64,000 nucleotides of DNA from Watersipora subatra (taxonomy: Eukaryota > Bryozoa > Gymnolaemata > Cheilostomatida > Watersiporidae): positions 57,372,010-57,436,009 of the forward strand of contig NC_088712.1 of NCBI RefSeq assembly GCF_963576615.1, written 5' to 3'. Below the pieces are notes generated by a model, which saw nothing but the letters and a program-made list of their open reading frames with translations, was not told the origin of the DNA and did no database searches. This document shows, piece after piece, positions 1 through 64,000 of the stretch (the stretch's first letter is position 1; each line of letters begins with the position of its first letter). The position numbers and the translations under genes are program-made.

Positions 1-165
1 CCTCTGAGTGTTTTAACTGCTATCAAGTTTTGGCGATTTTAATCCTGAAACATCCTGGCAGTTAGATCACCTGAACCACAAACAAAATCTCAAATGCTAA
101 AAAATATCTACACATTCTAATGAAAATCCACTAGAATTTGGTGTGATCACATCTTTAAGTGCTAC
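1..165. repeat. Right half of a hairpin MITE, cut by the window edge
   Basis: Positions about 10-150 match the right arm of the foldback repeats at 41690-41960 and 50295-50700: an arm beginning with a TTTTAAC stretch, then ATCAAGTTTTG, TCCTGAAACAT and a TCTAMTRAAA-like tail. The left arm would lie outside the window. It is a non-coding mobile-element remnant. Confidence 0.5.
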
Positions 166-1976
166 ATACGTAGATAATAAACTAAAGAGCTGCCTACACA
201 GACAGATGATGAGAAAAGGAAATTTTTAGTAGGTGTAGACGGGAAGCCTTCACGCTAACACTGCTTGTATTGTGTTAAACGAACTATTTGGAGACAATAC
301 CTGTGTTCCTGGTATATTGAGCGGCAAAATTACATGTTTAAGACTAGTTCCAGTTTTCCTCTTTTAATTTGCAAAATACAAAAATTTTGATAGTCACAGA
401 TAAAACTGATTGAACTTATTGGTGCCGCTATCGGCAGCAGGCGTAGCTCGCTCGTCATTACAAAAGTCTGACAGCTTCTGGCCCCATGTTAAAATTGCTC
501 CTCCGACTGCATACCAGCCAACAACCAGGTAACCGAACTGTCGACAGTCTCTACTTACCCATAAAAGGGAAGAAAGGAGGCGCCATATTAGTTGCTGTCG
601 GAGATGGCCCGACGGCATCACCATCTGTAAACAAATAATCGCTGTTGACACACAATCATCCTACAAACCTAAAGGGATACGGCTACCTCAACAGTCCCCC
701 TGCCTCAAAAAACTAATAATCGATAAATAAAAGTGTCAATGTATTATGGCACGAGTGTAATCAAAGATTTTAACAAAACTCGACTCTTCATTCCTTATGC
801 TGCCTATTGATTGGCTAATTTTTTACGACCTATGAAATAGGTATAGGTAGTTAGTTGGCTTTCAAGGACTTTATTAATGTGATGAAATTTCAAGCATTAA
901 AAATATTTTATACATCAAAACACCTGGCCCGAGGAAACATAAATTTTAAAGATCAAACAAAGTGGTGAGACGTCTGATGAGGAAAAAAGGAATTGAAATC
1001 ATACAGCCAAGTTCCTTCTGTCTTTTATTAGCCACTGAACAGGATGTTTGGCTGGCAACAAAAACACTTCCTCAGTAACCTAACAGAATTTCATCAGACC
1101 CTAAATGACCTACACAAAGACCTAGCACTCGAAATGTGCCGAATTAATCAAGGCAACAGTCATACCAGTGTGTAATTTGCCACTAACCCTAGTACAAAAT
1201 ATAAAAAAGTCACTCTGGAGGAAAATTGCAAAGAGAGTATGATATGAAACTATTAAAAACAAAACAATAAAAAAATTACAAACCCCTGTGAATTGTTTCT
1301 AGGAATGTCAACCTTTGAAGATAGAGTTGTCCACACAATCTGGGAATATTGTAGGCAAACTTAACTTGTTTAATTTAGAAGTGCTTGCCATCATGAATAA
1401 CTTCTATACCGCTAGTAATCAGTGTTGTAGAAAATAACAGCAGCTGATCATTAATCTATTTAAATTTAACTATTTATTATTGATCACTTGAATGAATCTT
1501 TAATTTGAAGCTATACAAATCTGAATTCTGAATCAATGGTCATTATATTGAGCTATTGTCAACAACTGAGTTAGAAATAACAACACTTTTATCTTAACTA
1601 CAAACCAGACAGAGATTGTAGCAGCTGAAACCTTTGGCTATGGCCAACATAATTCCAAATTGATTTATATCTATGAATGTATACAGATTAATTCATCCTG
1701 TTTACAAGACAAACTGAAAAGCTGGCAATTGGATGCTGTCGGGAATGTGCAATATTTTGAACATTTCTAAATAGGGTCCCCACCAACTTTGTTTGGTCCT
1801 CTTTGCTCAAGAGAAAGAAACAAAACAATGACAGCCTGAGAGGATTAGAAAGAGTTAACACAAATCAATCATTGCATCGAACGATAACAATGATAGTCTA
1901 TGCTACTATATTGAATCCCATGTTAATCTAAACAAGCTCCTTATAATCTCATTGAAGGTTGACTGACAAGACCTAC
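166..1976. other. Non-coding stretch downstream of the last visible SYVN1 exon
   Basis: I read both strands looking for the conserved C-terminal exons of synoviolin and found none. One open frame of 85 codons at 394-651 (minus) has no recognisable domain. The stretch is probably intron of SYVN1. Confidence 0.4.
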
Positions 1977-4900
1977 TTCCTGGGTTGGCATTCGCGGGGA
2001 AAGGAAATGGTGCACCTGGGAAGGCAGCCGGATTTAAGGGAGTGAATGGAGGCGCTGCATTGTTTCCAGGAGCTGCTGCGGGCTGGGCAGCTGGCTGGGG
2101 TGGTAGATGACCAACATGAATCGCTTGCCCTAAAATATGTAAGAGAACACAATTCCAAAGTTGTTTAACGAAATAACATGTGTGCATGTTGTTTGTATAA
2201 CAGGAACCAATAAAGCGCCAACAAAATCAGGCCTAAATCACCACCCAGCGCAGCTAAAAATTAAGAGACGATGTCAATAATCCTTCAATTAAAAAATACT
2301 GGCTGTTGCAAGTTTTTTGTATCTAATCCTTTTAATTTGCACCAACACGAGTTACCAACATGCTGAGTACAGAATTCTGACAACTCCAGCTATCATCGCA
2401 TACAGGGCTTATTCGCCGATCTTGCATTACAAAAGCAATAGCTGCAGGTACTTTATCAGATGTTTGTGAACATATCGTGTGTGGTAGAAGAAACATGCAA
2501 AGGACTTGTTGAGTACATTGCATCAGTTCGCATGAGAGCATCAGCAATATGATCACTAAACACTGATAACAATATGTACATGTATTTATTGCTGAGAGAG
2601 GACCTGCTAGGGGGAGTGAGCAATATGTACATGTATTTATTGCTCAGAGAGGACCTGCTAGAGAGTGAACAATATGTACATGTATTTATTGCTGAGAGAG
2701 GACCTGCTAGAGAGTGAACAATGTGTACATGTATTTATTGCTGAGAGAGGACCTGCTAGAAAGTGAACAATATGTACATGTATTTGTTGCTCAGAGAGGA
2801 CCTGCTAGAGAGTGAACAATATGTACATGTATTTATTGCTCAGAGAGGACCTGCTAGAGAATGAGCGAGAGTAGACCAAACCACTGAGCGTGACAAATTA
2901 TAACAAAGTTTTTTGCCATGCTGCTCGTGCGAGCCACAATCTAGCACAACATCGAGTGAGTGAGTGTATCATTTGTAAAAAATTTCTTATGAGAGAGGAA
3001 AAGTGTGTTGTTCTGTTGTTTTTTAGTTTACAAGGCAATTTCGTTGATGATCGGGTGCCATTTTTATTCATTATCACAATTGAAATACTAAATTGTCAGT
3101 TGCCGAGAGAAATAGTACAAACCATGACGCTATGTAATTGTGTAGAAAATAAGCCAAGGTGTAACCCCTTGCAACCAGTAATATTTACAATCATGACACG
3201 CACAAGGTTTTAGTGGCTTACTGAGATTTTTAGAATTGAACACTTGGGCAGCGACCTGCTGGTTGGGGTGGCCCCAAACATACTCAGGAGCTATAGCAAG
3301 CTTTTTGAGCATTAAGATCCGAAATATATATATAAATACTTATATAACATCTGAGGGTATTAAAACGGAGCGAGAAAAAAGGCAAAACATGAACACCTAT
3401 ATTACATAACCAATTGGAGAGAATCTTCTCTGTGGTGTAAACTACCTCATCACCAGAAAGACTGGCCAGAATTTGGATTTAACCCAAAATACATTGAAAG
3501 TTAGCACAAACCAGTGATAAATGCTCCTAAACACCTCAATAGTCCATTTTAGAACATATTATATGTATCCTGTTAGCACACCATTCTAACATAATTTCAT
3601 TGCCAAAAAATGAGCGATTCTTGATCAACGGTTTTATTATACGTGGCAGACGATTGATGTAGAAATGACAACATTCTTGCACAGCCCTAGAATCCAATCA
3701 AATGAATTTTTTTTTTAAATTTGAGATATATTTTTTTCCTATAAAATAGGATTATTTTGCTAGATACTTACTTTAATAATCTCTAAGAGCTAAGAAAAAC
3801 ATAACTTGAATTCCTGTCTGTCTAACAACCTTTCCGTAAAGCCAAGAAACGGTCTTACCTCTATGTTAAGAGTGAATGTCTGAGAATTTTATTGTGTCAA
3901 CTATTTGGCATTTTACCGGTTAATAATATGAAAACGGAAATTACTCGGAGCCATTTAAATATTGCTACAACAACTTTTCTGAATATCAAATTATTACATA
4001 ATGCTGTCACACAGCAGCTGTATTTAAACTGTTAATAATTGGTTTTAGTTGCATTTTAGACAAACATTAAAGATAAGAAGCCCTTGTGCATTTGAAGCTG
4101 TTAATATAGATTACTTTTGCAAATCATATGCATTTTTCCACCAGACCATTGATGCATTATTTCACTTTCATGATAGTATGTTAGTGTTTTATAGGATTTA
4201 TGGATATGCTAGGAAGCGATTACATACATTTAAAATAGTCTGAAAAAGTAATTTGTTTGCTATTCGACTTTTAAACTAATATCTTTAAAAGCCATACAAA
4301 CTGAATTTTCAGTGATTGACCATGAAAAGTGTAAGCAACCTTTTGGCAGTAAAAGGGCTAAAAGGTTGCTGCAGATGATCTCAACCAGACGACTTTTAAA
4401 CTATCCCACTGGTAGCAAAAAAAATCAGTACACTTTGTGAACGGCTAATCCGTGATAAAATATTCATATTATACTAAGACAGTTAAAAAGGTAATGAAAT
4501 AAACCATATGCAATGATCTCATCGTTCAAACACAGAGACACGTCTTGCTGAATATCTGTTGACCAAATCCCAGCTAGTAGTCTGGAACAAGGAGATTAGG
4601 AATCGTAACAGGGTGAGATAGTAGCCAATCCAATTTACTCAACTTATGACATGTGCTTAAGACAAGTTGACATGTTCAAGAGAAGAGAGTATGTTAAGGA
4701 ACAAGTATTGTACTGTTGAATCATGTAATGTCATACATATGAGACTGTTGTTTACAAGTGAGCGTTGGTGATTGATGACACCCAAATATGAAGTATGCAG
4801 AGTTCATATAACAAACCAGGCAATTAATTTACCAAGCCCTTTACCAAGGTCAAAGGAATGCGGTGCCTGGCAAGTGATTTCATTAAAACAATTTAGACTT

Positions 4901-7900
4901 GATATAATTTTAAAGCAGTTTTTTCACTAAAAATCGTGTGAAGGATAAGGACTTTCTATATATATATATTTTTCAGAATATATCTGTTTTCGGTATGTCC
5001 AGCTATAGCTATTATTAGAATAACTGTAGCTGGACAATAATGCTGACACAAAGTCATGGCTTACCGCCATTAGAAGCCTAGCAGTTATTCAGCAGCTTAC
5101 AGGAATTTTCCATTGGCAATATGCAGGCTAATAGCTTAAAAGGTACAGTTGTTTGACAAAGTTTTAAAACCTTTACAGTTGTTTTCATTTTTCTCTTAAT
5201 TTATTTCAATTACACAAAACACTTCTCTCATGATATGTAGTTTGAAAGTTAGAATGGGAAATATTGTTATATGTTAAATACAAATCAATTTTCTGTCCAG
5301 ACTTTTTTATTACCCGGGCAACGCTGGGCAGCACAGCTAGTTTGTTATAAAATCTAATAAACTTTATCTTACCTAATTCTAAAAATTTAGATAAGTTATA
5401 ATGAAAATTTTTTTGACAAGTTTAATTATATAAAAAGAAATCTCTATACTAATAAATAAAATAATTAAATCTCATGTCATTGTGTCTGTCTGTTAGTCCG
5501 AATAAACGCTGAGTTTCCACATTTATTACACTAACAGCCCCCTCCCACCATAATCTCCACCCACCCATCTAATCTTCACCTGAGCCAGTTTTTAAACTAG
5601 ATATACATACGCCCTCATAGTTTCTGCTTCTGTTTGCTGAATAGTCTTACACAGTTAGCGGCGTAAACTATATTACCGCCATTTTAATCAGCTTCTTAGA
5701 GAAAATCTAAACCTTGTTTAAATGAATGTCAGCCATATTGTATTGAATGTCAGCCATATTGTATTGAATGTCTTTGTAAAGGTTCAAACACACTGGGCGA
5801 TTTTATGGCATGCGTCATGAGGAGCGCGGAGATATCGCTGGCGTGTGCCTAAACACACTTGAGCGATTCACCAGCAAACGATAATGTGGGCACGCTCACA
5901 AACTGCCAATAAAATTCTGTATCATTAGTTTCTTCTGAGGTATTAATAAATTTAAGTCAATATGTCGCCTTCTAGGCAACGACGTAAAAAACTTCCACTT
6001 TTGTTATTATGCCTATCTCACTTTCATGGATTGTTCACTACAAGACATAAGAAAAAAACATTCTTGTATTTTTAACAGTACTATTTAGCGATTTTTATAT
6101 ATAAATTACTTTATAGCAATTTTTTATTTTTAATATGATAAATATTTACTAATCTAACGATGGTCAACCTGCGCAAGGCCTGACTCCCAAATGTTGGTTT
6201 TCAACTGGGTTTCTTTATATTTTTTGTGTGTTGTGTCATACAAGACTGGGTGTGCTCTCATTAAATCTATGAACAATTCAATGTTCGTTTTGATGATGTT
6301 TCAGCCGTAACTAAATACCAAAATGTTGTTGCTGTATGTTGGTGAACATCAATACGAAAAAATTACCAGCCATTGAATTGCATTCTGGGAAAAACCTACC
6401 AATCGAAATGCATCTCGTACATGATAATGTTGTAATAAAGAATGTCTAATGTTACCGCTCTGCACGAGCTCGCTGAGCGAGTTCTAGCGCAGAATGTTCT
6501 AGCGCCACACGCAGTGCGATATCGCACTAGATATCGCATAGTGTGTTTTCACCTAATGGTTTTAGATGACTTGATGGAAAACCTGTTACACTGAATGCAA
6601 CTGCTCACAACAAAGGTAAATTTAATGTGAAACCGATTTGGTCTCATATAGTATGATCTAACAGAATAAACAACAAACGCATTCTTACCTTAAATTTTCA
6701 GTTTACTACCATACAACTTATATGTGATGACAAGTCGAGACTACGAATTAAAAATTGAACTTTGAGTTGTACAAGATTAAAGATGTCTAGGCAAGTTGAG
6801 ACTACTTTGTCAACATGCTTTTCATATTTTCAACACAATGATACAGCACACCATCTTTTGAATGTGATCAATCCAGTAAATTATTTTGGTGCAAAGAGGA
6901 GTTGCCTACCCAAGGCTAAGCAAGAAAAGATAACTTTGCAGAATTGAGCATACAGATGACTTTCCGCTTTTGGTACATACAGTGCCAGCTGTTGGGCTTA
7001 TATCTACCATTTAGGTACATACAGTACCGGGTGTTAGGTGAATATCTGCCATTTAGGTATATACAGTGCAGGTGTTAGGCTAATATCTGCCATTTAGGTA
7101 CATACAGTACCGGGTGTTAGGTTAATATCTGCCATTTAAGCACATACGGTGGTGGATACTGGCCTAATATCTGCCATAGTTGAAGTATTATAAAAAAGAC
7201 CTATGGTACATAAGTCATTGCATAGCATTTGGACCTATGGTACATAAGTCATTGCATAGCATTTGGACCTATAGTACATAAGTCATTGCATAGCATTTGG
7301 ACCTATGGTACATAAGTCATTGCATAGCATTGGGACCTATGGTACATAAGTCATTGCATAGCATTTTGATCTATGGTACAAATGCTAAATGAAAAAAAAA
7401 GCCAAGATAGTAAACATGAAGAGGTAAAGATATGTCACAACTACCGCAATGTACTCTGTGGTAACCTAACATTTGTCAACCAACATGCAGATGCACAAGT
7501 TAAATGAATAAGAAAACGTAATAATTAGAGAATGTAAAAAGTGGACTTGTTAAATGTTTACACTGATAATTAAAAACCTAACCAAAAGTAAAGAAAGACA
7601 AAGTAAAGTACAGTGTGAACAGCCTATAGGTATGCAATACAATAGCTAACTACCAAGGAAGCTCGAGGGGAGTTCGTTTACTGACGGAGTCACTTAACAA
7701 CGCGGTCTTCAAAACATACCCGCAGTTGTTAAAGCGAGAGTCACTTATATCAGTAAAAGCATTCCGCGAGTTTCACATTTATAATGATTTAACACAATTC
7801 TAAAAATAATAAAAAAGTTGACAGGATATTTGCGGCTAACATTCAAATAGAGCTCAATAGCTCGATACCGTGTTGCAACAAATTCTTAAGAATATTCGTA

Positions 7901-10900
7901 AAACTTCCTCAAGCTTATGTTAAAGTTACTGCAAATATTCTAGCCATAATTTAACTGAGTAGTTTACTTCATACCATTCCTGGTCCAGAATTGTGATTCA
8001 AGCGATAGGCCCAATTAAATAAGTGAAACTTATTTAAGGTTATGGCAGGAAAGCACTTAAGAGCAGAGCCATCGAGTGTAAGAGTTGCGCCATGCTAGTA
8101 ACGCAAAAAAGTTGATCACGTGACCCTATGGTCGCCATCTTAGTTCCATTTACCGTATTGTACTCAAAGTGATATACGATATTTATTATAATTATCACTT
8201 TGATTGTACTGTTCTAATAGGATTTTAGTTGTTATTGTGGAAATTAAGGGCTGTTAGTTCACTCAGCCTCATCTAAACCTAGATTTTTTTGTGATGATTA
8301 GAAGGCTAAGTCATTACCATATATATTTTAAAGGGCTGTTAGTTCATTCAGCCTCATCTAAACCTAATGTTTTATGATTGAAATGCTAAGTCATTACCAT
8401 AGTTTAAACGCGGAGCTAAGGGGCAATTTTGAGCATTATTTGAGCGAGAACTACACCTATTCATACATTGATCATGCTGATTTGTTAATATTTTATATCT
8501 CAGTGTAATCGGTGTGTGTATGTATGTGTTGAACTCAAAGTGCAACAAAGAGGTTACTAAAAGTTGGCGGTGTAGTAGCAGCAGCAGTCAACTTTCCTTC
8601 AATCAACTTGCTTGTGGCATTAGATTAGATCAAGGAGTTTCACTCCATTAATAGATCAAAATGGTTAACTGCTGGGCAGTAGGATGCACAAACAGATCTG
8701 AGCACGGCTACACAATGCATTGCTTCCCAAGAGATGCCACATTGCGAGTTAAGTGGATACAAATGGTGAGACGAGAGGGTACCATCACCTCTTCATCACG
8801 ACTTTGTCACGTAAGTATTATATTTACAGAATTCATTGATAGTGAACATAGCTTCCGCATGATTTAACTGTTTATTGAAGTTAACTATAAATACCAGCAT
8901 AAACATAATATAGGCCTAACTAATATACAGATATTACTTTTCAGGCACACTTTGAAGATCAGATGTATGAGCCTAACCGCAAAGATGGCTTGAAGAAACT
9001 TCGGCATCTTGCTTATCCCACTCTGTTTCCACATCGTTCGGCTCCCAAAAGACGAAAGCCACCTTTAAAACGAGGTGCAGATGACTCAGGGCCATCGATT
9101 GCTTATTCCTCTGACCACGACTATGCAAGCAGTAAGCCATGCTCAACGCCTGAAGAAGAACCTAATGTTTCAGTTCTGGAGGCACCATCTTCTCCTGGTT
9201 TGCAAATTTGTTTTGTTCATGTTTGCTTTGACATACAATTACATTTATCTTGAGTAATATGTGTTTATAACATTTTCTGTTAGTAGGCTTGCGATGATCA
9301 TGCAAGTAAGTATAGTCAGTGGAAATGTGTGTGAGGAGTGCTGAGATTTAATTTATTCTTCTGGATGGGACTTAACCATTGCCTCTGTGCATTACTAATT
9401 CTTTGTGTGTCTTCTTTCACATCTAATTTGTACACTTTGCTAATCCTAATATGCACAACTTAACAGAACTCATAACTTGTATAACCACCTTCTGATTATA
9501 TGTTCCTCTATCTTCCACTCATCAAAACTTAACTACAGCGCCTAGATATACTGAGCTTGCATTGACAAAATTATTTCATTTTACTTTTAGTGGAAATGAA
9601 TACAACTAGCATTAGTGAAGATGACCAGGATACAATAAACACCTTGAAGAGAAAGATTTCTTCAGTAGAAACTCAGAATGCTAAGGTATAAGACTTTTGT
9701 AGATTTTATAAGCTATATTTGATACTGATGTGTATTACTTGATGTTTGATGTAATGGGTATATATTAAATTTGATTTACTATTTTTGTGTAAGGTACGAA
9801 AGAGATGCTTTGATCTTTGAAAGAAGCTTAAGCAGTCGGAGTCAGCTGTAGGTAAAATGTTTAATGAGGATCAGCTTTAAGCGCTTCGACGAAAGTCTAC
9901 AAGAGGACTTAAATGGAGCCCAGGAACCATTAAAAAAGGTCTGCAACTAAGATTTGCATGTGGTTCCACAGGCTACAACATGTTGCTTGAGCAGAATCAA
10001 CCTCTTCCTTCTATTAGAACACTCCAAAGACATATGCAGAGAGTTCCATTTTCATCTGGTGTACTCAAGGGGGTGTTTGAGTATATGAAAGTTAAGGTAA
10101 AGTTCCGTAATTACAGACTAAGATGTGGTGCTTCGCTCTCTGAAAAACCCATGGTGATTAAATCAAAAATGGCTATTTAAAATTATAGCATTATCTTTGG
10201 CTAAAATGTGAAATACTTTTGGTGCGACTAAAGGGCTTTAGTGTCCACAGGTTGAGAAAATGTCTCCCTTTGATAGAGACTGCTGCCTCACACTAGATGA
10301 GCTGCAGATTACTCCAGCTAAAGAGTACGATCGAGCTAGCGGAAGCATCATGGGTGATGTAACTTTACCTGGACACAAAGGAAAAGCCACGCATGGGCTT
10401 GTTTTCATGTTGGCAGGTATAATCTTAGGTCTTAGATTTATTAACAAACAAACAGAAATCATGTTGCAAATCGTTTTTCATGTCGGTCATAGAGAGTATG
10501 CATCCTCGGGTTTTGGGCTAGCTTGCAAGTCAGAAGTCGTAGGTCAATATGTGGAATTTGATTCAAGTCACAATTGGTGACTCGTTTTTGTTGTTTTTAT
10601 TCCTGTTATTTTAGATATGTTGCAAATTAATTAGTTTGCTAAAGTTTATTAAACAACTATGTCTATGCTTGCAGGGCTGGCAACAAGGTGGAAACAGGTA
10701 GTAGCTTATTACTTTACAGGTAATTCTGTGCGAGGAGCTGTTTTCAAGCCAATCATCTTGGACATTATCAGCCATGCTGAGAGCATAGGTTTACATGTAG
10801 TATCTGTTACCTCAGATATGGGTTCCTCTAATCGAGCTATGTGGGCAGCCTTTGGTATTATCGTTAACAAGTTTTGCAAACCTTGCACAAGTGTTACGCA

Positions 10901-13900
10901 TCCTAGTGATGCTAGCAAACATCTATATTTTCTTGCAGATGTTCCGCACCTTATCAAAAACCTGAAAGCATCTTTGCTCAGTAATGGGTCATTCAAGCTT
11001 CCTTCAGATATTGTTCAGAAGTACAATTTGCCTTCTGATAGTGTCTCTATTAGGCCAGTGAAAAGGTTGATTGATTACCAATGCAGCAAAGGGTTGAGGC
11101 TTGCTCCTAACCTTTCTGAATCTGCTTTAGAGCCTAGTCACTTTGAGAAAATGAAAGTGTACAATGCATTGAATTTTTTCAGTCATAGTGTATCTTGTGC
11201 ATTGAAACTCATGGTTGAATATTCGAAAAGCCCAGATTCTGAGCTTAATGTTCTCTATGTAGAAGGTGAGATAGATGAGTTTGAGTCAACAGCATGGTTC
11301 ATAGAAAAATGTAACAAATGGTTTGACTATATGTCGAGTAGGCAGCCAGTAATGGCTTTATCTAACAATAATATGGAATCGTACAACTTAGCTGTAGAGT
11401 CACTTAAAGAGTTCATTGTAGTTATTCAAGGTTTGAAGGTAGGTGCAGGTGATTGGAAACCTGTGCAGACAGGTGTGATTTTATCCACAACATCTATACT
11501 TGACATGTGTGAGGGATTACTCCAGTCTCACAACTTTCTTCTCACTTCAAGATTTACTCAAGATTGTCTTGAGAATCTATTTAGCTCAGTTAGGATCAAG
11601 AATCCAGTTCCAACACCACTTGAGTTTAGAAATAATTTGAAAATTATTATGACGGCTCAATTTTTGAAAGTCCCTCAAACAGGTAGCTATGATATTGATG
11701 AAAGTGACTATCTTGGTAACCTATTAATTTCAGATACTCAGCCCGAACCAGCTGTCGATCAGACAACATCGCAATACATGATGTCATTGTCTTTAGAATC
11801 GAACATTTCTGATGATGAGAAGAATTCTCTCTACTACGTTTCAGGCTACTGTTTAAAGTCTCTTAAAAAGCGAAAAATGGTTTGCCAAACATGTTTTCAA
11901 TCTGCATCAACTTCGGATGCATTAGATGGGGTCAGTAAGTTGGTTCAACTTAAGGACTATAAAAAGGGGGCTTTATGCCATGTTGCGGAACCCGTATATA
12001 ATGCTATGCTGAAATGGGAAAAGATTTTCAGGGCTAATGTAGAACAAGCATCACATAGAAACATCCGGAGAGCTCTGATCGATGGCTGTGGTAGGGTTGC
12101 CAGCATAGAGGACATTGTGCTCAAGTGTCATAACTTACCATCTAAGTTGCTTAGCACTTTTATAGACACTAGGCTTAGGTTTTTTTGTAAAGACCAAACA
12201 AAAAAACTAGGTCAAAGTCAAACTGTAGGATCTACCAAGGGGAGCCGCTCTACATTCATAAGGTCAATGGCCAAAAAGGCAAAGTAATCATCCATACGTT
12301 TACTTCGGTTCATGTTTCCTAACCTAGTGTCTGTAGCAGCTCTACTAGTAGGTGCTAATTGCTATAAATCCGTATTAACAATATTTATATATGTGACATT
12401 ACTGTGTTTCTAGGATGAAGGTTTCTAGGAGCTCCACTACTAGGTGCTAATTGGTAATAAACCCGTATTAAAAATAATTATATATGTATGTTTCTAGCAG
12501 CTTCATTAAATCGACCATATATATTATATACTTGATATATTTGGTGCATTTGAATATATATAATTATGTTGTTTGCAAACCCTTGCCCAACCACATGACA
12601 TATGTAATTTGTCTGTTTAATTTTACTGCATTTAAATATGTGTGTGTACGTATGCATGTTATTTGCAAATATATGTGCATGTGTAGAAACCTCAACTCAG
12701 TTTTTATGGACTTGTGCACTCTTTTTTGCTTGATTAGAGGCAATAAGGCAGTCAAAGATATTATATCATGTTAACTGAAGTATCATATGTTAGCAAGGGT
12801 TGCCTGTCATGCAAACCTATTGGCCAATATTCACTTACGTGACTTTTTATTGGCTAGCAAAGACCATTGCCTATAACAATGAAATGAAACCATTGTGCAA
12901 AGTGGAACTAAGATGGCGCCCGTAAATTGTTGGTGGCGTAACTCTTACACTCGATGGCTCTGCTTAAGAGAAAAGAGTGCAACTATGAAAACATGAGAAT
13001 AAAATATAAAAACTAGGAAAAGACAACTCACATGGATTGAACATAGGTGGAGCCTGTGCTGGAGCGGGAGGGACAACAGGTGCAACTGGAGCGGCAGCTG
13101 CTGCGGCAGCCGGAGGAGCTGCTGCAGCAGGGCGGACATTCAACACCTAAAAATATCAATACTTAAGATTACATAGCTTAAGGATGTTTAGATATGTCTT
13201 TAATAAAAAACACTTTTAGAAGTTTTCACACCTCGGGACACAAAATTAATCCATTCCAATATTTGCTTCATATGTCGATGCAAGCATACGTTGGAGCAAA
13301 TATTCTTATACGAATGCATTGCTTTTTGTTTAATTCATTCCAGAGCTCAAAAAGAACTGTTTGTAGCATTGAAATGAATGCAGTATACAAACCATATAAA
13401 AATTATAAGGACTATCTAAATTACATGTAAAAAGTTAATAAAGTAGCAACCATTAAAAAAGGTTTTTATTGCCACTTTATCTTAGATACAAAGCGTAGGC
13501 TTGGTGATGCGCAAGTACAGTGCGAGAGTGAGTAATAGATACTTGCAGTTTACACTCCAATTTACACTAGATATTGTTTAAATTAATTTATATCTTTGTA
13601 TTGCTTGTGTTTTATTTTTACTTTTAATCAGTTTTTGGCTTTTACATGCATATATAAGATGGTTTGAAAATGCCAGGGTTTAGATGCCATTTCTTAAAAC
13701 TTACTTCAAATATCGAAACAAATTTCCTTAAACTTTTATTATATTTCCAAAAGAATTTGTAACTCGAATTGGCGCAAAGTTGATGTTTGACTTTTTTTTA
13801 ATACACACCAAACAGATACATGGCAACTCAGCAAACTCATAAAGAAAATTATTAAAAATCTAGAGATCAGTAATCCAAATACATTCAGGCACTGTTAAAT

Positions 13901-16900
13901 AAGAGAACTAAGAAATATGATGAGGCAAGAGCTGAGAATGAGTCAATACTACTTTATGTCAATAATCCTTAAATACTTCTAAAGTATGACACCGTTCCTA
14001 AAATCAGCTCTTCAATTATATTTACAGCTAACCTCCATACGACACGTCGGGCAGGTCTGCTGTCGCTGAAACCAAGAGCGGAGACAGCTAGCATGAAATA
14101 TATGGGCGCAAGGTAACTTTTTGCAACCTCCTTGAGCGTGCATCGGCTCCCTGCATATGATACAGTCATCCACCGACCGTAGGTCATCCTCTGTAGCATC
14201 AGGATACCTAGAGAGAATGCAGTATGATTTGACGCAGGAAAGCGCTACAATGTCACCTGTCATATTACACACCGAACTGATTTGAACCCCATCTTATCTT
14301 GACGTCTTATCTAAGGCACCAGTTAAGATATGCTAGATATTAACCACATTAGTGTTTTTGGATATCATCACTGAAGTCGGGAGATGGTAGTTTTATTTAG
14401 CCAAAGAACAAAGAATCTTACTTCATAGACGTCACTGAGTCACATCACCAGCCACCCCACAATCTACACAATGATGAACCAATGGTTTAAGGTTAGAAAA
14501 AGGATTACATCATACAGGGTTCCAAGCTGTGACATTTCGCTTGGCCTCCCAACACGCTATCACCTGATCCAAAAGTTTAACTTCCTGAATTTCAGAACTA
14601 TTGCACATAAACTTATTCTCTGTGCTTTATTGACAAACCTGACAATCTCTCAAAGTATACTAGGCTGATAGGGTACTGGTTATTATAATCTAACGAAAAT
14701 ATTTTTAATGAAATTTCTGAAGTTATTTTGGTAAGAGAATCCCTAAGCATATCAGCATTTTCAAAAAATCATTTTTTTATTGGCTATCATCCAACTCTTG
14801 AAGTACGTCTTGTCTCATTTTAAAAAATCCGTCTATTTGCCAAGTATTCGCAACAAGTCCAAAAGTACTGTAACCTGGGGAACTTTGTCTAAAGTGTTAT
14901 GGATTGAGTGGAGCATAAACATGATCAACTGTCAATAACCTTATCATAGATTTACCATCATTGAGCCATCACTGAACATTCAACAACTGCTAATCTGCTA
15001 GAAGAATGTCACTTAAGATCGAGTTTTAGTCAAGGTTTTAGTACAACTTCTAAAGAAAAATAATACAGGTAAGAAGAGGTACGCCAAAAAATGGAACTCG
15101 GTCAAAAAATAGTAAAGTATCGCTTAATTTTGATCCTGAATATTGCATGTTTGTTTATAATTTATGTAATTTTGTTTTTATAATTTATATTAAACTAGCT
15201 GTAAACCCAGCGAGTCCATAAATTTCTTTCTTTTTTAATCAGAAACCCGGCCGGTGGATGTTTAAGATGCTGGTTCACAGGTACCGGATGAAGGTGTACG
15301 GAGATGACAAATAAAAGCATACAGGGAGTTTTTTTTAAACTTTTAATAGCTTCATACAGTAGCTTTTAATAGCTTCATACAATAACTGTAACTTCATATA
15401 CACCAAAATAACTGGGAAGAAGTTGTTGTCCCCTACGCCGAATCCCGACTCAATCGGGATCGTATTTTTAAGCAATATGGACAAAAAGTGTTTGCTATAT
15501 CGTAATTCTATGGCAATATCCCAAAAGTATACACTCTAAGCTAAATGAGTAACAGCTTCCTATAGGTTGGAGCTCGTAATACAGACCAATAGAACTTTTT
15601 CTCCTAATTTGTTGTAAGAAAAATCCACTGAATCAGCAAAATCTGAGGATCCTTTTTTTCAGCAGTATCGTTATAATTTCAATATCATATTCTGACTCTA
15701 TCATTTCATCACTAGCTCTAGATAAGTCTCAAGAGTAGATGTGATTATAAGATTTACTTACAGGTAAGTACTAGACTTTGAATAAAGGGTGATCAAGACA
15801 TCAAATAATAACGATAGTATGACAGCTGTGATAGAGTATTTTTGTGAGTTGAGTGAACTTTGATGTAAGTATGGTTTTATTTATTAAACAGCTTTACTAC
15901 TCGCTACTAAAACTGAGCATATGACAATAATAATTACTCAATAGCAGCTGATTACGATCAGAAGTTGATCAGCCATGTTTTACATAATCGCAATCATCTC
16001 AGTGTGTAGCACATGGATCTTCATAATTTTTTTCAATGCTCATGCTAACAAATGTGCCTGCAACCTAAACTTACAGTTTGCTAAGTTGTGTTGGTTTTTC
16101 ATGTTTTTAGTAGCTAGCACTTTTTTAATCGTTTAGTGATTTGAAGCGTGAATTTTTTATTTCACTCATAACAAGCCTCTCTGCTTGTACATAGCTACAT
16201 TATTTTAATATATAAATGTAGCTTAAGATGTCTTTTTCCGTGAATAAAATAAACAGAATTAAGATAAAATTAATAGAAAAGTAGATAGAGGCAATTTACA
16301 TGTAGTAACACTGAGTCTACCACTTGTGAGCAGCCAATTGATTAATTAGGCCTGGATGTGGGCATTAGTGTTACCTAATTAGATCTGAAAGGTGTAAGGC
16401 TGTTATCACAGTTATGCTTTTAAAAAACTTGTTAAACAACCACGGACAATTACTTTGACTTTTCTAAAAGAAGAACACTGCAGAGAAGATATGCTAGAGT
16501 ATTTAGACAGATGAACGCAGTCCAACACTAAGCCATGATTATTCGCTACACCAGTGGGTGCTGTTTTGAGGTAGAGATGAAGAATAGAGCCAAAGGTTGG
16601 AATAAAAATGGAAGCAGTCTATTGCATACATACAACTGGTTCATGTTTCTGATTGCTCTTCTCGAGAGGATAACATCAGCAAGGGCTTTCTTGAAGCTCC
16701 TGTACATAAAACAGAAGCATCCTTATGGAATTGTAAATAAATTACACTGGTTAAAACATCACAATTTCTTGAAAAAAGAGACTGGAACTTGGTCATGCCT
16801 AGATAGTGCTCGGGGCTACAACCATGCATAGCTCTAATTAATTATTAAACAACAAAAATTGGAATATTTAGCAATATGATGGAAATGAGATTCGTAAGAA

Positions 16901-19900
16901 TGCCTATAAATCCACGAAATAACAACATGTAGGGCTAGATGCGTACCTCATGGTGAGATAAAGAGGTCTGATGGCAAACAGAGGAAGTGTGTGTACTTTA
17001 CTCATTATGATAACAAATGCCGTATAGAGCAGAAATTTCCAACCACCTGCAAACAAATGTCACTAGCATCATAAGCTGCAATTTCATGTAAATGTCAGAA
17101 GATATATTTTTAAAATAAGAAAATACGGTGATCCAAATATGAAATACCATTCTTTTACATATTTCAAAATAAGAAATTTCGTAATCCAAATGTAAAATAC
17201 CATTACTTGACACAATTAACTAACAAGTAATTTCGTGATAATGCAAAAGAAACGACATGAAATCATATACACACCTATCCTATGCAGCGACTGACTGATT
17301 TAACAAGAGGTTGGCAAGGATGGACATATTAATTATCAACTTATGCATAAACCCAACCCGCTGTGCTAAGTAAATTTTTAAAAGTTCATTAGGTAGCAAT
17401 AACCTACTTGTAATAAGCTCGAGATAGAGAAGATAAACAGCCTTGTTCTCCCACGGGTTCTCATCGTAGAGATCAATGCAATGAAGTAAGTATTTGACCG
17501 TCACTGTGAATACTATGGTCAACAGAACAGCATACTGCAAACAAGCATTAGAGTTACATCCGAAGACAATGGCACACAGTGTATTATGTTGGTAATTGTC
17601 AGAGCACATGTATACAAGAGAGGATAACTCTGAAATAGAGAAATAGACTCCCATTGATCAATTTGGATGAACAAGAAAAGGTAGGAGAGTATGTGCCTTG
17701 GTATAATCGTATACAATAAGTTGAAGAAGTATTACACCACTAAAAGGAACAAAAAAAACAGGGAACCAATAAAAATTGATTGACTTGTTGAAAAAAAGTC
17801 AGACGAAAAACAACAGATTACCAAATGTGCAAAACAGCTAAAAAGATATACAATCATACTTCGACTTACGAGCTTAATGCGTTCCGAAACTGAGCTCGTA
17901 TGTTAATTTACTTGCATGTTGGTGCAATTTGTTTATATATAGAACCATTAAATATATATTGATTGATTTCCATACTCTAAAAAATGCAAATAAAACACTC
18001 AAAACAAGGTATTGTAACAGAAAGAACTTGTTGGTTATTGTTCTAATTTACCGCATACTTTCAAAAAGCAACAATTAAAAAATAATGCAAGGAAATGTGA
18101 TTAATTGAAATGTAAAATTAAATACATACAATCGCAGCTACCGCTAGCATTTGCCAGGGATGGAGATATAAGTTATCCTTCATTACAACAGTTGACTTTG
18201 ATAAATTTGGATTTTATCAATGTCTTAAAAGACAAACTTAGAGGCAAACATAAAAGCAAACTTTTATTTTTAACTTAACCTAATTAAAATTTCTTCGGCG
18301 TTCGTAGTTCGAAGTTTCTCGCTGGTTAGCTAATTTTTCCTTTGTTTCGCTTTCGTGACTAGCCGGCCATTTAAGATAAACCTATCTAAGGACGATTTCC
18401 TTTGTCGCCCTTTCAACATGTTGCGATTAGGACGAACACAGGTGTCGTCACAAAAGGTTAATGCACGACCACTAGCCAACTTGTCTGAATGTCTATTTTT
18501 ATAGTTTTGATAGATCGCACTGGCCTTTTCACATAGCATCGTTTCAGTTACGCTGTCACCGGCCAATTGTTTATCTTTAATCCAATGTCTAAGCAGTCTC
18601 TCCATCAGCGGTCGTGAAGATCGCTGCGCCATTTAGAAACTATGGTTTGTCCTTTTGCGAACTAAATGCCCTGAATATAATCCTTTGATAATCATGTTTG
18701 ATAATTGTGGATGTATTTCTGTCATATTGCTGAGCTAGCTCAATCACACATACATATTTCGCATGTTTCAATAATTTTCCGTTTAATATCAACTGTTATC
18801 ATTCGCTTTTTTTTCTGCATTATCTTTCATTTTACTGGCAAACTTTTGGTCAACGCAGAGTACTTTTAATTTACATAATTCTGCACTGAAAACCCCACAA
18901 AAAAACACGATACAAAAGTATAACCTGAGCAGTTGAAAAATACAGAGTGATGCTGTTCTCATAAAACACCGCCGGCATACTTGGCAACTGACTCACGTGC
19001 TCGTATCTCAAACATGGCTCGTATGTTAGTGCTAAAACTTGCTTAAAAGCTGGCTCGTATCTCAAGTTTTTCGTACGTTGGAGCACTCGTAAGTTGAAGT
19101 ATTACTGTATTGGCAGTAAAAAAAATTAAGATGGAAGCGGCAAGCTGTAAGGAACTTACTTCAAAACCAAATACGAGTTGAGCAGACGCTCCCTCTGTTA
19201 TGGTCGTGTGATACGCTCGCCTCATAAAGAGAATATCAACAAGTGCGAGACTGGCAAGAAGACCTACAAGAAATCATTTCACTAAACTTAATTTTTAACA
19301 TTTTGTTGTTTTGGAAATACTTGAAGCTTCCTATGTAAAGTACCTCAAAGTGGAGAAAACTATGTTTTGCCATCAAAATTCTGTACATATTCTTTAAATC
19401 TTTGTACTTTACAATCACACCGCCGATAAAAACCGTAGAGGCAGAGATACATGGCTGAGTTGGCCATACGGCTGTTCAGAACTTGAAACTTGGTTAGTTG
19501 AACAATACTGAAATTGTTTGCCTCAATTCAAAGTTATACAGGCGGCTTTGCGCTACTAATCTAAAAAATTTGTTAGCCGATTGTGTCCTCAACGTGGACC
19601 TATCTCTAAGCTAACAAATCCATATGACGTTCAGTCTTCGACTGAACAACAATGCGATCAAAATGAGTTCTTCTGAAATATAAAAACCCCTACATGTACG
19701 TAAGGTATTTTTTCAAGATAAAACACAGTGCATGGCTGACAAACGCAACAACCCTTGTATAGCAATTCCTGCCAATTGATATAGTGCGCTCTGGGAATAT
19801 GACACTAAATGACAGGTTTACACAAGTGCTTTCTTGGAGATAAAATATGAGTCACATACCAGACCTTGCGTAGCTATCATTGCCAGCGCCTTTCACTACT

Positions 19901-22900
19901 TAAAGAGCTATTGGGACAAATAGCAAATAATAGCTAACACAGACTTACCAAGTATACGCATGTGAAACAGACAACCAAGCAGTGGACTCCTTTCCATCTA
20001 CAAACATGTGTACAAATACAAGACAACATATTAAAAGGACAAATTTCAATATATGAAGTTTAAAAACGAAAAACTGCTTCGTCATTTAGTAGAGCTAAAC
20101 ATGTATCACATTAGTAGTAAAGGAACAGAGACTCATGAATGTTTGTACTTCGGTGAGCACAAATATCTAGAATAAAATGAATGGGAGCGGTGTTTATTTA
20201 TCCGCCAATGTATCTATCATAACAATAGTGCCAAAAACGTTAATATACTAAGATGTTGCAGAGCCAATTGTTGAGCCTCCACACATAAACTTTGACTGAG
20301 TTGATATCAACTTCAATAGAGTTACCACTGTTACGTGGTCATCATAATCATAGGCTACCTACCATATCAAGCAAATAGTATGAGTATATTGAGCGAACTG
20401 TGTATTTAAAGTTTCCATAGCTATGACAGCAATTATACTAATGTTTTCCCTTCCACGTAATAAGAAAAATTGATACCTTCTGGAAATAACTTCGAGCGCA
20501 GTTCAGTGTTTCAACTATATGACTGGCTTCAGTACATCTATGAATACCTTTTACTTGAGATGAAAACACTGCAGAAAATGCTAACCATTTTGCAGAATAT
20601 CAACAGCTTTCAGAAACACATTTCATTTAGTTCTGATATGTGGTTTGGGTAGATGTTAGATTAAAAATTCAGCTTTTAAAGATAACATGGAGGTAGACTA
20701 GATAAACCCATAAACTACAGTCCTGTAATCGTGTAAGACAAATAAGCAGTAACTTCCATAACTGAACCCAAGGAAATTAGCACCTATATTATGAGTGCAA
20801 TATCTGACTGAACAAACCAACATATAGTACATTGATAAAAAAGAACTAAAATCAACAGCCAAGTCTGTAAGAGTTGTAAAGTGCTTCAATTTACTTTTGC
20901 CAAGGAATTACTGCAACAAAAGAAGTCTTTGTAATAAAACAATTCAAGTCTTTGTGCTAAAACAAATGCTGTTGTCAATAGTCGTCATGTGAGGTGAAAG
21001 ACATTTCTGTTAGTGAGTTTGTACCATTCATACACTAGTATTATGTCTCATAATAACAACTTAGTTCTAAAACGGGCATATCCAGTCGCATCTGAACCAA
21101 GATTCACTTTCTTAAATGTATCTATTAGCTATCTTTAAAAGAATTTGTAAATGGTACCAAACTTAATAGAACTATACTAGATAATTGAGAAACTTCAAGG
21201 TCAACAATCCTGATCTTTCAAATAAATTAGTCTTTGGTGTGTATCGCAACAAATCTTCACAGAGTTAAAAAACAGTTTCCATAGATGCAATTCTCACAAT
21301 ACCAAAGAGTTTCAAGGATAAAACCTGACATTAATTTTCAACTATATTTTTGATAAGACAAGAGGAGACTCCTTTTAACCACAAATGCTATAAATATTAC
21401 AGAAAGACAAATAACTTTAGCCTAATATTTATACTAGAGTTTTAGGTCAAATGCAGTATCAATTCTTATTAGTTTCTCTTGAATACAAAAATTGGAGAAG
21501 CGAAAGTGAAGAGTGTTATGCCACCCATCTCGAATCAAATTTAGACTAGTCAACCTACTGTATGCACTGTAGTTGCTGTAATGGGAACTTACATAATCCA
21601 CACGGTCCTCCGCCAGCCAATGAAAGCATTTGAAGAAAAACAACATGGTGAAGAGGCAAACAAAAGAAGGGTTGAATTCTTCTCTGAATACGGTGAAGGC
21701 TAGACATGTTTCTGTCACAGCATACCTGTATGTACACTGAGACTCATTAATAAAAGTACATTTGATTACAAAGAGTACATTTGATACAAAGGTAATATGC
21801 ATGAACAACACAGCAATCACATACGAGTCCAGTCACCTCTGAAATAGTTATAGCCAGAGAGATGAGAAGTAGTTTTTTTATAGAACATTCTGGAATAAAA
21901 GATAGGTTTTATACAGACTGGCATTGATACTACAATTATTAATCAATTGAGCAGCGGAAACATTTAGAAACATAATCAGTCTTGTTTCCTTCGCCTTCTC
22001 TAAGTAAATTTCAAATACATATATAAACTTCAAAAGCCTATTTTCTTTCATAATAATCACATTTAGATTCATAAAAAGAAGTAAATGAAGCAGTAGGATC
22101 ATTAGCGCTTGCCTCGACAACTTCTCTATACTGGGCTTTGTGAAGGAAAGGGTAACCAGAGGGCTAGGTTGCGATTTAAAGCCACCGTGAAGCGAAATAT
22201 GAAGAAGCTGGATATGGACAGGAATTATAGGCAAGAAAGAGCTTGGAATAAAGATGGTTGGAGATGTTTCATCAGACCAAAATGAGGACAGTCATTGTCG
22301 CATCGACATACTACTATGATGATGATGAGCCTAGACCTAATAAGCAATGGTTATTTTGCAAATACAATTTTATAAAAAGTATTGCTGCTAACTTCGGATA
22401 AAATTAAGTAATAATCAAATTTTGGCCTTAACCTCACACGCTCAATGCTGAAAAAAGACTGTGTAGTAAAGATCAAAAGAAAGAGCACAATCGCAAAAGT
22501 AGTAAGTTTCAAAAAACCATGAGATAAATATCTGAAAATGGAGAACATTTTTAAGTTGACTTATCTGGTTCTACACATAATTTAATAATGTTAACTTACC
22601 ATGATCTTTCTATAAGATGTTCTGTTTCTGCTGGTCTCAAGGTTCCAAAAAATATCTTGCGAGTAAGTTTGCCCAACAAAATCAGAAACACAAATGCTTG
22701 AACAGCCAAAACCTAAAAAACCAGAAGTGTAAGGTTTATTTAGTGTGCCGCATAATAATACATTTTATTATCTAACATTTTTAACATCTACAACTAAATT
22801 TAGTTCATACGTTGAAATAATTTTCTAAAAAACTGTCTATGGCCGCCCAACAAATTAAGTTTTATAAATCAGCACTTGCTAACTAGCTAAGACCATAGTT

Positions 22901-23548
22901 TTAATTTCTTTGCTTTCAAAAATTGCAAAGAAAGCAATTGACTTTCTTTGCAATTTTTATTCACTTATTCCCTAACAACCTGATTCCTAATAACTGCTAA
23001 ACAAAATAAACATAAAAGCAGATATCTCACGCTTTGTCTCAAGGGAAACTTTTTTGATAAGGTTGATAACAAACTTATCACATATATGGCGTCAAAAGAG
23101 ACTCAACGAAAAGAGCTGATGCAGATTCAGTGAGTACATGCAATAGTGTAAATGCTAAACAAAATCAGACAGATACCAGCAGTGTCATAGCTATAGCACA
23201 TCTGTGTCCAATACAAATGGGCGCAAAGCACTGCATAGCCAAGGAATGTATACGTTACTTACGAAAGAATGTCAAATCATAATTTAGCGCAAGGGTTTTT
23301 ACACAGTATTTTAACTTGTGCACACACTCATAAAGGCTTAAACGACAATTTAAATAGCAATTAAAAACCCTAGGTAACAATCGAGAAGTTGTGAAACATA
23401 CAGCTAAACTTGGATTGGATTTCGTGAGATAGACGACTGCTGGATAGAATTGCTTCTTTTGATGAAAAGCATTGGCTATGACCACACCAGTAAATAGCAC
23501 ACTAAGTGTATAGGCGCCTCCTTCTCCAATCCTTCGAATTGACCTCAT
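1977..23548 (-). CDS. SYVN1: E3 ubiquitin-protein ligase synoviolin / HRD1 (partial, C-terminus off window)
   Basis: This is the ER-membrane RING ligase of ER-associated degradation. Eleven minus-strand exons were found by homology, each with GT/AG sites and matching phase: 23402-23548, 22600-22712, 21593-21725, 19949-19997, 19160-19263, 17408-17534, 16947-17046, 16634-16699, 14033-14207, 13032-13146 and 1977-2129 (427 codons plus one base). The N-terminus carries several hydrophobic membrane segments, with family-typical stretches such as [49 protein letters not shown] and [14 protein letters not shown]. Residues 295-335 form a RING-H2 (C295, C298, C313, H315, H318, C321, C332, C335) followed by Ala/Pro-rich sequence, as in animal HRD1. 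The start is the ATG at 23548; no better upstream ATG was seen. The last exon ends one base into a codon, so at least one more exon lies beyond position 1. Intron 10 (10.9 kb) contains a P-type transposon. Family identity is near certain; the human protein is 617 residues. Confidence 0.95.
2570..2866. repeat. 49-bp tandem repeat, six copies
   Basis: Units begin with CAATATGTACATGTATTT at 2570, 2621, 2670, 2719, 2768 and 2817, so the period is 49 bp except for a 51-bp first unit. Each unit contains the palindrome TGTACATGTA and a GAGAGGACCTGCTAGAGAGTG segment. Copies differ at only a few bases, implying recent expansion. Confidence 0.95.
4955..5340 (+). mobile_element. Short Helitron-like element (non-autonomous)
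   Basis: The 3' end fits the Helitron pattern: a short hairpin (ACCCGGGCAACGCTGGGC) about 10 bp before a terminal CTAG at 5337-5340, followed by T. A TC start with a TATATA run at 4955 is a plausible 5' end, giving about 386 bp. The 5' end is a guess; the base before it is T rather than the expected A. Confidence 0.45.
5441..5520 (+). mobile_element. Possible 5' end of a second Helitron-like element
   Basis: The run TCTCTATACTAATAAATAAA followed by TGTGTCTGTCTGTTAGTCCG resembles the 5' ends usually paired with the CCGGGCAACG...CTAG 3' ends. No matching 3' end on the same strand was identified, so this may be a fragment. Confidence 0.3.
5776..6558. mobile_element. MITE with imperfect terminal inverted repeats
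   Basis: The left end AAAGGTTCAAACACACTGGG and the right end (reverse complement beginning ATTAGGTGAAAACACACTAT) match over about 22 bp with a few mismatches. The ends contain GCGATATCGC-type palindromes. There is no coding capacity, and the target duplication is unclear. Confidence 0.5.
6972..7179. repeat. 42-bp tandem repeat, five copies
   Basis: Units beginning GGTACATACAGT start at about 6972, 7014, 7056, 7097 and 7139. Each contains GTGTTAGG and AATATCTGCCATTTA. The last copy is the most diverged. Confidence 0.9.
7198..7382. repeat. 34-bp tandem repeat, five copies plus a partial one
   Basis: The unit GACCTATGGTACATAAGTCA plus TTGCATAGCATTTG repeats from 7198 at a 34-bp period, nearly identical between copies. 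It lies 20 bp after the 42-bp array and is unrelated to it in sequence. Confidence 0.95.
8064..8092 (+). repeat. Left terminal inverted repeat of the P-type element
   Basis: Twenty-nine bases matching the reverse complement of 12934-12962 with a single G/A difference at repeat position 24. The 8-bp target duplication immediately precedes it. Confidence 0.95.
8246..8405. repeat. 85-bp tandem duplication inside the P-type element
   Basis: Two copies starting AAGGGCTGTTAGTTCA at 8246 and 8331, both ending GCTAAGTCATTACCATA. They lie between the left terminal repeat and the THAP exon, so may be promoter or transposase-binding sequence. Confidence 0.85.
8661..12287 (+). pseudogene. THAP-domain P-type transposase (THAP9-like), with two in-frame stops
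   Basis: P-type transposases cut and paste the element using an RNase-H-like core with a GTP-binding insertion. Six exons fit phase and splice sites: 8661-8810, 8945-9197, 9591-9685, 9794-10096, 10251-10416 and 10675-12287 (about 860 codons; human THAP9 is 903 residues). The THAP zinc finger spans exons 1-2 (C4, C9, C49, H52; then HFED and a YPTLF motif). Exon 3 and the start of exon 4 look like coiled coil. The core shows aspartates in LTLDELQI (D283) and [13 protein letters not shown] (D370), the stretch [10 protein letters not shown], and [12 protein letters not shown], which likely contains the catalytic glutamate; these assignments are by family pattern. Exon 4 has TGA at 9818-9820 and TAA at 9878-9880 in frame, so this copy should not make full-length protein unless exon 4 is misassigned. 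Exon 6 alone is open for 537 codons. Confidence 0.9.
12334..12486. repeat. About 93-bp imperfect duplication near the right end of the P-type element
   Basis: Two copies share CTACTAGTAGGTGCTAATT-like sequence, AATCCGTATTAA and an ATTTATATATG end, at about 12334 and 12427. They follow the transposase stop codon. Confidence 0.7.
12934..12962 (-). repeat. Right terminal inverted repeat of the P-type element
   Basis: Partner of the left repeat at 8064-8092. It is followed directly by the second copy of CTTAAGAG at 12963-12970. Confidence 0.95.
14208..16633. other. SYVN1 intron 8
   Basis: No coding sequence is recognised. It holds a Helitron-like end on the minus strand at 15195 and a short direct duplication (GCTTTTAATAGCTTCATACA) at 15338-15400. 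Confidence 0.5.
15195..15225 (-). mobile_element. Helitron-like 3' end, minus strand
   Basis: Read on the minus strand, the sequence ends CGCTGGGTTTACAGCTAG followed by T, similar to the 3' end at 5340. The upstream hairpin is weak, and the 5' end of the element, at higher coordinates, is not identified. Confidence 0.35.
17851..19107 (-). mobile_element. Tigger-like (pogo group) element, copy A, 1257 bp
   Basis: The ends CAATCATACTTCGACTTACG (left) and CAGTAATACTTCAACTTACG (right, reverse complement) are inverted repeats flanked by TA at 17849-17850 and 19108-19109, as expected for the Tc1/pogo superfamily. It contains an N-terminal transposase fragment. It lies in SYVN1 intron 5, and its right end is about 50 bp from the splice donor of exon 5. 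Confidence 0.8.
18330..18632 (-). pseudogene. Tigger/CENP-B-type helix-turn-helix fragment
   Basis: An open frame of 100 codons starting [18 protein letters not shown] reads like the CENP-B-type DNA-binding domain at the start of Tigger/jerky transposases ([20 protein letters not shown] resembles the second helix-turn-helix). The DDE catalytic part is absent, so this copy is an internally deleted remnant. Assignment is by pattern recognition. Confidence 0.55.
19998..21592. other. SYVN1 intron 3
   Basis: No exon, repeat array or recognisable element end was seen here; the sequence is AT-rich single-copy-like intron. Confidence 0.4.
22918..22958. repeat. Perfect 17-bp inverted repeat (hairpin)
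   Basis: The arm AAAAATTGCAAAGAAAG at 22918-22934 and its exact reverse complement at 22942-22958 are separated by 7 bases. It lies in SYVN1 intron 1. It could be a tiny foldback remnant or a DNA cruciform; no function is implied. Confidence 0.9.
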
Positions 23549-23824
23549 TTTAACAATTTACTAAATAATACATTAATTTCAACAGCAACTTCTTTTACTA
23601 AATCTAAGCAATACACTAGTATAGTTTCGCATAGTCCGTGGAAATCACTTCGATCAACCGGATGTTGTTTTCTCGACGTCGAAAACTCCAATTGGATACT
23701 TATTTAGACTCCGAACTTTTCGTACTATGAGAGGACGAATCTCAATTCAACGCATTTGCGCTCCAACGTTGAACAATCTGATCGATTTAGCTTTGGTGAT
23801 TTCACTTTGGGCATAGAATTTACC

Positions 23825-26498
23825 AAGTGTAACTAAAAAAACCTCATAGTCTCATATTTTGATGATTTTTAATATGTTGTTGCCCATGTTGAAAAACGCT
23901 TAAATCCCAAATTTTGATCTTCTAGGGTCATCGGTTCAGGTGCTATGAGGAATTGAACTTTGATCATTTCTCGCCCGAGTTTGATGGCATAGCACATCTA
24001 GCTGACTTTAGACTCATATAAATTCAAGAATATACAAGTTGAAGGTCTAGATTTTTTTGTGTCTGCACAAAATTTCTATATTTACATAAACAAATAGGTT
24101 TGAAATTTTTCGAATGAATAATGTGGGACATAACTCCGACCAAAAATGACCGAAAATGCTATTTTAGCGACTATTCAAAAGCAATTATCACTCCTAACAT
24201 ATAATTTGCCGTTTTTTCTGTTAATATTTTTGGATTCCTCCAAGCCCCAGCTATCCAAAACTAGTCTCATCTTCTCTGTAGATGCATCAGATCATCGTCT
24301 AGAAGCCATACAAGATGAGCGTCTTTGTCAAAATACTGCAAAAGTAGAGGTTAAGGTAAACCAGTGGTTTCAACAAAGTCACACATTTTTCTTATGTTTT
24401 ACACAAAATAGTTTTGTGACGCGGAGTCTTATGTCTCATCTGCATATTTAACATAGGCAGATTTCATTAAAGCTATCAAAAGATTGTGTTTCAGACTGTA
24501 AAATGCTTAAAATTGAGTTCCAAATGCCCTCCAAACACCTTTGTAAATCGCCTTAATTAAATGAGATTATCTCCCCTTGTCAAGCTTTAACTTGGCTGAT
24601 TATTATCCTATCAAGTTCAAATTTGCTTTGTGGTTTGTGATTGTGGTAGTAGTGAGCTTTTAAAAATTTTTTTAACTTACATTCCTCAATGTTATCAATT
24701 GTTGTAGCTTCAAATGCATATGTTTTGCCCGAGTTGGTGGTAGATGGCGGCGCCACAGCTAATAGAAAATGCTCTGTAGAACACGCTAATAGAACATACA
24801 TACATTCCAGAGAACGATCTTTAAAATGCATACATACATTCCAGAGAACGCTCATCAGATTCATCCAAGAAAATCTACTTCAAGTGACTCATGTGAATTA
24901 TTTCAGTGATGGATTTGGTGCCCAATACAAGAATTACAAAAACTTTGCAAACTTATGTCACCATAAGCTTAAATTCAATCTTACAGCATCTTGGAGCTTC
25001 TTTGCCACTTCACATGGAAAAGGTGCGCGCGATGGGATTGGCGGGGTAGTCAAGAGACTGGCCACCCGTCACTCCAAGCAGCTGGTTGAGTCAGGGAAAA
25101 AAGACTTCTCAGTGCTTATCAACTGTACAAGTATGCTGTGTACGCTGTATATGTTGTTACAAGTGTATCAACTGTAAAAGTTGCAGAACAAGCAGCGATT
25201 TTGGAACCAAGGTTCAAAGCAGCACAACGAGTCATTGGTTGTCGGGACCAGCACTGGTTCAAACCATTCAGTAGAACAGCCATTGAAGTTTGCAAACTTT
25301 CACCACTGGTTGATGAAAAATGTATGCTACAAGGATACAAAGTTTGGAAGACTGATGACGCACATGTTACCAGCAATACCTTAACACCTCAACCTGGACA
25401 ATATGTGGCCTGCATACATGATGGTCGGTGGTAGATGGGGATGGCAATTGGCTTTGATCAAGAAAACAATGATGTTAATGTGAGATTCATGCACAAAAGC
25501 TCAACAAACAGTTTCACATGGCCAAAGAGATGACATCTGCTGGGTACCACAAGAGCATGTTCTATTAGCTGTGGCGCCGCCATCTACCACCAACTCGGGC
25601 AAAACATATGCATTTGAAGCTACAACAATTGATAACATTGAGGAATGTAAGTTGAGAAAATAATTATATTAAGGCTCATTACTATCACAATCACAAACCA
25701 CAAGCACACAGTAAATTTGAACTTGATAGGATAATAATCAGCCAAGTTAACGCTTGACAAGGGGAGATAATCTCATTTAATTAAGGCGATTTACAAAGGT
25801 GTTTGGAGGGCATTTGGAACTCAACTCAATTTTAAGCATTTTACAGTCTGAAACACAATCTTTTGATAGTTTTAATGAAATCTGCATATGTTAAATAGTG
25901 TAAAACATAAGAAAAATGTGTGACTTTGTTGAAACTACAGGTTTACCTTGACCTCTACTTTTGCAGTATTTTGACAAAGACGTTCATCTTGTATGGCTTC
26001 GAGACGCTGATCCGATGCATCTACAGAGAAGATGAGACTAGTTTTGAATAACTGAGGCCTGGGTAAATTCAGAAATATTAACAGAAAAAATGGATAATTA
26101 TATGTTAGGGGTGATAATTACATGTTAGGGGTGATAATTACTTTTGAATAGTCGCTAAAATAGAATTTTCAGTCATTTTTGGTCGAAGTTATCTCCCACA
26201 TTATTTATCCGAAAAATTTGAAACCTATTTGTTTGTGTAAATATGAAAATTGTGTGTAAACGCAAAAAATCTAGACCTTTAACTTGTATATTCTTGAATT
26301 TATATGGGTCTAAAATCAGCTAGATGTGCTATGCCCTCAAACTCGATCGACAAATGATCAAAGTTCAAATCCTCATAGCACCTGAACCGATGACTCTAAA
26401 AGATCAAAATTTGGGATTTAAGCGTTTTTCAACATGGGCAACAACATATTAAAAAATCATCAAAATCTGAGACTATGAGGTTTTTTTCAGTTACACTT
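23825..26498. mobile_element. DNA transposon-like element with ~950-bp inverted arms
   Basis: The left arm, about 23825-24775, is an inverted copy of about 25552-26498, starting AAGTGTAACT at each outer end. The arms are similar over their whole length with scattered substitutions and small indels. The 0.78-kb centre holds a broken transposase-like frame whose C-terminal coding part extends into the right arm and is therefore mirrored in the left arm. An 8-bp direct repeat, CTTTGGTG, occurs at 23791-23798 and 26501-26508 and could be a target duplication, though it does not abut the left arm. The element ends about 280 bp upstream of the SYVN1 start codon. Confidence 0.8.
24788..25646 (+). 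pseudogene. Transposase-like fragment with FFATSHGKG motif, disrupted
   Basis: The readable parts contain NYFSDGFGAQYKNYKNFANL, WSFFATSHGKGARDGIGG and VKRLATR. I recall this motif set from uncharacterised invertebrate proteins that look transposon-derived, but I cannot name the superfamily. The region around 25300-25420 (QPGQYVACIHDGRW) and 25480-25640 (FTWPKR, then LLAVAPPSTTNSGKTYAF) matches the C-terminal part of the same protein type. The frame changes near 25100, has a TAG at 25432-25434, and shifts again near 25533, apparently by a 2-bp loss. The N-terminal portion is missing. The fragment seems to end at a splice-donor-like site at 25647. It is not expected to be functional. Confidence 0.6.
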
Positions 26499-27844
26499 CC
26501 CTTTGGTGGCTTTGCAAGAACGCATTATTTTAACTTTGTGAAGCAAATGCAATGCTACTAGCCACAACATGAAACTAAATTTGGCAAAGCTGCATCCACA
26601 AGTCTTTGATTTCTAGATTGGCTATTAGACCAGGGTAGACATCATAACGCATTCCAAATCAACCATTTTAGAAGAGGCAAGATGAAGCAAACAGTAATAC
26701 AACATAGCTAAAAACTTCTAAGTGTAACATATAACAAACTGCCGCACAATTATAACATCATTACAAGAAACAACTTTATTATAACAATATGGTTTATGGC
26801 TGATAGAAGTAGAAAAGTAGCTTGTTTTCAATAAACAGGTTTCAGGAAATTAGGCTAGTGTAAAGACAAAGTTTACAATTAGTGTTAAAAATTTAAATAA
26901 ACTACACAGCTATAAATAAAGAACGACAGACTCAAAGAATGAACTTGTAGTATAAATAGCTTTAGTTGATTATAGCTATTAATAATTTATATGTTCCATA
27001 TCCACAAGATATTTAAGGTTCATGCATACACTAAGGAGTTATGCTCAGTGTTCGGGAATGATAAATACAAGTTTTGTACATAAAAATAAGAAAAAAAATC
27101 AAATCCATGCAATAGTAAAGTATTCCAAATCCATGCATAAAGTAACAATAGAAATTTCAGTTTGTTTCTCTTTCACTGCATTTCCATGGTTCGGTATTAC
27201 CATGATCTTTGAGAGGTCTTTACTAATATGACTAAGAAAAGTTAAGGAAATATTGGGTTTCATTCAAATAATAATAATTTGAAAATAATTGTTCTTAATC
27301 CGTACCATCTTACCAAAATAAATAATTTATTCACAGGTGAGTTTATTATGAACATGATGTTATCTACAGCTTTCTTTTTTAAAAGTTGATTTAAAGAAAT
27401 TTAGTTGAACATAATTGTTTTAGTTGAACATAAATCAGCTTAACATATAGTTAACTTGCAATATGACACTCAAAAATTGTTTTGTAAGTGGTTCAAGTGA
27501 GTGTATGTTCAAAAAATTTAGAATAAATTTTTCATGAAAGTGCAAACAAGTTAGATTTAAAATGGCGCACAAAGATGGCAATAATATTCAAATAACACCA
27601 TACCCTGGAAATGCAGTGATTTATCAAATGTGTGGAACGAAAAGTAAGAAAAACAATGCACTTTGATACATTTAGGTGTATAGTAGTTATAAGAGATAAA
27701 AAGGCATAAGCCAAGAATATAAGATGCATTGCGTAAAAATGCAAAATCGAGTCTCTTGTGCAAAAGAGATCAGCTCTTTGACTACAGTGAAATGTAAATC
27801 GAGGGACATTGATTGAAGCTCTTGTACAAACGCTAGGATATACA
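26499..27844. other. Intergenic, between the long-arm element and PPP1R14 exon 4
   Basis: No gene or repeat end is recognised. Both flanking genes are on the minus strand, so this should hold the SYVN1 upstream region and the PPP1R14 3' untranslated region. Confidence 0.4.
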
Positions 27845-30800
27845 TCACAAGGTGTCTAGTCGCTTCAAAATTTCATCCACAAAGTCCTGTAAGCAAGTAA
27901 GTGTGGTAAATATACAAGTACAAATGCATAGAAGAACATTCAACAGGAAATAGCTTGATTCAAAATGGTTTTGCAGAATATTTCTCAGAATCTAATTTAT
28001 AAATTGATTCACAAACAATAATAGATAATCAATAAGCAATCACTATGTTTCCATGACACGCATGAAGCACATCATGCGTGTTTGGAGTTGTGCGCAAGTT
28101 GTGTTATCATGCGAATTAAGTGTTTCTTCGAATATTCGAATGATGGGGATTGACTCCGGTGCCTTGTTGAAAAAAGGCAAGGAATTGTACGCTATAAGTG
28201 AATAATTAGCTTTGCAGTTAGCGATGCGTGTTTTAGCGATGCAAAAACTTGAAACTCGGTCGATAAAGTATGACGAAAGCATTGAAAATGTTCAAAATGG
28301 AATAGCTGGTGCAGTATTTTAATGCGCACCATTTCGCAAATGCTGTTTCCATAATTCGCAAGCATGATGATGAATTTGATAAAGTTTTGTGAATCGCAAA
28401 CCTCGCTTGGCTTGCGGATTTATGCCATTTCTATGATGTGGTTAACTTGCAGACTGGCTCAAATTTACGATTCATGCGCATCATGGAAGCATAGTGAATA
28501 AGAGGTAATCAATAAACAACAAGTGATTAAACAGAAATGCATTAGAAGTGCTTTGATTAAGATTTCTTATTGTTTCGTTTACACGTTCAGCTGTACATCT
28601 TTTTGAATACTAAAGGTAGGATCACACTAAATCGCAGTATATCGACATCCATCCCATAATACATCAGTGATCGTCAGCGATAAAATTGTTCACGCTATCG
28701 CGGACCAATCCGAGTTTACATCAGCAAATCAGCGAACATGGTGTTCTCATTATATGATGTCATCACTGAAATGATGAAATACTAGTACCGCAGTAACTAC
28801 ATGTATGATAAAAGGAAATACAGATGAAGCAGTCAGCGACAGCCAATCATCATCGCGGAAGCGGTTCACATTGTGCAGACTGCCATGAATGCTCAGCAAA
28901 CTATCGGGAGGGTTTGACGGCTGCAATGTTTCTCGATAATCCGCATTGCCTCAAAGATCCCATTGGTTTACGGCGCATATAGTTGATAAATAATCATCGA
29001 GAGGACAATTCCCAACATACAGCGTGAACCAGCCTTTAGGCTATCTTCTTCAACTCATGAGATCCAGACTACACTTTGCTATTAATTATACGGAAAACTA
29101 AGGCCAGGTTACTTCAAATATAATCAGATTACCGTAACACAAACTGATAGTAATGAATTGCAAATAAATGGAAACGTTTTGCCTCCTTAACTGCTAATAT
29201 TTATTGAGGAGGCAGTCGATAACAGATTGCGTGCTAGAAACAATAACGGCTTGTTAGCCTCAATGCGTCGGGAATCAGCCATACATATTGTCTCACAACT
29301 ACAGTGTGTTGAAGGAAGCAGATTATGTTATACATGTATTCGTATTGAGTTCCTGTGCTTATTTGATGCTGATACAACAAGTTGGTATCTGATGCTAATC
29401 ATACTAAATTATAACTACAGGTAGTCATTGTTTGATGAGGTACTCGTTAACAACAACTCGGAGCAACAGCAGACTTTCAAACTGCTTCAGTACTCATTTA
29501 ACTCAAATCCCTTTTAACTGCGATGGTGCAGTAGCTGTGCAGTTGTGAGGGTAACTTCATGACATCGCATATGTACAATAAGATGAATAAGTTGGCTATA
29601 TCGCTGTTTGTCAGCGTTTTCTTTTCAGAATTCACCGTTTACTATGTGCACCGTAAACTTCTGCATCAACGAAGCATCTTACAGCAACACTTGATGAAGC
29701 ACGACATGCTGGGACAGTTTGCAGCCGTCAAACCTTCCGGATAGTTTGCCGAGCATCAACAACCTGTAGAATAAGCACCATTTCGGCGATAGTGATTCGC
29801 TGTTGCGAAAAGCGTAATCTACTCATTTCCGTTTATGATAATTGCTGCGGGCCTAGTATTTAATTCGAGCCCGCAAAAACAGAGGGTTTTTCGTAAAAAA
29901 GAAAAATAAGAGCATTACATTGCTAAGTATTCACTGATGCAAACACAGATGGGTTTGTGATAGTGTGAACGTTATTATCATTGACAGTCACCAAAGAATT
30001 CTGACCTCAACGCCGAGATACGGCGATATAGTGTGAACCAGCCTTTAGGCAACTGGCATTAAACGCAAATCCATGTAATTACGGCTGTACAGTTGTGAGG
30101 GTAACTGTATGTCATCGTACACGTACAATAAGTTTGCTAGGCAACTGGCAATGTAGCCATCCTTTCCCCATCCCTTGCTCAGTATTTTATCATATAGAAC
30201 ATATGCTTCCTGGGATTATATCTGTTTGTGTGTATTGTTCGTTTTCTACCCTAGGACACTTATATTTCGCTAGTATTTAGTTTCGTGAGTAGCATACAGA
30301 GTAAAATTTCACTGCAACTTAATTTCGCAGCTCTGATGAGTGCAAAAATATAGTGATGTGAAAATAAATGCAGTGGAACTAACATAATTAGATTCCTCAG
30401 GTTCAGTTCACCGCAGACCTGTATTCACTGGTTGCAAGTTGGGGCGGCTAATGTTAAGCGATTAGTTATGAATACTTGGGGGTGTTGAGGGGGCGGTGTA
30501 AGCCCCCAACAGGTTTTTCTTATGTAGGGCCTCAGCCGGACCCCTCGTGTGAAGTTAAAAAAAAATTTTATCGGAAAGTATCAACATTTTTCTATTTTTT
30601 GAGATTTGTTTTGTTTTAGGTGATGTGACTGACGAGACATTTTTAAATTAAAATAGGCAAAACTTGACCGCAGTTAAAACGCTCAGAAAAAAAGACATCT
30701 TTTTCTTTTGAGCGTTTTAACAAAGATCAATTTTGCCGATTTTATTTTAAGTTCATACGGAGGTTTTCACGCTTCCGATGGGACATGGCCAAGAGGATTT

Positions 30801-33800
30801 TTGGTAAAATTTGATATTTTACAAACCTTTATAAAGGTCGTTAACAAGAATATTTTGCCACTGATGATGATAATAATGACGCCTAAGAACTACTAAATGT
30901 TGATGTTTGTCTCTATGGCTTCGAACAAAGTGATATTCTACAGCAATAAAAACCGTCTCCATAGCCGTTGGGCAAATAACTTTTCGAATAAATGATGTTG
31001 AGGTCGAGTTATCTGAAGCAATTTATCATTGCGTGGGAGCGGACCAAACAAATCCGTTCGAGTTAACCTTGTGTTTGAGATGAAATGTTACATTATATCC
31101 GAGGGCGAGTTATCCGAGTTTGACTGTACTTAGCCGCGGTAAGTTCCTAAAAAGTTGGGACGGCTCAGCCGGCCAAACACCCCAGAGAATACAGGCCTGG
31201 TTCACCAATAAGAAAAAAATTTCAATTTGGGACTAGTTTGTAATTGTGAACCGCAGGTAGAATGGTGTGAGCGAGGTCGATAATACAATTTGATCGCTTG
31301 TTGCCATTTGTTTCTTGGACTATCAATGAACAAAGCTATTTAATTTCGCGTTTTCGCTTGTTCGTTATGATAGTTTAGTTTCGCACATGAAATTTTCGCG
31401 AGAGCATGACTCTGCGAAAACGCGAAAGTTAGATGAGGCGAATACATAAGTGTCCTAGGGTAGTTCAATACTCTTATATTGTCAGAGAAAAGAAAAAAAT
31501 ACTACTACTCAGGGATCAATAAATCTATAATATATATGATAAAATGAGAAATAATAAAAAGCAAAAGATGCTATATGTACAGCAGTACACTACCGTACAT
31601 ACTGTCAAATGGTTAGGCCGATTCATTTCAGATATTCTAGTTTATTATAGGTTTTTAAAACCTTGAAATTTATTACTAAAATATTAAATAAGACTTTAGT
31701 ATATATACGAAAACAGTAAAAAAAGCTTTAATATATAAAAGTAAAATATACCATTTCACCAAATGCTGACGAAATGGCCTAACCTAGGCTTTCACAATTC
31801 TGAGATTTATTTAATGACAAATTCATTTGTCAATGGGTTTTCCAGAACAAATCACCATCATTAAACTAGGACTACTTAACTAGAACTCATTAAACGAGGA
31901 CTACAATGTACCTGTGGTGTTTACCAAACAGGGAGTTGAGAGAGATCCTAGTCAGCTGAGGGTACTAACTATCACACTAAGTAAACAGACTTGTCTCGTC
32001 ATGTAACAGTGTGCTAACGAATTGGATAATGTCATCATGAATGTCATCCTTGGCATGTTGTTTTCATGTGGTGCAAACAGTGATAAGGCATTAAAATAGC
32101 TCAGATTTCATATCAGAAAACTTTAAAATCGAGTTAAGGTAGTTAACATATGAAGAACTTGATACCGGCAAAGTTCTTCATGAAGGGGTGGTCACACGAG
32201 AGCTGAAACGAACTAAACGCCTCAAAACGACATCGCTGTCAGTTAGAAAGTGTTCGGCCAAAGACATATCTGGCCGAAGCGAACCATTTCGGTCCTGCTC
32301 GAAATTTCGTGGCCGAACCCTTGCTCTTATTGGCTGATTAAAATTTTAGCAAGCATGCGTCACATTTCTCCTGAAGTGCGTGTGAGTAAAGTTAAAAAAG
32401 AAATGGGACGATGCTTTTATTTCGTTAAATAAACAACATAAAGCAATTTACGACAAGACTCACCCAGACTTGTGATTGAGTTGCATAAATGTAAGATGTT
32501 GCACTTAAGTTTTGCATAAATGTAAGAGAATGGTTGTGATTTTTTTCGTGCAGAATATAAGTAATGTGTCATACTAATCCTGATGAAGTATCGTTGATTG
32601 ATTTATTTATGTAAAACCACAGTACTATGATAAAGACTGTTTTTGTTTGTTATGTAATCAGCATTGAAAAACATTCATATGTTAATAAAAATGTACCTAT
32701 GTTGATGGGAAGGGTTGGCAAAGTCTTTGTATCGAGCAATTTATTTTGAGCAGCTGAACGATCTTTTGATAAATCTGCTGCGTAATTATAATTAATAATT
32801 GTTTCTCAAAGGTTTTTGTTAACAATACAAATATTTAGCTCAAATACATAAAAACTACCAATGAAGCAGTGTCCTGTATGGTATCTAGGAAGCGAAGTGA
32901 CTTCAGATGCCGTGTGACATGTGGCTTAGCCGAACCAAAGTAAAACAACTTCCGAATCAAACCAAACCTAAGTCGGTTCGGCGCTCGTGTGACCACGCCT
33001 TTACTGTAGCTATAAGATATTTTTAACATCAAAAGTATTTGTTTTTTGGAACATTTTAAAAGTATGTGATTAGCTTCTACATTAACGGTATGATTTAGAA
33101 GCAATCGATAGCTTGTTTGTTGAGTATGCTTATTCAGAATATGCAGCTCTCTAGTTGCTTACTATAGACCGATATAAGACCATTTGTTAGCTCTTGAAAG
33201 TTGTGTGTAAAGCGGAGTGTAAAGTAAGCAAACATGTGCCTGATATTAGGTAACGGTAGAGTCAGCTAGCAGTGGCAGCGAAAGTCGCCCAACTATTAAG
33301 CTACTTGGCCTTGGCTCTATGGTATTGTAGGCCAATAGATTTACTCACTGTTACAGGCTGTTTACAGTCAGAGAACAAGTCCTACAAAAGAACAAAACAT
33401 GCTTTCAATGTCTGGTCATATGTCAGTAATATTGGCATCAGATAACGCTGTTTTATAACATTCATCTGTGAATGACTCATGAAAAACTTTTAAAATGTTG
33501 TCATCGTGAGAGCTTGATAGTTTTTATTAATAGAAGTAAAAACTGAATTTTGTTGGACTGAGAGATTGCCTTTTTATTCTAATGAGTGAACGCTAGCTAA
33601 GTTGATAATAGGATTTATGAAAAGGTAAGAGATGAAATTGATGATGAAGTTGACGATCAGGTTGACGATCAAGTTGACGATCAGGTTGACGATCAGGTTG
33701 ACGATCAGGTTGACGATCAGGTTGACGATCAGGTTGACGATCAAGTTGACGATCAGGTTGACGATCAGGTTGACGATCAGGTTGACGATCAGGTTGACGA

Positions 33801-36800
33801 TCAGGTTGACGATAAAGTTGACGATCAGGTTGACGATAAAGTTGACGATCAGGTTGACGATAAAGTTGACGATAAAGTTGTTGATGAAGTTGTTGATGAA
33901 GTTAATGAAGTAAAACGTTTGCACCATTTAAACCACGGGTATTAACTTTCTAGCAGTAGTTATAGAATTAAACCAATCGGTTAGTGTGTACATCTTGTGG
34001 AGAATGTTAGCAAAAAGTCTTCCTTCATACAAATAAGAAATTTAAGACTGTCCGAAAAAATTACCTCTTCTCAGAAATCATCCATCTGTTTAAACTTATC
34101 AGCATGCGCTCTGCTTTACGAATAAAAACTTTGAATGGACAATTTTCCGATAATCTAGTTGAAAAACGAGGGATTTTAATAGCATTATTTATAGTCACAG
34201 CTGTTTTCCGTCGATATTTTGCAATGACTTCAAATCTGTTTGTCTGCTTTTCATGTTTTGAAAATGTTGAACAAACCTGCTACTTGATCGAAATTATACG
34301 AAAAGTTATTCAAATCCAAATATGTAGTGTTAACTGCTACTGTCAATGTGATAAAAATGTGTGCAGTCAGTTAACTGTGAAGGAAACTTTTCCTTGGTTG
34401 CAAAATCTTTTCAAGTTTAAGCAAGTCTTGGAATTACACAATGTTATTCGCACAACAATATATTTGGGATTGAATACATCTGGGCCCGGTATCTATAACC
34501 GTGGCGGTGAAAAGGTTTCACAATCTTGAATATTTCTTTTCCCGACTGGAATTCTGGCGTGTGGGTATCGGACAGAGAGACTTTTGAAGCTATCGAGCAA
34601 AGACAGTGATACTTTTGAAGCTATCGAGCAAAGACAGTCATACTTTTTGTTCTCAAGTAGAGATTTGCTTGCTAAAAGTATTTCTAAAACATTTTTGGAA
34701 CACAAAACCACAAGCCTTCCTTATGACAAAGGGAAAAAACCATGTCCAGCCTGTTATCATTTGTCATTTCCCATCCAATTAATTTAAAAAAGGCTGTAAA
34801 CATGCTGCAGGCTACAACGAGATCACATTCTTTAGCGATTGAAAGAATTCCCAACGCACTTACGAGTAGAAACTGTTTCCTCTCTTCTCTATCTTCCAGC
34901 TCCAGGATTTCATCTAAGTCAACATCGCAAGGATATGTCTCTCCAGAGCTTTCCTACATAAAGTAAAAGCATGACAAAGCGTGATCAGATGTTATAAAAA
35001 AACTGCTTAATAGATGTATATTTATAGGCAGAAGCAGCCACACCAGCGTACCAACTTGCTCAGCAAAACGCTTGCGACGCTAGGCTCGGCAGCATCTGTT
35101 CACATAAAAGCTGCATCGCTAAACATAATCGCGGAATCAAATAAAATGTTCGCTCGCCATGTCGTTTCTATAATGGTGACCTTCACCTGTACAGTGCATT
35201 TCGAGAAGGTTTTGCCTGCGGCCTTTTGCAAAAATTGAACAGCGCTAAACTATTGCGATGCCGCCGGCAACTACCGGCGGTCCTCGGCGGTCCTCGGCGC
35301 ATAGGTTCCCATTTCACCGCTAATAGCCTGCGGTGCAGTCACTGTGCTTTGTGACGCATATGGGAACCAGACTTTACCAAAAGCTACGCTTGAGCGCTCT
35401 GTCATGTAACACACAAATTGATAATTTTAAGATTTGATTTTCAAACAAAATTAGTCGATAAAAATTATTTCCCCTTTCTAGACATATTATTGGTCATATA
35501 TAATGAAAACTTTGAGTAAAAATGTTACAAGCAAGAAATAAAAACGAATAAAATTTTAGAGCTTGAGTCCGGTGGAGGTCAAGACACATACAATGCTTCT
35601 CAAAGGCAACAGCAGAAGTCACGCTGATTGGGGAGGTCGTGTCTTTAAGAAGAGATATGTAAGTTGTTGTAAGTTCATGCATTGTATTGGTGTTGTTCTT
35701 TGAACACAGTGAGGTTACTGCAGGTCATATTGTGTACCAGTAAACCATATAATTACGTCTTAAATGTGAAAATAATCCTATTTTATGTTTCAATAAAGAT
35801 TGATTCGGTAAAAGTGCAAACAAAAAACCTGAAAAAGGAAGTTCAGTACCTCCAACAAGGTTAACTCTTTCACTACCGCATCAAATTCACTATTCTGACT
35901 AAATTAATTCCAACAGATTTTTGAAAATCGATATACCGCTAGTATTTACGCAATATATCGAGAATCAATGCAGATATTGTTTTAGTGTAAAACGCATCAT
36001 ATTCAAAACAAAATTCCCTACAACATAAGTAAAAAATTGTTTAGTGAATCCCACCCTCGCAAAAGTTCTGGCGCTTCCTTTGTGTTGAAAAACACTGAGT
36101 TTATTCTTGCCATGAAAAAAGCGGTTTGGTTTTGCCATTTTAAAAATTGATTAGAAATGGAATTGCTGAGCAAAAATTTTTTTGATTGGTTGCATATGAT
36201 TAGCAACAAGGTTGTTTCATTGGAGACAAAATTTGATTTGTCGAGCTAATGTGTAGGCTTCGTAATGAAAAGAAAAGTGAAACCATATTGACAAGCCGAT
36301 ACATTGGCTCATGTAATAGAAGTACAGTCGGTAAGCCGATACATCGGCTTATGGACTGTACTTCTATTACTGCAAAAGCCGATACATTGGTTTTTGATAG
36401 CGGAAAAGTTAAGAACCACTGCTATAGAAGTTAGACTGTACTAGCTACCTACCACTTCTATAGAGGTTTGACTCTACCAGCTACCCACTACTGCTATTAA
36501 TAGAGGTTTGACTGTACTAGCTACCTACCCCTGCTATAGAGGTTTGACTGTACTAGCTACCTACCCCTGCTATAGAGGTTTGACTGTACTAGCTACCTAC
36601 CACTGCTATAGAAGTTTGACTGTACTAGCTACTTTCTGACATTCATTTTGCTGAATCACTAGAAACTTTCCTTTCATCTCAGGAATTTTATCAGCTGATA
36701 AATCAATAAATTATTTACTGAAGACTTGCTCAGTGTAAGAAGTAGGGTTTATGCATTGTACAGTAGAGGCTCCTACAACGTAAATAATCCGTTCCGATAA

Positions 36801-39800
36801 CATTTACGTTGTAAGTACTTTACCTCATATGAACAGTAAATACATGTAAATTGCCTAATCCGTTCCAAGATCTTTTCAAACTCAACCCTTTGACCATACA
36901 AAAAGAAAAAACCAGACTAGACTTGACTTTTTATCTTGTCTGTATCGTAACTGTAATAATATTAGTTTGTATCAACAACTAGCCTCCTTTTTCTGATCAA
37001 TTTTACTAGTTTTATTGACAATGATTGCGGTAATTTTACAATACGTTGATTGAAAACACATATAATCGACATCCATTTTTAAAACCATTTGTTCATTTGT
37101 CCTAGACAGTAAAGTCTATTCTGGAAAGTAAAACTAATAACAAATAAATTATACGTCCACAATAAAGCAAAACAAAAATATATTTTACTATAAAAAGGGC
37201 GGTGTCTACCTGTTTGTCGTCCATCTGTATCCAGGGAGTCAAGGTTAAGATAAATTTAATAACTTTTGGCGATACTCCCAACTCATGACATTCAAATTGG
37301 TAGATCGACGGTGTAGCACCAGCACAAATCGATCGCCTTTATTTATGAACAATTGCACAGTTACCTATTTTCTGTATCGTCGACACATCTCATGATCAAT
37401 CACGACGAAATGAAATGTCAAGGAAGTTGTATATATAATAGATGTAACGCCATACGAACGCCGCTTTTCTCACAAGTGCAGCGAGATATGTTACCATTCA
37501 CATCAAATTTGAGAAGTTGCCCCTACTTGACATCGTACGTTATATGGAATTCATTAAGTGTTATGAAGCAAAAAATTCGCATAATTTTTTTATGCTATCT
37601 CGAATTTAAGTTTAGAAGGTATACATTATAGGAGCGTCTACTGTACATAGAACAGCTGTGACTATTACGCAAGGCGTGACAGTTACTACTATAAATATTG
37701 CAAGACATGATAAGTGATAAGATAGAGAAAAGTTTTTCATGACATTAGTGATCACATTATTGAACAACAAAACAGCTACCAGCTGTAATAAATTGACAAC
37801 TTGCAATCACCAAAGGCTACTTACTTTTTGGTTCCTTTTGTGAATGGCTGATTCATCCGAAGCATTTGAAGGTCTTACATAGTACAAACAAAAAATTGTA
37901 GTCACTGCCCATTATAGTCAAAAGTCCCAAACTAGATTAAGTAAGTTTTGTGTAGTATTACATCACATGTAGTTAGTACAGATAAAATTTCAGCATTACC
38001 AGCAAATCTAGAACTTTCTGGACACTTTTAGATACCCTACTAGTAACTTAGGAGGTACGCGCGGTAAGTATCCGAAAATATCTATTTGCAGAAGCAGATA
38101 CGTGATAAGAGTTATTAATACTAAATGTATCCATGGTCTTGAAGTTGTTTTCTGCATGCGTTTTCAGGAATATGCGATTGATATATACAGTCATTGACAA
38201 AAGAGTGCTCAACATACAAGAAAATTGAGACACAATCAAAATGTCAAGGAAGTTTCTGCCTTGATATATGAGGCAACTTTAAGATGCGAGCGTACGAGGT
38301 GGTCTTTAATGACTCCACTAAGCGGCCGAGTATGGGACAGGGCGCTTTCAAACAGCATCGCTTGATCTTTCTTGTCGAATCAGATTGCAAAAAGTTTTAA
38401 AAAAGCCGGCAAAAAGCGACCAGCTGGAAAAAAGAAGTCAAAAAATTAAAACGAACACAAAGTTAGAGTTTAGTAAAAGATTGAAAAATAGCTTCAGGTG
38501 TTTGTTTAGTCAATTTCATTTAACTTAAATTCAAGTTTATGTTATGTTGGGTAGCGCCACAAGTCTAGTGTACATAACATGTTGCCGTCGCGTCTCTCTC
38601 ATACAGCCATCAGCTAGTAAGTCTGTCTCGAAGGTAAGAATTCCATACAGCACTGTACATACATGGTACGTACTGCATGTAGTACATATTAATGTTACGT
38701 TTTATTGCAGATCATAACCACTAACTAGGTAATTGTTACTTTGTAAGCGTAGATAGTGAATTACAACAATTAAAAACGTGTTCTTCCATTGTAATATCCT
38801 TTTTTATGTAGTGTGTCATAATATGGGAACAAATTAATTTGTATTTAGTTAGTTTATATAAAAAATATCGCTTCAAGATACGACAATATTAACACACAAG
38901 TTCCGAAACGCATTAAGCTCGTATGTCGAGGTATGACTGTATCTTAGCAATGAACTGTAGAGGCAGCCATTAAAAGATTTTAACATACCTACACTGAGCG
39001 CGTTTTTATAAAATAAAGTTTCAACTACTGTAGACTAAAAACATTAAACAAGATCTCAGACTATGACTGTTAATAATGCATCACCATCCTTGCACTCATT
39101 CCATGTCAATGGACTCTATATGAGCCTGGTATAGCATACCTTCGTGTACTTCAATTCATTCAAAAACTATAGTGTTCCTCATGAAATTAGGAGGTCAACT
39201 CAATTGGACCTGAAAGTCATACACCCACCATAACTTTTACCATCTACAAATAGGAAATACCAAAGCATGTTTTATTCAGCTCAAGAGTAAATCAGTTCCT
39301 ATATCTCCTCTTACCATTGCATGATCTCAGGCTAGTGGTGTACTGGTGTACAGCTAGTGGTGTACTGAGGAATTAGACAACTCATGTGAATAGGAACATG
39401 GACTGAAATCAAACCAGCATTTCATTCTCAGATATTTGTCAGTCGAAGTTCCAGGCATAAGCAATTAAACTGGCTTGATAATTTCCAGACAGTCATGATA
39501 AAGTTTGGATTGAATCATAGTTCCACTGTACTATGCAAGAAATGCTTCCAAATCATGTCAATTACCATGTAATAAAAGTGGCAGCAAACAAGAGAGCTTC
39601 CACAACACCAAATTCCAACTTTCAATTGCATAACAGGTGACTGTTTATTTTATGTTTGTCTAAGTAAGTAGATTTGACTGGAGTATGACGCAGTCTTTTG
39701 AATTGTGATCTGTATGCTTGTGTATGGTTATAACTGAATCGTGTGTTGTTATAATTCATTACAAAGGTAGTCGGTGTATTCTAAAAGGTGTTCATTTACG

Positions 39801-42800
39801 GGTCATGAATAGCTCTGATACGGCGTTAGTCACAAATCGCTGAAAGCAGCGGGAGGTCTGAATAAATGCTGCTCCTATACCAAATACTATGATAGATATT
39901 TTGTCACGTGGACCCGCCTATAACCTTAAATAGCATAGGCCTAATTTAATAAACTGTTTTCTGGTAAACTTGACTAAAAATTTCAAATTCACTACTTTGC
40001 CTACTATTGCAAAAGACATTATTGCAATAGTTTTTTAATATGTAAATTTTAGTTTTCTTCTTATTAAAATTGTTTAAATATTATTAATAAGGCAAAACAA
40101 TGTGACAGGACTTGCTAATTTTAGCTACATTACACTTAAGAAAAATTTAAGACAGTCTGTTTTTATAATTTTCTTGTACATTAAACATTGCGTAGGCAGC
40201 GGCAAAAAGGCATCTTCAGTAGCATGTGAAAGTGAAATTTGCAAAAAGGTGACTGGAGGAAGCGATTCCGAGTATTTAATTACAACAATCGAAATTAGAA
40301 AGATTGATATTTTTAGCAAGCTTTTAACCTCTGTTTTACTTTTTGAATTAGCAATATATGGAACATCTGGAGCACACGTGGCAAAAACCATATACCCAGT
40401 CAGTAAGCTACTGAATGTGGATAAAATTAGAGACCTCTTCTAGAAGGTACATCTTAACTCTTTCGCTACCATAAGCCGATGTATCGGCTATCGCAGTAAT
40501 AGCAGTACAGACCGCAAGCCGATGTATCGGCTATTCAATAAAATTTCAATTTTCTTTTCATTACGAAGCCCACACATTAGCTAGACCAATCAAAATTTGT
40601 CTCCAACAAAACAACCTTGTTGCCAATTACGTGCGACCAATCGAAAATCTTTTGGCTAAGCAATTCCATTTCTACTTATTTTTCAAAATGGTCAAACCAG
40701 ATCCCAATCGTCACGACAATAAAATATTCACCGCGCTCGTTCAATGAAAAGGAAGCGTAAGAGATTTGTTCGAGAGTGGGATTCACTAGAGATTTTGAAC
40801 TTATCATGGAGAAACCTTTGTTCTGAATAATATGAAATTTACAGTAAAACAATATCTGCAGTAGTTCTCGAGATATTGCATAAACACTAGCGGTATATCG
40901 AATTCTGGAAATCGATTTGAATTAATTTGGTCAACATAGCGATTTTAGCGCAGTAATGAAAGTGTTGCTAGGACATCATTGTTTATATTTTTTTATTTAT
41001 TTTAAAGTTATCCATGGCAGGCTTGTTTCATAGCATTACTCTTATTATTATTATTAGCTTCGTAATCAACTTCATCAGATCTCACTCTAAGCATTAATAA
41101 TAAGCACCAAAATATTATAGCTGCAAGGCTACAGAGCTGCGTCAAGGTCGATGGCATTAATTACAAATTTTTATTTTGTCAATTTAATTATTTAAAACAC
41201 ATTTTTAAATTTTCATATGAATTGCTTTGCAGAGCTATGAATACTTTGTGGATTGATATATTAAGGTCAGTTTATCAAGGACAACTTCAACAGTGCCGTC
41301 AGGAAGAAGTCTTGGCACCAATTTGTAAGCAATTATTCCTAGATATAAATCCAAATTCCAGCCAAACCCAACAGAGTTATAGTATTTTGATCAGTGTTAC
41401 ACCAGCTCATGCACAGCAGTTGCTGCAAAAGTCGATAGTTTTATTATTGCGTGTAAAGTAAATGAGACCGTTCAATAAAATTGAACAATTTTTTGATAGT
41501 GAGGACAGTAGGGGTGAAACAGGAAGGCCGGATTCAAGAGTTGCCATCAAGACACATTCTTATGAGGATCAAATCACCATTGGGTAGCTTCAGCCACCAC
41601 ATAATGGCGTTAAGGATGAATTTACCTAAAGTTTTAGTTAATTATATACGAATTAATTATATCATAAGTTAATTATATCAGAATGTGTCAATATTTGTTT
41701 ATCACTTGCGATTGTTATTGATGTTTGAGGTGCTTTGACTGCCAAGATGTTTCAAGATTAAAATTGACAAAACTTGATGACGGTTAAAATGTCATTTTGC
41801 AAGTATTTTCTTCAAAGTTTTAACAGGGATGATCAAGTTTTGTCGATTTCAATCTTGAAACATTCTGGTGGTCAGATCAGCTCAAACATTAAAAACAATT
41901 GCTAATGATAGAAAAATACCGACACTTTCTGATAAAATCTACTACAATTTTGTGAAAGTCGATCTTTAAAGGTTGACTTGCAACAAAATTCACATTACAG
42001 TTATTTGGTATCAAAATACTCACCATGTATTACTCTGCTGTGTTATAGGTGCAAAATATGTGGAAATGTGATTACAAGCTCTTAAAAGCTAAAAAACGAA
42101 CAGTTAATCGCTGCCATCAAGAAAATGTCATAGATTGGAATCCCTTTCCAAATCGGCTCAAACGGGATGTAGTTGAACACGATGGCTTCTGTTTACACTT
42201 TCATGCAACCTCATTCCTTGAAATATTTTCATAAATATACTTCACACATTCAATAAAACCATGTCTATTGTCCGTACACGTCTATTTCACCATCATTGTA
42301 ATGCTGTCACTTTGAGCACTGATATCTCAAAACCTACCGTAAAATTAGTTTAATCTTTTAACCTTAGCTCGAAGGAATGCATATCATCTTCTGATAAACA
42401 AGAGGAGCCTGTTAGTCACCAGTGATAGTCGAAAAATACTGCAAAAATTTTTTCGCGCCATTTGGCAGGAAGTATGGGTCACATGATCAGATTACGGCTA
42501 GATGATTAGACCAAGCTGAAACAAAACTGTAAAGTAGCGAGCATCTATATTTGATACGGGGTTTTTTGTAGAACCCGCAGTGTCTGTCATAAACTAGTGC
42601 TACGAGACGTTTTAAATTGAGCCTTTTATTGGCCTTTAATTTCATGTGATAACATCACGTGTCAAAACAATAATCACAATGTTCGAGTAAGTAATCGAAA
42701 TAAAGAGATTTCAAACTACGGCGTTTTTGTGATGGCTGCGATTGTCTGTTCGTTTTTGAGCTTATAAGAGCTTGTAATCACTTTTCCACATATTTTGCAC

Positions 42801-45800
42801 CTACATCGCAGCAGAGTAAGACATGGTGAATCTTTTGATACCAAATAACTGTGATGTGAATTTTGTTGCAAGTAAACCTTTAAGGTTGGATACCATTTCT
42901 GTTACTGGTAGCCTTTTAGGAATTGCAGCTGCAACCTGATGTTTGCCGGTCAATCACTTTAGATCGGTAGGCCACAGCTGTTCTCAACCTTTTACTAGCT
43001 GTGACTAGAAGACACTTGCCTGGTATCTTGCCAAGCCACAGCTGTAACTCATATCTAATCACTGCTAATCCCAAACCCAGTGTTGCAAATGGAGCCTGTC
43101 TCGGCTCTATTCAACAATCTAAGAGGTCTGATAAAAATTCTCTGCAAACATTGCGGGGTTCCCAGTTTAATCAACAATCAAACAAGAGTAAATGGGAGGA
43201 CCCCTCGACAGGTGCACAACAGGTAAAATAACGCCGACCGCAACTAGCAATTAGCTGCTGACAATGCGAGACACAATAACTTACCCTGACAGCGGCCCGA
43301 CAAGTACGAGAATATGACAACAAAGAGCTGCTTTGCTCAAACAGATATTTGCACAGCGTAATGTGAGATGGAATTAGTACAATAAACCTAAAATACACCA
43401 CCCAGCAAGGGTGGGGCTTTGATACATTTTAGTTCACCAACTAATGGTAGTAAATACTGCCAATAACGCTGCCAATAACACAGGGGTATATCCTATGCAC
43501 CCATTTAAATAAATCTCGAGTTTATCTTGGTCTACAACAGTTAAGAAAGACAATGAAATGCTTGTATTCATCAGGAAACTCACAAGATGACAAGCACAAT
43601 GATAGCATCGTTTTATGATTATTAGCACATGAGTTCATAGGGTGTTTTTGCATTTCCTACGTGCATGGGGTATGCGATTGGGTACCCGTGAGACTGTTGA
43701 ATTTTAATCACGCTCCATTTGCAATTTTAGGAACGATACGGTACTTTGTGTTTTGATTTGAGATCACAAGGTGGCCTACACGATAGCCAAATCCGGAAGA
43801 TTTATCGACAGTGAATCTGGGCGTGCATGATGATGCGTGATTAAAACCATAGCTTGAGAACCTTATAGGCATAAATACTTTCATTATTTCAGGCTATGAT
43901 AACCAAGCAATAACAAACCTTAAAAAATACTTGGTATATACTAAAAACATTTTATCAAATCCGTTTGCAGATATCCGATTGAGTATTTGCTGTAGGTCGG
44001 CCCGATATTGTTGAAATCGAAATGTGGAAGACATCTCAAAGGTTATGAACCTAAACATGACTTAAGGAACGCTTCTCGCGTACCCTATTCTATGATCGAT
44101 ATTTTGTCGGCTCTAGGGTAGACATAAGGAATCTGCAAACACTCTTTTAGTAATAAATAGAGTACCAAATTAATTTTTTAGCCAAAATCGCCTCTGACTA
44201 AAAGTGTTAAAATCTCTATTTGGTCTATATTACCTTTCAAGATAATTACAGCGCTACATAGCCTAGAGGTTCTTAGAGACAGAGGCGTAATCATTGCAGA
44301 GACAAAAAATTGAAAAATCACCTTGAAACTTGTCATAACCCCAGTAAACTTGGCAAAATGTTTCTCAGCAGAATCCTCCTCCCTCAGGTAGAACCCTCCC
44401 CTCAGGTGGAACCCTCCCCCTCAGGTAGAACCCTTCCCCTCAGGTAGAACCCTTCCCCTCAGGTAGAATGTTTTGTCTGCGAGTCTTTATGTATCACTGA
44501 TGATGGATACAGAAGATTATGGACATATAAGATAAACAACACATGTTATCAGAGCAGGCAATTAACCAACTAGTTGATGGCAATTAGCACGATTTCTTTG
44601 GGTGCAAATGTCACACAATGAGAATAAAGATGGCATGTAAGACAAGGTGCTTATTGATTTAAGTGTGTGTTTAGCATCAGATAACTGGTTGAAAGCCATC
44701 AATCTGTTGGCCCACCTATAAGGAGTCGGCTCAACTGTTTAAGTGAAGCGTGTGATCATGTTAAATGGCGTTTGATTGCTTGGATTGGCAAACACCATTC
44801 TTTAATCAGATTCATTATTTGTGTGCGAAACCGAAGCATTTCGGTGTCTCTCATGTGCTAGATAGGCCAAAGTCAACCAAAGGTAACTAAAGGCAAAGTA
44901 CTTTGGTATAACGAAGCTATAAAAGTCGCTACTAGTCGATTTTCAACGTATAGTACATTGAGATTTTGAAAATTTTGAGATGCGAAGAAAATTTACCGAC
45001 AGTTTACGATGGGGCCGCTAGGTGGCCACTTATGAGAACAGCATAGCTCGGTCTTTCTCATTGGATAAAAAAGGAGTTCAAGTTGGCTAAAAGTCAAGGT
45101 GAAAGCGAGGCAAAAAGATCTATACCGGAAGAGAAAAATAAAAAATGCAAACAAAATTGGAATTAAATTTACTGTAAGATTAAATCTTACAGTTCAGTGT
45201 ATGCATAGTAAGCTATATGAGTATAAGTCAAATTTAAAGTTTATATTACGTAGCCCTAAAACAAAAGTGTAGCATACCAGGTGTGTTGCCGCCATGACTC
45301 TCTCACAACGCCACTACCCGCTCCCGCCTATCTCGAAGGTAAGAACCCTATACAATATTGTACATAACAAGTGAGATACGAGCTTGATCTGGGAACACAT
45401 AAGCTCGTCTCTCAAGGTATTGCTGTAGTCCCAGTAGCAGCTCAGACTACTCCTCATGATTGTCACATCAACAACTACTCTAAAACCTCTAATTGAACGC
45501 CATGGCGTTCAATTAGAACACTATTTTTAACTGTTCAAATAAAGGTGGTATTGAGTTAGAGGTTTACAGTACATATTATGGGTAATAATAATATATATTG
45601 TTATATATTATATTATATATAGGTTTACGGTATATTTTATTTTACATTTTATATTAAAACTTATCTTTTAGCAAATAGCCATTCCCACATTCTTAATAAA
45701 TCATTTTACTAGACTGTAAAGCTTCTGTAGTAGGTAATGAGTGTAAGTGCTTGGGTGTAAGTTGTCATGTCCCACCATCCTTCAAGACTGGCTATTTTAT

Positions 45801-46483
45801 TTCTAATATTACCATATAAAATTTATTTGCATTTTTGCTGTTTGAAAACTGTAGCATTCATTTACCAACTTAGTATTTTTTCTATCAACCTATAAATCTG
45901 TGTAGCAATAGTGTTGTAGCATGTTGTCAGGCAAATGAGAGCGCACTAAACCAAACTTAAAAACTCTGCTTAAATGTCTATTACATAAGCTTAGTTGCCT
46001 AAAAATGTGACCCTTGAATTGCTGCTAGCAAAGGGTGTGAACTAGGTTTATGTAGGTAGTAGGTGTAGGTAGTGCAAAATTCTGCAATGATCAAAAATGC
46101 ATGTTCACTCACTCTTGTAAGAGCAAGGCTAAGCAAACTTGCTATATATGCATAAAAGTAGCTAACATGGGTCTCTGAGGTACTTTTACCTGTTGAATAT
46201 AAAATCTTAAATACTCTATATATATACATAAAAAAGGATTAATATGTATCTGCGAAGTACTCACATCTATTGAATATAGAGTCTTGAGTTCAGCGTCTAT
46301 CCAGAATTCTATCTTTAATCTTTTTTGTATAAGTCTGATTTGATTCTGTCCGTATTTCATTGTCAGAAATTTGGTTTTTTGCTCTTGTTGTTTTACATCC
46401 TCAACAGACAAATCAGTTCCGTTGTTCTTATTTTCCGTGAAGCTCACAGCTGTAGCTGCAGGTGGTGATCGAGCGCTAGCCAT
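27845..46483 (-). CDS. PPP1R14: PPP1R14-type protein phosphatase 1 inhibitor (CPI-17/PHI-1 family), complete
   Basis: Members of this family inhibit PP1, notably myosin phosphatase, when a threonine in the inhibitory loop is phosphorylated by PKC or ROCK. Four minus-strand exons with matching phase 0 junctions give 127 residues (CPI-17 has 147): 46265-46483, 34864-34953, 33349-33381 (33 bp) and 27845-27886. Exon 1 carries the signature: T41 in FLTMKYGQ corresponds to the phosphorylated threonine (T38 of CPI-17, VTVKY), followed by LIQKRLKIEFWIDAELKTLY. Exon 2 encodes the acidic helix (CDVDLDEILELEDREERKQF), exon 3 DLFSDCKQPVT and exon 4 DFVDEILKRLDTL then TGA. These match the helix order of the family. 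The start is the ATG at 46483; upstream codons in frame lack another ATG. The paralogue (A, B, C or D) cannot be decided. It faces the MANSC-protein gene head-to-head. Confidence 0.9.
28041..28496. mobile_element. MITE, 456 bp
   Basis: The inverted ends CACTATGTTTCCATGACACG (left) and CACTATGCTTCCATGATGCG (right, reverse complement) match over about 26 bp. A TAATCAATAARCAA-like direct repeat occurs outside both ends (28027 and 28507). It lies in PPP1R14 intron 3. The long open frame on its minus strand (28043-28282) is part of the element, not a gene. Confidence 0.7.
28611..29038. mobile_element. MITE with CTAAAGG..GGTTCACRCT ends, copy I
   Basis: The left end TAAAGGTAGGATCACACTAA and the right end (reverse complement CTAAAGGCTGGTTCACGCTG) are imperfect inverted repeats. 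The internal segment 28875-28925 is the inverse of 29711-29760 in the neighbouring copy. Confidence 0.6.
29534..30133. repeat. 50-bp direct duplication flanking MITE copy II
   Basis: The segments at 29534-29583 and 30084-30133 share GCAGTTGTGAGGGTAACT, then a CATCG box and TACAATAAG, 550 bp apart. They bracket copy II, as if a short repeat had been split or duplicated around it. Confidence 0.55.
29700..30048. mobile_element. MITE copy II, inverted relative to copy I and truncated
   Basis: The right end at 30048 (reverse complement CTAAAGGCTGGTTCACACTA) matches the copy I terminus, and an internal stretch at 29711-29760 (CAGCCGTCAAACCTTCCGGA) is the inverse of copy I. The left boundary is not resolved. 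Confidence 0.5.
30249..31460. mobile_element. TA-flanked non-autonomous DNA element, 1212 bp
   Basis: The ends CCCTAGGACACTTAT (left) and the same on the reverse strand (right) are flanked by TA at 30247-30248 and 31461-31462, as in Tc1/mariner-type insertions. It carries a nested hairpin repeat (30560-30770) and, near 31060-31126, an end resembling another pogo-like MITE (GAGTTATCCGAGTTTGACTG then TA). There is no transposase. Confidence 0.65.
30560..30770. repeat. Hairpin MITE copy nested in the TA-flanked element
   Basis: The two arms (around AAAACTTGACCGCAGTTAAA and its inverse near 30715-30745) fold around about 30670-30710. Same family as 41690-41960 and 50295-50700. Confidence 0.6.
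32183..33001. mobile_element. MITE with GTGGTCACACGAG ends, about 819 bp
   Basis: The left end AAGGGGTGGTCACACGAGAG and the right end (reverse complement AAGGCGTGGTCACACGAGCG) form inverted repeats. It lies in PPP1R14 intron 3, and no target duplication is evident. The 89-codon minus-strand frame inside it is not a gene. Confidence 0.65.
33649..33900. repeat. 12-bp minisatellite, 19 exact-period copies plus two diverged
   Basis: The unit GTTGACGATCAG (variants ending CAA or AAA) repeats without any length change from 33649 to 33876, then as GTTGTTGATGAA twice. Because the period is a multiple of three, four of six frames stay open: V-D-D-Q and R-L-T-I on plus, L-I-V-N and D-R-Q-P on minus. 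It is in PPP1R14 intron 2, 268 bp from the micro-exon. Confidence 0.95.
34580..34641. repeat. 31-bp tandem duplication
   Basis: Two near-identical copies of ACTTTTGAAGCTATCGAGCA plus AAGACAGTSAT, directly adjacent. It lies just 3' of PPP1R14 exon 2, within intron 2. Confidence 0.85.
35865..36408. mobile_element. piggyBac-like MITE, copy 1, 544 bp
   Basis: It is flanked by TTAA at 35861-35864 and 36409-36412, the piggyBac target. The ends CTCTTTCACTACCGC (left) and CTTTTCCGCTATC (right, reverse complement) are weakly inverted. The right part contains a strong palindrome at 36313-36370. It lies in PPP1R14 intron 1, with no transposase. Confidence 0.7.
36313..36370. repeat. 58-bp palindrome inside the piggyBac-like MITE
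   Basis: The arms GTAATAGAAGTACAGTC and its exact reverse complement flank a near-palindromic core AAGCCGATACATCGGCTT. The core is repeated on both sides and in copy 2 at 40470-40535. Confidence 0.9.
36417..36635. repeat. 36-bp tandem repeat, about six copies
   Basis: Units like CTGCTATAGAGGTTTGACTG followed by TACTAGCTACCTACC repeat directly after the piggyBac-like MITE. The first two copies are more diverged than the rest. Confidence 0.9.
36761..37643. mobile_element. TA-flanked pogo/Tc1-like MITE, 883 bp
   Basis: The left end CAGTAGAGGCTCCTACAACG and the right end (reverse complement CAGTAGACGCTCCTATAATG) are flanked by TA at 36759-36760 and 37644-37645. No transposase frame remains. It lies in PPP1R14 intron 1. 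Confidence 0.75.
38188..38939. mobile_element. Tigger-like MITE, copy B, 752 bp
   Basis: The right end GAGGTATGACTG and the left end CAGTCATTGAC are flanked by TA (38186-38187 and 38940-38941). The subterminal sequence (AACATACAAGAAAATTGAGA) matches the ends of copy A, and the interior shares CTCGAAGGTAAGAATTCCAT with copies C and D. Confidence 0.7.
40458..40964. mobile_element. piggyBac-like MITE, copy 2, inverted relative to copy 1
   Basis: It has TTAA at 40454-40457 on the left; the right flank reads TTGC, probably a mutated TTAA. The interior matches copy 1 in inverse orientation (for example AAGCCGATGTATCGGCTATC, and CAATATCTGCAGTAGTTCTC against its counterpart near 35970). Confidence 0.65.
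41690..42890. mobile_element. Foldback/MITE cluster: hairpin MITE followed by a long-armed inverted repeat
   Basis: A hairpin of about 95-bp arms occupies 41708-41912. Directly after it, 41969-42115 is the inverse of 42725-42890 (shared TTGCAACAAAATTCACATYA, CAGTTATTTGGTATCAAAA and AGGTGCAAAATATGTGGAAA), with a loop of about 600 bp. No transposase is present. It lies in PPP1R14 intron 1. Confidence 0.7.
42891..44920. other. Middle of PPP1R14 intron 1
   Basis: It holds the 19-bp minisatellite listed separately and a stretch (44077-44110) similar to 39869-39905, which suggests another interspersed repeat. No exon is recognised. Confidence 0.4.
44372..44469. repeat. About 19-bp minisatellite, five copies
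   Basis: Units like CCCCTCAGGTAGAACCCTT repeat about five times with one- or two-base length changes. Confidence 0.9.
44921..45425. mobile_element. Tigger-like MITE, copy C
   Basis: The right end CTCAAGGTATTGCTG is followed by TA (45426-45427) and preceded by ACGAGCTT and AAGCTCGT segments as in the other copies. The left end is decayed (CAACGTATAG and TTTGAGATGCG remain) and its limit is approximate. The interior shares TCTCGAAGGTAAGAACCCTA with copy B. Confidence 0.6.
45478..45571. mobile_element. Tiny palindromic MITE
   Basis: A perfect 30-bp palindrome at 45488-45517 (half TCTAATTGAACGCCA) lies within ends CTAAAACCTCTAATTG (left) and GAGTTAGAGGTTTACAG then TA (right), an inverted-end pair typical of Tc1/pogo MITEs. 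Confidence 0.55.
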
Positions 46484-46996
46484 ATTAGTCTGGCTTCTGA
46501 TGAAAGTCAAACTAGAGAATGAAAAATCCTTTCAAAAGCACGTGCATTTGTATACATGTACTGTACCGCTCACGAAATCGGAGTGACGATTTACCTTTAC
46601 CATACAATTGTTTATAAAAAAAAAAAAAAAAAAAAAAAATTATTTTAAAAAATATTATTTCAACATAACATCACAAAATAATATGTAACTTTACGAGTGT
46701 TGAGTCACGTCTTACCCGACCAATCACAATCAGCGATATCAAATAAATCGGGGAGGGTAATAATGTAGCACAAATTCCAAGCTCGTTAATATTGAGATAT
46801 CGGCCCTCATTTACAGCTTTGTAGCATTTTCCGATCCGTAGCTACCATTAAATGGCTTCCGGTTTGATAAAACGACAGCTGTTAGAAAAAAATAGCATAT
46901 TTACAAAAGTATTTGTGTGCTAGATTACTAAAATTTACCTTTGTGTACTAGAATACTAAAATTCACTGTGTATGAGAATATTATGAAAGTACGACT
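46484..46996. promoter_or_regulatory. Shared 513-bp upstream region of PPP1R14 and the MANSC gene
   Basis: The two start codons diverge across this spacer. It includes a run of 24 A at 46616-46639 and an AT-rich centre. I see no convincing TATA box for either side. The bidirectional promoter role is inferred from position only. Confidence 0.5.
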
Positions 46997-49900
46997 ATGT
47001 TTGTTATTCACGTATTTGGCTCGGCTTTCATGCCGTATTTATTAACTGGGCTACTAGTTTCTGTCATAGGAGACAGTGATATAAGTAGCATATTCGGTAA
47101 CAATGTTGATACGGCTCAGGCTTGGTCTAAGCTATTTGAATTGGAGAATTGTCCGATGCCAGAGGTATTGCCTGGCACAATCATCATGGTGAACGAATCG
47201 GTAGCCGCTGGTGCTAAGTTTATGTTAAAGCCAAATGCTACAAGTCGTTTCGAATGTGAATTTGAATGTTGTTATAAACAACACAAAGGTTGTAATGTGG
47301 CGATTTATTCTGCTGATAAGGTATGTGAAATGCTTTGTTGCATAGCAGTGAGGTTTATATATTATTAAAGTTGTATAAGCTTTTTTACTTGCATTCTAAT
47401 GATTGAGAATATCAAACAAGCAAAATATGGTGATAATACCTACGTAGGCCTAAACATAAAAGCTGTTCGTATGCTGAATTATTCAGCACAGTCAGATGGC
47501 AGCTTCTAGCATTTAAATTTAAATTTTTTTACGATTTTAATTGATACTCATCCAAAATTGCCAAGTTATAAGTTTTTTTTGCAAAGCATTTAATCTAAGA
47601 ATCAATGGGTTAACTAGTTGTATGCCTGACATTTCTCAAATGGCTATTAACTATAGATTTGTTTTCATAATGCTGCTCATTTGTCTTGGAACCCAAAATC
47701 TTTCATGTTTCCAAATGTGTGATTCTTTTAATTTCTTGAATTTAACAAAAAATTGTATAGTTATGCCTAACTAGTTAAATTGAAAAAGCATTTTGTAGTG
47801 AAGTGTTTTAGTATGTGTTTACTGGTCCATTTTCTTCAGTTGTAAATATTGCACCAGACATGTTAAACATGTTCTATCAAGAGGGCAATGCTGGAAATTT
47901 GTTGTTTAGATTTTCAAAGTCATGTTCTGTAGAAAGCTGGTTGTTACTTGTTTGACTGCGGCACACCAAGCAAGTGTAAGTTTGACCAGCACAATGGCTA
48001 TTCAGTGAGCATAATAGCCAAAGAGATCTCTAGTGAGGCGGATGTATTGGAAACTACCCGTAAAACTGCTCCAGTTTCCACAACCAATATTCCTCCAAAG
48101 CAACGTATGTTTATCAACAAACTCTTCGAGAACAGTTTGTCTCCATATATTTTTATGCTTAGTAAGCATATTGCTGGTCTCATTAAATCAGACATAAAAT
48201 ATGGATAGTATAAAGTCAATCATGTATTAAAATTTAGAAGTAACGCAGTTTTCAAACTTAAATGTTTCACTTTTTGTTGGAGCATCTTCATAGCAGTCTT
48301 ATTTTTTTATATTTTTATGACTTTATATTTTATAAAAAATATATAAAAAATATTTGTACATTCTACTCAAGATATGTGTGTGGCGAGTTGTAAAGCTCAA
48401 AATGCTCCCTAAATGGCTGCGCACTTATTTCATCTTCAAAAATTGGTTAAAACATCCTCACTTATTTCACCTCAACGACTTGATCGAAGCATTATCACGC
48501 ATTTCATCTCAAATATATGGTTAAAACATTCTCAGTCATGGAGGTAGGGACATGTCATATTATAACATCGTATGCAAATTGTGGCACCAGAAAGACAAAG
48601 TCTAGTTTATATGAGCATAGTGTGTTAGCAGAATGTCCGTAGCAAATATTATTAATTTAATTATCACAGAATTACTCTTCGTTCTGTGGAATACATACGC
48701 AAGATTTTGTAGCAACAATCATCTATATGGTTCAATCAAATGGTCTCAAATTATGCAACAAATTAACAAGAGATTCTACACACATAAGCAGTTATTTTTT
48801 TATTATTCTTATTCGTAAGCTGACTATAAGGGTCTGTTGGATTCTGTATGCAGTTTTACTCCTATTTCATCTTATTTGCTGTTGAAGGCTGGTAGGTCTG
48901 TAACAATAGTAATCTTGACGAACTTTTGATAGTAAATAAAAATGTTGTAATCAAAAAACTTTCAAACAGGAAGGATTTTCATTATGAAGTTAGCGAAGCC
49001 CTGTAGTTTCTTCAAACTCAATGGAAATAGCTAGCATGTAGCCTACATTTTACTGGTTAGGTATGTGATAGAATAAGCGGAATAACATTTCTCCTCATCT
49101 TTGTCTTCTTACTAGAGTTGATTGCTTTGGCTGTAGAACACCTGTTGGATGGATGTCGTCCAGGAGTAGACAAATGTGTGACAGACAATACCGAATGCTC
49201 CAGTACAGGGTTTTGCAGATGTAAAGAAGGATTTCATCCTAAGAACGGAGTCTGCAGTGAGTACTCTTTTTCTTTTTGCAAGTAGCAAGTTACTCCTTAA
49301 TTTCCTGTTAGTTTTTAAAGTAAAAAAGTGACATGCAAACAGAAAAAACTTATCATTTTTCTTAGACTGGTTTACTTGTAGAATAACATTTTTTGTGGTG
49401 CCATTTGTTTTGAACAAATGTTATAGTGTTTCTGTTAAATATATTTCTAGGATTTTGTTTATGACTAATAATGAATACGCTAGTCAGTAATTTGGCACTG
49501 GGTCAACTAAACGAGGCAAGATTTAAAATTCCACCAACATTATTATTGCTAAGTTGTAATTACCTTAATATAAACGGATTTAAATATTTTTATGTCAAAA
49601 TGCGTGAACCTTTCACTGGCCCACTGACATATAAGCAGTAACACAGTCCTAATATTTTCTTCATTTCTACAAAGTATTTGAGTAAGCAGGCGTAGTCGGC
49701 TGTGCCTAGCCTTACTTTTGAGCTGTCCAATTTTAGTTTCAGAATTAATAAAAAGCAAAGTTTCTGCTGCTATGAAAATGCATAAATCTTTATCGAGTCT
49801 CCATAAGAAAAGTTGAAAGATTCTTATTTAACAACTGTTTAACTAGTTAGTAACTAGTTAACTTTTTAACTAACCAACCAGGATATGTAATTAATTTACA

Positions 49901-52900
49901 GGGCAGGATTGTCTGGAAGGCCTTCAGTTTGAGTGTACCAATGGGGATGCCAAATACGGGCAGCCCGATTGCATCGCTATTTATGATGTATGTGATGGAA
50001 CTCCACAGTGCCCAGATGCCTCGGATGAGCACTGCAGCAATGGTACTCACTTCTCCCTCCCTGTTTGCTCATTTCTTATTTATATATATAAATATATATA
50101 TTTACAATGTATATATATATATTAACAATGTATATATATATTTATATATATATATTTATATATATTAATATATATCTATATATAAATGAATGAATTAAAA
50201 CGAACAATCCGAGCAGAGTGCTCAATAAGGAAATCAGAACAAGTTAAAGATGTACTTACACAAAATCTTAATATAATTTATCAACAGTATCCATATTTTT
50301 CTATCATTTGCGATTGTTTTTGATGTTTGATGTGATCTCACTGCCAGGATGTTTCAAGATTAGAATCAACAATCCTTGATTGTGGTAAAAATGCTGAGAT
50401 TCAAGCGAAAGTAACATTATGACATCTATAGTTGCATTTTGGCAACACGACCTACGGAATAAAGACATGTAATGTCGCAACTCGAACACAATAGCCGATA
50501 TCAACTATGGCATCAATAGCAACTAGTGATGTCATTTCGCACATACTCTCCTTAACCATGATCAAGTTTGGTTGCTTTTATTCTTGAAACATGTCGGCAG
50601 TCAGATCATCTCAAACATCCAAAACAATTGCAAAGATCAGAAAAGTACAAATACTTTTTGATAAAATCTACTAAAGTTTTTTGTAGGCTCATCTTTACGG
50701 TTGCACACTATTACTTTAGATAGAACACTTAATTACTAATTTCATGCTTGCTGACAGCATATATATATATATTGTGGAGGACGGGACTATTCTAAACCTA
50801 GTCACTTATGTATATTTCTTAACCTGTTAACATTATGCCTAGTCACTAATGTATATTTCTTAACCTGTTAACTGTTGACCATAACCTGTTGTATATGTCT
50901 TAACCTATTTCTATTTCTACTGTTATATAATACTACATTTTTGGGCCTGCTTCACAGGCCTGCTAGCACCCCATTATGCCTATTGTCTGGGCCTGCCTCA
51001 CAGGCCTGATGTGAAACAATGAATGTTATATAATTGTGGGCGGAGCAAATAGTATAAAAGGAGAAGGCATAGGCCAACTCTTTGGGATTCTTCTTACGGA
51101 TTTGATACTGTCAAGACAGAGTTGTACATGTGCTGAGATATGTTAAATACACTATATACTTATTCTTACAAACTGTCTGCGTTTGATGCCTGCCTGGTTG
51201 GCTGAATAAGGATCCTTCTGCCAGAACTGATCTGGCTTCAAACACGAACTGCTTTAGGGAGACACCTAAGGAAGGCTAGGGGTTGGCTGCGTTACGATCG
51301 GACCTGATCAGAAATGCGATAGCATTGGAGATCAGGCCCTCCAGTAAGCTAGCCGGGACCTAAATTAGCCAAGATAGGGTCTCAGAGAGCAGGCCGTGCT
51401 AGCCTTCCAAGTGAGCCTGAACTGAGGACAGCCCGCCGCGGCCTGATCCGACCACTAGGTGTGTCAGGCAGGCCGACGAGGGGAAGGCCCAGTGTTCAGA
51501 CTGCACTGCCTTGCTAGGGAAGTAAAGCTGGCTCAGCTACCGGGGCCAGACCTTTACAATATAAATATATATAAAGTGTTTTATCTAAAGGAATAGTGTG
51601 CTTTACCAACTACCGGTATATATTATATTTATATTTTAATAGGTATATATATACTTTATTGATAATAATTTCATTTCAAACAAAAATATTTCTTTGAAAG
51701 AATCCTAAAACAAAAAAATTTTGACAATTAACCAATAAGATCAAATATATGGTTTGACATACTGCATTTAAAATGTCTTTCTCTGATGAGATATCGGATT
51801 TTAGGTGGAAGATTGTTAAAGCAGCTAGCAATGATATTTTCAAAATTGCTAAAGGTATGCGATTTGTTTATATCACATAAGTTGAAATAGATTTAAAACT
51901 TGCAACTGTCATGTAAAATCTGAGACACAAACCATGAAAGATCGTCAAACCTGTAATTGACATAATATAAACATTTAATATAGGCAGAGTAAGAAGATGC
52001 AAAAATTTGGAAAGATCATTTATTGTAATAAGATATGCTGAAATATAATATTTCTTTATTTATTTTCAGGGTGTTAAATACCAAGATTAAGGTTTTAGTT
52101 TTTAACACGTTTCAAGTTTCTTTTATTTGGATAGTACATGGCTGGAGAGATCTTGTTTTGTTGGCTTTAGTCGGCCATCTTTAGTGAGGATACAGGGAAT
52201 TAAAACAGAGTTATAACTTTTCTTCAAAATTATTTGTTGAAAACTGGTTTAAACCGTTGTCTTCTAGTCTTATAGTCGACGCCATTTAACTATTGCATTA
52301 TTTAGATCACACCATATTCATATAAAAGCTTTAAGTAAATAATTTTGGTGACATTATCCTGATATTTAGATATATATGAATAGCTGCTACCAGAGTTCAC
52401 ATGAAAGTTCACATAAAAGTTCAACCACCGGTATATTTGACTATTGCATTATTTAGATAGCACCATATTCCTATAAAAGCTTTATGTAAATAATTTGGGT
52501 TACTTCGTTATGATATGTTATTATAATAATAATATTACTATATATATTATAATGATAATCTGAATAGCTGCTACCCGTGTGAAACCAATATTTTATGACT
52601 TTTATTAGCATAAAAAGTACATTCTTGTTTTAAGCAATCATGGTACATTGGAGCAAAGTATTTTCTATTATTATAAAATTAATCGTTGTAGAGTTTGCTG
52701 CTATGTTACCAATGGTGTATACATCTCGACAACGCCGTGATGAGTAATTTATACTGCTGTTGTAGATGAGGAGTCTGATTGGTCGAACGTGGGAGACATC
52801 AATGCTCTGAAGGCTGCTCTTAAAGGTAATAGTAAGGCTACTGTTAATAGGTCAGCTCTGAATCCTGAAGATTACTTGTCTGATAGCTTAAAGATGAAAC

Positions 52901-55900
52901 AAACAGTTGATACACCAGAGAAAAATCTAAGAGATGACCAGACATTTTTTTCTGGTGATCAACACAAGAATAGACTGCATCTGGCACCAGTTAAACCTCT
53001 CTATGGGCAAGATAACTCATTCTATAGAGGAGACAAGTATTGGTATGATGGAGACAACTACAAGAATAACTACAGAAGACCCTTGCATGAGACCAGAACT
53101 GATCCTCCTAGTTGGTATAGGGCCATGCATGCCGGTTGGCCTTCCAATGAATACAGTCAACCGAGGAATTCCTACCAAAATTATTTCAAGGGTGACAATT
53201 ATTACCCTCCCTACAATTTTAAGCAAGAAGCGGTTGGTCCTGAGGCTAATTCATGGTCTCAGAACCTGGTTGAAAGACAGGATGGAGAGAAATATTCATC
53301 GACTCCTTCTGGTAACATTGGTGTTGTGCCATTGTAGCGCTAGCCTTGTTCGTCACGCTCGCACTGCTGCCGTTTTTCTCGATGTCCGCTGTTCTATTTT
53401 CCTACATTGCATGCACTACAATTCATCCTGTATTGTTGTTACTCATAGCTCCTATTTCGTTGTATCATTGGCATAGTCACCTTACTAGTGCTAAGAGCTC
53501 TAGAGGCACAGTTATAAATATATCTACCGTACGTTTCGGACTATTAGCCGCTACTTCTTTCTGATGATTTGAGCCATGCGGCTTATATGAGGGTGTGACT
53601 ATTCTGTGGCTTTTTCTTTCACCGCTAACGCGCATTAACCAGAATCTCCGGTTAGTGCGCCTCTAGCGGTGAAAGGAAAAACGAAAAAATGACTAACAGT
53701 ACTGTTCTGTTAGGCACTAGGTTAAAAAGCGTCGGTTAATACAAACAGTGCCGCTATGCACTGTTCCGTTATAAACAGCAAAGTTGCTGCCGTGTTAAAA
53801 AACACTGTCAAGAGTTCTGCGGTCTATACAAAGGTGCAGCCTATGTATTGTTTTATTATCGGGTTTTGGAAAATAAAGCAGATGCGGCTTATATAGGGGT
53901 GCAGTTTATAGTCCGAAAAGTACGGGTATATCCTAGATATATTTTTGTATCACTGGGGTTAGTTCAGTTTGAAGGTGGAAGGTCTGGTTAATGCGGTGTC
54001 AAATTTATCTCTTGACTGTCCTAAGAAAGTTAATTCCGAAGCCTTAATGTAGTTTTATTTGCAGCCTACATCGATGCTCAAGCAAAGAGCTCTACCACCA
54101 TAGCACCTTCCAGCGCTACAGCTAAGTCAGCATTCATCAATGAAAAGGTTAAGGAGACCACAAGGGTGACAAATGCTAAACAAACAGTTCCAGTTGCAAA
54201 CGCTACTGCTCAAACTGGTAGTCGGTCTACCTCGCCTCCTTCCATTCCACAACCATCCGCCAATGAGTCTTTTGTTGGTCTAGACATCAATGAGGTATGT
54301 CTTGATTGTACTTCTTAATATTATTTTCAGTCGGGTCGTTTAAACTGGTTAATCCAAAATTGCTAAAGCTATAATGTATCCGTGCGAAGAAGAAATTGCG
54401 ATAAAAAAATGAAGTATTTGCTAAGTGAAACTAAGCTCAACGTTGACTGTAAACTTGTTTTTTATTGACAGCTGGTTGTCTCCTTTTGTTTGAGTAAATG
54501 AGCGATAGGCCAATTAATTAACTTCTCACTAATGAGAAACGCTTTGTAGGAAGCCTGCCCAAACTGCACCACGCGCCTTTTGCCTATACGCAAATGCTGT
54601 GTCAAGTCGCACGGCAAGGACCGTGGTACGCAATGAGTTAGTAATATATCTACCAATCAAAATGGCTGTAACCCATTGCCTCATTAAATTATCAGTTTCA
54701 TTTCTATGTGATTCTGTTTTCGGTGTATGAATGATGTGAATAAACCAGTAGTGTTGGAATATCGGCGATTGCAATTCGCAGTTATCCAAATCAAAAATTG
54801 AGTATGACAAATGCTGTTCTTTTCCTAACTTTTTGTCATCAGTGCTTCATTTCTAAATCCATGTCAGAGAATTTCATTTCTGTCACTCCTGAAATTGCTG
54901 GGAACTATAGCAATGACTAGCGTTACTTCTGCGAAAATTGGTACCTTATATTATTGCACATTCATGGTAGTATTGTTCTAGCTAGCCAATCAGTTGTGCT
55001 GACAGCTCCGCCGCTGTCATACCTATTCAACCGAAGAAAATGTTCTATATCTGAGTGTTATGGAAAGGGCAGTTTTTTGATATGGTGAACCATTGCATAC
55101 AGTTTAATTAGTCGTGGGTTCAGTCAAGGGTTAGTTAATTAACTTCCTGAATAAAAAGTAACTCTGCAACCCTTCAGCTTTTAAGCTGATGTCTCCGAAT
55201 AGTGAAAGCAGTGCTTAAACCTGCTGTCAATAGACTTTTGCTAAACTCAAAGTGCAGTACCAGCATCTCAGCGAGTCATTATGAAAGACTACTAAATGAG
55301 GTTAGAGTTTGCATCTCAAATAGTGGTGATTCATGCCCATCAACCATTTTAGGAACTTGCAAGAAATTGTATGAACATACTTGTATGAACTTTCAATGAA
55401 TTTACTTCCATATGTAGCTACAGTATGTTATGTTTCAGTTGAAGTCTTTGGCTGGGCCTTGTTAGTGATTCTAGTTAGTGCTGTGTCACGCTAGTCATCT
55501 TTTGTCTTTAATATAAGAATAAATTTAAACCTTGACGTGTGATTTTTTTGTTCTTGTATTTGCTTTGTTCGTTGAAAACCATCATATGTTGGAGCAAAAC
55601 TCTCATAAGCATTCAGTCATACAAGTGCCAAACGAATGAAAAAATCGAGCTACAAGGAAAGTTTCGAGCACATTTCTGCTTTGAGATACGAGCCGGTTCT
55701 CGATGGCCACTAAATGGCCAAGTATATGAGAGGCTGTTTTTTAGAACAGCATCGCTCAGTCTTTCTCATCAAATCAGTTTGAAAAAGTTTTTATAAGGTC
55801 GGCTAAAGGTTGTAGTGAAAGGAAAGCAAAAGCGCCAACAAATAATAAAAAATTAAGGCAAAGACAAAATTGAAGTTAGGTTTAGTAAAATATTAAAACT

Positions 55901-58900
55901 TAGCTTTAAGTGTGTGTTTAGTAAGCCAAACTTTTTTAAGTTGAATTCAAAGTTTATGTTATGGTACATAGCATCACAAAAGTCTAGTGTTGCTGTCAAG
56001 TCTCTCACTCCGCCGTTAGTCACTACGTCGGTCTCGAAGATAAGGAACAATTCCTTAGATATTGTTGTTATGTTTTATTGCATATTATGATCGATGAATA
56101 GGCCTTTGTTACTTTGTGAGTGTAACAATGAGTTACAACAATTAACCACCGACAAACAGGATATTACGATGGAAAAGCTGGTTTTTTCATAGTATAAGAA
56201 TGGATTAATTTGCGTTTAGCTATTTTATAGAGAAAATATTGCATTGGGATACGAGAACGTTGACATATGAGCTCAGTCGCGGGATGCATCAAGCTTGCAT
56301 TTGTTATGTGTATTGCATTTTGTTGAATTCCTTCTGGAGTACAAAAAAAACAAGGTTAAAACGAATGCTTTGTATAAAATAGAAGCATTTTAGAAAACCA
56401 AAATGAAAATAAAATCCTAAACTATTATAAAAACTAATTTAAATAATTATCAGTACAAAATGTTTTCATCATTACCTTAACATAGGTTTAGTGGTAGAGT
56501 GAGAGGAACAGTTGATAACAGAACATACTCTAACTTACACTGATTTTATTTTAAGTTTTTTTTATTGTTTGCATGTTATACTTTTAATTAGTACTAGCTT
56601 CTTAATTTTTACTTACAGATCTGTAAGGATTCGACAAATGTCATTCGTCATATTTTGAAAATTATTTCCTCCTACTTTTATTAAAGTTTATCATGAATAT
56701 TGAAATGAGGGACCTTTACTTTGAGTTCAAATTCTAATCTATCTTTGATTTGGGTACAAGTTGGAACGCGTATGAAGATGCTTCATTCTCCATTCAAGCC
56801 CTTGTAAGCAGTGCTAACTCCTAAATGAGCAAACGTCCTTGAGGCTGTGAAGCATAATGATAGTTAGTAAGAGGTTCGCACTAATCTTCACTGATAAGCC
56901 TTAGTACAGTCAAATGCATGCAAAGATGGGACGTGAGATGAGACCGCTAACAAGAAAGGATATTGAAGTTTTTTTTATCAGACTTCTCGAAACATAGGGA
57001 TTAGCTATTGTTTTAGCACACCATCTTCACCTATCGGTGTTGCTTTTCTGTCAGCGCTATTTCATCGATTTTTCATTTTTCAATAACTATAAAAAGTTAA
57101 TCGTCAACTCGTGAAAAGAAACATAAAAAAGACGAAACTTTGCACATCTACAAGTTGACCATAAAGTTACACAATTCTCTTTAACAAGGTAAAGTAACAA
57201 GACCAGGCATTTGGATGTGGAAATATGAAGAGTTATCCGCTCCTAGTTCTTTATTTTGAATGAGAAACTCAATCGTTGTCTGCCTCCTATTCTTTATAAT
57301 AAGGAGCTGAAAACTGAGAACTAATGCTGAAGCTTGTTAAAAATACTACTTTTAATTAATTTTTGTTATTTAATACAATATAATTTCCTAATTATACTGG
57401 AAGCGTTAAACGTTATATCATATACATAGTGGCCAGTGGTTAAATGAGAATGAACAAACATTCTATGAATAACATAAAATGTAGCCTGTCTAGACAAACT
57501 GTTGGTTTTTGCGGAGTTGTCCCCCGTCGAGCGGGCGAGCAACAACAGCTTGTCACAAGACGTACTGCACCTGATGCATCAGCTGCACTAGTAGGGAGTT
57601 GTTCTCTTCCGTTTATGCGGCTTGGTTGCGATGTTATGTCGGTCGCTCCATTGGTAATCATAACGGATTTCGCGCAAAAATTTATGTAAAAAAAATTAAG
57701 ATAAGAGCGTTTAACTCGCGACCCGTCTCTGCAGTAAACTTCAGTAGAATTTGAGAACTTAGGCAACAACAGCGACTAAGCATGTCGTTATTTGTGCGCT
57801 CAGTCAGTTTTATTTCTATTTTTGTATCAGTCAGTTTTATTTGTTCTTATTGATTTTATTTTCAATTTATTTTATTCTTAAGTTCTACTAAAGTTTATCA
57901 CAAAGACTGGTCTTTGATTAAACGTTGTAATCTTATTTTTTTCTACGTAGATTTTTGCGTGAAATCCGTTATTATTACCAATGGAGCAACCGACATAACA
58001 TCGCAGCCAAGCCGCATAGACGGAAGAGAACAACTCCCTATATGTGCATCTGATGCATCAGGTGCAGTACGTCTTGTGACAAGCTGTTGTTGCTCGCCCG
58101 CTCGACGTGGGACAACTCCGCAAAAAACAACAGTTTGTCAAGACAGGCTACATAAAATGCTTGATTCATTTTTTGCTGTCTCGTGATTGGCTGACTGTAA
58201 CCAATCGCTTTCGACTCACCGCAATGAGGTTGTATTGTTGTTAAGCAACCCATCCTTTGCGGTCCGATATTCAATAAACGGTATGACCAGTTGTAGGCAA
58301 TAGTGAGCATGTAATGCCAAACCTTTACATACCAATTTAATTTGTTCCTAGACATTCTTTGTATCTGTAAAAGGGCTGATCTAATATTCCTAGAAGAATA
58401 TACTGCAAGTTATTTTATTCATTCTACGGCCCCAACAACAAAATCTAAATTAATGTCATAATTACAATAAATTAAATACATCATAAAAAAGTGGGAAGAG
58501 AGATGTAAAAAGATAAGTTAACAAGGAAGTCATAAAAAAGAGGTCTTCATTGTTACCTTACGTTGAAGTGTAGGCCATGCGGTGAATAGGTTCAGAGGTA
58601 AAGGTAGTGTTAGAGAGAATTATCTTATTATCATTATTATTATTAGAGAGAATTATCCTAAATATGACTAAGTAAACTGTAAACGAATGTAACTTACACA
58701 TTTTATATTGTTTTTATTTAATTTTGTATTTCGTTTTTAATTTTTTCATTTATGCTAAACTGCAGTTTCAAAAAAATTCAACCTCCTTCTGGTGAAAATT
58801 TCTTTGTGTGCAAAATATTTACTCTGGTTTTAGAAATTTTGGCAAGTGACTTCCAGTGTATGACCAGTAATATATTGGAGAGCTCGTATGGTAGGGCAAT

Positions 58901-59517
58901 AATGCAGAGGTTTAATTGTATCAAAAACAGACAGTGAGGAACGCACTCCCACCAATAAGTACTAATGAGGGTGAATTAACTGATTTGCCATAGCGAGTGT
59001 ATAGTTTTAATTAGCTCACTAACTCAATGGTTATCATTGACATAGTGGTGGTAGCTGTGTTAAAATGAGTAGCGCTCTGGACTACCAAACAGAAGGTCAG
59101 TGGTTCAATCTTTGGTACAGGATGTCTGGAGCATCTTGTCTTAGTCTGCTCCTGCGCAAAGGGAGACAACCCTGACAGAAAAACCTGAGGGTAACAGGAA
59201 ACCACCTCAGTTCTACCCTAAGAAACCTCATGAGATATTTAATTCAAGCAATAGGAGGAGATCATGACAATCTTTTAACAAATCAGCTGACACTGCCATT
59301 ACATGTCTTACAGGAAGTGATGCCTGAAAAGTACAACTTCATATCTACCAGCTCGGCGAGTGCGGTGGTGGCGCTGGCTCTCACAGTAACTCTCACCCTT
59401 ATTCTCTTTGGCTATCTCGGCTGCCGATACCGTAGGACAAGACGTAGAATCGTCAGGCCTGGCAAAGCTGTTAATGGATCTGAAGTGGACTATCTTATCG
59501 ATGGCATGTATCTTTAA
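46997..59517 (+). CDS. Type I membrane protein with MANSC, EGF-like and LDLa domains (LRP11-like)
   Basis: Seven exons with matching phases: 46997-47320, 47933-48104, 49116-49256, 49902-50042, 52766-53311, 54065-54294 and 59314-59517, giving 585 residues. Residues 1-24 are a signal peptide. A MANSC domain (C52, C87, C91, C92, C99, C112, C117, C123) is followed by an EGF-like module (C179, C186, C193, C199, C201, C212). An LDL-receptor class A module follows (C216, C224, C236, C243, C249, C257, with the Ca-binding DGTPQCPDASDE). Residues 260-518 form a polar stalk, rich in Tyr/Asn/Asp near 350-420 and Ser/Thr near 450-510. A membrane helix spans about 533-555 and the tail is short and basic (RYRRTRRR, ending SEVDYLIDGMYL). 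MANSC plus LDLa recalls LRP11, but the EGF module and long stalk mean I do not assign that name. The ligand is unknown. Exon 5 must be spliced at 53311, since its frame otherwise stops at 53337. Confidence 0.88.
47321..49115. other. Introns 1 and 2 of the MANSC gene
   Basis: Apart from exon 2 (47933-48104) I see no feature; short frames here have no recognisable domains. Confidence 0.4.
50080..50186. repeat. TA-rich microsatellite
   Basis: An irregular TATATA tract interrupted by TTTACAATG and ATTAACAATG units. It lies in intron 4 of the MANSC gene. Confidence 0.9.
50295..50700. mobile_element. Hairpin MITE, same family as 41690-41960, with an interrupted loop
   Basis: The left arm GCGATTGTTTTTGATGTTTG at 50308 and its inverse ending CCAAAACAATTGC near 50632 enclose a loop containing about 150 unrelated bases (50405-50555). 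The outer tail (ACTTTTTGATAAAATCTACT) matches the other copies. Confidence 0.6.
50773..51558 (+). mobile_element. Probable solo LTR, 786 bp
   Basis: The segment begins TGTGGAGGACGG and ends CCTTTACA, so has TG...CA ends flanked by ATAT on both sides. It is much richer in G+C than its surroundings. It contains a TATA-box-like TAGTATAAAAGGAG near 51050, as an LTR promoter would. No internal retrotransposon sequence or second LTR is present. An alternative is a GC-rich single-copy insertion; strand is inferred from the TATA box. Confidence 0.5.
53622..53687. repeat. Imperfect hairpin between exons 5 and 6 of the MANSC gene
   Basis: TTTCACCGCTA ... CATTAACC pairs with GGTTAGTG ... TAGCGGTGAAA around a short loop. 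It may be a MITE core; nothing else in the 53312-54064 intron is recognised. Confidence 0.75.
54295..55613. other. Left part of intron 6 of the MANSC gene
   Basis: The longest frame (54529-54810, minus) has no recognisable domain. No repeat end was identified. Confidence 0.4.
55614..56320. mobile_element. Tigger-like MITE, copy D, decayed
   Basis: The left end CAGTCATACAAGTGCCAAACG and the interior (GAGATACGAGCC, CAGCATCGCTCAGTCTTTCT, TCTCGAAGATAAGGAA) match copies B and C. The right end (ATCAAGCTTGCATTTGTTATG) is degraded. Limits are approximate. Confidence 0.55.
57467..58165. mobile_element. Foldback element with ~240-bp inverted arms
   Basis: Positions 57475-57715 are the inverse of about 57925-58165, sharing TAGCCTGTCT, GGAGTTGTCC, GAGCAACAACAGCTTGTCAC and GTTATGTCGGTYGCTCCATTG. 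The ~210-bp centre holds a smaller inverted pair (AGTAGAATTTGAGAACTTA / TAAGTTCTACT). The arms are more GC-rich than the surroundings, and their open frames are mirror products of the repeat, not genes. Confidence 0.8.
59040..59230 (+). mobile_element. tRNA-type SINE
   Basis: GGTAGCTGTGTTAAAATGAG then a GTGGTTCAATCTTTGG stretch (59100-59115) fit diverged A- and B-boxes of a tRNA-derived RNA polymerase III promoter. They are followed by a non-tRNA body (CTCCTGCGCAAAGGGAGACA, CCACCTCAGTTCTACCCTAA). It does not fold as a functional tRNA. It ends about 80 bp before exon 7 of the MANSC gene. Confidence 0.5.
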
Positions 59518-60160
59518 ATTTCTGCACTGTCAGATTTATGCCAGGTGTCTCAGTTATGGAATACGCACTCTCCTCTATGCCATTCACACCTAGTCATTTT
59601 CTAATGGTTCTTTTTCTCTTGCTGCCATAGCAACCAACGCTGTGATCTAGCCAACTCGTGTTTATTACAAGTTTTGCTGTAAGTATATGTCATCTGCTGA
59701 CGGCGCATCATATTTCAAGATCATATTTCTTCTGTTTGCAATTTTTAGTACCAAACTATGTTCAGAAAATTTCCTCACTCGCATTTCGCTTGCTCGTATA
59801 TTTTTTTGAAATTGTTAACTTTTTCATTCCGATATTTATTTTTATTTTACACCGAAGAAATCTCTGTTGTATATTTTTTTGTATGGAGGGACTTGTTTTT
59901 ATGCCCTATATTGGAGGCATGTTAGCTGGTTGTGTGCTATCCAGAAGGTAGTGGTTCCTTACAGAGAGTTTTTCTGTGAAGTGTAAAACATGTAGAGTTA
60001 CATAAATCTAGCTCTCTTGAAGGATGCATTTAATAACACTGATGTGTGGGTTACACTATTTGGATCAATGTTGTATTATAATATATAGCTATGCCAGATA
60101 TTCATAAATATATAAACACAAGATGAATTTAAATACACGGCTTCGGACTCCTGCAAGATG
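59518..60160. other. Convergent 3' region between the MANSC gene and DRC8
   Basis: It should contain both 3' untranslated regions. A 97-codon frame (59658-59951) is hydrophobic without family features, and I do not call it a gene. Confidence 0.4.
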
Positions 60161-61867
60161 CTAGCTGTTGAAATCTTCCTCCACAGTCAAGAGTGGAATA
60201 AATTCTTTGAATGTGATGTTTCCTTTGTCATCTATAGCTGTTGACATCATTTCTTCCATCTCCTCATCATTGAACGGTTCTCCTATGAGTATACAGTATA
60301 TTAATGTGTATGAAGCAAAATACAACAGCTCTTTTTAACAGCGTCCACCTTCAATCAATCGGTGACAGACAATTCCAAAAGTTTTTTTATTGTATGCTTG
60401 ACAAAGACAGCTGGTGAAAAATGTGTGCCTGTAGCAGGTGAAACAATTGAACAATTTTTCAAATTAGGGGTTTAATAACATATAAAGTGCAGTACATTCA
60501 AGTCTTAAGCCATGCCATGAAGCACACTATAAACCTAACTGGTATTTTCATTTATGGAAAGCCAGTTTTATTTATTATTTATTTTAATTCAATAAATTTT
60601 CATTTATTGAATTAAAATATTTGAGCTTCACGGTGTCACATGTTTTATTTAACCTCTAAAATTAATGGCTCATGCTTGTAGATTTTTCAAATTTCAAAGT
60701 TCCTGTCCAGAATGAAGATGAGACCAACCCTCGGTTGTCAAGTACTGCTTCAGTAGATCCTGTGTAAGGTATCCCTTCCCATCTCTGTCAAGCGTCTGAA
60801 ATGCTCTTAGTATTTTATCATCACTGTGTGGGCGATAGTTTTTGCTCATAATGGCTAGTGTCATGACTGGAAGAAATCTCTCTAGCCTCACACAACCGGC
60901 TGCATCCTCCTCCTCTATCTACAAGTTACACAGAGAAGTAGTTTAATAATTCGGAAAGTAACATTTTATTTGCGAACCATGCTGCTGGTAGTATTGACGT
61001 ACCTCAGCTAGTACATCAGTCAACTCATTTTCTGTCGGACATAGATCCAGTGATCTCATTATAGTTCCTATTTCTCTAACATCGACTGTCTTGTTACCTT
61101 CGTGGTCGAAAACGTCAAAGGCCTCTTCTATTCTCTTCTGAACCTTTTGGACAGCAGCCTCTATAACAAATCTCTCTCATTTTTGATAGAAAGCGCTATA
61201 CCTCTAGTCAGATGATAATCTCAAAGAAACATTGCTTCTAGTGAAACGGGACTGGCATTTCTGGATCAAATGGTCAACTATTAAATACTAACTTTTATGC
61301 ATATATGCTAAATACTACATATTAGCCATTAAATAGGTATAGGAATTTAACTATTCGGCCTAGTAATATTGGTCATAAGCACATATGCATTTAACTAGGC
61401 ACACATAAAATTAAAAGTACACTAGCTACAAAGACATAGCACAAAGAGAAGAAAAAACTTGACACTCACAAAATATAGTACAATATAATACACATGCAAA
61501 AAGATGTTGAGAATTGTTTTCGTCTTGTATCGAACATAATCATGTATGGATAAAATTAATAAAGTTAGTTTGGCACAACGGTATTGAGGTTGTCTGCTCT
61601 ATAATTGCATATTAGGAACATTACAAACGGTCTAGAGTTTTTAGTTAAATATATGTGACAAAATGGAGATCGTATGAAAAATATACAATCGTATGATAAC
61701 GAGTAAAAACCTGAGACATTCTCGGGGAACTATAATTATAATTCAATTTTTTTTAATAACGATAGTATATCTTAAAACAAGTAAAAATGATAAACTTGCT
61801 ACAACCATAACTACTAACCAGTTTCTTGATTGCCACTTTCATTGCCAGATACGTCTGGTTCTGACAT
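60161..61867 (-). CDS. EFCAB2: Dynein regulatory complex subunit 8 / EF-hand protein EFCAB2
   Basis: DRC8 is an EF-hand subunit of the nexin-dynein regulatory complex on axonemal doublets of motile cilia and flagella. Four minus-strand exons join in phase (61819-61867, 61003-61160, 60729-60918, 60161-60282) to give 172 residues, close to the human length of about 160-170. Signature stretches are AFDVFDHEGNKTVDVREIGT, CPTENEL, ERFLPVM, NYRPHSDDKILRAF and GEPFNDEEMEEMM. The first EF loop (D-H-E-G-N-K-T-V-D-V-R-E) has acceptable calcium ligands. The loop DRDGKGYLTQDL has Leu where a Glu is usual at position 12, so it probably binds poorly. The exon 3 donor at 60728 was chosen because it restores GEPF; reading on gives a stop at 60694. 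It diverges from the ankyrin gene across 394 bp. Confidence 0.92.
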
Positions 61868-62261
61868 AATATAGAACTAGAGTGTAAGAAAAATATGCCT
61901 TTAGTAGATGAAATTTGTTGAAGTTCACCAACTTGTCAGATCGGATATAATAACCTTGACCCGTTGCTATAGCACAACTATGAAGATCTGCAATAATATT
62001 GCTAGCTTCATATTTCTTGCTGGTTGGGGTGGGTAGACAACAGACGTTCTTAAACATCATACCGGTATAACCGTCGTGAAATGTCGTTGTCTTAACGATA
62101 TTCCATATACATCGGAGTAGCCTTTACATTTATTGAATTTTTATATGAACGGCTCTTCAAAAATGTCAAGGCTGCAGGTTACACCGTTGCAGTAGCGAAG
62201 CGACGTTAACAACAACCTATTAAAAAAAGTAAGACGATTATTATGAAATAAAGTTTTAATA
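61868..62261. promoter_or_regulatory. Shared 394-bp upstream region of DRC8 and the ankyrin gene
   Basis: The two start codons diverge across this spacer. I see no TATA box. Common regulation, for example in ciliated cells, is an inference from the arrangement and from what DRC8 does. Confidence 0.45.
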
Positions 62262-62792
62262 ATGGCTTTTATGCCTTTGAGTTATCGCCTTTTGGAGGCT
62301 GCAACCAATGGTGACATTAGCCTTTTAAGAAAATTGTTTCACAACAAAGTCAAGACAGAATCGGTCGATGAGAATGGCAATACACCTTTGATGTTAGCAG
62401 TGTTACACAACCATGTTTTTGCCGCTGAGCTGTTGTTGGAGTATGGAGCCAATATTGAACACTTTAACGATTTACACCATCGATCAGTTCATTTGGCTGC
62501 AATGAATAACAATGAAGAGATGTTGATTCTTCTACTCAGCAGAGGCGCTCAGTTCAAGCATCCAAACCACGAAGGTTTTTTGCCCATCCAGTTAACTCAT
62601 ACAGACTCGAAGGTATATAATGTATTATATAATGCTCAAAATAATGTAATGCCCGATGAACTAGAGAAGGTTAACGATGTTCCAATTATCCCAACTTATA
62701 CGATTCCGTTACCCAAAGTAAAAACTGATAAAGGAAAGAAAGACAAGAAGAAGGGTGGAAAAGCGAAAAAGAAAGGCAAAAGAAAGAAATAA
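62262..62792 (+). CDS. Small ankyrin-repeat protein with lysine-rich tail, single exon
   Basis: The 176 residues hold about four ankyrin repeats: roughly 7-36 (LLEAATNGDISLLRKLF), 39-70 (GNTPLMLAVLHNHVFAAELLL), 73-103 (RSVHLAAMNNNEEMLILLLSRG) and a partial one at 104-130. After a spacer with prolines (PIIPTYTIPLPK) the C-terminus is almost entirely Lys/Gly (155-176), suggesting nucleic-acid or tubulin contact, or a nuclear signal. There is no intron, unlike the other genes here. AATAAA overlaps the stop codon and occurs again near 62860. The start is the first ATG after an AT-rich leader, followed by ATG at codon 4. I cannot name an orthologue; the gene is real because the repeats are well formed across the whole frame. 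Confidence 0.85.
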   Translation: MAFMPLSYRLLEAATNGDISLLRKLFHNKVKTESVDENGNTPLMLAVLHNHVFAAELLLEYGANIEHFNDLHHRSVHLAAMNNNEEMLILLLSRGAQFKHPNHEGFLPIQLTHTDSKVYNVLYNAQNNVMPDELEKVNDVPIIPTYTIPLPKVKTDKGKKDKKKGGKAKKKGKRKK

Positions 62793-63319
62793 AGTATAAG
62801 TATATACGAATAGCATATATTACGATATTTTGCCATGTTGTGGTAAGTTTTTGACTAAAATAAATTTTATTATAAGTATTTTATCACCACCATTTTACCT
62901 TTCTGACAAGTCGCTGCTAGTTTAAACTGAACTGTTTTATAATTTATTATCTGTTTATCATTTGCTGCAATAAGTGCTATTTGTGGTTATTGAAGTCATT
63001 AATGTATCATTGTTTGCAAATAATTTCATTTGGTGGATATTTTTAGCCACCATAGTTTTAGATATGGCGCCTTGCATTACTATACTAAAATTCTTTATAT
63101 GTGTATATTAATTTACAGGATTTCATATTTTGCTGGTAGCTGTTAAGTTAATAATAAAAATTTCACGTATTTCTTTTTAATAAAATATATTTTTGGTAAC
63201 TCTTAAATCAAACAAATTCCTTCAAAAAGTATTAACATCTTCCTATACATCTTCCTCTAGGATTTGTAGCACCAGTTTGTGAAATGTTCATAATCGGAGG
63301 ATGCTGAAGGCTAAGTTTG
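62793..63319. other. Convergent 3' spacer
   Basis: AT-rich, with several AATAAA motifs on the plus strand (for example near 62860) that could end the ankyrin transcript. No gene is seen. Confidence 0.4.
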
Positions 63320-63477
63320 TTATTCAACAGGAATTTTGGCTGGTAGTCTGGCTGCTTCAAGATCATAGGAAATCATGGCCATCTTTGTAACGTCGTCCTC
63401 TGTCGCTTTCGCTGGCAACTTATCTTCGTGTATAGAAGGCGGTCTTGCCAGTCTCAACTTTGACAGAGGTTTTTTTT
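63320..63477 (-). CDS. Terminal exon of an unrecognised gene
   Basis: On the minus strand an acceptor (TTTTTCTAG-type, at 63478-63480) precedes a hydrophilic stretch of about 52 codons (KKPLSKLRLARPPSIHEDKL ... MAMISYDLEAARLPAKIPVE) ending in TAA at 63320-63322. The composition, the splice site and the lack of low complexity support real coding sequence. I do not recognise the family. Upstream exons should lie beyond 63480, but none was identified before the window ends. Confidence 0.5.
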
Positions 63478-63480
63478 CTA

Positions 63481-64000
63481 GAATGATTTTACATAAAATT
63501 TTGATTTGAAGGCATACTATCAAATTCTACAAAGTCTGGCAAACGGAATGTAATTCGCGCAATACAAATCTGAACGATTCTGAAAATCAGGTGAGGTTTC
63601 CAGTCATGAGTGGCACTATTCGTCTGGAATCCACTACCGCGAAATCTTAGGTCGTAATGGCTCCGGAGTTGTTATTAAACTAACTGTGTTGCTATTTATT
63701 GCTGATAAGATTACCATCTTGGCAAATTCAAAGATGATTGTAATACAAATTAATTGATCTCTTTCCCTTTTTCACTAATATCTTTGAACTGATCAACACA
63801 TCATCTCAATCTGTTTTTTTATGTATATCTCGATACTTTTGAGCGAGTGAAACTTGTACAAGCAATTGCTGATTTTAAGGCTACTGCTAGGTTTAAAACG
63901 ATCAACAAAATCAATTTTTTGCTTAAATTTATTGTTGCAAAGAAAAAATTTACAAAAAAAGATTGCTATGGTGATATTGGTCTATGGCATGGCTTCCCGC
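63481..64000. other. Right edge of the window, no recognised feature
   Basis: Probably intron of the gene whose last exon is at 63320-63477. I see no domain-bearing frame or repeat end. Confidence 0.35.

Follow-up and report, generated by a model that had tools for sequence, protein, structure and literature searches.

What is the insertion that lies in an intron of a minus-strand gene of the bryozoan Watersipora subatra, and can it still move by its own means? The window analysed here, a stretch of 64,000 nucleotides of contig NC_088712.1 (assembly GCF_963576615.1), holds an element of 4,899 bp (8064-12962), very probably a cut-and-paste DNA transposon of the P superfamily that entered an HRD1/synoviolin intron in antisense orientation, has kept its termini and is now non-autonomous. 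It is an apparently new, disabled copy within a well-known superfamily. The features of the element and of the intron that holds it are listed in Table 1.

Table 1. Coordinates of the P-type element and its host intron (window positions)
Feature	Position	Strand	Basis or remark
HRD1/synoviolin intron holding the element	2130-13031	-	GT donor 13031-13030, AG acceptor 2131-2130; by eye
Target duplication, left copy	8056-8063	.	CTTAAGAG; equals right copy
Left terminal inverted repeat, 29 bp	8064-8092	+	28/29 against right repeat
Left subterminal inverted repeat	8127-8151	+	Offset 64-88; predicted THAP-binding site; 88% complementary to 12900-12924
Two subterminal units in tandem, left side	8246-8401	+	Direct repeats D1 + D4, 89% identity
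Transposase exon 1, most of THAP domain	8661-8810	+	Pfam PF05485, E 2.3e-07; splice model
Transposase exon 2, THAP end (C-x2-H across splice) and YPTLFPH box	8945-9197	+	Splice model
Transposase exon 3, start of probable coiled coil (by eye)	9591-9685	+	Splice model
Transposase exon 4, zipper end and helix-turn-helix region, two in-frame stops	9794-10096	+	Splice model; 6P5A alignment
Transposase exon 5, RNase H N-terminal part, first predicted catalytic Asp (LDE)	10251-10416	+	PF21787, E 1.1e-06; Asp aligned with 6P5A residue 230
Transposase exon 6, remaining RNase H, putative GTP-binding insertion domain, C-terminal part, stop	10675-12287	+	PF21787, E 8.5e-13; PF21788, E 1.4e-09; 6P5A, E 1.5e-14
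Two subterminal units in tandem, right side	12329-12487	+	Direct repeats D2 (79%) + D3 (90%)
Right subterminal inverted repeat	12900-12924	-	Offset 39-63; 88% complementary to 8127-8151
Right terminal inverted repeat, 29 bp	12934-12962	-	28/29 against left repeat
Target duplication, right copy	12963-12970	.	CTTAAGAG; equals left copy

Ends, subterminal repeats and genomic setting

The same 8 bp (CTTAAGAG) flank the element on both sides, and its terminal inverted repeats, which open with CAGAGCC..., are identical over their 29 bp except at position 24. The preliminary description of this locus had claimed an exact 8-bp target duplication and 29-bp terminal repeats with one mismatch, and both claims hold to the nucleotide. 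In a chance test, terminal repeats agreeing at 27 or more of 29 positions (the first 12 exactly) and flanked by an exact 8-bp repeat were sought in 20 first-order Markov windows and in the real window. Each of the 20 Markov windows gave no match and the real window gave two, one of which is the P-type element. The second match (24561-25776) was a false positive, as its flanking 'duplication' belongs to a much longer inverted repeat that is described below.

Inside the terminal repeats lies a second pair of inverted repeats, 25 nt long and 88% complementary, so that the subterminal inverted repeats of the preliminary description also stand; their best 18-nt core agrees at 17 of 18 positions, and none of 200 shuffles scored as high. 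Counted inward from the termini, the THAP sites of P occupy 53-63 bp on the 5' side and 41-51 bp on the 3' side, and that of Galileo lies at about 70 bp (PMC3688188, in the part cited). The subterminal repeats of the present element share this zone (64-88 on the left, 39-63 on the right), and the right one is closer to its terminus, just as the THAP site of P is closer to the 3' end. From this likeness in position to the THAP sites of P and Galileo, we infer that the repeats are transposase-binding sites. Further inward, both sides carry tandem pairs of subterminal units, absent from the output of Tandem Repeats Finder, which may by analogy recall the repeated sites of Galileo.

The intron that holds the element measures about 10.9 kb, provided that no small exon within it escaped recognition. 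The element is antisense to HRD1, and about 60 bp separate its right target duplication from the splice donor. Among ten ORFs of the window scanned with Pfam, three match TPR_SYVN1_N (PF25563) and one has a RING finger, the best PDB match of the latter being synoviolin (8KES, E 3.5e-23). The minus-strand gene was identified as HRD1/synoviolin because these TPR_SYVN1_N and RING exons lie farther right on the same strand. The exons flanking the intron are, by eye, proline/alanine-rich and phase-consistent, and a proline/alanine-rich tail is expected of HRD1. The synoviolin exons on the same strand and the phase-consistent exons on both sides support the proposed location of the element in an HRD1 intron, and none of the recognised HRD1 exons is interrupted by it. 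Between HRD1 exons, on the minus strand, an ORF at 18330-18632 has a Tc5-type transposase helix-turn-helix domain (PF03221, E 5.8e-06) and probably represents the remains of another transposon in the gene.

Several further features of the window were recorded. A near-continuous inverted repeat (23825-26498), with arms of about 0.95 kb whose main pieces are 89-97% complementary, lies upstream of the first recognised HRD1 exon and has two ORF fragments in its core (24656-25177 and 25090-25434); it is a foldback-like element or an inverted duplication. Its inner part, 24561-25776, was considered as a separate element flanked by 8 bp or by TTAA and rejected, since the inverted repeat extends to about 23825 and 26498 and a search for duplications of 7-11 bp near these outer ends found none. 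The ORF at 24656-25177 gave no Pfam and no PADLOC match, and of its 26 pattern matches in viral contigs none was confirmed. ORFs on opposite strands at 57440-57775 and 57854-58186 have, by eye, a common peptide of about 60 residues (ITNGATDITSQPSRI..) and form a divergent inverted duplicate. At 33631-33900, units based on 12 bp are repeated in tandem and stay open in several frames, one of which reads VDDQ repeats. Plus-strand ORFs within 46976-50125 encode a MANEC domain (46976-47368) and an LDL-receptor class A domain (49895-50125), which would fit a membrane-protein gene of an animal. Searches of the window for Rfam families and tRNA genes found none.

Relationship of the transposase to that of P

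The transposase gene was modelled at 8661-12287 in six exons, with GT-AG introns, consistent phases and 860 codons including the final stop; the exon boundaries were picked by eye from the sequence. Five pieces, from exons 1, 2, 4 (9881-10099), 5 and 6, were scanned with Pfam. Exon 1, taken by itself, matches the N-terminal THAP domain (PF05485) above the curated cut-off (31.9 bits against 23.9) and covers profile positions 1-55 of 87. Exon 2 would supply the end of the THAP domain, with C-x2-H across the splice, and a YPTLFPH box. The TNP-like RNase H N-terminal family (PF21787) was found above its curated cut-off in exons 5 and 6, and exon 6 also contains a predicted GTP-binding insertion domain (PF21788, 38.8 bits against a cut-off of 24.8). 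The RNase H C-terminal family (PF21789) fell short of its 24-bit cut-off, scoring 12.8, although the alignment with the Drosophila P transposase (6P5A) spans the same region. Exon 2 and the exon 4 piece matched no significant Pfam family, and a structure prediction of exon 6 made without an alignment was uninformative, with a mean pLDDT of 33.5.

In the PDB, 6P5A was matched both by exon 6 (E 1.5e-14) and by a stretch that runs from exon 4 through exon 5 into the start of exon 6 (E 2.8e-08). Counted by eye in these alignments, the Asp of LDE falls on residue 230, the Asp of SDMGSSN on residue 303 and the Glu of QDCLENLF on residue 531. The catalytic residues of P transposase are D230, D303 and E531 (PMC7776569, in the part cited), so an acidic residue of the encoded protein aligns with each of them. 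The 8-bp target duplication, the terminal repeats, the Pfam matches to THAP, RNase H and GTP-binding insertion domains and the match to 6P5A bear out the membership of the P superfamily that had been proposed.

Elements of the hAT group also make 8-bp duplications and often start with CAG, and a hAT element that happened to carry a THAP domain would fit the target duplication and the CAGAG terminus. This origin is extremely improbable, because the catalytic part fits the TNP-like RNase H and the GTP-binding insertion domain, as well as P transposase by sequence, and the Pfam scan of the five exon pieces gave no hAT family at E values up to 1. Long coding exons retaining the catalytic residues might be expected of a domesticated THAP9-like host gene. 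Terminal repeats and an exact target duplication flank the gene, however, and two stops interrupt it, the opposite of a conserved host gene, so that domestication is scarcely credible and a transposon of the P superfamily is the reading we retain.

The likeness to the P element of Drosophila melanogaster (6P5A) takes in the THAP domain, the zipper, the helix-turn-helix and the split RNase H with its GTP-binding insertion domain, together with the 8-bp target duplication and a terminal repeat of about 30 bp (PMC7776569 and PMC3688188, in the parts cited). The Drosophila element is 2.9 kb long, however, whereas the present one has 4.9 kb, six exons, repeated units near both ends and a broken frame; the subterminal repeat of P has 11 bp where ours has 25 nt, and the sequence of its terminal repeat differs from the CAGAGCC... 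found here. Zebrafish Pdre2/THAP9 is alike in its P-type transposase, a terminal repeat starting with CA, subterminal inverted repeats and an 8-bp target duplication (PMC10983969, in the part cited). Its terminal repeat of 13 bp (CATACCTGTCAAC) is unlike ours beyond the CA, and its subterminal repeats have 12 bp and spacers of 400 bp (PMC7776569, likewise), against 25 nt here. The terminal repeats of Galileo in Drosophila reach 0.5-1.2 kb, in contrast to 29 bp. The P elements of Anopheles gambiae (AgaP) also make 8-bp target duplications; according to the part of PMC1562414 cited, three reference elements encode 876-895 aa. AgaP genes have three exons, and one more intron in a single element, against six exons here, and P-MITE relatives are known in that species.

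Interrupted reading frame, relatives and age

Two stops interrupt the modelled transposase in exon 4, TGA at 9818-9820 (codon 175 of 860) and TAA at 9878-9880 (codon 195 of 860), so that the uninterrupted frame of an autonomous P element is absent from this splice model. As assembled and modelled, the copy is therefore non-autonomous. The 6P5A alignment starts at the first stop (6P5A residue 126) and continues through the second. Because it passes through the second stop, this one interrupts homologous coding sequence; the first interrupts the modelled exon 4 at the edge of recognisable homology with P transposase. All other exons are open with consistent phases, the first stop stands only at that edge, and an acceptor deeper in exon 4 might skip the stops, more easily the first, which together leave a slight chance that splicing or the true genome sequence avoids both and that the copy is still autonomous. 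Skipping the second stop would nevertheless cost homologous sequence, as the alignment spans it, and we consider autonomy very unlikely.

The non-autonomous state qualifies the preliminary description, which had seen a THAP-type transposase gene of about 860 codons in a nearly full-length copy that offered a terminus-defined reference for the group. The six-exon, 860-codon model agrees with such a gene, but the two stops in exon 4 had been overlooked; 'nearly full-length' applies to the structure and not to a transposase frame broken twice, and the copy is a reference for the termini but not for a working element. Disrupted copies are common in the P group. All Galileo copies sequenced up to the date of PMC3688188 have stops and/or frameshifts, and among Anopheles P elements the frame is open in three reference elements and disrupted by stops and frame shifts in the others (PMC1562414; both sources in the parts cited).

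Translation of the modelled gene up to the first stop would leave a product of 174 residues, comprising the THAP DNA-binding domain and part of the probable zipper. The KP repressor of Drosophila offers a comparison for such a truncated product. That the 174-residue product is a natural KP-like repressor, which would occupy the paired subterminal repeats of related elements and be transcribed antisense inside HRD1, is a long shot.

A BLAST search of the element against the rest of the window gave three short matches (18-19 nt, E 0.18 or worse), and a search of the window for 21 bp of the terminal repeat with up to 3 mismatches returned the two element ends only. Relatives of exon 6 were sought in viral and prokaryotic collections, where negatives say little on an animal transposon: three stretches in viral contigs and four in prokaryotic genome contigs fitted the pattern, and none was confirmed by tblastn. 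An exact match to 21 bp of the terminal repeat was sought in the viral contigs and not found. A literature text search for the letters of the terminal repeat returned, among the matches listed, its 11-letter form and not its 13-letter form, and no transposon title.

The clean target duplication and terminal repeats favour a fairly recent insertion, which the preliminary description had suggested. The two stops speak mildly against youth and allow some age. Clean ends and stops would be compatible if the copy had been broken before a transposase acting in trans moved it.

Predicted mechanism and significance

P elements are cleaved in a GTP-dependent reaction and joined to positions 8 bp apart (PMC7776569, in the part cited). 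By analogy with P, the THAP domain of a THAP/RNase H transposase would recognise the subterminal repeats, the insertion domain would hold the GTP that the enzyme uses, and a DDE-type active site would make the cuts at the terminal repeats. The ends would then be joined to target strands 8 bp apart, giving rise to the 8-bp duplication. The present copy would now be mobile only if transposase were supplied in trans. Apart from its termini and repeats, this intronic copy is a disabled transposon of an ordinary kind. For an animal P-type element, the termini are now defined exactly, together with the subterminal repeats and a modelled exon structure. The position of the subterminal repeats, which resembles that of the P and Galileo THAP sites, yields a concrete prediction of where its transposase would bind.
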